Positions 1-64,000 of a stretch of DNA of 64,000 nucleotides are shown in pieces. The notes under the pieces were generated by a model, which was not told the DNA's origin, searched no databases, and saw nothing but the letters and a program-made list of their open reading frames with translations. Position numbers and translations under genes: made by a program. Within the stretch, counting starts at the first letter, position 1. Each line of letters begins with the position of its first letter. Source of the DNA: Anagrus nilaparvatae (lineage: Eukaryota > Arthropoda > Insecta > Hymenoptera > Mymaridae); assembly GCA_022575985.1 (NCBI GenBank), contig JAKSXM010000129.1:248001-312000 (forward strand), read 5' to 3'.

Positions 1-540
1 GAAATAAGCTAAAATTTTTTTCTTAATGTAGACCTTTTACCAGTTCAAATGTGACCAATAAGATAAAATTTGTAGTAAATTCAAAGGAAAGTAATTTTGA
101 AAATGAGCCAAATCAGGCTATTTTTGGACCTTCAAACAGACATATTTCGGGCCATGAGGTGCTAGAGGACTAAAACTTTGGCTGGGGGACTTTCTTATCA
201 CCCCAAACTATACCCTAAAATTTGAGTTGAATATATATAATATATAGTAAAAAATTTTAACTCATATTAATATATATTGTATTGAGATATAATAAAAAAT
301 TTTAACTCATATCAATATTTGCATTGCTTAAAGAACTGTAGTGCCAATAATTTGGCAGCGTTTTTCCTATATTTTAATTTAAAAAAAAAATTTAAATATC
401 GTAGAAAATGTAATTAAAACTAATATTAACTAATTTTTTTTTTTAACGAAAAAAATTATATTATATCATTAATTTCTTGAATTTGTCTTATTTTTTATTA
501 TAATTATTTTTAAAAACCAAACATTATTTTAACCCAATCA
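1..540. other. AT-rich sequence without a gene
   Basis: No coding region is visible. A short AT-rich direct repeat lies at about 240-320, with the string AAAAAATTTTAACTCATAT occurring twice. A CTAG followed by a weak G-run/C-run pairing near 168-205 resembles a Helitron 3' end, but it lacks the expected T after CTAG and is not called. Confidence 0.4.
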
Positions 541-1607
541 ATTTTTTGATTGACCCACAAATAAATGATTTAAAATACCATAAAAAATAAAAAAATGAAA
601 AAAATTTTTTTACCAGCTTAATATTTTATAAAATTTTAAAGATACCTCCGTTTTGAATAAAAATTTCAGAGAATACGTAAAAATTAGTGCTGAATTGAAT
701 ACTATGAAGTGCGATGCCAAAATTTTTCGATAGTCTCGAGAAATTTCAATTTTTGTTAAAACTTTTAAAAAATGTTATCAAGTACAAAAATACTAAAAAT
801 TAAATATCTCAAAAACTACGATAGCTAATCAGAAAATGTAGGGCCTATGTTACCCGCATTTTTTTTTTCTTAATTTTGACGCCAGTTTCATGCCAATCAG
901 TTCGGTGGTTCGTGAGTTATTAGGGTACAAACAAACAAACAAACAATTAAACAAACAAACAGACAAATAAATTTTCAGATATATATAGTATTAAGATATA
1001 GTTTTCAGATATGTACATATAGATGGTTCTAGAGTTGATTGAATCAAATAATACCCATTGCGACATTATAATTTTATCATATTTTTCAGATATTTCACTT
1101 TTTAACCAATTTTTCAGAAAATTAAATTTTTTTTCAAAAGTAGTAAAAATTTTTTTATTTTAACTTTATTAATATATACACAAATAAATTACTAAAAATA
1201 CCATAAAAAATAAAAAAATGAAAAAAATTTTTTTTACCAGCTTCGAAAATATTTGATAAAATTTTAAGATACCTCCGTTTTGCATAAAAATTTCAGAGAA
1301 TACGTAAAAATTAGTGCCAAATCGAATACTACAAATTGTGATCGAAAAATTTTTCGACAGTCTCGAAATGTTTAAATTTTTGTTAAAAATTTTAAAAAAT
1401 TTTATCAAGTTCAAAAACACTAAAAATTAATTATCTCAAAAACTACGATAGCTGAGCAAAAAATCTATAGCCTATGTCACCCGCAGACTTTTTTTCTTTA
1501 TTTTGACACCTGTTTTATACCAATCGGTTTGGTGGTTCTTGAGTCATTAGGGTACAAACAAACAAACAAACAGACAAATAAATTTTCAGATATATATAGT
1601 ATTAAGA
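541..1607 (-). mobile_element. Helitron-derived non-autonomous element, 5' end at 1607
   Basis: The minus strand begins A|TCTTAATACTATATATAT at 1607, the same 5' terminus (TCTTAMTACTATATATAT) as the two complete Helitrons at 29545-30525 and 55248-56400. An internal block of about 450 bp is present twice, at about 545-996 and 1140-1607. It is recognised by TACCTCCGTTTTG, ATAGTCTCGAG-like and AAAAACTACGATAGCT strings also seen in those other copies. A second 5'-terminus-like string at 981-996 suggests tandem or nested insertion. No Rep/helicase coding sequence is present. The 3' end with its hairpin and CTAG was not located here. Confidence 0.6.
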
Positions 1608-1894
1608 TATATATATGTATGTATATATTACCGTATACACATGTATATATATACGTACTTTTATACGGTTCAAACTTTTAAAATTTAAACCAAATATACA
1701 GTATAAATTAATAGTAACAAAGTAACTTCGGAAGGTAGATCATCAGTCAATAATGCAACTCAAAAGTTCGTGCAAATTTGAAGTACCTCACGTAAATTAC
1801 CTGTATACACGAATCTGATACATATACCCACAATCAATAGTTAACTATATTACCGACACAGGATACAAATCTAACATAAATAGCTCGACGTAAG

Positions 1895-2715
1895 ATGGAA
1901 CAAAATATAATTCATATAACTAACAACACAGAAGTCATATGTGAAGGTATCGAAGACTATAATAATAAAATGAAAAAAAACAACAATAATTTCAATATTT
2001 TTCACACTAACATTCGAGGCATAAATGCAAATCACGAAAATCTTTTAACAAAAATAATAGAAATCAAGTACAAACCTGACATAATAATATGCACCGAAAC
2101 TAGAAAAATCCACAGTATAACTGAATACAAAATAGAAGGCTACTTCAACCACTATAGCGAGGGTAATATCAATCAAAACGAGGAGTTCTCGTTTACGTGA
2201 AGGATAATATAAGTTCAAAAATAAACATTATTATAAGCATAGGTAAAATTAAGGCAATATAAATAAGTATAAACCAAAGTAAAAATAAAATAGCCAATGA
2301 TAATTTGCTGAAAAATGCCATGTATAGGTCACAAAAAGTCAATAAAGATGAATTTAATAAATTATTTAAAAAGTACTTAAAAGATAAAAAAAGTCAAAAA
2401 AATCACATAATTATAGGCGACATAAATATAAATATATTAGAAATAGATAAAGAATCAATAGAATATTTAACGAACATGCTTCAAAATGAGTATGTAAGCG
2501 TATGCCGCATAAATACGGTAACCAGACCAAACAAAAATGGTGGTACTTGCATAGGCCATATTTTTTATAGACTGCCAAAAAATAAAAATGCAGTAACATA
2601 TAATATTCAAAACCAAATAACAGATCATTACATGGCCGCTATCAGTATACAATCTTATACAATACCAAATGAGAATAAGAAAAATTATACAAATTTAATT
2701 ACAAAAAAATGTTAA
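1895..2715 (+). pseudogene. LINE endonuclease domain remnant
   Basis: Two open stretches (1895-2197 and 2305-2712) together give an exonuclease-endonuclease-phosphatase fold. The first carries FHTNIRGINAN and DIIICTETRKI, the N-terminal strands with the catalytic Glu. The second carries HIIIGDININIL (the GDxN motif) and, near its end, the C-terminal block TCIGHIF in place of the usual S/C-x-IDHI. A frameshift or loss near 2200-2300 separates them. The domain nicks target DNA to prime reverse transcription in this family. The Asp of the IDHI motif appears replaced by Gly (CIGHIF), which fits loss of function. Confidence 0.75.
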
Positions 2716-2972
2716 CATTAGCTATAAATACAAATTGGGGGGAAATATACCAAATAGGGAACGTAAATGAAGCAACGAATTTGCTTATCAAAAAAATAGT
2801 GGAAATTCAAAACGATTCAAGGGTCAAAATAAAAAACAAAAGTAAAAATGAACCAAAAAATGAATGGGTAACCAAAGGTATATTAAAATCTAGTAAAGTA
2901 AAACAAAAACTATATAAAGTTTGGAAAGATGATCCCACAAAAGAGACAAAGAAAAAAAGATTTGTAAAATAA
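2709..2972 (+). pseudogene. LINE linker between endonuclease and RT, remnant
   Basis: Open for 87 codons, with the pattern WVTKGILKSSKVKQKLYK, typical of the basic segment between the endonuclease and RT domains in CR1/Jockey-type LINEs (usual form: PWxTxGIxxSxxxKxxLY). The frame is lost at 2970, where the poly(T)-headed insertion begins. It resumes after the insertion at about 3226. Confidence 0.6.
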
Positions 2973-2975
2973 CAA

Positions 2976-3225
2976 TATATATTTTTTTTTTTTTTTTTTT
3001 TTAAACGAATTCACGGGACGCACCCTTTACAACAATTTTTAATGTAAATATTTTTACATTTGTAAATTATTATTTTATCAATTAATTAATTTCAAATTAA
3101 TTAATTGATTGTTTCTGCGGCTGCAGTCCGACTTACCTTAAACATTCAATACTCGTATTCACATGAACATATTATGCTCATTACGTAAGGAAAACTGCAG
3201 GAAGAACCCACGTAGAGTATCGGGA
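2976..3225 (-). mobile_element. Poly(T)-headed insertion in the LINE, possible SINE or retrocopy
   Basis: The LINE frame is interrupted between residues ending KKKRFVK and resuming IMIKKVKEINLQRQ. The intervening ~250 bp begins, on the plus strand, with about 24 T residues. On the minus strand it is therefore a short unit ending in poly(A), as retroposed sequences do. Its composition is GC-richer than its surroundings (for example CTGCAGCCGCAG). I do not recognise the family and found no clear tRNA-type promoter boxes. Confidence 0.45.
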
Positions 3226-5013
3226 CTCATATTTAACATAATGATAAAAAAAGTGAAAGAAATTAACTTACAAAGACAAGTAGAAAACATAAACAATACC
3301 AAAAAATTATGGGAATTTATCACTGAAAACGTTTACAATAAAAATATAAAAAAGAAAAATGACAAAATAGACTTAATTACAGAAAATCAACAAATTTTGA
3401 TAAATAAAGAGGATATAGCAAATACTTTCAACAATTACTATACAAACATAGCAAAAAAACTGACTGCTAAAATTAAACCCACAAACATAGAGTAAAACCC
3501 AAAAATAAACGAAAATACAATATTTTTTTCACAAACTAACACTGAAGAAATCGAAAAAGTTATAAATTCGCGACGTAAAAAAAGCAACAGGTAATGATAA
3601 TATCAGTGTTGCAACCCTAAAAACCCTAAGTAACTACGTAACGAAACCAATTGCCCATATTTTCAAATTAATTATAGAAACGGAAGTATTTCCTGACAGC
3701 CTTAAAATTGCAATAATTACACCAATATTCAAAACAGGCGATAGTCACCTATGTAAAAACTATAGACCCATAGCTCTTTTATCAAACTTGTCAAAAATAT
3801 TTGAAAAACTAGTAAAGGTTAATAGTCAGTTACCTAGAAAAATACGACATTTTAGCAAAAAGACAATTTGGATTTAGAGAAGGCTGCAACACAAGTATGG
3901 CCATTGATTACTTAACTGAATATATACGAAACTCTAGACACCTCTACCCCTATGACGGTAATATTCCTTGATCTAAAAAAAGCATTCGATATGGTTGAAC
4001 ATAACATACTATATAGTAAGTTAGAAAATATTGGTATACGTGGAAAGACAAAAATTATAATTAAAAGTTATTTGGGAAATCGGAAGCAAATTGTGAAAAT
4101 AGATGACTGTAATAGTAGTGAATGTAATGTCGAGATAGGCGTGCCACAGGGGTCAGTCCTAGGTTCAATACTATTCCTTATATACATAAATGAACTGCTG
4201 TATCTATCTGAAAATGATATCATATATATATCGTTTGCAGATGACACAACAGTGATATGTAGAGGAAAGAATTGGATAGAAGTTGAACGGGACGCAAATC
4301 ACAAAATGGGGAGAATATATGATTAGCTAAATACGAACAAACTATTACTAAATATAGAAAAGACAGAATGCACCACTTTTTCCACAAACTATATATAAAT
4401 AATATATAAATCCACGCAACCCAAAGAGTTTAAGGTTGAAATTGAAATGAACACGATTAAAAGGGTTGTTGAAAGCAAGTTCCTGGGTATCATAATAGAT
4501 TGAAATCTAAGATGGGAAACTCAAATAAAAAAAACGGTAAAAAATTTAGCTTTTTATACCTACATTATACGGAAACTGAGTAGAGTACTAAACTACAAAC
4601 AAATTTTACAAATATACTATGCACTTATTCAATCCACTGCGATGTATGGCATGGTGGCATGGGGCAGTGCATATAATAACAATATAGACCTTTTAAACTC
4701 AGTACTACAAAAAATACAAAAAATTATATCTAAAAAGTACAAACATTTACCAGAATTTAAAGAAGAGTACAAAAAATTGCTTTCAGTAAAAAATTTATAT
4801 TATATTACAGTCATTAAAATTAAAATACAGTATTTAATAGAGAAGTACAAGCTAAAGCAAAATAGAACCAGAAAAATAACCCCTATAGGTAAAAAAAGGA
4901 AGATGGGACAAAAAAGTAGCCTTTATAATGAAATAACAATATTCAATAGGCTGCCTTTTGATATAAAAGAAAAAATAAAAATAAATAATAGTAAAAAAAT
5001 AAGTAATATCTAA
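3163..5013 (+). pseudogene. LINE reverse transcriptase remnant
   Basis: The pieces at 3226-3492, 3540-3950 (broken), 3952-4326 and 4642-5010 form one RT protein. Visible RT blocks are FLDLKKAFDMVEH (motif A, catalytic Asp), GVPQGSVLGSILFLIYINEL (template grip) and ISFADDTTVI (motif C, the FADD catalytic pair). The last piece has YGMVAWGSAY and a C-terminal FNRLP..IK segment, as in the CR1/L2/Jockey thumb region. Stops at 3493-3495 and 4324-4326 and frameshifts between the pieces make it non-functional. The domain copies LINE RNA into DNA at the nicked target. Confidence 0.85.
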
Positions 5014-5551
5014 AACATTAAACTATGGTTAACCAAAAACTTTTAGAATTATATAAAATTGAGTAGAATAAGTAATATAAAGAGGTTAAATATGTTAACT
5101 TGAAGAGCCTATTAAATAGTTACCATTAAAAAAATAAAAACTTTACAGAACAAAATATTTTTATATTATATTAAGATTTAATATTTGTTAATTCTTGCAG
5201 CTATAGCAGCTAGTTCCACGCTCGGACTACGAGTCCATGTGGACATATTGTATAACGTAGTATATATTTTATATGTATATGTAACCAATATATGTAAACT
5301 TATGTACAGCTAGTTAATAATAAATAATAAATAAATAAATAAATACTTGTAAAATATTTTTCCACCCTATAAAAATATACAATTTTTCAAAAAAATCGGG
5401 CATTGACAGTTAGGTGACCTTAATTGTCAGACTATCCAAAGTCTACCAGTTCAGCCAAATTTCAGCTTAAATCTTACCCCCTTCTTACTAGTTTATATTT
5501 CTAAAATACCCATTTTGAACTTTTTTTTTATAGAACATCCAAATATCTTAC

Positions 5552-5631
5552 CAATGGCCCTGGATCACCTGCATCGCCTTTTTTTCCTTTTTTACCCCTT
5601 CTTCCAATAGCTCCTGGAATCCCTGGCGGCC
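5552..5631 (-). CDS. Internal exon of a collagen-like host gene
   Basis: The 80-bp minus-strand exon has a pyrimidine-rich acceptor (TTTTCTATTTTAG) and a consensus-like donor (G|GTAAGA). With one G supplied by the previous exon it reads GPPGIPGAIG, then RRGKKGKKGD, then AGDPGPL: nine successive Gly-X-Y triplets with no interruption. Such triplets form the collagen triple helix. The basic-rich run (RRGKKGKK) followed by acidic triplets is common in collagen and collagen-like membrane proteins. Entry phase is 1 and exit phase 0. This is the clearest host coding sequence here. The surrounding intron is full of transposons. Which collagen-like gene it belongs to cannot be decided from one exon. 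Confidence 0.8.
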
Positions 5632-6640
5632 CTAAAATAGAAGAAAATTAATAATTAAGAACTGTGATTTAGTTAAAACCAAAAAAATATGAAAGAAATA
5701 CTAAATATTTGCTTAACAAGAAACATAAATAAAATTAAGAAAAATGAAAATTAATATATATTGTAAAAAATTAAAATTAATATTTATTGTATTGTAAAAT
5801 ATCTGAGTAAATTTGTAAATAATCTTAATCTATGTATAATAAAATAAATGATTACTCAAAATTTATTATTTTTGATTGTATTCTAACTAAAATTTATGGA
5901 GCCCTCTATGGACGAAAATAAATAAAAAAAAATTAAATTTAAATTAATATTCAAAGAAATACCTCTAAGAATTTTTTTAATTTTTTAAAAGTATTTTAAT
6001 AATTTTAAAATATTTTCCTTAGAAGTTAAAGATGGAAAATGCAAAAAAGAAATCCATATAAGGGGTTTTTCTGAATATCTAAGAGATCTTCTGAGAAAAG
6101 CTGGTTTGCAAAAATCCCTTTGGAAAAATGCTATCGATTTAACTTTTTTTTTATTTATGCTCTTGGTTTAAAGTAAAAACTATTAAAACACGGAAAGTTT
6201 CAAGAAAAATTTAAAAACTCATAAGTAGTCACTAGAATCACGATATATCTGAAAAAAGTTATTACTAAAACAAAAATACCAAATTTCTCTACGTTTGTTG
6301 TTCATTCTTAGTGAAACCACTTTTTTTTTATTTTAATTTTTTATTACAGAGAAATTTCTATATTCTTCAGTTTTTTGTTCATCTCCGTTTTTCGACATTT
6401 ATTTGTCAAAAAAGAATTTAGTATGTTAATTTTGTTTTAAGGTTTCTATCGTTCGTTATAAACGCTGCATAATATAATTATTATTATATTATTTTATTAC
6501 AATAATAGCTCAGGTTTGAATCTTGTACAATACTAATTTTTTTATCCCATGAAAAAAAAACAATTTATTGATACATTCTTTTTTTTGCATTTGTTTTTTA
6601 AATAATACTCTTAAATAAATATTTAAAAAATATATAATAT
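5632..6640. other. AT-rich intronic-looking DNA, no gene seen
   Basis: This lies directly upstream (minus strand) of the collagen exon. It holds only AT-rich simple sequence and T-runs. I see no open frame, RNA gene or repeat boundary. Confidence 0.5.
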
Positions 6641-6641
6641 A

Positions 6642-6802
6642 TTTATCCACTTTAGCCCTGGAAAGCATACATTAAATGCACCTATACTATGCTGGAATAA
6701 CTAAAATTATTAAAGTACTTTCATGCGTATGTCTTAGTGTCTCGATTTATACAAAATGTGCGTACAACTATGGCTTATTTTCTAAGGCTAAAAGTGGATA
6801 AA
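6642..6802. mobile_element. Small MITE with ~16-bp terminal inverted repeats
   Basis: The ends are inverted copies: TTATCCACTTTAGCC at 6643-6657 and GGCTAAAAGTGGATAA at 6786-6801, one indel apart. The interior (~130 bp) has no coding capacity. The target duplication is unclear in the AT-rich flanks. The superfamily is unassigned. Confidence 0.5.
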
Positions 6803-6937
6803 AAATATTAATACACACGAGACAGAATGTACCTATCATCCGACACTTATTCATATAGAGTTTTTTATAAGTCGGCGTTAGACAACTCTATATAAATATA
6901 TAAATTAGCGTTCTGTCTCTAGTGTATTAATATATTA
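6803..6937. mobile_element. Palindromic MITE (~135 bp)
   Basis: It abuts the previous MITE. Left arm AATATTAATACACACGAGAC and right arm GTCTCTAGTGTATTAATATA pair over about 27 bp with few mismatches. A second inner pairing is formed by CATATAGAGTT and AACTCTATATA. The whole unit could fold into one hairpin. Confidence 0.5.
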
Positions 6938-7739
6938 TTCTAACTCATTTATTTGTTATTTAATGTCGATTTTAAAGTTATTTAATGTTTAATTTGAAAA
7001 TTTTATTATGTCATCTAAAGAAACTTTCTTTGAAGATTTTCATTATAAATTAAGATGCGCTTCTATCTTTTTTTAGTGTAAAAATTATGACTAAATACTA
7101 TAATGAATTTCTTCAACAGGACAATAATCAAATTATCGAAACTGTCGCTTACTAGGCGAATTTTATAAAGTGAATTTTACAATAAACAACAATTTGTTCC
7201 ACATTGACTAAATAAAGGCTATGACCGGATCTATATACTAAATCGGCCCACAAAAGATATTTAAAAACTAATTGTATTAGGTCAAAGTGCACCTAAAAAA
7301 AATAGGATCCTGAAGTTTTCAGACCTCCAGATGCCTTCAGCTCAGATTGGCAGCCTATTAATGACAAAAAAAAAGTAAATTTTTAGTCGTCATTCTGATA
7401 CTCCCGTGGTAAAACGATTTTGTCAAAATGATCTTGGGACCTCTCATTCAAAAGGTTAGACAATATACTTTCAGATAAAATTACATTTAAAAGTGATTTT
7501 AGTGCATCCTTTTGATTGGTAGACCATAAACCGTCCTAAATAAATTTTTTTCCTTCTTAAATTTCAACTTTGGCAGCGATTTAAAAAAAATTGAAAGATA
7601 TACCCATTCTATTTTTTTTTTTAACTAATGAAAAATAAAACATATTTTTATTTGCGATCATCCGCGCTTAAAAATATTTGGGGCAACATGGTCAAATAGC
7701 TTGAAAGCTCCATAGCTCTATTACACAGGCACACAAAAA
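6938..7739. other. AT-rich DNA, no gene seen
   Basis: No supported gene or repeat boundary is visible. T-runs and short AT-rich stretches only. Confidence 0.4.
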
Positions 7740-8800
7740 AAAATCATGTACCAGAGGGTAGACCCCCTGGTATGGGGGTTTTTAGTAGTGCTAAAACCGA
7801 AGATGGCTAAAGAAATGCAATAAAATTAGCCAATTATTAACCAAGGGCACCCGCCCTTCCCGATTTGGAGGCCAGAGACTGTGGTCCCAGAAATGCAACG
7901 GAGTTCTGAAATTTGGAACAAAGTAGCAGAGTACGTAAGGGCCACCTTGTTGAAGAAAAAGGAGGAGGGCTTTCTATCGTAGATAGCTCTGCTGTCACTA
8001 GGCTAGGGGAAGGCAGCGGCCAGTTGCTTAGGCTGCGCATCCCAAACTAAAGTTATACCTGAAAAGGGAGTTCCGGTTTGGGGCAAACAAGCGCAAGGGA
8101 GTTTATAGTGTATTTATCCAGTAAGAATCTGGGGCGTAGGTCTCCCAGTTGTACACTTTGTGCAACTGGGTGGTCATGGAAACTTGCGGGTCTTTAAGAC
8201 CCGCAAACACTCCATGGCTGATGCAAGATTCACAAGATTCCCTTGACAAAAAAAAAAAAAACATGAAATTTTCGCGATCCGCGCGCAATGACACATACAC
8301 ACACTTTAAGAAACCGCGCTGATTTAATATCTGCTGCTGGATTTGTCTACTTGAGGATGATTTCTTCGTTGCGTCTGCCCGGATGCTGTTTAATTATATA
8401 GTCTTGTGGATGCTGGTACAGGATTAAATCGTCTGCTGTCAGCTGTCTCACTTCACACGATCGAGTTTTTGTTTTATATTAGAATATTATTGCTATGCGA
8501 TTTAATGGTGACCGTAGTCAGGTAATTTAATATAACTTATAGATTCGTATAAATTAAGGTTTCACTATTAACAATAATTGTTACTTTATGAAATTATTTA
8601 ATTAATGAAAAAATGGCTCCAAGGCAATACGCGTATCTTTACCAGTATTTTTGGCACTTGGAGGTGCATAACCGTTACTTGCTCCATGGACATCGCACGT
8701 GACGTCGCGGTTCAGAGCTGAAACCGGAATGCTCGTTTTGCAAAGGAAACGGCATGGTCTTCTATTACAGCGCCGTGCGGCTGATACTATAAATCATTAT
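7740..8800. other. GC-richer island with strong hairpins, identity unknown
   Basis: Base composition changes abruptly to near 50% GC in 7840-8300 and 8630-8780, unlike everything around it. Three near-perfect hairpins are visible: 7750-7771 (ACCAG/CTGGT plus an inner GGGT/ACCC), 8144-8170 (CCCAGTTG/CAACTGGG) and 8185-8205 (TGCGGGTCTT, one T, AAGACCCGCA). Short open stretches occur on both strands, for example minus 7837-8040, and a minus-strand frame ending ALEPFFH near 8605. None matches a protein I know. It could be the 5' part or UTR of an old retroelement, or an acquired sequence. Confidence 0.4.
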
Positions 8801-9170
8801 CAGTCGAAATGAAAATCTATAACTTTTATTTTTTGGTGCTGCTTTTTATTGATCTTTTATTAGAATATTTTTAAACTAAAATTATTATATTTTAAATTTT
8901 GATTGTTGCTAGGCGAAAACATTCTGTCTTGAAGACTTGAGGGGCGCGAATATGTGTGTATGTATGTTTGCAAATATTAAATAATTGTAACAGGCAAAAA
9001 TGCTTCGTTACAACTTTTAAATACAAGTATTTTATAAGTAGTATATATTATAGTTTTGAATATTTAATCACATGATTCATAACATTTTTATATTAATAAT
9101 TTAAATTTAATAAAACTAATTAACAATAAAATCAAGTTTCAACTAGAAACTCACATTGGTTAAATCATAC
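8801..9170. other. AT-rich DNA, no gene seen
   Basis: Low-complexity AT-rich sequence between the GC-richer island and the candidate exon. Nothing else is visible. Confidence 0.4.
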
Positions 9171-9234
9171 CTGGGAATGTGGTTAGCCTGATGCTTCAAA
9201 ATAAAGAAGTATGCGTAACGGATTTCTCCATTTC
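9171..9234 (-). CDS. Candidate internal exon of a host gene
   Basis: The 64-bp minus-strand segment has a long pyrimidine-rich acceptor tract ending TTCGTAG and a donor CCCAG|GTATGA. One frame is open throughout: NGEIRYAYFFILKHQ then ANHIP, entering with two bases and leaving with two (2 + 60 + 2). GC content is above the local average. The strand agrees with the collagen exon at 5552-5631, but the exit phase does not match that exon's entry phase, so an intervening exon would be needed if both belong to one gene. I do not recognise the peptide. Expression evidence would be decisive. Confidence 0.35.
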
Positions 9235-9622
9235 CTACGAAAAAAAAAATATATATTTTTGTTAAATATTATTCTAAATGATTTGGTTAAGAAGTATTTC
9301 ATAGGGAGGAGCGAAATTTTTTAAATCACTTTTTACATTTAATGCACGACTTTTATATTTCTTAACATAGAACAATCCAATCACTTTTTTTTTAAATTAC
9401 TTTCTTGGTGCAAAATTTCAAATACCTTGAAGTCAAAATCATATTTGTTGCCATGATTTTTGGTTTCTTTCTTGAGAAGAGAAATCACATCATTATAGTT
9501 ATTCTCACTTTTATTATAGTTTTTTTTATGTTGAATTTTGAATAAAAATGTGACTTTTTTGAAATTTTTTTATTTTTAGTCAAGAGCAAATTCAATAAAT
9601 ATTTTATTTAAAATTCTTTTTC
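9235..9622. other. AT-rich DNA, no gene seen
   Basis: T-rich sequence with no supported feature. Confidence 0.4.
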
Positions 9623-9840
9623 TGTACTGCGGCCCGAAAGTACGTATTTCCCGGACACTGCGCGTCCGGCAAAGACGTATTTTTTCGCCACAGTCGCAGA
9701 AAAATTTTGTACATTCCTCGGCCATAAACAAAGAATGACCCAAATAGCAGTTTACCATCCTCGGCTTCGCCTTGGAAGGTAATTTACGTGCGATTTGGGC
9801 CATTCTTTATTTTTCTGGCCTAGGACCGTAATATACTATT
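9623..9840 (-). repeat. Short interspersed repeat, copy 1 (uninterrupted)
   Basis: On the minus strand this runs from AATAGTATATTACGGTCCTA to GGGCCGCAGTACA. It is the same unit as 34460-36112 on the plus strand, where a foldback element interrupts it. Both copies contain an internal inverted pair, CCCAAATCGCA and TGCGATTTGGG (imperfect in this copy), about 45 bp apart. Both also hold a GC-rich right part, GGACGCGCAG. A 75-codon minus-strand frame across it is probably accidental: by my count most differences between the copies change the amino acid. It sits just downstream of pseudogene B and might be one of its ends; this is unproven. Confidence 0.6.
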
Positions 9841-9888
9841 TTTTAAATGTAAGTAAGATCAAAATGTTTGTACATGTAGAAAATAAAA

Positions 9889-12800
9889 TTACATTTTAGA
9901 CATTTTTGCTGGAGGTTCATCACTCGAGTCTTCATTTATATCATTGCAGTCACTGCAATCAAGTACATCGTCTTGTTCTTCATCTATCAAAAAAAATGAT
10001 TATTCTTCAAGCTCGATAACTTCTGGCGCAGCTGTGGAAATTTCTGCTGGCGCTAAGTCTTCTATAATTTTACTATATAAGCATTTGTTACCTTTGCAAA
10101 TTTAACAAAATTTATTGCACTTTAGACCTAGCTTTCTGCAGCCACACCTATTTGCGCATATGGTTTTGCACGAACATGTTAACTTTTTGAGTATGTTTTC
10201 AGGAATCATAGCTTCATCTAAAAATATTGGCTCTAAAATATTTTCTTGTGTATTTTTTCTTCAACATTTATATCTATGCCATATTTGGAACTGCAGGTAG
10301 GCTCGTTCTACATGCTTTTTAAGTGCCCCTTCTGTTGGTGGAAATAAATTCAGAGAAATAGATTTTAGTTGTTCGGGATAATAATATATGTATTCATTCA
10401 AAGGAACAGCTGTTGTAACTTTTTTAAAACTGTAGAGTTTTTTTACAATGTCAATGCCAACACTATATGAAGTATTTTGGTCTGTATTGGGGTCATTAAT
10501 AAGCTCTGATCTTTTTCTTAAACCATGGTCCTCAGATAAAATTTGAAAAATTTTGGTTTTTCCTAAGTTGTAAAAAGAGGATGTTGTATCGCAACCACAC
10601 ATAGCATGGCAAATCAATAATACCTTTTTTAAATAATAGTCTAAAGAAAAACTGTTGGTATTATAAAATGTGAATTCATGAGGCTCTCTAGACTGTTTTT
10701 TTTTTTAAATATTTTCCTTGTCAACAGCAAATTAAGTATGTTGAGTTATCGATATCTTGTCCTATATTATAGCTCCTACAGTAATTTTTAGATTCTTGTA
10801 TGGCTATTTTTACTATTAAGCTGTCAGCATCTTCTGTATCTTGTAAGACTTTAATCCTTAAATCATCTGGTAATAAATTACACTTTTTTTTGATAAAATG
10901 ATTCAATATATTTTTATTCTTGTCATTACTCAGCAAATATTCAGTTTTATATGACAATTTATCTTGTAGTGAGAATTCAATATCAGGCAAAAAGTTTTTC
11001 TAGCTCTGCTTGCTTTTTCGTATGACTTAGTACCTGGTTCTTGAGGGTATCCATCAAAAATTGTAACACACAGTGCATGTTTCGTAATATATTCGATGCA
11101 TCTTTTACAAATTTTTTCATATGTAATAAATTTTTGCCATATGATCTTGTGCAATATATACCCTCCGTTTATCACATAGATTTCATCATCAGCAAGTGGT
11201 AAACATTTTATAGGTTTCAAAAATATCATATAATTTTGATTTTGGCGTGTTTCTAAACATGATTCCATCAAATAATGAAACTGAAATTGGGTCTAATTCA
11301 TACTTAAAATATTGCTGCATTTTTTTCCAATCTTCATTTGATTTTAAAAGACGAATAAATATTGCTTCTGAATTAAAATTTTGTACCTTGCCTCCTATGC
11401 GTACATTTGACTGCATGGTTAATAACGGTATGATTTTACTCTCTTTTTTAAACTTAACTGGAGTACATCTATTACCGATAATTCAAATCATTAAACCGTG
11501 GCTAATTTCAAATAAAGAATAGCAATTTATAATAAAATTACTTTTTAATCCAGATGATATAGACATTATATAAGGAACATTTGGGAATGAATAAATAAAA
11601 AAAAAATTTGAATTTCTTTAGAGTATCTATGTCGTCATCTACTCTACTAATTGTGGGATATTTGTGTTGTTCAGAAGATGTGAAATAAATACCATAAAAC
11701 TTGGTAAATGCAACTGTTAATTCAGCCAAGGCAATAAGGCAACCTATCCAGATTGTAATGCTCCCTTCAGTTAAACCATGGGTAACTAGACCTCCTTTAA
11801 TGTTAACTTGTCGCATGAGACACTGTTCAATCGTCTGATCTGTGAACACTCCTGAGAAAAATTTATTTGTTCGCCAAATAGTAAAAAAGCCTTCTTCAGT
11901 AAATTTTTTGTAATCACCTGGATCCATAACTTTTTTTAGGTTCAGCATTTCTTGAAGATATAAATAACCATATTCTGCGCACTTATAATGAAAAGCCGCA
12001 TAAAAAATGGACAATATTTTTTGGCAAGTATTAAGACGTAGTTGCCAATTTCCGCATCGTTCAGCTTTTATAAATTGCTTAACTAAGGTCGTCATGTCAA
12101 ATAGCTGTTTCCTAAGCATTGCAGTGGGACCTTTGGTTGCTAAATAATCATCTTCGAAGTCGAGGTAATGAGGGAGTAAAGAATTCCCCTCTTAAAAATT
12201 GCTCATAATAAAAAGACGTACTTTTCAAAAACGGGAGTGATTTTTTTTTCCTTTTTTCCCATTTCTAAAAGGAAAGAATATTGGCGCAACATATGTGTAC
12301 TCTTAAACAATAAAATCGTAGATCATCAAAGCACGTAATTCTTCATAATTCAAAAGTATTTATATTTTTAAAATTTTGTGTGTTATATATTGCATATATG
12401 GAAATAAATATAAGTATACAAGTAACATTTTGATAACTTAGAAGAAATTAAATTAAATAAATAGATTTAAATAAAAATAGACAAAAATTTATAATAAAAA
12501 TTTTTTTTATTATAAATTGTTAAAAAAATTCTGTAATTAATAAATATAACTAGAAAATAAAATCTTCAGGTTGAAAAAATTTCAAAAATTTGAAAACAGG
12601 ATACCATTAGTCTATTATATACGAAAAATGTGTTCTACATATTATACAAAAAATAATTATGTGCGTCGATTGTATATTATTATAAATTATTCTTTTCAAT
12701 ATTAATAATAGAAAATTTTTGAATCTAATGCACACCTAAATTTATCACCTCATGCTGAGATACAATTTTTTTTAAAATGAAATGCATGCATTGACTTTTA

Positions 12801-15375
12801 TATAAAAATAATGGTTATATTGTGTATAAATAAAATTTAAGAAAATAATATAATTTTTTTGTTTTTTAAATCTTTTTTGCATTATTACAATATTTTGTGG
12901 TTAAAAAAAATTATTGTTTCTTTTATTATGTTCAATAGTTTCATTTATCATATCTAACATGATATTAAATTATTGAAATTATTCCGCATAGATATTTTAA
13001 TTGCTATAGCAGTATACATGCATACTTGCTGCGCTTGAATTTTGCTTGAATTGCTTGAAAGCTTTAAATAAGCTTTTTCTGTCATTTTTAAGCAATTCCA
13101 GCAAAGTAGCTTCCAGATTTAGCCATATTTTTTTATAAATTTATTATTTAATATTAATTCATTAATGAATTTATCTAAAAATTAAATTTTTTTTTTTATT
13201 TTTAAAAAAATTTAATTTAATTTTCCATATACACAAAATCACAATATGTATTAGAATATATTATATTATTCAATATTTTAACTATAACTTTAATATGAAT
13301 ATATTTGCATAAAAATTATAAAAAATAAATGTTTTTTAAGCGCGCAAGTCTATTATTATATTTTATATAATATAAACGTATGGTTAAAACGAGGGAGTTC
13401 CCTGATTCCCTTGCTCTAGGAGGTGGGGTGTACATTTTGGAAAATATGTTCTCCGGAGAGTTTTCCTTTCGCTTTCAATAATTGAGTTTTTTAAAAACCG
13501 GGGATAAAGGTGGGAAATTACTCTACTCCCTCGCTCCTTCGATTGCGAAAATCGAGCTTCTCGAGTAGGAATGCCCACTGAAAATTTTTTTAATAGAAAT
13601 CAAAGCAAAATAGGTATGTAATAATTCCTGTAAACCACTACCTTGCATTAGTGTACCTATACAACCCATATAGCTCATTAACTAGTGAAATCAGCCAATT
13701 TTAATAATTACATTTTCTAAATAATGATAGCTTCATTTAATTTTAACCAATTTGATATATAGTTGAATATCAAAGGTAATAAATACGTGTTTTTGTTTCA
13801 ATTAATTACATTTTAAGTGGGTCTAATTTAAAAAAGTATAAATTTTGTTATCGTCCGTAGACATTACAAAACGTAATGGAATCAATCGAGATAATACATA
13901 TTTTTCAGCTTCGTGAATTTTTTCTAAATATTAACTCCAACCATAACATCCACGATAATAGTCAAATTTTGACAATAACCATAAAAATTCTGCCTTATGA
14001 ACGTTTACCTTTATATCAATTTTATTCAGCTCGCTAAGATTTATAAATTGTATGGATGATAAACTTACTTTCTTTTCAGGGCAAAATGTTTGCAATGATG
14101 AATATCCAAATTTTCCTAAAGCAGTTGCAGCAGGTAGCTTTGGCAGCCTTTTTTTACGAACGTTTGTACTCATTGCTGCATTTGGGGTTATCACCAATGT
14201 AGAACCCAACACATGTAACGTATGAACTGTAACCAGTTGGGGTCTACTTGTTCCAATCAGCGTTATCACTTATAATTTGAGAATATCCTTCAATTACTTT
14301 GGCATGATTATCGTTTAATAATATAGATGCCATAAATAGTTGCGCTTAATTTTTTATCGAAAACGGCAGAGAGAACTAACAGTAAATTAGAAATGAATCC
14401 TCTAGGAGGTACTGCTTGCATTATCATATGTGCAATAGTGGTAATTTTTCGGTCCCAAGTATTTAATTTATTGGTTTTACGATCTCGAATTAATTTTTCT
14501 AAAAAAACTCGTAAGATTTCTGGAATAAAAAAATTTATATTGTCTAAAAATTTATCTGCGGGGTCATAAGAATCTTTAATGACATGAACTGCTCTTATAT
14601 CTTATTTCCGTAGCTATTTTAACAATTTCGAATCTTTCATTGGAATCCTTTTTATTTTTTCCTTCTTTAGAACCTTTTTTTCTCCCCCAATGATTAGTGA
14701 ATATTCTGATAATATTAATATATGTATATATAAAACTGTACCATCTTTTTGTATTATGAATTCTGAGATTGCCAACAAAAACTTCTTGAATTCTTTTTTT
14801 TTTTAATAAGATGTCCATTGAGGGTTTTCACCTTGGCACGATTCACAAATTTCCTTAAAACTAAATTGGCATCCTTCTGCGTTCTTATTTAAAAAATTTT
14901 TGATGTACATTAATAGATAGTTAATTATTTTTTATACAAACTTTTGTGCCCAAATATAATATTTTTTTATAACATTTATAACGATAACATGCATTGATCT
15001 CTACAAAATTATTATTTGATTCAAGCAGATTTTTTAACATTGCATAATTGTTATCAGGAATTGTATGTAATACATCCAAAATTTGTTGCCTTATTTCATT
15101 AGACTGAAACTCTCTAATGCCTTTTTTACGGATTTTTTTTTTTTTGCAATCAATTCATCAAAAGCATTTACTCTACATATAAATCAACTATCTTGAATAC
15201 AAAAATCTGAATCGGTTTCATGTTCAATTTTCATTTTTTGATTAATATAAGTTGCTGCATGGTTTAAACATGTATATGTTTTTTTACAATTGACATAAGC
15301 TTGAAGATTATTAAAATTATTAATTGATTTATGTGTACCATCATTTCTTACTTTGTTGATGGATAAAAAAAAAAT
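9889..15375 (-). pseudogene. Pseudogene B: decayed relative of the element-A protein
   Basis: Minus-strand pieces follow the same order as the element-A protein. An N-terminal block near 15180-15370 reads AYVNCKKTYTCLNHAATY. Middle pieces follow at 13931-14820. The AER domain at 11538-12119 has FIKAERCGNWQLRL and GFFTIWRTNKFFSGVF. A block with RIGGKVQNFNSEAIF lies at 11189-11416, and the acidic region follows at 10721-11271. MCGCDTTSSFYNLGKTK is at about 10560-10615. A Cys-rich tail at 10100-10190 reads TCSCKTICANRCGCRKLG, then KCNKFC, and an acidic C-terminus ends at 9889. GCDTTS plus the Cys-rich tail mark the family. Many stops and frameshifts, plus an insertion at about 12164-13850, make it a fossil. 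Reaction unknown; a PIN/FEN-like nuclease is inferred from the family motifs. Confidence 0.7.
12164..13850. mobile_element. Probable insertion splitting pseudogene B
   Basis: Gene B is collinear up to about 12163 (HYLDFEDDYLATKGPTA, reading upstream) and resumes only near 13855. The intervening DNA is AT-rich. Near each end are related strings in opposite orientation: GAGGGAGTAAAGAATTCCCC at 12170 and the complement of GAGGGAGTAGAGTAATTTCCC near 13510-13540. That suggests terminal inverted repeats of a non-autonomous element. Exact ends and a target duplication could not be fixed, and a GC-richer tail at 13390-13580 may belong to the element. Confidence 0.4.
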
Positions 15376-16424
15376 ATTAAATAATTAACTTTTTCTTTTG
15401 AAATTAAAAAACTGAAAAAAATTATTTGAATCGAATTTGAATAATGTACGTGAAATAATAGTTAAACCGAGGTGAATTATAGTTTTGTAACAAAAAAATA
15501 ATAAAAACAATATTTTATTAGCAAACGCAAGTAGATACACGCCCGACAAAACAAAATAAGTTTATAGAGGCTATTCTTTTGTGAACCGCTTTAATTTTTC
15601 CTCAAATTTTTCATATACAGTGGCTGGTTATACTGTAATGTACTTTCGTTTGATTTTTTCAAACGAAACTCATTTCTCTCGAAAATAAAATCCAATTCTT
15701 TTTTTTTTTGCATTATAGCGTGGTGAATTTTAGTAGCAGACTATATTAATTTTACATGTACGTGAGAGTATGGGCGCAGGACGAACGTTGGTGTGTGTGT
15801 GATTAAACGCGAAATCTAGAGGGCATCGCCTTGCGGCACGAAAAGAGAGAGCAGACGGAACTTATGTATTTTTCCCTCTTTTATCTACTTCCTTCTTTTT
15901 ACCTCTCCTAAATTTTTATATATTCAGAACGTGCATGGCCCTTGGAATGATAAGTCCATCACGTGTTGATCGTAACATTTGGAGTTTTATTATATGAATA
16001 ATTTCTTGAATTAAAAGTAAAGTTTTTAGTCATTAGTATTAGTTATTATTGAAGACAAGATTGCAATAATAATTTTTGATTGCCTTCATCAAGATTTGGT
16101 ATTATTTGGCGAAATAAAATATTGGTTGCGGCTTATTGAAATATTTGGCGTTGGCGGTATCGATCAATTTATTAACCACGAGGCATCGACATTCTAATCA
16201 ATATTGGCGTTTAATATTATATTTTCTTTGGGATAATTAATTACAAAACCAAGCTTGGTATCCATCATTAATTTACAAATTGTGTGGCGTCAATCAAGAA
16301 TAAGGTATCATTTTGAGTATCGATATTTTTGTAACATTTTCATTAAGTTAATTGCGCATTGATTTCCTTCCTGTTCCTTAGTAATATTTTACATTAAAAA
16401 TTGTATAATTATAATTTGCCTTTC

Positions 16425-16459
<35 letters not shown>

Positions 16460-16837
16460 GTGATTAATTTAAACCTAAGTACTAGGCCAGTACTTTAGGT
16501 TGTTGTTAATTATAATTAATTAAAATTATACTGTAACGTCAAATTATTAAATCGCATAAGCGTCGCGTAATTCTCGCGTATTAATCCTTTTGTAAATTAG
16601 CTTTAAGTTACTTAATTTTTATACATATATTAGTCCTCACAATAAATTCTATTTTCTTTTAATTAAATAAAAACTTATGCTGGTGAGTGACACTAAAATA
16701 TTACTTGTAATTATTTTTGATATTTGATACATTATTTTACCTCTCCATAATTTTAGCGATATATGGGTAAGTTTGTATATCTTAAATTAGAATTAGACAA
16801 GGGATTTTTCTAAATAACATTTTTTTTTCTTTTTTTT
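15376..16837. other. Non-coding stretch, possible old LTR-like or regulatory sequence
   Basis: Contains a moderately GC-rich patch at 15760-15870, a (TC)14 microsatellite, and an AATAAA near 16640. No open frame is recognised. The patch order (GC-rich start, AATAAA later) could be an LTR, but no partner copy or primer-binding site is visible. Confidence 0.3.
16429..16456. repeat. (TC)14 microsatellite
   Basis: Fourteen uninterrupted TC units. Confidence 0.95.
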
Positions 16838-17107
16838 TAAAGACTTTTAGCTGTCGATGTAAAAAAGGTATTATGCAAAAAGGGGTTATCGGAAGCCGGG
16901 ACTTAAAATGGAGTATATTTTTCAAATCTTGGAAAGGACAATTATGAGGGCTACATTTATGATAATAATTCAGAAGAAGAATTGGGTATTTCGATTTTAG
17001 AGACGAATATAACTATCGATGTAAACAAAGATAAAAATTTTTACAAAATTTATGAAGATTTGTATCCTTTAATTTTGGATCAAAATATCTGTACCAAGTA
17101 CATTTGA
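16838..17107 (+). pseudogene. Possible fragment C: C-terminal tail of the same family
   Basis: The plus strand reads TFSCRCKKGI, then, with frame changes, YRKPGLK, WSIFFKSWKGQL and an acidic tail NNSEEELGISI ending in a TGA at 17105-17107. Element A and pseudogene B end in a tail of the form CxCK..C..xCGCRK.GLKC..FC..CKGN. Here several expected Cys codons (TGY) appear as TGG, ATG or TTT. I read this as a third, badly decayed copy in the opposite orientation to B. The match is short and by eye only. Confidence 0.3.
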
Positions 17108-17457
17108 TTTCGATTCGAATACGAGAGATACTCGTTTCAGAGTAAAGAATATGATTGATCATCCACAGATAATAAGATTTGCAAAATATCATAAAATTTT
17201 CTTATATTTTTTGTGAATATTTTGAAAATCCTGTATTGTTTTAATGAAAATAAAAAATTTTTTTAAAAATTGATAAAACATTTATTTACAATATTAATAA
17301 TATAAAAACAATTTTCAGGAGTAATTTTGGCTAGTTTCCAGGTAGAGGCAAAATTTTTGATGATTAAGATCTTAATACTCGTGATCAGCGATTCAAAAAA
17401 CTCTATTGAACCAAATCTTAGAGGTCCAGAATGAATTTAGTAAAAATACCCTTTTAA
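17108..17457. other. AT-rich DNA with one shared GTGATCAGCGA-type motif
   Basis: Contains CGTGATCAGCGATTCAAAAA at about 17379, a degenerate copy of the motif found in the element-A TIRs and the MITEs at 59 and 60 kb. No gene is seen. Confidence 0.4.
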
Positions 17458-18556
17458 CCCTTTTTACGTGGCCGTTAGGATTCACCCGCGCATCTGGCCC
17501 GCAGGGTACCCGTGTACCCTCATCTTTATATTTGTTAATAAAATTAATAAGTTTGCAAATTTGATTTGAAACTCTTTTTTTTCATAAATTATAATATTTA
17601 AAAATATATATATATATAATTTCAAAACCAGAAACTCAATATTTGATTATTAATATCTATGAAACCAATAAAATATAATTCGGTGGTTAGCTATTTTACG
17701 CAATTTTGAGGTCAATGTCTTGAATTTAAAAAATACCAATTGAACTATGTTTGGAAAATATGGTTATTTGCCAATTATTAACGCTCTAGGTGGCTTGATT
17801 GCGTTTTGGCAGCTGTTTTTACAATTTCGATTTTCTCGGTTTTCCTGATAGTAAATGAAAAATCTGATTTTATTTTCGGATTCTTTGGGAAATTTTACGT
17901 TGAAATACTCCTAGGTAAAAGTTTAGAGGCCTCTATGACATTAAAAAAGAAACAAAATCAAAGTTACCAAAAAAAATAATTAAAAAAAGTTACGCTTTTT
18001 GAGAAATTTGTATTTGAAAGTTTCCTTTAGTTTTTCCAATTTTCCGGCTTTTCCTGGAATTTTCCGGAAAAATATGATCAGATTTGGATTGGGCGGAAAT
18101 TTTTACTACCTAGCTCTATGTGCAAAATATTTTTTAGGCTTATTTAGGGCGTCCAGAAAATAAAAAGCATACGGTTGGCTGAGAATTCGAAAAAAATCAA
18201 AATTGTAAAAACATCTGCCTAATTGCAAGCAAGCTACCTAGTGCCTTAAAAATTGGCCAGAAACACGGTGCAATCGGTATTTTTTGTGATAAAATTGCCC
18301 CAATAAGTAACAATTTAACCATTGGCAAGCAGCTTTTGTCATATCGGGAGCGCGCCCTGGCGTACCAGTTTTACCCATTATATATACGGTATACCTAGTA
18401 AACCAGTAAAATATGGAATCAAAAAAATATTAAAATTATTAAATAATAATAATATTGCTTTATTTTATGAATTATTACCTTTTTCTTATACAAATATTTA
18501 ATACAAGACATATTTTTTTATCTAAGTACACGGGTAACCTGTCAGCCACATAAGGG
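17458..18556. mobile_element. Non-autonomous TIR element, piggyBac-like
   Basis: The left end is TTAA|CCCTTTTTACGTGGC with GGGTACCCGTGTACC ~50 bp inside. The right end is the inverse form CCCTTATGTGGCTGACAGG with TTACCCGTGTAC inside. A CCCT start after TTAA is typical of piggyBac relatives. The right flank is CTAG instead of TTAA, so one side has mutated or the assignment is wrong. No transposase frame is present. A CGTAATCAACGACCC motif lies just outside, at 18619. Confidence 0.5.
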
Positions 18557-20322
18557 CTAGGGTTAGTTTCGGCTCAGAGGGTCAATAACTAATTTTTTAA
18601 AGAAAGGATTTCAACATTCGTAATCAACGACCCAAAAAAACCCCGTATACCAAATATTAAAGGGCTAGGAGTTTTGCGTTGAAGCTGACTTCTTAGATAA
18701 AAAAAGCAGCCCAGATTACCTGCTGGGTATTATTCCAAAATTTTGATTTTTTATTTAAAAAAATATTTAAATAGTTCGTATGTGTTGATAAGGCATTAAA
18801 GGTTTATGCCTATAAAAACTTATAAAAAACTTAAAAATTGTAAAACTAAAGCGAACAATAAATTAAATTAAAATTGTCCTATGCTTATTAAGAATTATTT
18901 TTTGTGATAAAAAGGATTTAAACGAAAAAAAAAAATAGTTTTGCATAAAATACTGTTATAAAAATGAATTTAAAATACAGACAACATAATATTTTAAAAA
19001 TAATAATTTACTTTAAAAAAAATTAACTTTCAAGGGTTCTTACTAAAATTTAAGTATATTTTAAGGATTTAAGGAATACATTTTTAATTTAAGTATAATT
19101 TAAGAATTTGAAGGATATAAGGATTATGTAGACACCCTGTTAATTATATAAAAAAAAAATAATTATAAAATAAAACAAAATCAATTTTCTATTTAGTTCG
19201 TTAGTAGCATTAGTAAAAATGTATACTCTATTAATATGGCGACGACGCATTTCAACACGTATTTACTTTTCACAGTATGCTAACTTTATTTGGCAGAGGA
19301 ACGAAAGCTAGACTCGTAAATAGCGTACGTATTGATATTCGTTGCGCAAAAGCTTTGAAAGAAATTTTTATTTATGTTATTTATTATTTCCGAATATAAT
19401 TTGACTTGCGAGATAGATGTTGCACGACAGTGCTTTATTTAGTGTTTATTTAACTATTATAGCAGCCATTCAGTCTTACAAAGTTCGAGCATCTAAGGAC
19501 ATATTTTACCAGATGAAATTATCATAATAACACATGGAAACGAATTTCAGTCTCACTAGATCATAAGACCTTAAAATAAATAGTAACAATAATAAATAGT
19601 AATAATAGCAAAAATTTACTAAAAATATAAAAAGATGGCAAAGTTTATGTATGGGGACAATACAAAGTTTAATTTCTGCACAATATTATAGCTAGTGAAA
19701 TTATAAATTTACCGTTGGATCCCAACTATCTGGCCAGCATTCAAAAATTTACCCTGGAATGGTATAAATTGCAAGCAGCATTCGGATGTCATACAGTTGT
19801 TCGTTTAACAATATGCCTTAATGTTTAGATAAATAAAAACTCAAAAACTAAATCTTCAGGAGTAGATGCAAGCAGTAGATAAAATAGATGCAAACAATGA
19901 ATGTTTTGAAGTGAAAACTTCCATAGCAAAGTTGTTGAAAAAAAGTATTATCTACTAAGTGTGATTTTGTAAAAACCGAGACGGAAGTGAGGAAACTATA
20001 GAGGAAGCAACGGCAGATGTTAAGGCCGAGGTCTATATTAGTAGATATACATAGAAAAAAAAGAGAAAGCGGCTTACATGTTCTCTCCAATTATCTTCTT
20101 TTCTTCTTCTTCTTCTTACACATGTATAATATAGACACACAGAGTATAGGCATTTGTGTATAAACAAATATTTTTTTATAGCCTTCAATCTTTTACTTTC
20201 AATAATATTATGAAAAATACAAAAAAAATTTACTATGCATAAACATAGATAATGACAAAAAAAAATGGGTTTCATTTTAATTAAAATGCTGCGCAATTAT
20301 AAACTATAAAATTATAAAATTA
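18557..20322. other. AT-rich DNA, no gene seen
   Basis: No supported coding sequence. Short open frames at 19848-20296 are low-complexity and T-rich, and are judged accidental. Confidence 0.4.
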
Positions 20323-21697
20323 GAAAATTGTATTGTAATGATGAGTAACATTTGTATTATACCTAGTCCTCAGCTGGAAGTAAACATGTTCCATGCATTT
20401 TGGTTGTGTTTATAAAAACCAGTTATAATTTTTTATTAAATTACATATCCCTAGGTTATAGAATAAGAAATTTCTTAATAATTTTTTTTCTGACTTTAAT
20501 CGTAATGATAAAATAGTTATGAGTTACGTCAATAGGGAAGGAGCCCGTAATTGTTGACGATTCCTAAATTTGGACAACCTTAAAAATTAATTTATAAAAC
20601 ATTTTTTCTTTATAATAATTAAAAACTTGATTATTATAATAATTGGAAGTAATTTAGAAAAAAAAATTTAAACTTAAGCACAGGTTAGTGATATAGTTTT
20701 AAACTATTTTATTAATGTAAATATTAAAATTTTTCAAAAAAAATGCTATAATTAATTTTGCATTTGGATCCTTAATTTTGCGCATCGTCCTTATAGCTGG
20801 TGCTGTAATTTGTATATGATCATGGGTTTAAAGGGCCTGACAGCTACTCCAAGGGTAAGTTTCAACTGAAATTAGCTCTTGAAAGACAAAAAAGGTTTTA
20901 TTGTCTTTACAAAAATGGTCTCTTATGAATGGAAAATCTACAAAAATAAAATTGTTTCTTATTTGAAAACTGCCATTAAAGTCTACAAAAATTATTGCAA
21001 AGGAATAGATTGTATCTTTTTACGTTAAAAGATTCAGAAGTAATAACTGTAGCTTCAAGGTTTACCCTTAAAACTGAATTATCTGCACAATAGGATTTAC
21101 AGAATTGGTCATAGTACATTTGGGCATCCCACAATTGGGCATGGTACATTTGGGCAACTCATAATTGAGCATGGTACATTTGGGCACCCCATATTTGGGC
21201 ATGGTACAATTGGACAAGGTACATTTAGGCACCCCTTAATTAGGTACTATAACCATACTATAAGCAAATTTGCAATCTCTGTTTTTGATTTATTTGATTA
21301 ACTCCTCATGATTTACTCTTCTGCTTCAGGCTTCATTAAAATATTTAAAATTACAGTATTGTAAAAAAATAATAAAAACATTTTAATTTATTTAGACGAT
21401 ACGATAAATTTAGGTAAAAAAATAATTTGTTTACAAAATCAGATATAAATAAAATTTAAATCCATTCATTATTATATCCGATATTAAAAATTCTCTGTAA
21501 TAATATATAATTTAAATTTTTATTCAATACAATTTATAATTTTATAATATAAATTAAAATAAAAAAAATTACATAAATAATTTAAAAAAACTTATAACGG
21601 GTTTGTGTAAACACAACCTAAATGCATGGAAAATGTTTACTTCCAAATGAGGACTAGATATAATACAAATATTACTCAACATTACAATACAATTTTC
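20323..21697. mobile_element. Non-autonomous DNA transposon with ~120-bp TIRs
   Basis: The first ~120 bp (GAAAATTGTATTGTAATGAT... CCTAGTCCTCAG ... CATGCATTTTGGTTGTG) recurs inverted at 21580-21697 with roughly 85-90% identity by eye. TA flanks both ends (20321-20322 and 21698-21699), which would fit a Tc1/mariner-type TA duplication. The interior holds a ~30-bp minisatellite and no transposase. The element therefore depends on a partner elsewhere. Confidence 0.6.
21103..21232. repeat. Minisatellite, ~30-bp unit
   Basis: About four units of the form AATTGGGCATGGTACATTTG + GGCACCCCAT, degenerating to the right. It lies inside the TIR element at 20323-21697. Confidence 0.8.
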
Positions 21698-21699
21698 TA

Positions 21700-21984
21700 T
21701 TGTTGTTATTTGTAATTATCACCTCACTAGTTGTTAAGATTCTAAACCCAAACTATTTTGATTCCCTAAACCTGAATTATTATAAGTCCCTGAACCTGAA
21801 TTATTCTAAGTCTTTTAAAAGTATTTTATTTATTTATATATACTTACCTAATTATTCTCAGTCTTATTTGACCCCCCCCCCCCTTAAATAGGACAAATTT
21901 TGACCCCCCCCCTTAATTTTCAAGTTCTGAAGTACCCCCTCCCTATAAACTTGTTCCATGTTAAATTAATTTTTATACAAAATA
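21700..21984. repeat. C-rich repeat, inverted partner at 60.6 kb
   Basis: Begins with ~25-bp near-repeats (CCCTAAACCTGAATTATTA) and continues into runs of 9-13 C. The stretch 21868-21962 is the reverse complement of 60625-60715 (AACATGGAACA, GGGAGGGGGTACYTCAGAAC, TTGAAAATTAAGGGG). This shows a dispersed repeat family; no coding sequence. Confidence 0.6.
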
Positions 21985-24760
21985 TACTAAAGGCTATTGC
22001 CAGATAAATATAGTGATTTGGCCCCCCTCCCCAATCTCAAAAAAATTATTTGTATCCAAAAAGTATTATAAAAACTAGCCGATCGCCGTTAGAATTAGCC
22101 TAGCCCATATAAGGCGCCCTTAAACCTTAAAAAACCTTTGAAATCGTGTTTTTTTGCGTTTTTTTTTGTTTCTTTGCACTGTGTTGAGTCTGATAAACCT
22201 GAAAGTAGCGTAGAAAAAAAGGGCACAGAGTGTATTTTCAATCTTCATTGGTTTTAGACCCTTAAGACCATTTTAAGACCCCAAAAATTTATTTTTAATT
22301 TTCAAAAAATCGGTTTTTTGAGCATAAAAAAATAACCAGCGTTTCAAACTGACCTAAAAAGTTGAAAAAAAGTATATTTTACTGAGATCAGTCTTGTCCT
22401 GGAGAGGGAGCTCACCTCTACATCTTCAAAACTCAAAAAACGCGTTTTTTTGTCTCTACACGATTAAAATGCAATAGAATTGCGAAAATTCGTTTTGGAA
22501 ACTCCCTTAATCTTTTTGAGTATCTATTTTTACGTTATAACTAAGATATATTTCATTAATTGTTGTTTTTAGACCCTTATGACCACTTAAGACCACCTTA
22601 GGAGCCCAATAAGTGATTTTACATTTTCGAAAAATCAGTTTTATTTAAATTAAAAAATTAAACCTGCCTTTAGTTCTTTCAAATTGGACTAAAAAGGCAA
22701 AGAAAATTATTTTTTAATGATATCAGTCTTGTCCTGGAGGGGGAGCTCATCTTCACCCCTTCAAAACTCAAAAAACGCGTTTCTTTGCCCCTACACGATT
22801 AACCCATTAATTCCCAAGAAGAAACTGAATTTGACAGAGCTGTAAAATCTATTTCATTTAGAGCATTTGACTCAAATTAGTAAAATAAAATAAAAAAAAA
22901 ATTCAAAATGGCAGACCAATATGGTGGTCAGAAAAAATTAAATTTTGATATTTTTTGATAAAAATTTGTGTGAATGGTATATTTTGGGTGCTAATTACGA
23001 ATATATAGTTATTTTTCAAAAATTTTAAATGGCGGAACCAATATGGCCATTGAAAAACTCAAAATTTTGAGATTTTTGAAGATTTTGAGCCTGAGCAGAA
23101 ACTGTAAGTTATATAACCATAAAACCGGTTTCATTTAGGGCATTTAAACATCTTATGGGAAAAAATATTTATTTATCTACCTATTTTTCAAAAACTCAAA
23201 ATGGTGAGCCTAAGAAAAAACTGAAAGTTTCTTCTGTGTCCGCCATATTGATCTACCATTTTGAATTTTAATAAATAATTTTCATTTTTTAATATAACAT
23301 GTTTAAATGCCCTAAATAAAACTGGTTTAACGGTTATACTATTTACAGTTTCTTCTCAGGCTCAAAATCTTCAAAATTCTTGAAATTTCGCATTTTTTAG
23401 TAGCCACATTAGATCCGCCATTTTGAGTTTTTGAAAAATAGATAAACCTTCGTAAAGAGCATCCCAAAAATACCCTGTACACAAATTTTGACAAAAAAAT
23501 AACGAAATTTAGTTTTTCGTGTCCGCCATATTTATCCCCCATTTTGAATTTTTTTCGAAAAAATTTTATTTTTTCAAATAAAATGTTTAAATGACCTAAA
23601 TGAAACCGATTTTATGGTTATATAACTTACAGTTTCTGCTCAGGCTCAAAATCATCAAAAATCTCAAAATATCGAGTTTTTCAACGGCCATATTGGTTCC
23701 GCAAATTAAAATTTTTGAAAAGTAACTATATATTCGTAATCAGCACCTAAAATATACCATTCACACAAATTTTTATCAAAAAATATCAAAATTCAATTTT
23801 TTCTGACCACCATATTGGTCCGCCATTTTGAATTTTTTTTTTGTTTTATTTTACTAATTTGAGTCAAATGCTCTAAATTGAATAGGTTTTACTGCTCTGT
23901 CAAATGCAGTTTCTTCTTAGGAATTAATGGGTTAATTGTGTAGGGGCAAAGAAACGCGTTTTTTGAGTTTTGAAGGGGTGGGGATGAGCTCCCCCTCCAG
24001 GACAAGACTGATATCGTTAAAAAAAATTTTCTTTGCCTTTTTAGTCCAATTTGAAAGAATTAAAGGCAGGTATAATTTTTTAATTTCAAAAAAACTGATT
24101 TTTCGAAAATGTAAAATCACTTATTGGGCTATTAAGGTGGTCTTAAGTGGTCATAAGGATCTAAAAACAATAATTAATTAAATATATTTTAGTTAAAACG
24201 TAAAAATAGATGCTCAAAAAGATTAAAGGAGGTTCCAAATCGAATTTTCGCAATTATATTGCATTTTAATCGTGTAAGGACAAAATAACGCGTTTTTTGA
24301 GTTTTGAAGGTGTAGAGATGAGCTCCCCCTCCAGGACAAGACTGATATTAGTATATATTTTTAAAAATAATATATTTTTTTTCAACTTTGTAGGTCAGTT
24401 TGAAGAAATGTAACAATGGTTATTTTTTTTTATGCTCAAAAAACCGATTTTTCGAAAATTAAAAATAAATTTTCGGGGTCTTAAGAGTCTAAAACCAATG
24501 AAAATTAAAAATACACTATGAGCCCTTTTTTTCTATGCAACTTTCAGAACAATAGCTCAACACAGTGCGGAGAAAGAAAAAAAACGCAAAAAACACGATT
24601 TTTAAGTTTTCTTAACGTTTAAGGGCGCCTAATATTGGCTAGGAAGCTATTTCCAACGGCGATCGGCTAGTTTTTATAATACTTTTCGGATACAAATAAT
24701 TTTTTTGAGATAGGGGAGGGGGACCAAATCACTATATTTATTTATAATAGCCTTTTTAAT
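21985..24760. mobile_element. Giant foldback element, ~1.35-kb inverted arms
   Basis: The whole stretch is an imperfect palindrome centred near 23370. Paired landmarks: AAACTAGCCGATCGCCGTT at about 22074 with AACGGCGATCGGCTAGTTT near 24655; ACCCATTAATTCC at 22804 with GGAATTAATGGGT at 23920; and the TGGTCCGCCATTTTGAATTT type at 22905/23820. Each arm has two ~340-bp tandem sub-units marked by GTCTTGTCCTGGAG and CTCAAAAAACGCGTTT. No protein is encoded. Short open frames inside are mirror artefacts. Foldback (FB/Galileo-like) architecture is inferred; no target duplication was fixed. Confidence 0.75.
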
Positions 24761-24952
24761 TTGATTCTAATTTATTTACGATCAACATTCACATTAACAT
24801 TAACATTATACTCAACGAAAAATATGCACAGGGTGGTCTCTCATTATTAAAATTTAAAAATTATTAGCCAAATTTATATATTATTTTATGATATAAAAAT
24901 TTAAACACTGATCAATGGACTTGGCATTACTCTTTACCCTTTACAGGGGTTG

Positions 24953-24986
24953 GCGCGCGGAGCGCGCAGGGGGTTAAGCCCTCTAG
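24953..24986 (+). mobile_element. Helitron 3' terminus (different family)
   Basis: A perfect GCGCGC-GGA-GCGCGC hairpin (24953-24967) is followed 15 bp later by CTAG and then T. This is the standard Helitron 3' end: stem-loop, short spacer, CTAG|T. The matching 5' TC end upstream was not found; it may lie between the foldback and 24953, or the foldback may interrupt the element. Confidence 0.7.
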
Positions 24987-25230
24987 TATTATTATAAATT
25001 AAAAAATTAATATTTAAAATTGTCTAAAAATTTGTAGGAGATTGTATAATAAAATAATTATTGTATTTATTATTTCTGTATTTTTGACAAACAGTTATAT
25101 TAATAATTAAGTATTTTAAAAGATAATGAAAATTAGAACTAATGAAATAAATAATGGAAAAATCAGCGAAACCAATAATTCATACTTTAAGCTAATTATA
25201 CCCCGCTGCTGAGCCGATTTACTATTTTAT

Positions 25231-26413
25231 AATAATGAGTAAACAGTATAAATACTGTTTTACGTTCCAATTAATTAAAATTAATTTGATAAGTTTATTA
25301 TGAATAATAAAACGATCTACATGGAACTAAAAATATATAACTTTTTTCATTATTGTTATCTGTGTTTCTGAGGACTGAGCCTCCCTTTGTCACACAGAAT
25401 AATTATTGAAAAAAAGTTAGATGGTGTAAAAATTTATTTTTTGATGTTAAAAATGTTTAAAAAAATGATTAAAAAATGAAAAATCTGATTGTCCATTTCG
25501 ACTCTGCAAGAAAACAGGGTGAGTCTCGTCAGTGTAAAACCCTGTTTTCTGCTTTTTACATATCTACTTTTTGTCCTCTTCCTGGCGTGATTAAAGAAAT
25601 GTAAGTCTTCCTTTTTTAAAAATATTTTTTGTAAAATTTTCAAAAATTTTTTAATTTTTTTGTTTGTTCATATGTATATTATTCATAATAAACTTATCAA
25701 ATTAATTTTAATTAATTGGAACGTAAAACAGTATTTATACTGTTTACTCATTATTATTAATTGGCAATTGATCAAAAAAATGCCCACCAAAATAAATTAA
25801 TTGTCTGTTACCAACTAGACATAAATTTTTAAAAAATAGAAAAATTCTATTTCGACAAAATTTGCAAAATATTTTTTGAAAAAAATTTTTTATATTTTTA
25901 TATATTTTTAACTTTTTATACTCAGTTTCCTTTTAGTAGTTTTGATGACACATTTTTTTAATGCCAGCTGTTGGATTTTTGAGTGTGTGCGTGGGAGAAG
26001 AGAATATCTCTTCATCTATGTTCATTCTACTTTTTGTCCTCTTCCTGGCGTGATTAAAAAAATGTAAGTCTTCCTTTTTTAAAAATATTTTTTGTAAAAT
26101 TTTCAAAAATTTTTTAATTTTTTTGTTTGTTCATATGTAAAAAGCAGAAAACAGGGTTTTACACTGACGAGACTCACTCTGTTTTCTTGCAGAGTCGAAA
26201 TGGACAATCAGATTTTTCATTTTTTAATCATTTTTTTAAACATTTTTAACATCAAAAAATAAATTTTTACACCATCTAACTTTTTTTCAATAATTATTCT
26301 GTGTGACAAAGGGAGGCTCAGTCCTCAGAAACACAGATAACAATAATGAAAAAAGTTATATATTTTTAGTTCCATGTAGATCGTTTTATTATTCATAATA
26401 AACTTATCAAATT
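25231..26413. mobile_element. Complex palindromic element with 15-bp direct flanks
   Basis: Identical 15-bp direct repeats GATTTACTATTTTAT flank it (25216-25230 and 26414-26428). Inside, block A (25231-25310) has an inverted copy at 25672-25755. Block B (~25311-25558) has an inverted copy at 26137-26385. Block C (TCTACTTTTTGTCCTCTTCC...) occurs as direct copies at 25561-25667 and 26028-26137. Block A contains the small palindrome AAACAGTATAAATACTGTTT. It has no coding capacity; the 69-codon frame at 25434-25643 lies in repeated DNA. Confidence 0.7.
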
Positions 26414-26428
26414 GATTTACTATTTTAT

Positions 26429-27320
26429 TCCATTTCGGAATGGTTAAATTGGTATTGGCATCATAAACAATCGCGAATATTAGCAAAACTTGCTCATAAT
26501 TTCTATTAGTGATCAGTTCCAGCATGATTTTTAAGTGCATAGAAATAGTAAGAAGATATTTAAGATAATAATAATAGAGCCAAACATTTAAATTTATAAA
26601 AAATACGTTTTATGGTGCGCGCAAAACAGGCTTAAAAATATCATAAAATATCAGCATAATTTCTAGAAATAAACTATGGTATAGTGTAATTTTGCATAAG
26701 TAGAATTTCGTACAAGTCTTAGTGTATTGAGGTTTTGCCGTTGAATGCTATCGTAATGATATATAACAGCGGTTCTCATTCCGTTGAAAACAAGATTCTT
26801 TTTCCTAAATCTTCTATTTCTTTCTCAGAATAAATTTCGCTAGTTGCCAAATTCTTTATTGGCTCATATTTCCAAGAAATTTTGGTGCCTGTCTTTAAAA
26901 TAACTGGTTACTTTGCTAGAATTGGGTTTGGTGAAAATTGAGCAAAACATTATTCATTTTAAATATTGGTGATAATAAGGTTGAACAGCTGACCTTAGTT
27001 GCTTGACATAAAAGAATTATACACAGCCCCACAAAAAAAAAGTTCTGAACTTTTATTCTGATTATGTTTTTCTGACGTATTTTGGTGTGCTAAAAACAAA
27101 TCTGAAGCCGGAATTTCCGTTTACTCCTCAAAGTTTTGCGCTATGTCCAAAAAACCAATCTAAAATTTTGATTTTTCAATATAATCTCAAACAAGCTAAG
27201 AAATAAAATAAAATTACTCAAAGATGGTCATATCACGTTCGCAGCATGGATTTTGAGGTATTCAAATCAAAACTGACAAAAAGAAAGTTTAAATTAGTCC
27301 TGCAAGTTTAAATTAGACTT
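26429..27320. other. AT-rich DNA, no gene seen
   Basis: No supported gene, RNA or repeat boundary. Confidence 0.4.
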
Positions 27321-27545
27321 TAAACACCCCCAAAAACCCCCTAAAGCCTTAAAGTGGCAATATGTCTTCGTTAAAAATTTTAGATTGATGTCTATTCTTA
27401 AGTTCTTTAATAATATAATAATATAGTTTTATAAACACCCCCAAAAACCCCCTAAAGCCTTAAAGTGGGAATATGTCTTCGTTAAAAATTTTAGATTGAT
27501 GTCTATTCTTAAGTTCTTTAATAATATAATAACATAGTTTTATAA
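27321..27545. repeat. Tandem duplication, 2 x 111 bp
   Basis: Two adjacent copies start TAAACACCCCCAAAAACCCC at 27321 and 27432 and differ at only a few positions, so the duplication is recent. Confidence 0.9.
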
Positions 27546-27567
27546 GATAAGTAAAATATAAACCTTA

Positions 27568-27929
27568 CTAGCATAGGTGATAGGGGGGGACTCCGCCGCG
27601 CTCCGCATTTACTTCATTTTGTGTTATTTAAAAAAGCGAACAACACTTATTCGAAAAATCAATAATTCTATACAAAAAAGTTTTGCAGAATTATATACCA
27701 AAAATCGTTGTGCTGAAAAGTTCAACACAAATTTGAATAAAAATTTAGGAACATACTTAAAAATTGGTGCCGAATTGAATACTACAAACTTATGACAATA
27801 AAATTTGTCAATAGTCTCGAGATATTTCAATTTTTTTAAAAATTTTAAAATATTTTATCAAGTTCAAAATCACTGAAAATTAAATATGTCAAAAACTACG
27901 ATAGCTGAGCAGAAAATCTATGGCCTATT
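27568..27929 (-). mobile_element. Helitron fragment, 3' end at 27568
   Basis: On the minus strand it ends CTAG|T at 27571-27568 after a G/C-rich segment with GCGGAG and a C-run. It continues with the same interior (TAGTCTCGAGATATTTCAAT, AAAAACTACGATAGCT) as the other Helitrons. It stops abruptly at 27929, where decayed LINE sequence begins. The hairpin is weaker than in the complete copies. Confidence 0.6.
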
Positions 27930-29544
27930 TGAAACCTTTTTAGTCCAGTGTGTAGCATTTCTAGTCACTCTATTTATTGTAATAATTCCCTCAAGTATAT
28001 CTTCAGGCTTTACCTGAATGTACACTTGTAGATCATCGGCATACAATAGACGAAAGATATTAGGATCTAGAAAGTCTTTCAAGTCATTCATGTATAAGCA
28101 GAAGAGGAGGGGGCCTAGAACCGAACCTTGAGGCACACCTAGGTTAATTTTACGAGAATCAGAAGATGTAGTTTTGAAAACAACTTTTAACTGTCTGTCT
28201 ACAAGATAGCATTTTATATAGATAGCAAGCTATAGGCCTAAAGTGAGATGGTAAGGTATAGATAGGAATTTTTTTTAGGGCAACAAGCAGTGATCTTTTC
28301 CAGGTCTTAGGGAAAACACCTTTCATCAGAGAGTCATTGAAGATGTGAACAACGTAGGGACCTATATTTGGTAAGGATATAGCAACCACATTATGGGGAA
28401 TGCCGTCAGTACGAGTTGCTTGCGTTTTAAAATGAGCTACGGCTAAAATAACATCATTAAATGTGACCTCACGGAATTTGAAACCTTCATCTGTAGTAGA
28501 CATGATTACCTCTTCTATAGCATCAGTATTTTCTGTATCAGATAAAGATACTTTACAGAAATGATCATTAATCGCATCTGGTGAGAAACCTTGTAGATCA
28601 CTCTTAGGATTAGGTAGCAAGCTTAGATGTTTAAGTTCACGCCAGAAGTCTTGCCCATTTGTCAGTGCTTCATCCAGGCAGTCGTGTATAAAAGTGTTCC
28701 TGGAAGTTTCAGTCAGTAACTCAGCTTTTTCGAAGATTTGTAGTAGTTAAGTCAAAAGTTGCTTATCTTTGGCTATGATATATTTTTTCTCTGTTGCCTT
28801 GCGTTTGTTAATTAGATGTTGTACTTCAGGGTTTACCCATGGTAGTTTTTTCTTTTTAGGATTGATGGTTTTTAAGGGTGCCAGTTCATCGATGGCAGAC
28901 TGCAAGTTGGAATTAAGACCATCAAGTAAGTTTTCTGTGCTGGATTCAGAATTCTGTAGGGGATTTCAGTGATAGTTAATCAGAAACCTATTGATATCTT
29001 CAGGTGGTATGATGTATAATATTAAATTGTCAATAAGAAAAGGTGTATTGTGGAGGCTTAGGCACAAATAAAGTAATTTCTACGACAATGATGTTATTGT
29101 CATTACTAAAGTTAGGTGGGAAGTTGTTGTAACTAAGGATTTTATCATTGTTATCGATGTATATATGATCAATCCAGGTTCGCGTTTCTGTCTTTCCATG
29201 TGGTCTATGAGTAGCATCATGCTTTACAATCTGTAGTGGAAGTTCTCGTGAGAGTCGTAATAAGTAACGTGAGTCAGGTTTGTTAAGTAAAAGGTCGGCA
29301 TTAAAGTAGCCAAGACTGATTTTATGGCTAAAAGTAGGGCAAAAATCACGAAAGTTAGTCATAAACGTTGTATCAGCTTTAATTAGAATATTTGGTGGCC
29401 TATAAACTAGGCAAACAAAAACTGGGGGTGTTTTGTCTCTTCAGACACTGCACATAAGAAATTCCGTCATAAGAGGTTTACCTACACCAGTTGTATCAGA
29501 ACAAGCCAGAATAATCGCTTTAAGCATATTTCGTATATATAATA
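27930..29544 (-). pseudogene. Second LINE, decayed, 5'- and 3'-truncated
   Basis: Minus strand. An endonuclease end at 29030-29362 has SLGYFNADLL (usual GDFNADLL, with Asp replaced by Tyr) and TRTWIDHIYI. Then come PWVNPEVQHLINKRK, an RT N-terminal part at 28159-28620 (TRTDGIPHNVV, FPKTWKRSLLVALKK) and RT core at 27918-28136 (PQGSVLGPLLFCLYMNDL and LLYADDLQVYI). This is a different subfamily from the LINE at 1.9 kb. Frameshifts and stops separate the pieces. It lies exactly between two Helitron segments, either through nested insertion or as sequence captured by a Helitron. Confidence 0.8.
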
Positions 29545-30525
29545 CTAGAAAAAGTTGGAGGGGGGGCTCCACCCCCCTGTGTCACATTTAATTATATTTG
29601 TGTTGCTTTAAAAAATCATTTTTCACTGAATTTATAATTATGCAAACACGTTCAGATTTCTTAGATGAAGCTCAGTCCCTCCTGTTCACATTTACTTCAA
29701 TATTTTTCTGTTACTTAAAAAAATTTTGTATCACTACAAATTTATAATTATGCAAACACATTCAAACTATTCAGAGCAGCGTAGGTGAAACATTAATAAA
29801 AAATTATAGGTTTTGGTTCAGCGGTACTTAAGTCATTAGGGTATAGACAGACAGACAGACAAATAAATTTTTAAATATATGTATATATAGATGGTTCTAA
29901 AATTGACTGAATCAAGTAATACCAATTGCGACATTAAAATTTTATCATATTTTTCAGATATTTAACGTTTTAACAAAATTTTCAAAAAATTTAATTTTTT
30001 CCAAAAATAGTAAATATTTTTTTATTTTAACTTTATTTTAACACCGGTATTATGCAATTTCTGTCATTTTTTCGAGCCTCATGATGAAGCACATAGACAC
30101 ACAGGCACACAAATAAATTATTAAAAATACCATAAAAAATAAAAAAATGAAAAAAATATTTTTAACCAGCTTTAAAAATATTTTATAAAATTTATAAGAT
30201 ACCTCCGTTTTGAATAAAAATTTAGGAGAATACGTAAAAATTGGTGCCGAATCGAATAGTACAAACTTGCGAAAATTTTTTGATAGTCTCGAGATATTTA
30301 GTTTTTTTCAAAATTTTTCAAAATTTTATCAATTTCAAAAACACTAAAAATTAAATATCTCAAAAACTACGATAGCTGAGCAGAAAATCTATAGCCTATG
30401 TCACCCGCGGACTTTTTATCTTTATTTTGACACCAGTTTTATGTAATTTTGTTCAGTAGTTTGACCCTAATGATGGAACACACACACACACACAAATAAA
30501 TTTTCAAATATATATAGTAGTAAGA
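29545..30525 (-). mobile_element. Complete non-autonomous Helitron (981 bp)
   Basis: The minus-strand 5' end is A|TCTTACTACTATATATATTT at 30525. The 3' end carries a GGGGGGTGGAGCCCCCC hairpin followed by TCCAACTTTTTCTAG|T at 29545. Host bases A and T flank it, as expected for AT-target insertion without duplication. There is no Rep/helicase, so it relies on an autonomous relative. The interior is close to 55248-56400. Confidence 0.85.
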
Positions 30526-32113
30526 TGAAGATATAGTATTAAGATATACAGTCGTCTGGTATTATATTGTTATAATTGAAAAAGTTATTAAATAATAAAA
30601 CATTTAACCTTTGATAGATAACTTTTGAGAGATAGAACCATTTTAAAAAAGAAGTATTAAAGGTTAGTAAAATTTAAAATTAACAATAAAATAAATAAAT
30701 GTCTTAAAAAATTTTGAAAATAAATTTATCCTTGGTCAAAAATGCTAACTTTCGCCCATTTGTGAGCCTGTTTTGAAGCTTTCCTGAAAAAGCAAGTTTT
30801 AAGCGATTGGAGGGCACGCAAAGCGCTAATTGGATCCAAAAATTTGTTTACCAAAAATATGTTTATTTTTTGAGAAATTAACATAGAATATTATAAAAAA
30901 GGTCATAATGATAGAATCTTATGGTATTTAAAAGAAATTCAGTAAAAAAAAATTAAAATTTCGTTTTTTTTTAATTATTTCATATTTTCCCGATTCGATT
31001 ACAAAAAAATATCAATAGGGCATTAAATAACTTATTAAAATGTGCAAAAAAATGGAGCTTCAAGTTTTATCAGTAAAGTTTGCGAAAAAAATCCAATTTT
31101 CTATAGTTTTGCTAATTATAAAAACCAAATGGATATGAAACCAACTTCACCCATCTTACACTGCAAAGCTCTTTTTATAAAGCACAAATTAATTTTCACT
31201 TTGGCTGAAATACCATATTATTTTATTCTTAGGCGTTATCTTTGTATTTATTTTTTTATAAAAATTAAATTTTTTTCTGAAAAATATTTTATCACTCAAG
31301 GTTTGCTCAAAAGCATTAAAAAAAATCAGTTTTTAGCATTTCCTATAAAATTTTGGTAGTTAGGGTAGTTCACTTAAATAATATCCAAGGATAAGAATAC
31401 AGAAAATTTTAATTTACTATGATTATTAAAACAAAAAATTAATTTTGCTTCTATAAAATAATATAAATTACGTCTTAATCAGCTTCTAAACCTATTTGCA
31501 GTATCCAGCTGTTATTTCAAAATTAAACTGATAAACATTAAAATCTAACCTATAAAAATGTAAATAAACAAAGTAGTCGTATCAATATTAAATAATTTTT
31601 TTTATTTTCAGTATTATAAAAGTAATAAAAACTGTAGGTTACCGAATAAACAAAAAGGAAAAAACTAATTTTTGTTAAGATCACAATATTCGTTAAACAT
31701 AAAGTTTTATTATATATCACGTGCTGTTTTTTTAAATTCCTCTTGCGGCTTTATCAATTACACTTGTATGTAATTGCTTAAAATAAGTCTCACAATCATC
31801 AATTTTATTTCATTTCAGTCGCTATTTCCTATAGAAAATTTCAGAAAAATTAAATTTAAATTGCATTAGACATTAAGAATATAAAAAAAAAATAAAAAAA
31901 AAATTAAAAAAAAAATTTTTTTTGTAAAAATAATTGATTATTTGGGATATAGTTTGCCTAATAACTTTTTACAATAAAAAAAAATCTATTCTATTCATTG
32001 GAAACACTGCAGTTCAGCAATAGTGACAATCAGGAAGATATGCCTATATGCCAATTTTTTTATTTATTTGTACAATTTCTGAGATATTCAGTAATTATTC
32101 AGTAATTACGTGA
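30526..32113. other. AT-rich DNA, no gene supported
   Basis: A second Helitron-5'-like string (ATATAGTATTAAGATA) follows directly at 30531-30546. A 105-codon plus-strand frame at 31042-31356 is open, but its composition is just AT-rich and it matches nothing I know; I do not call it a gene. Confidence 0.4.
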
Positions 32114-34260
32114 TTAGAACGATCCACTATTCCGTTCGATGATGGTGAATGTAGTTATTTTTTTAACTTTAAATCTTTTAATGACTGCGCGCATTAGATT
32201 ACTGACGAACTGGACTCCGCGATCTGACATCCAATGGGGAGATCTAAAGATATAGAAAAATCTATTAATATAAGCTTTAGCCATCATAGGGGTATCAATA
32301 TTTTTATGGGGAATAGCCACTAATAATTTGGATAACTGGTTTAGTATCATTGAAATATACTTACAACCGTCTTATCGATCCCATAATATACCTTTCCTTT
32401 TCAAATATGGCCCCAGGGCACTAAGTAAATTTCATCAGAAATTTGACTCTGCATAAGATTATTTTTCTCTGAAAGTAATCTTTTAAATTTTCCTAATACT
32501 TAGATTGGCGTATTTTTTATAAAGAGGTCATTTGACCTCTGTGTCCTGCCGTGGGCAGTTCATGAAATTCTTTAAGCTTCTTCATCCTACCTTGTACATA
32601 TATTAATATTTTCTTACAAACTATAATCCTAAATTTATTATCAGCATTTTTATGAAATAATTTCATTATATCAGAAAAACGAATAATAGCTATAAATAGG
32701 TTTTCTGCAATACTCTAGTTATTTTTGTTATGCAAATTTTTAAGATATTGTATTACTTGTAAAAATAATTTTTCGATATTATTTAAAATAAACTTAATTG
32801 ATTCTTTAGGATAAATGTATAAACTATTTCAGTTAAATTTAAATTAGTTTTATACTGTAAATTCATATTAACGATATTTATTGCATCATCATTGTCTGCT
32901 TCACATAGAGTTTGTGGATGTTCTGTTTTTTTCAGTTCTGCGGACACTGTTTTCAAGGCGCTTTGCTGAAAAATTTTTATTTTGCATTGAATTTTTATCC
33001 AAAATTGGCGAATTTTATTATTTAGCTCTTTGAGCTCATGTTACGACATTAAATTCTTTTAGCATATCTATTTAGAAACTTAAACAATCTGCAACTAAGT
33101 TTGTCTTCCCTTTAAGATATAATATCGTTAAATCTAAGTTCGCAACTTCATGTCTTCATTTGAAAAGTCGTTTATTATTTTTTGATTTTTCACAAAAGGT
33201 AGTGGTCACTGTAACCCATAAAATTTTTATAAAAATATCCTATAACATAGTCTATAGACCACATTTTAATATTTTGAAAATTTTCTTTCATTCGTATTCA
33301 AAATTGTGGAACATATCTTGCAGGATTTTCTTATCCTTTTGGTACTTGGAATAAACAACAACCAGTTGCATACATAAAACTGTCAGTATATATTGAAACT
33401 CTTTTTCCAAGTCTGGAAATATTATGACTGGTGCATAATCATTCTTATAATAAATTAAATGCTTTTTGAGTTTCTTTAAATTCAATGGGGTCTCTTTTTT
33501 CAGTATATTTGTCAAAGGACGAGCTATATTTGTGTAATCTTTAATGCATTTTCTGTAAAAATTTGTTAGTTCATTAAAAATTCTAACTTGCTTAACAAAT
33601 CTTGGTGGTGGAAGTTTTCTAATAGCTTCAATTTTTCTAAAATAAGTTTCAACCCTTTTTTCTGAAACTTTGAGCCCTAGATATATTGGTACTAGTTTTT
33701 AGAATGAGCATTTTTTTATTTAAAATTTTAAGTTTGCTTTGTTAAATTTTTTATTACAGGTTCTAAAGCTTTGAAATGTGTTTTTAAGTAACTAAAAAAT
33801 ATAAGAATATCATCAATATAGACATTAATGTACTCTTACACTTGGAATGTTTTTAAAACACATGCTACAAATCGTACAATAAATTTTTCGGGCCTTTCTA
33901 AGGCCAAAAGGTGAAAGTTAAAATTAAATTAGTTATAATTGTTTGAGAATTTCCATTTCTAATAGTCGTAAGGAGCTGTTAGAACCCAGAATAAAGATCT
34001 AACGATGTAAAATAAGTTGCGTTTTTCAAGTTATCTAGAATTTCTTCTACTCTTAGAATCGGAAATTCTAGTTCAAAGACTTATTTATTCAGCATGCGAA
34101 AATCTGAAATTAGACGTTATTCAACGTTGTCTTTGTTGTCTGTTTTTTTGGAAGTAAAAATAATGAAGCATTGTGTGGAAAGTTTAAAAGTTCAATTAAA
34201 TCTTTTTTTCCCTCCCGGGCGTAAAACTCGCGCGTAAAGAATTTTCTGCACTCGTTCTAC
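32114..34260 (-). pseudogene. Ty3/gypsy-type pol remnant (RT, RNase H, integrase)
   Basis: Read on the minus strand. The RT C-terminal region near 33540-33690 has KKGLKLILEK-like and VRIFNELTNFYRKCIKDYTN, then IARPLTNIL. The RT/RNase H junction at 33288-33515 has YYKNDYAPVIIFPDLEKEF. The integrase core at 32114-32350 has SPHWMSDRGVQFVSNLM (the second Asp of DDE). The order RT-RNase H-integrase is diagnostic of Ty3/gypsy. Stops and frameshifts occur every few tens of codons. No LTRs were identified. The element probably continued to the right before the composite repeat inserted at 34460. Confidence 0.75.
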
Positions 34261-34459
34261 GCCTAGTTAGGCAAAAAATATTGTAAGTACCATGGGCGAA
34301 ATACTTTAGACATTTGCGTGAACACATATAGTGTTAGCATATATGATAAGGAGATACCTCTATCACGCTAGTGCCAAAACTTTTACGCCTTTGATATATA
34401 ATATACTTGTTTTAATAATTCATTTATTTGACAGTCTATTTCAACCCTTTGCCCATATG

Positions 34460-36112
34460 AATAGTATATTACGGTCCTAGGCCAGAAAAATGGCCCAAAT
34501 CGCACGTAAATTACCTTCCGAGGCGAAGCCAAGGATGTTAAACTGCGATTTGGGTCATTCTTTGTTTATGGCCGAGGATTATACAAAATTTTTCTGCAAC
34601 TGCGGCGAGAAAATACGTCTTTGCCGGACGCGCAGCGCACAGAGGGAAATAAAAGCTCAAAAGGGAACAAAAATCGGCTTCAGCACAAATTTTTATGAAA
34701 AATAAAACTAAAACATGGAATTATAAGATTCGTATGCTTGAAACGATGCGATACCGGTTTAAAAAAAAAAAAAAATTTTTTTAAGTAGGTGAAGTCAGAA
34801 AAAAAATTTTTTTTAAGAAAATTGACGTTAAAATATTTAACAGTTTAAATGTCAAATTGATGTAAAAAATATTTGTTGGTGACTTTTATGCATGAAAATA
34901 TGATAAAAAAGCCGTAATTAATTCTAAAATTTTATTATACATGCATACGTGGACTATCGAATGTGTGTTAGTGAATGCATGTAAAATTTTAAACAAAATT
35001 AAAAAAAAACAGAAGTAAACTAATTTTTATGCTTGTATAACTTTTTTAAAGTACTTAAATAAAGTATTTAAGGGTTACTTGAATACATATTTGTCTTGCA
35101 ATATATATTTGAGCATAACTTTGTGTGAGTATGTGTGTGTGAATGTCCAGAATCATATTATCGTTACTTTTTTTTAACATCAAGAAAATACTATTTTAAA
35201 TATTAACGTAGTAAAGTACATAGATGATTAAACTTGAATGTATGAGTGAGTATTTATATGAATTTTGAGCAAAAGTGTGACACTCACGCACACAAACACA
35301 CACAGATAAATACACATATTTTCGCATGCATATTGTAACATTACTATAAACCATCAACATTTTTTTTGTTAATAATAATAAAAAAGTATGCATGATAATA
35401 CGCACACACATACACACTTTTGCTCAAATTTTATATACATATGCACACATACAAACTTTTGCTCAAAATTCATATAAATACTCACTCTTACATTCAAGTT
35501 TAATAATCTATGTACTTTACTACATTAATATTTAAAATGCTATTTTCTTGAAGTTAAATAAAAGTAACGATAATATGATTATGGACATTCACACACACAT
35601 ACTCACACAAAGTTATGCTCAAACATATATTGCAAGACCAATATGTATTCAAGTAACCCTTAAATACTTTATTTAAGTACTTTAAAAAAGTTACACAAGC
35701 ATAAAAATTAGTTTACTTCTGTTTTTACATGCATTCACTAACGCACATTCAATAGTATACGCATGCATGTATAATAAAATTTTAGAATTAATTATGGGTT
35801 TTTTATCATATTTTCATGCATAAAAGTCACAAACAAATGTTTTTTACATCAATTTGACATTTAAACTGTTAAATATTTTAAAGTCAATTTTCTTTAAAAA
35901 AAATTTTTTTTTGACTTCAGCTACCTAAAAAAATTTTTTACGATTTTTTTTTTTAAACTGGTATCGCATCGTTTCAAGCATACGAATATCTTATAATTCC
36001 ATGTTTTAGTTTTTTATTAAAATTTGTGCTGAAGCCGATTTTTGTTCCTTTTTGAGCTTTTATTTCCCTCTGTGCAGCGTCCGGGAAATACGTACTTTCG
36101 GGCCGCAGTACA
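34460..36112 (+). repeat. Short interspersed repeat, copy 2, split by a foldback element
   Basis: The left part (34460-34637) and right part (36075-36112) join to the same unit as 9623-9840. The interruption is the foldback at 34638-36074. The short frame MAQIARKLPSEAKPR... across the left part is shared with copy 1 but is not convincing as a gene. Confidence 0.75.
34638..36074. mobile_element. Foldback element, CACAGAG ends, 5-bp duplication
   Basis: Inverted arms of ~600 bp meet near 35356. The ends are CACAGAGGGAAATAAAAGCT and its inverse. Flanking CAGCG (34633-34637 and 36075-36079) is a 5-bp direct duplication. The paralogous empty site in copy 1 of the host repeat reads CAGTG (minus strand, 9660-9656). 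A 5-bp GC-rich target and a CACAGAG start recall Transib elements, whose ends begin CACWATG. No transposase is encoded. The AC/GT-rich arms give accidental frames. Confidence 0.8.
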
Positions 36113-36520
36113 TAAAATACAATTTTGTTTAACTTTAAATAGGGTCTAAGGCTTTTGTTCTGACTTTTAAAGTTAAGTCTTTTGCTTATGAGCGTTTTTC
36201 TTCTTTTAGTTGCAAAACATCATTATTTTCTATGGTTAAATTTTTAATAATGTCTTATTCGTTTATGTTTTTTAAATGGCCTAAATCTGCTATTTCTAAA
36301 ACTTTCAAAAGAAAAAATTTCTGTGTTATTTTTTCATGTATACATTCTGTTCAATGTGGCCTAAGTATTTAAAAATAATTCTTCTTGGCTCATGATTAAT
36401 TTTATATGTTCAGGAGAGTAATAATCAGGTTTGTTTTTTATAAGATTAAAAAATTCTTTACATTTTTCTTCTGATCAATTGTAATCTTGAGAATCAATAA
36501 AATCAAAATAAAAATTAAAT
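36113..36520 (-). other. Possible upstream part of the Ty3/gypsy remnant
   Basis: Sequence resumes here after the composite repeat. Scattered short open minus-strand stretches are basic and Lys/Asn-rich, as gag or protease regions can be, but no motif is secure. Confidence 0.2.
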
Positions 36521-36775
36521 TGAAGTCAGAATTTACCTATCACCCTTACTTTCTGCCTTAGCTACCCCAATCACCCTCTAAACTGCCCCAGAGGGTGAAT
36601 ATTTTATTTTTTACAAAAGTAAAAAAAAAATATCTTAACTACGTTTTTTATTGTTCTGAAAACGAATTTGAAGTCAGAATTTACCTATCACCCTTAGTTT
36701 TTGCCCCAGATACCCCATACACCCTTTCAACTACCTTAAAGGGCGAATATTTTATATTACAGAAAAATTAACATC
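36521..36775. repeat. Tandem duplication, ~148-bp period
   Basis: TGAAGTCAGAATTTACCTAT + CACCCTTA occurs at 36521 and 36669, and the copies continue in parallel with moderate divergence (TACCCCA..., GGGYGAATATTTTAT). No coding sequence. Confidence 0.8.
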
Positions 36776-37380
36776 AGAAGATGATACTGAGGACGAGAAA
36801 TTAAAAAACAAATCATCAATCCTTTTTAACCAAAGTATTACTCTGCCAATTTCAAAGAAATTACATTAAAATCAAAGTTAATGTCATATAACATAGAACA
36901 GATATTTTGTAAATGTATACATATATATAACGTAACACTTCAAAAAATAGTATAATTTATAAGTGGTAGTTCATAATTTACATGTGTAATAATCAGTTTT
37001 TTTCTTTTTTCCCCCTTTTTTATATAAAACTCTTTTTCTAGACTTATTAAATTTAAAATCAAAAATAACATTTAGTTTAACAGCAGACTCATTAATGTTA
37101 AGAATAAAAATAAAAAGTTAAAATTTTAAATAAATTTTGTCTTTTAATTGTAAGTTTTTCTAATATTATAAAAAAGTGTACATAATTGTTTTTAAAAATA
37201 TTTTTTATATAACTCAAATGTATTTTTCAGATTTTGACAAGGAAAGCTAGTCTTTCGAAACGTCAATGAAATAAAGATAACATTTCATAAAAAAATTTGT
37301 TCCATTCTGATCCTTATATTTTTATTTAACATTTTTATTTTTATAAATAAGAAATTAATAAAAAAATAATTTTCTACATT
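36776..37380. other. AT-rich DNA, no gene seen
   Basis: Low-complexity sequence only. Confidence 0.4.
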
Positions 37381-37995
37381 AAAAGAATATAATCTGTTGG
37401 CAGAAGGAAGTAAAATTACGGAATATCGTCATAGAGAGAACGAATTTCTACCATATTTTAAACAAGATGGTCCTTTGAGTTATTGTAATAATATAGAAGG
37501 CTTAATGAACCAAATGAAGAATGACTTAATTTAGAAGCAAAATAAATGGAGGTTTTTTATCAACTCAAGTAAGAAAAGCTTAAAATAGTTTTACTTTATA
37601 ACAAAAATGTTTATTTTTCTAATCCTGTGACTCATTTAGTTAGCATGAAAGGAGAATATTACAAAAAGGAAATTTTTCTTCAGAAAGTACACTATAATGA
37701 AAATTTGGGGCAAATATGTGGAGATTTAAAAATGACTGCAATATTGCTAGGTCAACAGTCAGGATACACAAAATTTTCATGTTATCTATGTTTGTGGAAC
37801 AGTAGAGACAGCAAATCACTACATAAAAAAATGGCCAAAGCGCACTGAGTTCAAATTTTGTTATAATAATATTATACATAAACGGTTAGTTGAACCAGAT
37901 AAAATAATGCTCCCATCACTTCATATAAAACTTGGTACAATGAAGCAATTTGTAAGGGCTCTTGACAAGGAATGCGAATAGTAGCGAAGGTAGGT
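37381..37995 (+). pseudogene. Remnant of a recurrent, uncharacterised repeat-encoded family
   Basis: Plus-strand pieces read FLPYFKQDGPLSYCNNIEGL, then WRFFINSSKKSLKIVLLYN, SMKGEYYKKEIFLQKVHYNE, LGQICGDLKMTAILLGQQSG, YTKFSCYLCLWNSRDSKS, and, after a frameshift, LPSLHIKLGTMKQFVRALDK. From memory this series (GDLK..ILLG.Q.GYTK..C.LC.W.SR and LPPLHIKLG) is a frequent multicopy protein in insect genomes with no assigned role. The C..C pair could bind metal. Stops at 37532-37534 and 37846-37848 and a frameshift disable it. Function unknown. Confidence 0.65.
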
Positions 37996-38866
37996 TTAGT
38001 TACAAGATCAGAACTTTGTTTGTGCAGCTGTGTAATTGCTCTAGTTTAATTTCATCAAGGCCTTTGACTCCATTGTACCAGACTAAATATTTAAAAATTG
38101 TAAAAAGCTACATCATTTTTGGCTCCTTATAGAGGAATTTTTCCAAAACTTTTGTCACAAAAAAAACAAAAAGCAAAAATTTTTTTCCCTTTGGACATAG
38201 TACCTAATATATTTTTAGGGGAGTAATAGTCATAGTACTAGTTTTAGGAACCTCGTTTATAATAATTTTTTTGGATCTCATACTTAATTTTTCAAAATAT
38301 TTTTTTTTTTTTTAAAGTAAAAATAAAAAAACTGCAATTATTTATTTATTTTTATGTAATACCTTATATAATTCTATGAAAGTACTTATATCTAAAAATT
38401 TGGTTTTTACTTGATATGTCGAATCGGATAGTTAATTTTTAAAAAATTTTTTTCTTAAATTTTTTTGCATAAACAAGTAAAAAAACAGCAATACCTTTTT
38501 TCTTTTTGGATGCAGTACTTCATTTTTTTTCTGTACTAATTTTGGGAATATCCTATATTTTAAAAATATGTTTTTTGATAATTTTTTTGCTTAATATTTC
38601 TTGCATAAGAAAAATAAAAAAAAAACTATTCGTTGGTTTATTTTTGAACGTAGTATCTAATTTTTTTCTAAGAAAGTACTATTATCTGAATAGTATATTT
38701 CAGTATGTATACTAAAAGGTTATCCATTTAAAATCTGGTTTTGTGTCTTCATATTATTATGATAACGATAAAAGGTTATTAACAATTGGTGATGTTCTAA
38801 ATAATACTAAACCTGTTATCAAGTAAGTTTTATCCAAGTAATTTTTAAAAAGTATAATTTCAATTA
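37996..38866. other. AT-rich DNA, no gene seen
   Basis: Degenerate ~120-bp similarities occur (TTTTTGGATGCAGTACTT / TTTTTGAACGTAGTATCT type), possibly an old tandem repeat. No gene. Confidence 0.35.
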
Positions 38867-38868
38867 TA

Positions 38869-39720
38869 GACCTGGCGTAGAGCCCCGTTTCGTAGACAAA
38901 TTTTATCCTTGATAGGTCGATGGAATTTTCCAACGGGTATTTATGTTTTTTGGGTCGCTGAACCCGAATATGGTATCAGATTTTACCGAAAATGGTCCAG
39001 TTGCCCGCACTTGGCAACTTTCGGTTAATTTTCGGAGATTTTTTATTTTCGCAAGGGTTACTTATGTTTTTCGGCTCGCTGAACACGAATATGATATCGG
39101 TTTTTACCGAAAATGGTCCAGTTGCCCGCAATAGGCAACTTTCGGTTAATTTTCGGAGATTTTCTTATTTTCGCAAGGGTTACTTATGTTTTTCGGCTCG
39201 CTGAACACGAATATGATATCGGTTTTTACCGAAAATGGTCCAGTTGCCCGCAATAGGCAACTTTCGGTTAATTTTCGGAGATTTTTTTATTTCCGCAAGG
39301 GTTACTTATGTTTTTTCGGCTCGCTGAACACGAATATGATATCGGTTTTTACCGAAAATGGTCCAGTTGCCCGCAATAGGCAACTTTTGGTTAATTTTTG
39401 GGGATGTTTTTATTTACACGAGGATTACCTATGTTTTTTGGGTCGCTGAACACGAATATGATATCGGTTTTTAGCGAAAATGGCCCAGTTGCCCGCAATA
39501 GGTACCTTTTGGTTAATTTTCGGAGATTTTTTTATTTTCGCAAGGGTTACTTATGTTTTTCGGGTCCCTGAACATGAATATAACATCAGTTTTTACTAAA
39601 AATAAGTGCCCACAGTAGATAATTTTAAGCTATTTTTTTTAGATTTTCTAAACATTTTCTATTATTATTTATGTTTTTTGGCTGGTTAAACTGGAAAACA
39701 ATATCTCTTTTTACCGAATG
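38869..39720 (+). repeat. Left TIR with about seven ~122-bp subterminal units
   Basis: Unique terminal ~71 bp, then units starting near 38940, 39061, 39183, 39305, 39428, 39550 and 39669, becoming more degenerate inward. Each unit contains TCGCTGAACACGAATATGAT, TTTACCGAAAATGGTCCAGT, TGCCCGCAATAGGCAACTTT and GGTTAATTTTCGGAG. Overlapping short frames through it are products of the repetition. Confidence 0.9.
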
Positions 39721-40083
39721 TGCGCTTAAACTTGTATTTAATAATTTAATAAGTTTTTCCTATACAACAAAGAATCAATAAAATAATTAGTAAATTGAAA
39801 ATTAATATAAAAATTAATTTTTTAATAACTAAACAATAATATACAGATAAAATTTTACAATATTTTAATAATCAATAATAAATTAATTGCAAGCTGATTT
39901 TTACATTAAATATTTAAATACAGTGAAAAATATTTTCTATAAATATGTAATACAATAAATCAATATTTTTATTGTTTATTTTTTGGAAATAATTAAATTA
40001 TTGGATAATTATTTAAAATTTAATTATTCTTTAAAATGTACCTAGGCAGAATTATAAACTATCGTAATACTTTAATTATATTT

Positions 40084-43000
40084 TCAAAACTTCTTATATT
40101 TATTCTTGCAACTGTTTTCATTTTGACATGCGCAAAATGAAATACAAGATACACCTTCTCGAACACAATTGCAAGACTTTCGTGAACATGTTTTACAATT
40201 GCAACTAGGTATTAATTCTTGTACGGAAGGATATATGTTATCACAAACTCTTTTTGGAAGTAAACAATTTTTACTTATCACGTAACCATACTCAGTAGGA
40301 TCTAATTTTTCTAATATATCATCTAGGCAATGAATTTGATTGTATGTAGCAAAAAATGCTCTCAGAATGTGAAATTTAATAGTCTGAGTAGTTGGTGGTA
40401 GATCAATAATTGTATTATAATTTCCTAAACAATACTTTTCATATCGTAGTTTATCAAATGTTGTTATCAAATTACTTTTAGGTGAAAATACTTTTACCAA
40501 ATAAGTTTCGGCATTATTTATATTATTTACCAGATTGTTTGTATCTAAAAAGTTTTTAAGTAAGTAAATACGTTTCAGGAAAATCTTTTTTTGTAGCATA
40601 AATATCTTACTTTGACCAAATTGCATTAAATATTTCTTCGGATCGGCTTTCATGTCCTTTTTTTTGGTGCCTATTTTGCTCGTATAATCACTTCCAGTTA
40701 AAAAATGGACTGCAGACAAGCATTGACACAAATTTCCCCTTAGTTTCACAGCCAGAACGTGAAGTGGAATTTTTCTTACTTTAGCACCTGATCCAGCTTT
40801 TATCCATAACTCCTTAAAAATAAAAAGCAAGACATGTAATTATGATTCTTTTTATAAGAATTGTATTAACTATAATTTTTTTAAATTTATATAGCTTCAA
40901 ACCATTTTCTCTAAATTTATTAAAAAAGTACAGTGCAAGTACTAAAATATCTGTATCAGTAGACAAAATGAATACGTGTGTAAACTTTTCTAACACTGCG
41001 TGATTAATATGTAGCATAATTCTAGTATCAGCTTCCTCAATATCTTTATTTTGAAGTTTAAAAATCCGTAGTTCATTATCTGGTAAATATGTTGTTTGGC
41101 AACAAAGTTCATTAGTTGCACTAAAAACTAACTCAATCCCTGGAAACAAAGTATTTCCGTTCCTTAAAATGAAATTTCTAAGAAATTTTTGAAGTAATGT
41201 TTTATTTTTATCAGATGACCAAAACAATTTTTCTTGCACAGGCATAGGAGTGTCTTCATAAATAGCATTAAGGTCTATTGATTTTTCCCCATAACGATAT
41301 AATCTTTCTCCATTTTTAATGGAAATTTCAATATAAGAATCACAAACAAAATCAATTCGCGTTACTTTAATCTTTAAGTTTTCACTGATATACTTGCAAA
41401 ATACATTAGCAAAATCTTTGAATGCAGTTAATTGTTTCCATTTTAAAACGCGACAAACATACATTACATCAATTACCAAACAAAAGTTGTCAATATTTTT
41501 CGGGAGACTTATAATTTTATAATCTATTTTCTTTTCTAGTTCCAATGTTAATTTACTTTTGTCTGTCATTTTTTTAATCAAATTATTTTCGTCAAATAAG
41601 CTATTGATTCGTGATAATTCAAAAGTAAATAACTTTTTTAAATTAAAACCCCGTTCTCTTGCTAACTCAATGACCCGTTGGCTAATCTTATTCTCCTTAA
41701 CAATGGATAGAGGTTTTGCTGGAGTATTTGTAATTTTCGTGAACGCTTTAAATGATGGGAAATTGACTCTGTGTATTGTTTCTGATAAGGCTTCTTCTTT
41801 ATTAAAAAATCTTTTTAAATTAAAATCATTAAAGAGTTCGCATCCAACCTGAAATACTTTTAAAATGGTCTCATCTACATCAGGTGCACATTTCTCTTGA
41901 GTTACTATATTACAAAGTTCTGAAGATTAAAATTTTTAAACGGGTTAACTTTATTACAAATATAACTCGTTAATTTCTCTATTTGCAGTTCAGTGTTGTC
42001 TATTTTTGAATATTATAAATCGTGATGCTGGTTAAGCTCAATATCATAATTTTTAACATAAGTTATTTCTTCGAAAAAACATCTTATAGCCAAAATTTCA
42101 TGAAAAATTAATTCCCAAGCTGCTACAAACTGTTTATTTTTAATAACTCCTATTATTCCAGATTTTGTACAACCTTGAGCTCGATTTATTGTTTGCTCTA
42201 AAGCCTGATCTGGCGAAACAGATGTAAATCCAACTTTTTTTCTTTTAACAGTAAAAAATCCTTGTTTAAATTTTTCATAAAGCTCAGGTGATGTTGTTGG
42301 CAATGCCAACATATCTTGTAATTGTATTGCACTGTATCTTATGTAATTAGTTCGATCAAATACATGAAATATTGGTTGGACTTTTTTTAATGTTTCAATA
42401 TACAACTGTAAATCACTTAAACGTTCTGCTCGTATATGATCTCGTAATACTTGTATTAATTTTAATACGTTTGTCCAATATTCAAATAGTTGAGACTCTT
42501 TGCATCTTTTTTTTACATATTCTGAGAAATCTGAATAAATTTTTTCACAACTAAGATTAAGCATCTCATACAATCTTTTACTTTTACCATTATTTTTTTC
42601 AATAGAGTCCTGTAATGATTTTACAGTTGCTAATTCATTATTATATTTTCCTTCAGAATTTTCTTTAAAAAATGATGTCAATTGAAGACGTAATAATGTT
42701 TCCCCAAGAAGTAGAAACGAATTTACCGATCTAGCATAGTTAGAACCGTTGAAAATTTGTTCTGTAACTCCTGGGCCATATAAATCAGTTTCTATAAACA
42801 TTAAATCAACGCCACTACCTGTTAAATACTTTCCTATGCAGGCAAGTAAGACTTTACACATATAAAAACCTCCTAGCATCACAGTGATATTTTTAAATTT
42901 ATCAGGACAAAGGAATTTTAGATGCCTGGCAATTCTATAAACTCCTTCATCACAAAAAACTGCTAAGTTCTTTTGATCAATCTGATATAACAAGTTTTCA

Positions 43001-44702
43001 AAATTACAAAGTGCAGTGTAAACTGATGAATACTCTGTGACAGAATACGGTAATACCGGCAAAAACCCAACAGTTTGTACAACCTTATTATCAGTATTTA
43101 CAATAGAATTATAAGAGGACCATAAAGGTGTATTCTGAATTTCATCCTTACCTCTGATTCGAGTTAAATTTTCCAAATTCATCCTGCTTAAGACCCAGCA
43201 TAAATCTTCAGTATTTACAACTTTATATAACCCTTCTGAGAGATTAAGGTTTTTACAAGTGTAGTTTTCTGGTAAAAAAATTTTTTGTAAAGGTTTATAA
43301 AAATTTTGTAAAACTTGGCATTCTAAATCAACATTAAAAACTCTGTCCTTGAAATTAATTGCAGCTTTCGATAGATTTATGTTTTCATGATTTATTTTTG
43401 AATCTTCTTGAAATAAAACCATAACTGTATGGTGGGTATCAGAGTAGATCCTTCATGATCAAAATTGTCAAATCCCCCAATTGTATACTTGTCTTTTTTA
43501 AAATGAAGTGGTAAAGGAACATTACTAATAGATGTTTTAATAGTTAATAAAGCAAGACTAGTACGAATTCTTCTAACTTCGTCATAAGATATACTGAACC
43601 CTATACGGTGAAGACTATTAGTGAGCAATTTAGCTCTATAAGTACTATGAATAGTAATTGCTGTTGAAACATGAAGAGGGGTTTTTTTAGTCCCATTATT
43701 GACAATATAGTATATAGTTTGAAATAATGAATTTATTCTTAAATACTTTTTTACAGTAATTTTTCGTTTTGAAGAATTTAAATCATCATCATTGTCTTCA
43801 TCAAAATCAAAAGGGTTATCAAAATTTTCTCTGTCCAAAAAATTTTGTTGCTAAAAACCTAGTAATGCTGACAGAAAAATTAATATAGGTGGTGGAATTT
43901 TTGTTTCAATCCAAGATTTTTTTAAATCTTAAACATCACAAAACTTATCTTCCAAATTAAAATCTACATTCTTACAACATCCTTTTATTCTAGAGGCAGT
44001 ATTTTTTATAGAATTCCGGTAATACAATTTCTCTGCAAATTGTTTCTTTGTTAAATCCGTATAGAAAAACAATGAAGATTTCTTACGGTCAGATGGATTA
44101 AAAATTGTTATTTTATTAGCATAATTATTAACCATATAAACTCTAACATCTCTATTACATAAAATTTCATTAGAAGATAGATTTTTTGCTTTTTCTATAA
44201 TATCAACAAGTGAAAATATTTCGCCATTCACAATTTCTGACATTATGTTGTCAAAAATTTGTGATAAAATGTTTCGTTTTTTAATTAATTTACTTTTTGA
44301 TAAAGTTTCATCTAAAGTTGTATCTGATAAATCATCAAGATTGCTTAACAGCGACGACGTATGTAAAGAATCTTCAAAAGAAAACTCATCGAAATGGTCA
44401 CAATTATTTGTCTGTGACGAAATATCACTGCTCCTAACAACAAGCATTCGCTCATACGCTCGTTCGTACTTTCTTAAGCAATCAGGATGATAATTTAGTC
44501 CTTTTTCAATCACATTATCAACGTTTTCAAAACTTCTTAATCTGTCAGAAACACAATCTTTATTTATTTCAGCAATCTTAAGCAACTTTACTACATTACT
44601 TTTTTGTGTTAGCCTACATTTTTTACTTGATTTATTTTTATAAATATTATTACAAATAAAGAATTTTGAACTATCACCTATTACACAGTTATTATCACTC
44701 AT
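40084..44702 (-). pseudogene. Element A protein, FEN1/XPG-like nuclease candidate (lightly broken)
   Basis: One frame of ~1,500 codons in the order of the minus strand. 43929-44702: Cys/His segment ending YHPDCLRKYERAYERM. 43392-43838: GGFDNFDHEGSTL. 42013-43422: central region with RDHIRAERLSDLQLYI and GFFTVKRKKVGFTSV. 40814 to ~41925: VIDVMYVCRVL, IEEADTRIMLHINH and STDTDILVLAL. 40084-40830: ELWIKAGSGAK, FLTGSDYTSKIG and a Cys-rich tail (CNCKTCSRKSCNC, CISFCACQ). The acidic series D...E-x-D...DxD...GSDYT matches the order of metal ligands in FEN1/XPG/PIN nucleases; this is inference. Breaks: TAA 43929-43931, TAG 43851-43853, TAA 42013-42015, and frameshifts near 43410-43440 and 41900-41925. 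The join near 40812-40870 looks like a 58-nt intron. Confidence 0.75.
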
Positions 44703-44929
44703 TGTATTACAAAAACTTAGAAATATCGCTCCGAATACAAAAAAAATCGTAATTTTTGTTCAACTGCAAAAAACAAACTTAATTTCTAGGTTACAAAGTT
44801 TATTTATTTGTCCTAACAATAACAAAAACGCATCAATTTCGATTTTTAAATAACTCAAAATATTTTTGATTAATTATTTGTATTTAAAAAATATATTTTT
44901 TTGGTACTTTAAAACCGATATAATATTCG

Positions 44930-45391
44930 TGTTCAGCAACCCGAAAAACATAAGTAACCCTCGCGTAAATAAAAAAATCCCCGAAAATTAACCGAAAGTT
45001 GCCTATTGCGGGCAACTGGACCATTTTCGGTAAAAACCGATATCATATTCGTGTTCAGCGAGCCGAAAAACATAAGTAACCCTTGCGGAAATAAAAAAAT
45101 CTCCGAAAATTAACCGAAAGTTGCCTATTGCGGGCAACTGGACCATTTTCGGTAAAAACCGATATCATATTCGTGTTCAGCGAGCCGAAAAACATAAGTA
45201 ACCCTTGCGAAAATAAAAAAATCTCCGAAAATTAACCGAAAGTTGCCTATTGCGAGCAACTGGACCATTTTCGGTAAAAACTGATACCATATTCGGGTTC
45301 AGCGACCCAAAAAACATAAATACCCGTTGGAAAATTCCATCGACCTATCGAGGATAAAATTTGTCTACGAAACGGGGCTCTACGCCAGGTC
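44930..45391 (-). repeat. Right TIR with about four subterminal units
   Basis: Inverted counterpart of 38869-39720. Complete units occupy about 44938-45058, 45059-45180 and 45181-45302, with the unique terminal segment at 45321-45391. It has fewer units than the left end, so the arrays have expanded or contracted independently. Confidence 0.9.
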
Positions 45392-45954
45392 TATTAATTA
45401 TTCTTTAAATTTTTAGAAATCATTTCGGTTCAATATGTTATGCATCATCTTTACTAGGATTAAATTCAGTTGTTAAATTAATAATAAGCTTAAGTGATAT
45501 TATCAAATAGAACAAATACTACAATAATATGGGCAACAAAATTATTTTTATTAATAATCAGTATAGCGCTACCATCTGGTTTACATATAATAACAATAAA
45601 TAATTTATGATTATAATTTTGATAAATCAATAAATGAAGTATTTAATCATATTAATAAAAAACCAAACAAATATTTATTATTATCTGTTGTAAGTATTAA
45701 TTTAATTTTATTAACTTTTTAAAAATTCTTAAACTTAAAATTCATATTTTTACAGTTATCCATACTTATAAATGCTGGATTAATGGTTATACCATCTGTC
45801 TGATTCGTCTGTCGTGAAAATAGTCGTCTGCCGTCAGCTGATGTATCTTAAGTTATGTTTACTTTATTTATTTTTCTCTATTTATTTATAAACAACTCAT
45901 ATAGTTTTATTGTCATAAATTAATTAATTATTTATTTTTTATTACTTACTCTCT
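45392..45954. other. AT-rich flank of element A, no gene seen
   Basis: No supported feature. Confidence 0.4.
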
Positions 45955-46395
45955 CAATTGATCAATCCTTTAAATAATTAAGTCTCATTTTTAATTATTT
46001 AAACCTGGCATATTTTTCATTGATCAATACTTTAACGATTTTAAACTTAGCCTTTTTCTCTAAATTGATCAATATTTTTAAATAATTCGGTCTAAATTTT
46101 AATTATTTAACTTAGCAAATTTTCAATTGACCAATACCTTAAATAATTGAGTCTGAATTTTGATTATTTAAGCTTAGCATTTTGTCATTTGTCAAATAAT
46201 ATAAATAAATAATTTAATCAAATCTTTGTTTATAAATAAATACTTTGTTTTTTTATGTCTACAATTAAATTATTTAATTTAATTATATAACTTAAGTATA
46301 TTTTTCAATTGATCAAACTTTCAAATAAATTATTAATTATCTAATCTTAGCAAAATTTTCTATTGATCAATTAATAAATTTTAAATCATAAAATT
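45955..46395. repeat. Degenerate tandem repeat, ~60-65-bp unit
   Basis: Five or more diverged copies of a unit containing AATTGATCAATACTTTAAAT, AATTAAGTCTAAATTTTAAT and TATTTAACTTAGCATTTT. Old, to judge from the divergence. Confidence 0.7.
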
Positions 46396-47485
46396 GTATT
46401 TTTTTGTTTCTAATTGTCATAAATTGTCATACTAATTATAAATTGCGTCGTTTGTAGGTTATATACTGGCTTAAATCTAAAACAACTGGTTGATAATTGC
46501 TGCAGTCTTCAAGTATCCTGTTTACCAGTGAAGTCTTCTATCATTCTGTAGAGAACTGCAATCATTCAATATTATTTTTTGTCATCAACCGAAGACGTTT
46601 CAAGTCAACTTCAATGTCGTATTTTGGATTTTATTTTCTATTCAAGTGGATACCTTGCTTCGTTTGGGTCAACAATTATAGTTTTTAGTATTTGAATTTC
46701 GTATAATTTTTATTTTTTTTTGTTATACATTAGCTTCTGTCAAAGTTAATTGTAACTTCAAATACTTAAACATGTCTTGTAAATTTTCAGTATTTAAGGT
46801 ATCACTGCTCTATATCACTGCTCTCACGAATCTAGGTTATTTACAAATATGACTTATATAGACAATTTTCGTTCCTTTACAAATTAAATATTTACATGTT
46901 TAATTCTCATTGTTAGCTTCAAAACAAAACTAGTCAAAATTAGTCTTTTAGTAAATTTTAAAATTTATGAATATTATAACCTCTAACTGTACATTTTTCT
47001 ATTTCTCTCATTCTTTTTATTTGGGCTTCATCTCTATTTGCATTTCATTTATTTTCTCTAATTTTAGTTCCATCAAATTTAACATGGTGGGTGGCATACT
47101 TTCTCATAGTAATCAAATAAGGTGGGTGGCATAATTCATTTTAGTACCAGTCTTTTCGGTTTTCTTTTTTTTTGTCGGGGGAGAAACATAGAATAATGTA
47201 TTCTTTATTTAACGATGTAACAATATTTTAGTCTTATAATTTAATTATTCTTCAGTACCTTTTTACATTTTTCATTTACATTTTTGAGACTATTTTCTTT
47301 AAGGGTTATTTTGTTTTGCTTAGAATCGCGGGAGCATTGTTTAATTACTTATTAATTCTTAAATTGTATGTTTCACATGTGTTGATCTAGGCGAATCAAT
47401 GTTTCTGTTTGATTTTTTAATTATATCATAATTTTGATTGGAGGTCTCAATAGATTGTCAGATCCACTGATCTGGTGGCTGGTGC
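46396..47485. other. Non-coding stretch
   Basis: No convincing gene. The string GGTGGGTGGCATA occurs twice (47089 and 47130), and a related GGGTGGGTGGGATG is at 47739, possibly pieces of an old LTR element. Confidence 0.3.
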
Positions 47486-47600
47486 TGAAGATTGTACTTT
47501 ATTGTCAAAAGATTGTAACTCATTGTCAAAATTGTATATTATTGTCAAAATTGCATTTTATTGTCAAAGATTCTATTTTTCATATTGTCAAAATTACTTA
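47486..47600. repeat. Minisatellite, ~20-bp unit
   Basis: About five to six degenerate units around TATTGTCAAAATTGTATTTT. Confidence 0.75.
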
Positions 47601-47751
47601 TTTTAGAATCATTTTAGAATAAAAATTATTGTATATATACTATTATTATAAACTAAATTATATTTTATTGTTAATCAATTTTTAAAACTAAATCTTTATT
47701 TTTTATAAACTTTTGTAGTAACATTCTACTCCGCAGAATGGGTGGGTGGGA

Positions 47752-47922
47752 TGTTCCAGTATATATATGTAATATACGTTTTACTGTATTATACGTCTCT
47801 TTGTATTATGTGTCTTATTATATTGCGCATGACAGCGCCTCTATTGTATAACTGCGTTCGAGAGTTCAGTTCGCTCTCCGACACCGCCATGAACACACTG
47901 CAAATATATACTAAATTAACAA
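47752..47922 (+). repeat. Possible solo LTR (TG...CA)
   Basis: A 171-bp block starts TGTTCCAGTATATATATGTA and ends AAATTAACA. It contains a GC-richer patch, GCGTTCGAGAGTTCAGTTCG, resembling the R/U5 part of insect copia-type LTRs. No flanking duplication or internal domain is seen, so the call is weak. Confidence 0.25.
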
Positions 47923-47957
47923 TAATGGCTGCCGCATTACATATTTAATTCAAACCT

Positions 47958-48189
47958 CAAATCCATTCCATCTTGGAACACCATTCGTATCATCAGTTTT
48001 AGCGTTAAAATTATTATTTAAAGAATTTGAATATTATGATCATTTAAATTATACTTTAGATGATATATTAATACCAGCAATATTTATACATATTGGTTCA
48101 ATTTTTGTTTTATTTACTTGAATGCTATAATTTCCATTATCGATTACAACCATGATTACACTTAATTTACATGATGATTATGAAAAATA
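47958..48189 (+). pseudogene. Coding-like fragment, unrecognised
   Basis: A plus-strand frame reads GTPFVSSVLALKLLFKEFEY, YDHLNYTLDDILIPAIFIHI, GSIFVLFT (stop) ML (stop) FPLSITTMI. The hydrophobic stretch looks like a membrane segment. Two internal stops (TGA, TAA) show decay. It lies just before the zinc-finger remnant but is not obviously part of it. I do not recognise the family. Confidence 0.3.
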
Positions 48190-48245
48190 AAATATCAATG
48201 AATTTTAAGTTAATGTTACCTTGTGAATCATATTTTAATTTCCTC

Positions 48246-49245
<1,000 letters not shown>

Positions 49246-49671
49246 TCATCAAGTGAAGCTTTTAATATTTTATGTTATGGATCAGGGTCTAAGAGATCAA
49301 TAATCAACGAATCAATATCTCAAAATTCCAAGGTTTATTTTGGTGAGCAAATAACTAAAATGTTTTCTTACGGTGGATGTTCAAATGATCCAAATTTAAT
49401 AAATCACTGTTAAATTAATGCGTATAATTAAATTATTACTGATGATGTTGTTTCTGTGATTGTCCTCCTTTTTTTAGTTTTAAGTAAACATAATATTTAT
49501 AAAAACACAATATTTATATTTATAAAAATTTGTATGAATAATTCAAGTTACTGTACAAAGTAATGAAATTAACACATTATAAATGAAATTCCTATTTAAA
49601 ATTATTGCTTATAATAAAAAATATTTCAAATAAATTTTTATTTCATTTTATTTTCATTATATATTATCACT
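49246..49671. other. AT-rich DNA, no gene seen
   Basis: Probably the 3' flank of the zinc-finger remnant. No feature is supported. Confidence 0.35.
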
Positions 49672-49714
49672 GGGTCAAAGAGCCCAAAAAACCTGACATA
49701 AATGGATGTAAGTA

Positions 49715-49793
49715 AGAAAAATAAAAATAATTTGACCTTTTGTCGAGTACAATTTAATTATTAATTGACGTTTCTACCCCTAGTTCGGGGTCC
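49715..49793 (-). repeat. Penelope pLTR copy 1 (truncated)
   Basis: Inverse of the 116-bp pLTR at 50545-50660, lacking the CTCGAGTAAAACTTG part. It contains the small hairpin ACCCC-GAACTA-GGGGT. Confidence 0.8.
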
Positions 49794-50315
49794 TTTTCAA
49801 AATCTATATAGAAATTTTTAATTAATAATATTACACAAAGTATATAAAATATAGAAAAATATTTGACAATTTTAAATTCTTACATTTTAAATTATTATTA
49901 CATGAATATTAGGATGTAAAGGGTCCAGTCATAATATAAAATTTTAATATTTATGATTAAAAAATCTGTAAAAAAAATATATAAAGAAATTAACCTAATT
50001 TGTACATACATGATTAATTGTGAATTATTTATGAATATTTACCGTATGTCATTGTTTAAAATTAAAAATATATATATACATAATATCACAGAAAGTTATT
50101 TTTAAAGTTATTTAATATATTAATTAAAATTAATTGGTCTTAATAAGCTATTATCACAGAGTTTTAATTGTTTGTAGATTAACAGTTAAATTTATAAAAA
50201 TTTCAAATTGTGTATATGTAGTACTAATGCTTGTATTGGTGAAGTAAATATAACTATTTGCAATAATTCATATTACTAACGACATCTATGAGATATTGAT
50301 CGACGAAGTATGAAG

Positions 50316-50543
50316 CACTTAAAATTATGTTTAGTATCTATATAATGCTGAGTAATAGGTGGTATATTATCTTTCTTCTGAGTGTTGTTATCAGTATTGT
50401 CAAAGGTATTTTTTGATGGTTCAACCTTCTTATTTATGTGGCTTCTGAGAACCCTATGACTACCGGTTTGTTGTTTTTCTTTTTCTTTGGCTAAAGCTAA
50501 TTCTTTTTTAATCTCTCTATCAACACCAGCCTTGTGTTCACCT
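50316..50543 (-). pseudogene. Penelope GIY-YIG endonuclease tail, left copy (shortened)
   Basis: Minus strand reads GEHKAGVDREIKKELALAKE ... ITQHYIDTKHNFK and is then cut. The right copy continues for another ~250 bp that are missing here. The domain cuts target DNA in this retroelement class. Confidence 0.7.
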
Positions 50544-50544
50544 A

Positions 50545-50660
50545 GGACCCCGAACTAGGGGTAGAAACGTCAATAAATAATTAAATTGTACTCGTTAAAA
50601 GGTCAAATTATTTTTATTTTTCTATTCACTAAACTCGAGTAAAACTTGAAAAAATCATCA
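50545..50660 (+). repeat. Penelope pLTR copy 2
   Basis: From GGACCCCGAACTAGGGGTAG to TTGAAAAAATCATCA, immediately upstream of the ATG at 50663. A hammerhead ribozyme core (CTGATGA...GAAA) is often present in such pLTRs; I see a GAAAC but no CTGATGA. Confidence 0.8.
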
Positions 50661-50662
50661 TT

Positions 50663-51388
50663 ATGGAGCCTAGACTGAACAGCGCTCAGAGTTTACCATC
50701 AGACTCAATTTCAAATACTTTTGAATTTATTAAATCATTGTTTGACAACAGCATTTATTACAAAATTAAATTACTCACACGTACAAAAAGAAAATTTACC
50801 ATCGCCTGTGCACATCGTCGCTTTTTACTAGCATTCCGAGAAAATGACAAACTTCCAAAGCATCTGCAAAACATACATGGAAATTTGAAACATATACAAT
50901 TGTTAAGTAATTATGGCAACACATTTTTCCAGAAAACCAAGGAAACTTTTCAGAAAAAATTACTGAACCTAGAAATTGATGACATCAATATTCATGTAAA
51001 TTTTTTGAAAAAAGCCATTAAAAACTTAGAGCTTTTTCTCATTGATCATTTAGGTATTGACTTAGTGTCACACATTAACAAAATATATGACACACATTTA
51101 AAAATACTGAATGAAAAAATAATTGTAAAGAACAATAATAAATTAAACATCATAATGGGCAAAGTGCAATACTCAAACAATCCCATAATAAATCCCAATA
51201 AAAATTGCAACAACAACGAATCTAACAATACAAATAGGAATAATTGGTTTGTCAACTTGACTAATCATCAAATACCAAAAAATGTGATTGATACTGTTGC
51301 TCTAGGGCAAAAATTTGCAACCATATCTAGTCTAAATAACAAGAATTCAATCAACACAATCAAAAACGTTGAAAATCTAGTATTTTAA
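50663..51388 (+). pseudogene. Penelope ORF, N-terminal part (left copy)
   Basis: 241 codons from ATG. It contains the conserved NWFVNLTNHQIPKNVIDTVA block that precedes RT in Penelope-like elements. It is about 95% identical by eye to the right copy, then ends artificially at the inversion junction (NVENLVF, stop). Upstream coiled/basic region (TRTKRKFTIACAHRRF). It lacks RT and endonuclease, so it is non-functional alone. Confidence 0.8.
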
Positions 51389-52678
51389 TTCATTATTAAG
51401 TAACTGCACTAAGAGACCTGACTCATACTTAGCAAATTTATGTGTAGGTGTATTTATTGTGGAAAGTACAGGTCTAAATTTGTAACGTCTGAAACCTGCC
51501 TCATCGATGTAGATTTTATGAACTTTTGGTAAGCCATATAATTTAGGTAGTACGGTGTCGAATTGTGTCAGACTGAACCTATGATATTCTTTTTCCAGGA
51601 AGCCATTGATATTCCAAATTGTGAGAAACTCTTGAGTATTTTTCCTTAATTCTTCAAGTGGATTCTTGTCTAACTTTAAATATGTGGTCTGATCATTGAC
51701 AAGATCCTCCATTTCTTTCATATAATCAGTGTTGTACAGAGCCACGTTCATGTTACTTTTGTCAGAGTTGGTGAAAAGAATATTATCATGCTCTTTAAGA
51801 TATTGTTTTGTTTCTTTGGAATTTTTTATGAATAATTTATCAATGACATTCATGTGTTTGTTTTTCCTATTTAAATGATTGTTTATGTTGGCTATGGTCC
51901 CATGGCGAATCTCTTCTACTTGCTCTTCAGGAAATTTATAAATATTCAAGAGATTTTTAACGTTTTTGATTGTGTTGATTGCATTCTTGTTATTTAGACT
52001 AGATCTGCTTGCAAATTTTTGCCCTAGGGCAACAGTATCAATCACATTTTTTGGTATTTGATGATTAGTCAAGTTGACAAACCAATTATTTCTATTTGTA
52101 TTGTTAGATTCGTTGTTGTTGCAATCATTTTTATTGGGATTTATTATGGGATTGTTTGAGTATTGCACTTTGCCCATTATGATGTTCAATTTATTATTGT
52201 TCTTTACAATCATTTTTTCATTCAGTATTTTTAAATGTGTGTCATATATGTTGTTTATGTGTGACACTAAGTCAATACCTAAATGATCAATGAGAAAAAG
52301 CTCTAAGTTTTTAATGGCTTTTTTCAAAAAATTTACATGAATATTGATGTCATCAATTTCTAGGTTCAGTAATTTTTTCTGGAAAGTTTCCTTGGTTTTC
52401 TGGAAAAATTTGTTGCCATAATTACTAAACAATTGTATATGTTTCAAATTTCGATGTATGTTTTGCAGATGCTTTGGAAGTTTGTCATTTTCTCGACATG
52501 CTAGTAAAAAGCGACGATGTGCACAGGCGATGGTAAATTTTCTTTTTGTACGTGTGAGTAATTTAATTTTGTGATAAATGCTGTTGTCAAACAATGATTT
52601 AATAAATTCAAAAGTATTTGAAATTGAGTCTGATGGTAAACTCTGAGCGCTGTTCAGTCTAGGCTCCATAATGACCAT
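51377..52678 (-). pseudogene. Penelope ORF, N-terminal part and start of RT (right copy)
   Basis: 433 codons. The N-terminal region and NWFVNLTNHQIP block are as in the left copy. Then come NIYKFPEEQVEEIR and the first RT motifs VLPKLYGLPKVHK and YKFRPVLSTINTPTHKFAKY, characteristic of Penelope RT (usual: GLPKIHK... RPIVSSINSPTYKLAKYL). It stops at the junction before the catalytic YADD region. No internal stop is present, which suggests a fairly young insertion. Confidence 0.85.
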
Positions 52679-52786
52679 TTTTTCAAGTTTTACTCGAGTT
52701 TAGTGAATAGAAAAATAAAAATAATTTGACCTTTTATCGAGTACAATTTAATTATTTATTGACGTTTCTACCCCTAGTTCGGGGTC
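52678..52786 (-). repeat. Penelope pLTR copy 3
   Basis: Inverse of copy 2, just upstream of the right ORF start. Confidence 0.8.
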
Positions 52787-52790
52787 CTAG

Positions 52791-53197
52791 GTGAACACAA
52801 GGCTGGTGTTGATAGAGAGATTAAAAAAGAATTAGCTTTAGCCAAAGAAAAAGAAAAACAACAAACCGGTAGTCATAGGGTTCTCAGAAGCCACATAAAT
52901 AAGAAGGTTGAACCATCAAAAAATACCTTTGACAATACTGATAACAACACTCAGAAGAAAGATAATATACCACCTATTACTCAGCATTATATAGATACTA
53001 AACATAATTTTAAGTGGGAAAATTATCACATTTTGGACAAAGAACCTTCATATCACAAACGCAGTACATCTGAGGTCCTTTACATCAATACTCAAAAAAA
53101 GTCTATCAACCTACAAGAAGATTCTAAAGGATTGTTCAAACTATATCTTTCTATAACTCATAAAATGAAAAAAAGCAAGCATTCATTGTTTACATAG
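52791..53197 (+). pseudogene. Penelope GIY-YIG endonuclease tail, right copy
   Basis: Open plus-strand frame reads GEHKAGVDREIKKELALAKE, a basic linker, PPITQHYIDTKHNFKWENYH, ILDKEPSYHKRSTSEVLYIN and TQKKSINLQED, ending in TAG at 53195-53197. The ITQH..., ILDKEPSYxKRxxSExLYI pattern is the C-terminal half of Penelope GIY-YIG endonucleases. The GIY and YIG strands and the preceding RT are absent, because the unit starts at the pLTR junction. Confidence 0.8.
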
Positions 53198-53351
53198 TGT
53201 TGCCATGACGACGCGACTTTGACGTCCGTATGCTTATTGATTACCTATATATATATCCATACTTCGTCGATCAATATCTCATAGATGTCGTTAGTAATAT
53301 GAATTATTGCAAATAGTTATATTTACTTCACCAATACAAGCATTAGTACTA

Positions 53352-54407
53352 GACGGTGTCTATTTACACTTACCGTTTCCACACGGCATTTCGTTTCTCA
53401 GATAAAATCCACTGGTTTTCATCTTTTCCGTGTATATCCGTGTGACTTACAAATAAGCCAAATTTCTGCCGTGTCTAGCCGTATAAAAATTTGTTTTACA
53501 GTTTCCGCCGTTTTTAGCCGTGTCAATATAATAAAATGAGCTCAGCCGTGTGTAAGCGTATGAAAAATGAATTTCAAGGATCAACCGTGTTTAACCGTGG
53601 ATTTATAAGCATACAATCGATCAACCGTGAACAACCGTATGAAAAATGCTTGCTGTGTGTAACCGTATAAAAATTTAATGTATAAATACAGCCGTTATAA
53701 AAAAAGAATTATTAAAAGTGCATAATATTGGCGCACGGGGCCTTCGGCCCCCTTATGAGCTGTAATTGAATATTTCTGTCAATAATTTAATTTAGTTAAA
53801 ATTTATTTTTACGAAAGGGGGCCGAAGGCCCCGTGAGTGAGCTAATATATAGAGTACGTACGGTTAAAAACGGCAGAAGCTATAAATTCATTTTTCATAA
53901 AGTCATAAACGGTTGAGCTGTTATTTATTGTATTAAAACGGTTAAACACGGTGGATTCTTTAAAATATATGCTTATAAAGACACGGTTAAACACGGTTGA
54001 TGCTTCAAATTAATTGTTATACGGCTACTTACGGTTTACTTCTTTTTTGTTAATATTTATACGGTTAAACACGGCAGTAGTTATAAATTCATTTTTTATA
54101 CGGTTACACACGGCTTCCTTATTATATTAACACGGTTAAACACGGTTGATTCTTTATATAAATTTTTCATACGGTTGGACACGGCATTCTTTTTTATTTA
54201 TTTATAATGACACGGTTATACACGGTTGAAGTATTTGAATTTTTTTCACACGGTTTTTTACGGTAGATATATAATTAAACCTGCGAGTCATACGGTTATA
54301 TATACGGTAATTTTGTACGGTTACATACGGAAAAGATGAAAAACCGTGAATTTTATCTGAAGAATGGAACAACCGTGTTGAAACGGTAAGTGTAAATAGA
54401 CACTGTC
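53352..54407. mobile_element. MULE-like non-autonomous element rich in ACCGT motifs
   Basis: Ends GACGGTGTCTATTTACACTT and its inverse (one mismatch, GACAGTG). A 9-bp duplication TTAGTACTA sits at 53343-53351 and 54408-54416. The matching empty site is in the mirrored Penelope arm at 50219-50227. Dozens of CCGT(G/A) motifs point one way in the left half and inverted (ACGG) in the right half, often as CCGTGTNTANCCGTATA-type pairs. The centre has GGGGCCTTCGGCCCC hairpins (53736 and 53822). No protein. A 9-bp duplication with long TIRs fits Mutator-like elements. Confidence 0.8.
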
Positions 54408-54841
54408 TTAGTACTACATATACACAATTTGAAATTTTTATAAATTTAACTGTTAATCTACAAACAATTAAAACTCTGTGATAATAGCTTATTAAGACCA
54501 ATTAATTTTAATTAATATATTAAATAACTTTAAAAATAACTTTCTGTGATATTATGTATATATATATTTTTAATTTTAAACAATGACATACGGTAAATAT
54601 TCATAAATAATTCACAATTAATCATGTATGTACAAATTAGGTTAATTTCTTTATATATTTTTTTCACAGATTTTTTAATCAGAAATATTAAAATTTTATA
54701 TTATGACTGGACCCTTTACATCCTAATATTCATGTAATAATAATTTAAAATGTAAGAATTTAAAATAGTCAAATATTTTTCTATATTTTATATACTTTGT
54801 GTAATATTATTAATTAAAAATTTCTATATAGATTTTGAAAA

Positions 54842-54957
54842 GGACCCCGAACTAGGGGTAGAAACGTCAATAAATAATTAAATTGTACTCGATAAAAGGT
54901 CAAATTATTTTTATTTTTCTATTCACTAAACTCGAGTAAAACTTGAAAAAATCATCA
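54842..54957 (+). repeat. Penelope pLTR copy 4
   Basis: Full-length copy at the right end of the complex, directly followed by the 13-bp target duplicate. Confidence 0.85.
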
Positions 54958-55247
54958 GGATGTAAGTAAGTTTTTAAATTTTTGAAGTTTTAGAAATTTG
55001 GGCTTTATTTGCACAAAACAATTTGAATTGGTTAACATTCCTTAAAAACCAAATTTTTTAATAAAAAAAGTGCTGGTGAAATAGGGGAAATGGATTTTAT
55101 TGACAATTTTTATTTTGCCAAAAATCGAAAGGGGTGTGTATATGGAAAAATTTCAGATTTTTTAATTTATAATTTTTTTCGTTTTTTTGCACTGAAAAAG
55201 GTTTAAAACAGTTAAAAACATTAATATTTCATTGGGTATATAGTTAA
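54958..55247 (+). repeat. Flanking repeat unit, copy 1 (right part)
   Basis: Together with 49672-49716 this forms a repeat (TTTTTAAATTTTTGAAG..., CCGAAAGGGG-like core) present again at 56448-56690 with ~80% identity by eye. Copy 1 was split by the Penelope complex. Confidence 0.65.
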
Positions 55248-56400
55248 CTAGCAAAAGTTGGAGGGGGGCTCCGCCCCCCCTGTATTGCATTTACTTCTGT
55301 TTTATTGCTTAAGAAAACCAGGTTTCACTGTAAATTTATAAGTATGCAAACACATTCAGAGTTTTCAGAGGAGCCTAGTTCTGTCCCCAGTAAAGTTATT
55401 ATTATTAATTACAGAAACATAATTAAAAAGGTATTGTAATCCTAAAGATAATTTTTTCTTATGGAATCAAGAAATTTCCTTCTTATGTACTGTTTTGGTA
55501 CTATATAAATATAGAGACCTCAAGACCTGTTATGAATCATGTTAGTCGGCTAGTAATTTCATAATTTAAACTTTTTGTTATTAACTGGATATCCAATTTT
55601 TTCGGTATTTTTTAATCTAGTGAATTTAAGGCCGCCAATCACTGAAATTATTTACAAATTTTTATTGAAATGTCCTTTTTTTATGCAAATTTATCTGAGT
55701 ACATATAAATTAGTGCCTATCGATTAATAATCGATTAATACCAATTGCGGCCGTAAAATTTTATCATATTTAGAAGATATTTTAATTTTTAATCAAAATT
55801 TCAAAAAATATTATTTTTTACAAAAATAGTAAAAATTGATTATCTCCAAAAGTACGGTAGCTGAATTGCAAAACTATGGCCTATGTCATACGCAGACTTT
55901 TTTTCTATATTTTGACACTTCATTTTGACTTTTCATTGATTAGACTCTGATGATGAAACACATACACACACAGCCCAACAAATATTTGATTAAAAATACC
56001 ATAAAAATAAAAAAATTAAAAAAAATTTTTCAACTATCTTCAAAAATATTTTATAAAATTTTGAAGATACTTCCATTTTGAATAAAAATTTAGGAAAATA
56101 CGTAAGAATTGGTGCTAAATCGAATACTATAAAGTGTGACAGTAAATTTTTTCGATATTCTCAAGATATTTCAATTTTTGTTAAAAATTTTTAAAAATTT
56201 TATTAAGTTCAAAAATACTAAAAATTGAATATTTCCAAAAGTATGATAGCTGCGTTGCAAAACTATGGCCTATGTCACCCGCAGACTTTTTTTTTTAATT
56301 TGACTCTAGTTTTATTAAATTTCGTTCACTGGTTTGATCCTGATGATAATACACACACACAGACACACAAATAAATTTTCAAATATATATAGTAGTAAGA
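55248..56400 (-). mobile_element. Complete non-autonomous Helitron (1,153 bp)
   Basis: The 5' end is A|TCTTACTACTATATATATTT at 56400. The 3' end has a GGGGGGCGGAGCCCCCC hairpin followed by TCCAACTTTTGCTAG|T at 55248. The interior is repeated internally (two AAATACCATAAAAATAAAAA / ACCTCCATTTTG-type blocks), as in the copy at 541-1607. No Rep/helicase is encoded. Confidence 0.85.
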
Positions 56401-56409
56401 TAAGACTAG

Positions 56410-56445
56410 TAAGATAAGATAAGATAAGATAAGATAAGATAAGAT
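56410..56445. repeat. (TAAGA)7 microsatellite at the Helitron 5' boundary
   Basis: Seven TAAGA units directly next to the Helitron end AGTAGTAAGAT, probably grown from the terminal bases. Confidence 0.9.
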
Positions 56446-56447
56446 TT

Positions 56448-56690
56448 AGTCAGTGGAATCAAAATAACCTGATATTAAAGGAGTTTTTAAATTTTCGGAT
56501 TTTTAAAAATTTTGACTTTATTCGCAAAAAGCCATTTCAATTGGTTAAAATTCATTATAAATCAAGTTTTCTAATAAAAAAGTGCTATTGAAATGGGTGA
56601 ACAGGTAGGATTTTATTGAAAATTTTTATTTTGCCAAAAACCGAAAGGGGTATATGGAAAAATTTCAGATTTTTTTTTTCTTCAAATTTT
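56448..56690 (+). repeat. Flanking repeat unit, copy 2
   Basis: Contains CAGTGG..TCAAAATAACCTGA, TTTTTAAATTTTCGGA and CCGAAAGGGGTATATGG. It is intact across the site where the Penelope complex sits in copy 1. Confidence 0.65.
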
Positions 56691-56699
56691 TCGTTGTTT

Positions 56700-58690
56700 G
56701 ATACATTTGATAAATTTTGGGCCATGAATGCGGTGAGATGAAATTTTATGGCCTAAGCTAAGTCAAAATTTATTTCACCAAAAGCATAAATTCCTAATAC
56801 ATATATTTTAACTTTTAATACATGAATGTTGTGAGATAAAAGTTATGGCCTAAGCTTAGTAAAATTTAATTTCAGCAAAATTATATTTCAAAATACTGAT
56901 GATATTGATTAAATTAACAATATTTTTAAAACTTTAATAAATTAAAGTATAATTAAAACTAAGTTAATTCTTGTTGTTTCCTAATCACAAGTTATAATAT
57001 TACTTTTGGGCCATAAATAATGTGAGATAAAATTATAAAGCCTAAGCTTAGTAAATTTTTATTTCAGCAAGAGTATGCGAATTCCTAATAAAAAACTTTT
57101 GGGCCATAAATGTTGTGAGATGAAATTTTATGGCCTAAGCTAAGTCAAAATTTAATTTAAGCAAAAGTATAAATTCCTAATGAATATATTATAAGTTTCG
57201 GGCCATAAATGTTGTGAGATGAAATTATGTGGCCTAAGCTCAGTAAATTTTTATTTCAGCAAAAGTTTAAAGTAAACAGATAATTTTTCTTATACAGCTT
57301 TTTCACATTGGGCTCACAGGCTGTACTTTAAATATAATTAGCTTATATTATAACAATTTATTATCTTCAGAAACTGTTTAACTTGCCAGGCTCCTAAATA
57401 ACCATTTTATCGGTGGGATTAAAATAAAATTAAAATAAAATTAAATTAAATTAAAATAAAATTAAAGAAATCGTTTTGATAGATTCGTGTTTAATTTATA
57501 TGTATGCAAAATATTTATTATTTAAATATAGCTATTATGGGGGTAACTACTTTTTTTTACTTTTGACAAGACTCTTACTTTTGAAAATATTCTTACCATA
57601 TATTTTTTAAATATTCTTACAATATTTATAAATATGTTCCAATTTATTTAATATTTATAAAGTAAAATTTTATCTAATGGTTATTTATAATTGAGCTGTA
57701 CTGGGCAAAAGTACCAGATCAATTATAAATAACCATTAGATATATATTAAAAAATTATGGGGGATGAGAATAACAACAATGGTAATAGTAAAATTTTAAT
57801 TCTTTTTACACTAAATTAAAACTAGCTATATATAATTGTAATTTCCCATTATAGTAGCTTCATTAAAGAAATATCAAAGATTGATGTTTAGAATAAACTA
57901 TATCCCATATAACCAATAAAGAAATAATTCAAATTTAAAAACAAGAAATTTGATTGGCTAATAAATTGTTGACACAAAATATTCTTCATAGAGCCTTATA
58001 AACTTTTATAATACAGAATTTTTGATAAAATTTCAGTTCACGCCGTTTACTGCTTATTTAGGGGCCTGGCAAGTTAAGCAGTTTCTGAAGATAATAAATT
58101 GTTATAATATAAGCTAATTATATTTAAAGTACAGCCTGTGAGTCCAATGTGAAAAAGCTGTATAAGAAAAATTATCTGTTTACTGTAAACTTTTGCTGAA
58201 ATAAAAATTTGCTTAGCTTAGGCTACATAATTTCATCTCACAACATTTATGACCCGAAACTTATAATATATTCATTAGGAATTTATACTTTCGATTAAAT
58301 TAAATTTTGACTTAGCTTAGGCCATAAAATTTCATCTAACAACACTTATGGCCCAAAAGTAATATTATAACTTGTGATTAGGAAACAACAAGACTTAACT
58401 TAGTTTTCATTATAATTTAATTTATTAAAGTTTTAAAAATATTGTTAATTTAATCAAATTCTTCAGTATTTTGAAATATACTTTTACTTGAATTTAATTT
58501 TTACTTAGCTTAGGCCATAAAATTTCATCTCACAACATTTATGGCTCAAAAGTTATAATATATTTATTAGAAATTATATTTTTGCTAAAATTAAAATTTA
58601 CTTAGCTTAGGCCATATAATTTCATCTCACAACATTTATGGCCCAAAAGTAATATTATAACTTGTGATTAGGAAACAACAATTATTTCTG
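56700..58690. mobile_element. Foldback element with tandem units in both arms
   Basis: Arms of ~700 bp contain several ~90-bp units, GGGCCATAAATGTTGTGAGA + TGAAATTTTATGGCCTAAGC in the left arm and inverted in the right. Inner arm landmarks AAGCAGTTTCTGAAGATAAT / ATTATCTTCAGAAACTGTTT pair at about 58075 and 57360. The centre (57420-58040) is single copy apart from one hairpin. No coding capacity. Tandem repeats within inverted arms are the hallmark of FB-type elements. Confidence 0.75.
57671..57742. repeat. Perfect 24-bp-arm hairpin
   Basis: TATCTAATGGTTATTTATAA + TTGA pairs exactly with its inverse at 57719-57742 across a 24-nt loop. It lies near the centre of the foldback. Confidence 0.9.
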
Positions 58691-59015
58691 TACTATAAAA
58701 ATGTTAATATTGTGCATGTGTCTATTTTTTCGTGATACTTATTATATCATTAATTATATTTTTTATTTATGTTAATTATTTAACAATAAAAAATATTATT
58801 TATTTAATCAATTAAAATAATTTTAATTTTTTTTATTTCAATAGTATTTTTAATAAGATTTAAAATATTAAAAAAAAAAAAAAATATTAAAAAAAAGAAT
58901 TTATGCGCATGCGTGTAAAGAACACTGCATAGCTTATACTTACCATAAAGACGCATGCGCACAACTAGTTTTATTGTTTTTTTAGAAAAGAAGTTATCTT
59001 ATAGTCGGATCTATA
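58691..59015. other. AT-rich DNA, no gene seen
   Basis: Contains a small inverted pair GCGCATGCGTG/ACGCATGCGCA (58906 and 58952). Otherwise nothing. Confidence 0.4.
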
Positions 59016-59194
59016 GATCTTTTTTTGTAATTTTAACGACCCCTAGTAGGTTTTTTGGGTCTCTGGACACGAATATGATATCGGATTTTAACGAAACTGA
59101 TTAAGTTGCCCACAATCGGTGAAAACCGTTATCATATTCGTGTTCAGTGACCCAAAATACCTACTTGGGGTCGTTAAATTTACAAAAAAAGATC
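59016..59194. mobile_element. Palindromic MITE carrying the element-A motif
   Basis: Ends GATCTTTTTTTGTAATTTTA and inverse. Inside are AGTAGGTTTTTTGGGTCTCT, GGACACGAATATGATATCGG and their inverse. The GGGTC..TGAACACGAATATGATA core also occurs in the element-A subterminal units. Confidence 0.7.
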
Positions 59195-60337
59195 AATTTA
59201 AATTTAAATTTTAGGGCCTAAGGGGGGGGGGGGATCCTGGGTAATTTCACCCAATTTTTACCAGAGCAAGTGTATTCATTGTATACAATTTTCTTTAGGG
59301 CTATGTGAAGAGATTCCCATAGGTTTCATCGTAAGTCAGCCAGGGTCGTAGTTTTCAGAAGTTTGGCCTTTTTTTTACACCTAGGCCCCGACTATTATCA
59401 GTGCTGGTAAATTCAGAGAGCACCAGCGTTGATTTGGAATTATTATATTCTAATTTTTTATTTTTTTCATTCTGTGTAAAAATCGAATTTCTCGTCACCG
59501 AGTTCACTCTGTTTATATTTTGGGCATACGAAAATATTGATTAGATAATATTAATTAATTTCAAGAAAAGTATTATAAATTAATTTTTATTTAAAAAACA
59601 ACTAAGGAAAAAATTTTCCGGCATAATTATAAAGGTTTTACGGTTTTATAACTAATTATAGTTTATTAATCAACAAAATAAACAAAGTGAACTTGTGAAC
59701 AAACATTCAATTTTTATACAAGGTGACTACATGAAAATGTAAAAAATGTAAAATGTAATAATTCCAAATTAACGCTGCAGGCCTATTCTGTATTTGATTC
59801 ACGCTGTTTTCACGTGAAATGTAAGCGTGAAAACACGTGAAAGCATGCAATTTTAGGTTAAAAGTACGTGAGTCAAAGGATATTAGTTATTGAAAATGTG
59901 GGTTCCTAATTTTAGGTTAGATTTTATTGCGAAAACACTCTTGATTCCCTTATAACCAAACTTTATTCGCGTTATACGAATGAATTAAAAACTATAACGA
60001 AAACTTAAAATTCGATAAAACCTTTCTAAAATAGATTTCTTGACTAGGTTAATTGAATTCATTGTAAAAAATTAAAAATTCTGCAAAATATTAATATTTA
60101 CTATTAATATATTTGTAACTTTAATTACATCTTTTTAATATTTTGAAATGTAAAGCATCATTTAAAAGCCTCACATAAATGAAATAAAGAATAAAATAGT
60201 CTTTGGCCCCGATACTTAATACCACTTTTTTCTTTTCTATTAAAAAATTATGTTATATTCTTTTTTGTAAAGCGTTATACTCCACTCAATATGCGGATTT
60301 GATTGATATACTAGCCCTCACCACGTTTGGTCTAGAA
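59195..60337. other. AT-rich DNA holding one small foldback MITE
   Basis: Apart from the MITE at 59424-59777, I see a 12-G run at 59221 and local CACGTGAAA palindromes at 59800-59845. No gene. Confidence 0.4.
59424..59777. mobile_element. Foldback MITE, CAGCGTT ends
   Basis: CAGCGTTGATTTGGAATTAT and its inverse (one mismatch) bound 354 bp, with further pairing inside (TGTGTAAAAATCGAAT... / inverse). CAG-starting TIRs recall hAT elements, but no 8-bp duplication is visible. Confidence 0.5.
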
Positions 60338-60533
60338 TAGGTTTTTTGGGTCGCTGATCACGAATATTGAGGTAATTCCTATAGAAGATAAGGCTTTACT
60401 CCTAAATCAGCAAAAAATAACCCCGAAAAAAGGTATTATCGCTATATTCACAACTCTAGCTGATTTAAGGGCGAATCTCGAGTTTATTTAATATAGGGCT
60501 CTGAAATTCGTAATCAGCGACCCAAAATACCTA
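60338..60533. mobile_element. MITE with TAGGT(T/A)TTTTGGGTCGCTGA ends
   Basis: Left TAGGTTTTTTGGGTCGCTGA then TCACGAAT; right end is the inverse form (CGTAATCAGCGACCCAAAAT + ACCTA). Same motif family as 59016-59194 and the element-A TIR units. Confidence 0.65.
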
Positions 60534-60589
60534 TATATTAGAACAAATCTAGTGAGAGATAGTAAGTATTCCCCCCCTCGCCCCACTGT

Positions 60590-60720
60590 AATTGAGTGTT
60601 ACGTCTATTAACATGGAACATGTTTATAGGGAGGGGGTACCTCAGAACTTGAAAATTAAGGGGGAGGGGTCAAATATGTCTGGTTTAAGGGGGGGGGGGT
60701 CGAATTAGATTTAAATTAAT
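60590..60720 (+). repeat. G-rich repeat, inverted partner at 21.9 kb
   Basis: Contains GGGAGGGGG, AAGGGGGAGGGG and an 11-G run. It matches the reverse complement of 21868-21962. Confidence 0.65.
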
Positions 60721-61530
60721 TTCAATTTAGGGACTTTGAAAAATCTGGGCTTAGGAACTTGGAATAATTCGGTTTTAGGGACTTTCATTACTTTTGTTTT
60801 TTAAAAAAATTCATCTATCATGAAGTTATTTTTTTCACTTTATTATAAAGAACTAAGAACCGAAAATTCCAATTTTTTTCACTTTCTTTTGTAATTTACT
60901 TTAGTTGCTTTTAATACAAATCCCTAGACATATCCTTATCATATTTTGCTAGTTGTAAATTGTTGTTTTGTCTTTTTCTTTTTGGCATGCTTGAATCTAC
61001 AAGGGCGGTCGCCCCGGGACGCAAGTGCCCGCGTGACCCTAGATATACGCCGATTTTCCTCTATCTCTCTCTAATATTATAATATATATCGAAAGTCGAA
61101 ATCGAATTTTTTATAGTTCGATGTTTTTATCGAATTTTTTGACGTTCGATAGTTCGATTTTATTTAATAAATTGTTTCGTTTTAGTTATTATTATATAGT
61201 TATAAATACATATGTTTTCCTTTTTCTTTATTATACAAAATAAAATTAAGCCTTTTTTCCTTTTTATTATCGAATATTTTAATTTAAATAAACAAAACTC
61301 CGAAATGGAAATTTATTATGCGTTCGGTCACGGGCCGTCACGGTGTATTATATTAGAATAGAATAGAAAACTAACCTAATGAAACCCCAGTGCTTAATGT
61401 TTATATGATCTATAAAAATAAAAAAATGTTTGATTTAATTTTTTTACTATGGATTATTTAGTGTAAATTAAATTTATTAATATTTTGATATTTCCTATAA
61501 TTAAAAAAAAAGTTATGTAAAAATATATTG
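60721..61530. other. No gene seen
   Basis: A GC-richer patch (61000-61060, GGGCGGTCGCCCCGGGACG) and a string of TCGAAATCGAATTTT-like repeats (61090-61160). Nothing coding. Confidence 0.35.
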
Positions 61531-61538
61531 TTTAAATA

Positions 61539-63425
61539 TATATAGTGAAGTGACTAAAAGTTGTATCTGATTATGTATCTGATGTGTGTATTCTATGATT
61601 TTCAAAAAATTGGAAATATTTTGTATAATTATAACATTAATAACCAAATTAGACAAAAGTTTGAAACTTTCACAAAAGATTCTAATGATGAATTCAAGGA
61701 TGAGTTGCTAGAACTTAAACTAGTCCTTAGTTTTTATTTTTACAGTTTATTACTTTTGTAGAAAAAAATTTTGTTTCAAAAACACTACTGATATAATAAG
61801 ATTGAAGAAAATGAATACTGTATAATATTTTATTAGTCCTCCTTTTCTTTTAAAATTTTTGCCAGAAAATAATTTTGATATAAAAATATTTTTATCTACC
61901 GATATATAGAGAAAGCGAAGAAAATTAAATCTCAAATATTTTAATAACCAAATGAGATAAAAGCTTGAAATTTTTACAAAAGATTCTAATGATGAGTTCG
62001 AGGATGAGTTGCTAGAACTTAAACTAGTCCTTAGTTTTTATTTTTACAGTTTATTACTTTTGTAGAAAAAAATTTTGTTTCAAAAACACTACTGATATAA
62101 TAAGACTGAAGAAAATGAATACTGTATAATATTTTATAACTAAATCAAAAAAAAAGCTTGCAATTTTCTCAAATGATTATTATAATGGCTATGAAGAAGA
62201 AAAAGTAGTCCTTGTTTTTCTACCCGCTACAGTTAAATACTTCTAAAATTTTCAAGCTTTTATCTCATTAAATTATTATAATTATTAGATTTCATTTTTT
62301 TCGCTTTCTCTGTATCGTTAGGTAAGAATGTTTTTAAAATAGAATTTTTTTCTTGTGAAATTATAAATTGGAGCAAACAAAATATTAGGACTAGATTTAC
62401 TTCTTGCAAGTCATCATTAGAATCTTTTGAGAAAATTTCAAGCTTTTATCTCATTTGGTTATTAAAATATTAAAGATTTCATTTTCTTCGCTTTCTCTAT
62501 ATCGGTAGGTAAGAAATTCTTTTAAAACAGAACTTTTTTCTGTTGAAATTATAAACTGGATCAGATAAAAGATGAGAACTAGATTTACTTCTTGTATGTC
62601 ATCATTAGAATCAATTGAGAAAATTTCAAGCTTTTATCTCATTTGGTTATTAAAATATTAGAGATTTCATTTTCTTTGCTTTTTCTATATCGGTAGGTAA
62701 GAAATTCTTTTAAAACAGAACTTTTTTCTGTTGAAATTATAAACTGAATCAGATAAAATATGAGAACTAGATTTACTTCTTGCAAGTCATCATTAGAATC
62801 TTTTGAGAAAATTTCAAGCTTTTATCTCATTTGGTTATTAAAATATTAGAGATTTCATTTTCTCTTTATTGGTAGATAACAAATGTTTTTATATCATTAT
62901 TATTTGCTGGCAAAAATTTTAAAATGGAGTAGATAAAAAATGTGGACTAGTTTTACTTCTTGTAAGCCATCATTAGAACCTTTGGTTATTAATATTAGAG
63001 AATCCAAGAATTTTCCTTCGTTATAAACTTTTTATACCGGTACAAGAGATGTAATAATTTAAGTATATTGAAATTTAAACAATAATTCAAATAAAAACTT
63101 TTAAGACAATATAAGAGGGTAATATTTTACAAGGCTTAAAATAGAAAATAAATAATACATTTTATGGTTAAAAATATTTTATTCAATTAAATTTCATTAT
63201 TTTATGATAATGAAATTTTTTCACACGATTCAATGTATATTTACTTCTCAGGCTATTTTACTATATTTTAGAGATTAAATATTTATTTATTTTGGTAAAG
63301 TATAGCAAATAAAAAATTTTTTAAATAGTTTTTAACAATAAATTTTTTTAATATTAAAATATCAACAAAAAGGCATAGTTGTTAGAAGACACACATCAGA
63401 TGCAACTTTTAGTCACTTCTCTATT
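61539..63425. mobile_element. Foldback element with internal direct repeats
   Basis: Outer ends AGTGAAGTGACTAAAAGTTG and the inverse of AGAGAAGTGACTAAAAGTTG. Candidate 8-bp duplication TTTAAATA at 61531-61538 and 63426-63433. The left arm has a direct repeat (~305-bp spacing) at about 61675 and 61980. The right arm has three to four inverted-sense ~195-bp units with AGCTTTTATCTCATTTGGTT and TATCGGTAGGTAAGAAATTC. Short open frames (for example plus 61561-61758) are repeat artefacts. No transposase. Confidence 0.7.
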
Positions 63426-63433
63426 TTTAAATA

Positions 63434-64000
63434 AAATATGAGAAAATATTAATAAATTGAATTTAAATTAAATAATTCAATGTGTACATCAAAATTAAAT
63501 TAAACATTTTTTTTAAAGCCCGAACACACTACTATTTAAAATTAAAATTAAAAATGAAAAAAAATCCGTGAGAAGGGAAGCTACGATTTTAAAATTTATT
63601 TATTTATTTATTGAGAGTCAATTAAAATTATCAATTTAGGTATGCTTAAGTGAAATAATTAAAGATCTTCTTAAAAATTTTTTTTTGCTAAAAACTTTTC
63701 AAAAATTATAATAAAATTTTTTTTATTTTATTGAAATATACTTATGTGAAATGAATGAGATCTCCCAAAAAAACATTTACATGTAAAGTTACGCAAGTGC
63801 CTATAAGTGTTTTCACTGCTTATTTATTTTATCTAGTATTTTATTAGGTAAACATTCTATTATCACTATTATTAAACACTACGAAAGTTTTGAGATCTAA
63901 AACAAAACTTTACGCAAGTGATGTGGGCTGATTAATAAAGAAAAAAAATAATAATTTTTTAAAACATTCTATTATCACTAATTTTTAACTTTACGACAGT
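63434..64000. other. AT-rich end of window with a direct repeat
   Basis: The strings TTACGCAAGTG and AACATTCTATTATCACTA each occur twice (63773/63911 and 63850/63963), giving a direct repeat of roughly 110-140 bp spacing. No gene seen. Confidence 0.4.

Follow-up and report, generated by a model that had tools for sequence, protein, structure and literature searches.

What moves a transposon-like element that appears to encode a FEN1/XPG-like nuclease, and among which transposons does it belong? The question is raised by an element of the hymenopteran Anagrus nilaparvatae (Mymaridae) lying in a 64,000-nucleotide stretch (positions 248,001-312,000) of contig JAKSXM010000129.1; this stretch as a whole is referred to here as the window. 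The original prediction was that the element carries the nuclease instead of a known transposase and represents a transposon type that could not be named. Our analysis leads to a different answer on both points. We consider it highly likely that the element, now decayed, belongs to the AcademX lineage (Academ superfamily) of cut-and-paste DNA transposons and derives from one encoding a DDE transposase together with a FEN1-like nuclease.

The element spans positions 38867-45393 (6,527 bp; Table 1). End-to-end comparison showed that 59 of the outer 60 bases of the two ends agree, and the five longest arm pairs of the inverted repeat are 89-98% complementary, as expected from the prediction of near-identical terminal inverted repeats (TIRs). 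The predicted bounds, 38869 to 45391, did mark out a real TIR element, but this extends two bases beyond them at either end. Inside the outer parts, the units of two subterminal arrays pair left against right and provide the remainder of the long inverted repeat. At eight other loci of the same family (family A) the arrays hold 2.5 to 10.6 units each, and at two loci of a second family (family B) the unit is 154-155 bp long and present in 2.5 to 3.3 copies. Fold-back style elements likewise have ends made of subterminal tandem repeats in variable number; the repeat-array ends seen here are alike in this respect, but the present element encodes a protein of its own.

Table 1. Features of the element and its flanks, in window coordinates
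Position	Strand	Feature	Evidence
38864..38866	.	Target site duplication, left copy, TTA	Flanks of both ends
38867..38924	+	Left terminal inverted repeat, outer part, starts TAGACCTGGCG	59 of 60 outer bases match the right end
38925..39603	+	Left subterminal array, 122-bp unit, 5.6 copies	Tandem Repeats Finder; pairs with right array
40084..40812	-	Exon 2: end of the nuclease (GSDYT; acid 40687-40689) and Cys-rich tail (40203 downward)	
40813..40894	-	Likely intron, 82 bp, within the nuclease; donor altered in the window copy	
40895..41926	-	Frame encoding the bulk of the XPG-like nuclease	Acids 41468-41470, 41339-41341, 41036-41038, 41033-41035, 41027-41029, 40955-40957, 40949-40951
42016..43452	-	Candidate transposase frame; candidate second D 42949-42951, E 42196-42198	Alignment of relatives
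43395..43850	-	Candidate transposase frame, candidate first-D motif DNFD; D codons 43467-43469 and 43458-43460 (by eye)	
43932..44702	-	N-terminal part from ATG, C..C...H...C zinc-finger-like pattern (read by eye)	Sequence
44911..45335	-	Right subterminal array, 122-bp unit, 3.5 copies	Tandem Repeats Finder; pairing with left array
45336..45393	-	Right terminal inverted repeat, outer part	End comparison
45394..45396	.	Target site duplication, right copy, TTA	Flanks of both ends

The length of the target site duplication was read from 11 two-ended copies, namely the window copy, L009, L010, L011, L013, L014 and L016 (family A), L015 and L018 (family B) and the short derivatives L046 and L047; L012 and L017 were left out of this count because the right end alone was detected at the threshold used. 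An exact 3-bp duplication was found in nine of the 11 copies, the window's included (TTA in four, AAG in two, TAA in two and CAT in one). Lengths of 1, 2 and 4-10 bp each fit none or one of the 11, and L013 and L014 have no 3-bp match at their flanks. When the right flanks were shuffled among the copies, nine or more matches arose in 6 of 100,000 trials, with a mean of 2.7. Hence the alignment of copies with their flanks, which upheld the TIRs, did not uphold the possible TA duplication that had been proposed. TA belongs to the inverted repeat itself (TAG...CTA), of which it forms the first two bases, and we rejected it as a duplication; the true one is of 3 bp.

PIF/Harbinger transposons combine a DDE_Tnp_4 transposase with 3-bp TWA (TTA-like) duplications, and the TTA or TAA seen in six of the 11 copies could be taken to indicate a PIF/Harbinger element that has acquired a nuclease. 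This origin was rejected and has, in our judgement, a nearly negligible probability, given the AAG (two) and CAT (one) duplications in three of the 11 copies, the TAG termini, and the lack of DDE_Tnp_4 among the families that Pfam scans of 5, 2, 6 and 7 sequences listed with an E of 1 or better.

The coding region had been described as a single long minus-strand frame. It consists of five minus-strand stop-to-stop frames of at least 70 aa, with a likely intron across the nuclease, and the first of the two transposase frames (43395..43850) is shifted relative to the next (42016..43452). The window copy is thus decayed, with one splice site changed. More of the protein is preserved elsewhere: in L009 the frame stays open for 1,101 aa from the ATG, and L014 has the nuclease half split over two frames. 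Pieced together from these two copies, the full protein would comprise about 1,500 aa encoded in at least two exons, with the predicted order zinc-finger-like N terminus, DDE transposase, FEN1/XPG-like nuclease and Cys-rich tail.

A script located the 82-bp stretch between STDTDILVL and GSDYT in six of nine family A copies, with GT...AG borders in five of the six, the exception being the window copy. In family B (L015) an 87-bp stretch with donor GTGAGT and acceptor TAG occupies the identical place. As two diverged families have both the place and the splice signals in common, the stretch is likely to be a spliced intron. The second exon of L015 is itself interrupted. In five further, diverged relatives, L040-L044, the transposase and nuclease regions lie within a single open frame (1223-1478 aa), and L045 retains the E end of the transposase together with the nuclease. 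The Cys-rich tail is present in L014, L015, L042, L043, L044 and L045 and absent from the L040 and L041 frames.

In order to characterise the region upstream of the nuclease, we aligned seven sequences (alignment A3: L009, L015 and L040-L044), the window's frames not being included and L014 and L045 being omitted because they lack the first part. D183, D186, H199, D360, the motif LGxFH (L385, G386, F388 and H389), D608 and E612 are invariant in all seven rows, which also share, among other residues, N184, G194, W278, G406, G428, Y431, R433 and Q613. The layout resembles a triad with the first D in DNxD, the second D after a hydrophobic stretch, and the E in DxxxE 252 residues on. We infer from this conservation that the region is a candidate DDE transposase with a long insertion and a putative RNase H fold. 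The statement that no DDE signature could be found is therefore not confirmed, nor is the view that the nuclease replaces a transposase supported, as one gene encodes both the conserved candidate transposase and the nuclease. The window copy keeps the D and E candidates and has Y in place of the conserved H of the GFH motif, a further sign of decay.

Profile searches with this region gave weak matches. Pfam DUF6589 (PF20231) matched four of the seven transposase rows, with a best E of 0.0015, and three of six whole frames (L041, L042 and L044) at 12.4 to 15.6 bits, below the cut-off of 27. Given these matches to the transposase region in L041, L042, L044 and A3, a relationship may exist between transposases of this kind and DUF6589, a family without an assigned function; a literature search for its name returned nothing relevant. 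The five window proteins yielded weak Pfam matches only (best E 0.023), and L009 matched DUF2935 at E 0.0036, below its cut-off. Two designed proteins were the sole matches of the transposase profile among solved structures. Single-sequence AlphaFold models of two window frames had a mean pLDDT of 32.4 and, for the nuclease part, 33.5, too poor for use. Viral contigs scanned with L043 gave 36 pattern matches, of which none was confirmed.

For the nuclease region the original prediction fared better. The three motifs quoted for it occur in the stated order and are followed by the Cys-rich tail. In an alignment of eight rows (A4), two of them spliced copies, D39, D82, D186, D210, D212 and D272 are invariant throughout, in the order D, D, E/D, D.D, D of the metal-binding acids of FEN1/XPG nucleases; the E residues immediately before D186 vary across the eight rows. 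A profile of six relatives, searched against solved sequences at E 10 or better, found six, namely five EXO1 variants at E 0.037 to 0.31 (0.43 for the best stretch alone) and one designed protein at 0.86. The eight-row profile gave four matches, to the PIN-like MARF1 at 0.24 and to EXO1 at 0.28 to 0.30. The L015 protein alone found no nuclease among solved structures.

Searched against NCBIfam, two of the eight rows matched archaeal FEN1 (best E 0.0031), one matched Xni (0.0055) and one a 5'-3' exonuclease (0.014); unrelated families scored alike (oadA at 0.002, TIGR04372 at 0.0074), eight having turned up besides oadA. The family A row matched no NCBIfam model, and the six-row set had a similar outcome to the eight-row set. 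Pfam XPG_N was found in one of the six relatives at E 0.055, ranked below four unrelated families. The same six relatives recur in the six-row EXO1, NCBIfam and Pfam tests and make up six of the eight rows elsewhere, so these sets are not independent. Taken together, the recurrence of several FEN-type models, each weak, and the invariant acids support the assignment of the region as a FEN1/XPG-like nuclease. The part that aligns with EXO1 takes in the first acid, the stretch FDG..SxKxxERxRR and the GCD motif. Unlike EXO1, FEN1 and XPG, the region is joined to a transposase and to a Cys-rich tail, and a likely intron crosses it in families A and B.

If the nuclease were itself the enzyme of transposition, the upstream region would serve only in DNA binding or as structure. 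The nuclease acids are conserved as well as the D-D-E candidates are, and no profile in the Pfam scans names the upstream region a transposase, both of which would suit such an arrangement. However, the D...D...E upstream is invariant in seven of seven rows, and the duplication has a fixed length. DDE strand transfer produces duplications of one fixed length, and we know of no strand joining by FEN nucleases. We therefore regard the nuclease as a very unlikely transposition enzyme, and as the sole enzyme we rejected it on account of the conserved D-D-E region upstream.

The pairing of a DDE transposase with a nuclease, which we favour, has a precedent. The nuclease of AcademX elements is of the XPG type. 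The AcademX lineage and the Academ superfamily are commonly referred to Kapitonov and Jurka (2010) and Kojima (2020). The Discussion of one paper ties AcademX to a nuclease and to duplications of 3 or 4 bp, and places in the same superfamily AcademH, with a helicase and duplications of 9 or 10 bp (PMC10045372). In other papers, Academ is listed among the superfamilies with a DDD/E transposase (PMC9587614), is counted among DDE/D elements with a mean length of 5,565 bp in a curated bivalve library (PMC10294476), and has 1,097 copies in the whitefly Bemisia tabaci (PMC9143410); a further paper names a RecQ helicase for Academ and not a nuclease (PMC3627910). No paper combining Academ, XPG and terminal inverted repeats was found in the limited collection searched, which says little about the field.

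The element and its relatives share with AcademX a nuclease, TIRs and 3-bp duplications, and their candidate DDE transposase, in the same frame as the nuclease in L040-L044, would be a further common feature. Transposase, nuclease and duplications of 3 or 4 bp together are what the published description gives for AcademX (PMC10045372, in its Discussion), and it is on this agreement that our placement is based; the type that had been left without a name would thus have one. AcademH, of the same superfamily, was rejected: no helicase appeared among the families listed with an E of 1 or better when 5, 2, 6 and 7 sequences were scanned against Pfam, and a 9- or 10-bp duplication fits none of the 11 two-ended copies. 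The long ends are built here from repeat arrays, the unit measuring 122 bp in family A and 154 bp in family B. As the likeness comes from description and not from an Academ reference sequence, a separate, unnamed superfamily resembling AcademX in layout only can be envisaged. We hold it to be highly improbable, since the enzyme pair and the duplication length both fit the AcademX of that Discussion (PMC10045372). Very probably, then, we are dealing with a new family of an already known lineage, compared with AcademX by description, and not with a new type of transposon. The claim of a new type is thereby removed, the element and its relatives take their place in a known lineage, and the question becomes what job a flap-type nuclease performs when fused to a DDE transposase.

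In the mechanism that we propose, the protein would bind the repeated 122-bp units of the long ends. The DDE site would then cut the ends and join them to the target with a 3-base stagger, giving rise to the 3-bp duplication. The nuclease may act on a strand or a flap, trimming or cutting it while the element is excised or once it has been inserted; it could remove flaps or cut the second strand. In a stronger version, which seems to us unlikely, the transposase would have two nucleases, with the FEN1/XPG domain as its second and indispensable catalytic site, cutting the strand that the DDE site leaves. In Tn7, TnsA cuts beside TnsB and the strands are divided between them; to our knowledge no eukaryotic transposon has such a division of labour in excision.

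The genome offers material for this question: several families, including one whose frame is open over a long stretch, short derivatives that have kept the ends, and a clean 3-bp duplication to serve as read-out. The window's 469-aa transposase frame, searched against the 488.7-Mb assembly (393 contigs), matched 63 places at E 0.001 or better among 72 candidates scored, these being pieces rather than copies and including the window's own match; the nuclease frame matched 21 places among 45 candidates. The closest of ten loci compared, L016, lies on the same contig, with an identity of 99.2% across 6,533 aligned columns. At least 40 places (the best 40 of 747 candidates) match the element's first 119 bases end to end, at 97% identity or better; some of the unscored candidates may be inner units, because the query reaches into the first 122-bp unit.

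Two pairs of these 40 end matches, lying close together in opposite orientation, mark L046 and L047, which are 1,030 and 2,168 bp long, have a family A end on either side and show 3-bp duplications (CAT and TAA, respectively). Among the matches listed between them and the window element, all fall in the end repeats. Short elements of this kind suggest derivatives mobilised in trans. Family B is represented by L015 (positions 1318-8318), which has a transposase 40% identical to that of the window, an open frame of 1,406 aa, its own TIR with ends TAGTGGAGAAG, a repeat array with a 154-bp unit and a duplication of AAG. Mutual comparison of family A copies gave pN/pS values of 0.90, 1.40 and 0.89 for three pieces (7, 9 and 7 copies, respectively), which fit decay after insertion and lend constraint no support at that level; it is conservation between families that points to constraint on the transposase and nuclease regions.

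A second, far more decayed relative lies in the window at 10261-14601 on the minus strand. Within it, positions 11784-12098 are matched by the window transposase frame at E 1.1e-7, and pieces of transposase and nuclease (VINGGYILHK, FDGYPQEPGTKSYEKASRARK, DADSLIVK and CGCDTTS) can be recognised by eye in other frames with their order kept; of the 39 inverted pairs in 8000-16000, the 25 longest include no clear TIR. Elsewhere in the window, two opposed frames, 50663-51388 (plus strand) and 51377-52678 (minus strand), meet at 51377-51388 and encode near-identical protein over their first approximately 200 residues. They have no Pfam match at E 0.01, and our guess, made by eye, is a Penelope-like or similar reverse transcriptase. 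A 153-aa minus-strand frame at 28159-28620, again with no Pfam match at E 0.01, resembles by eye part of a non-LTR reverse transcriptase.
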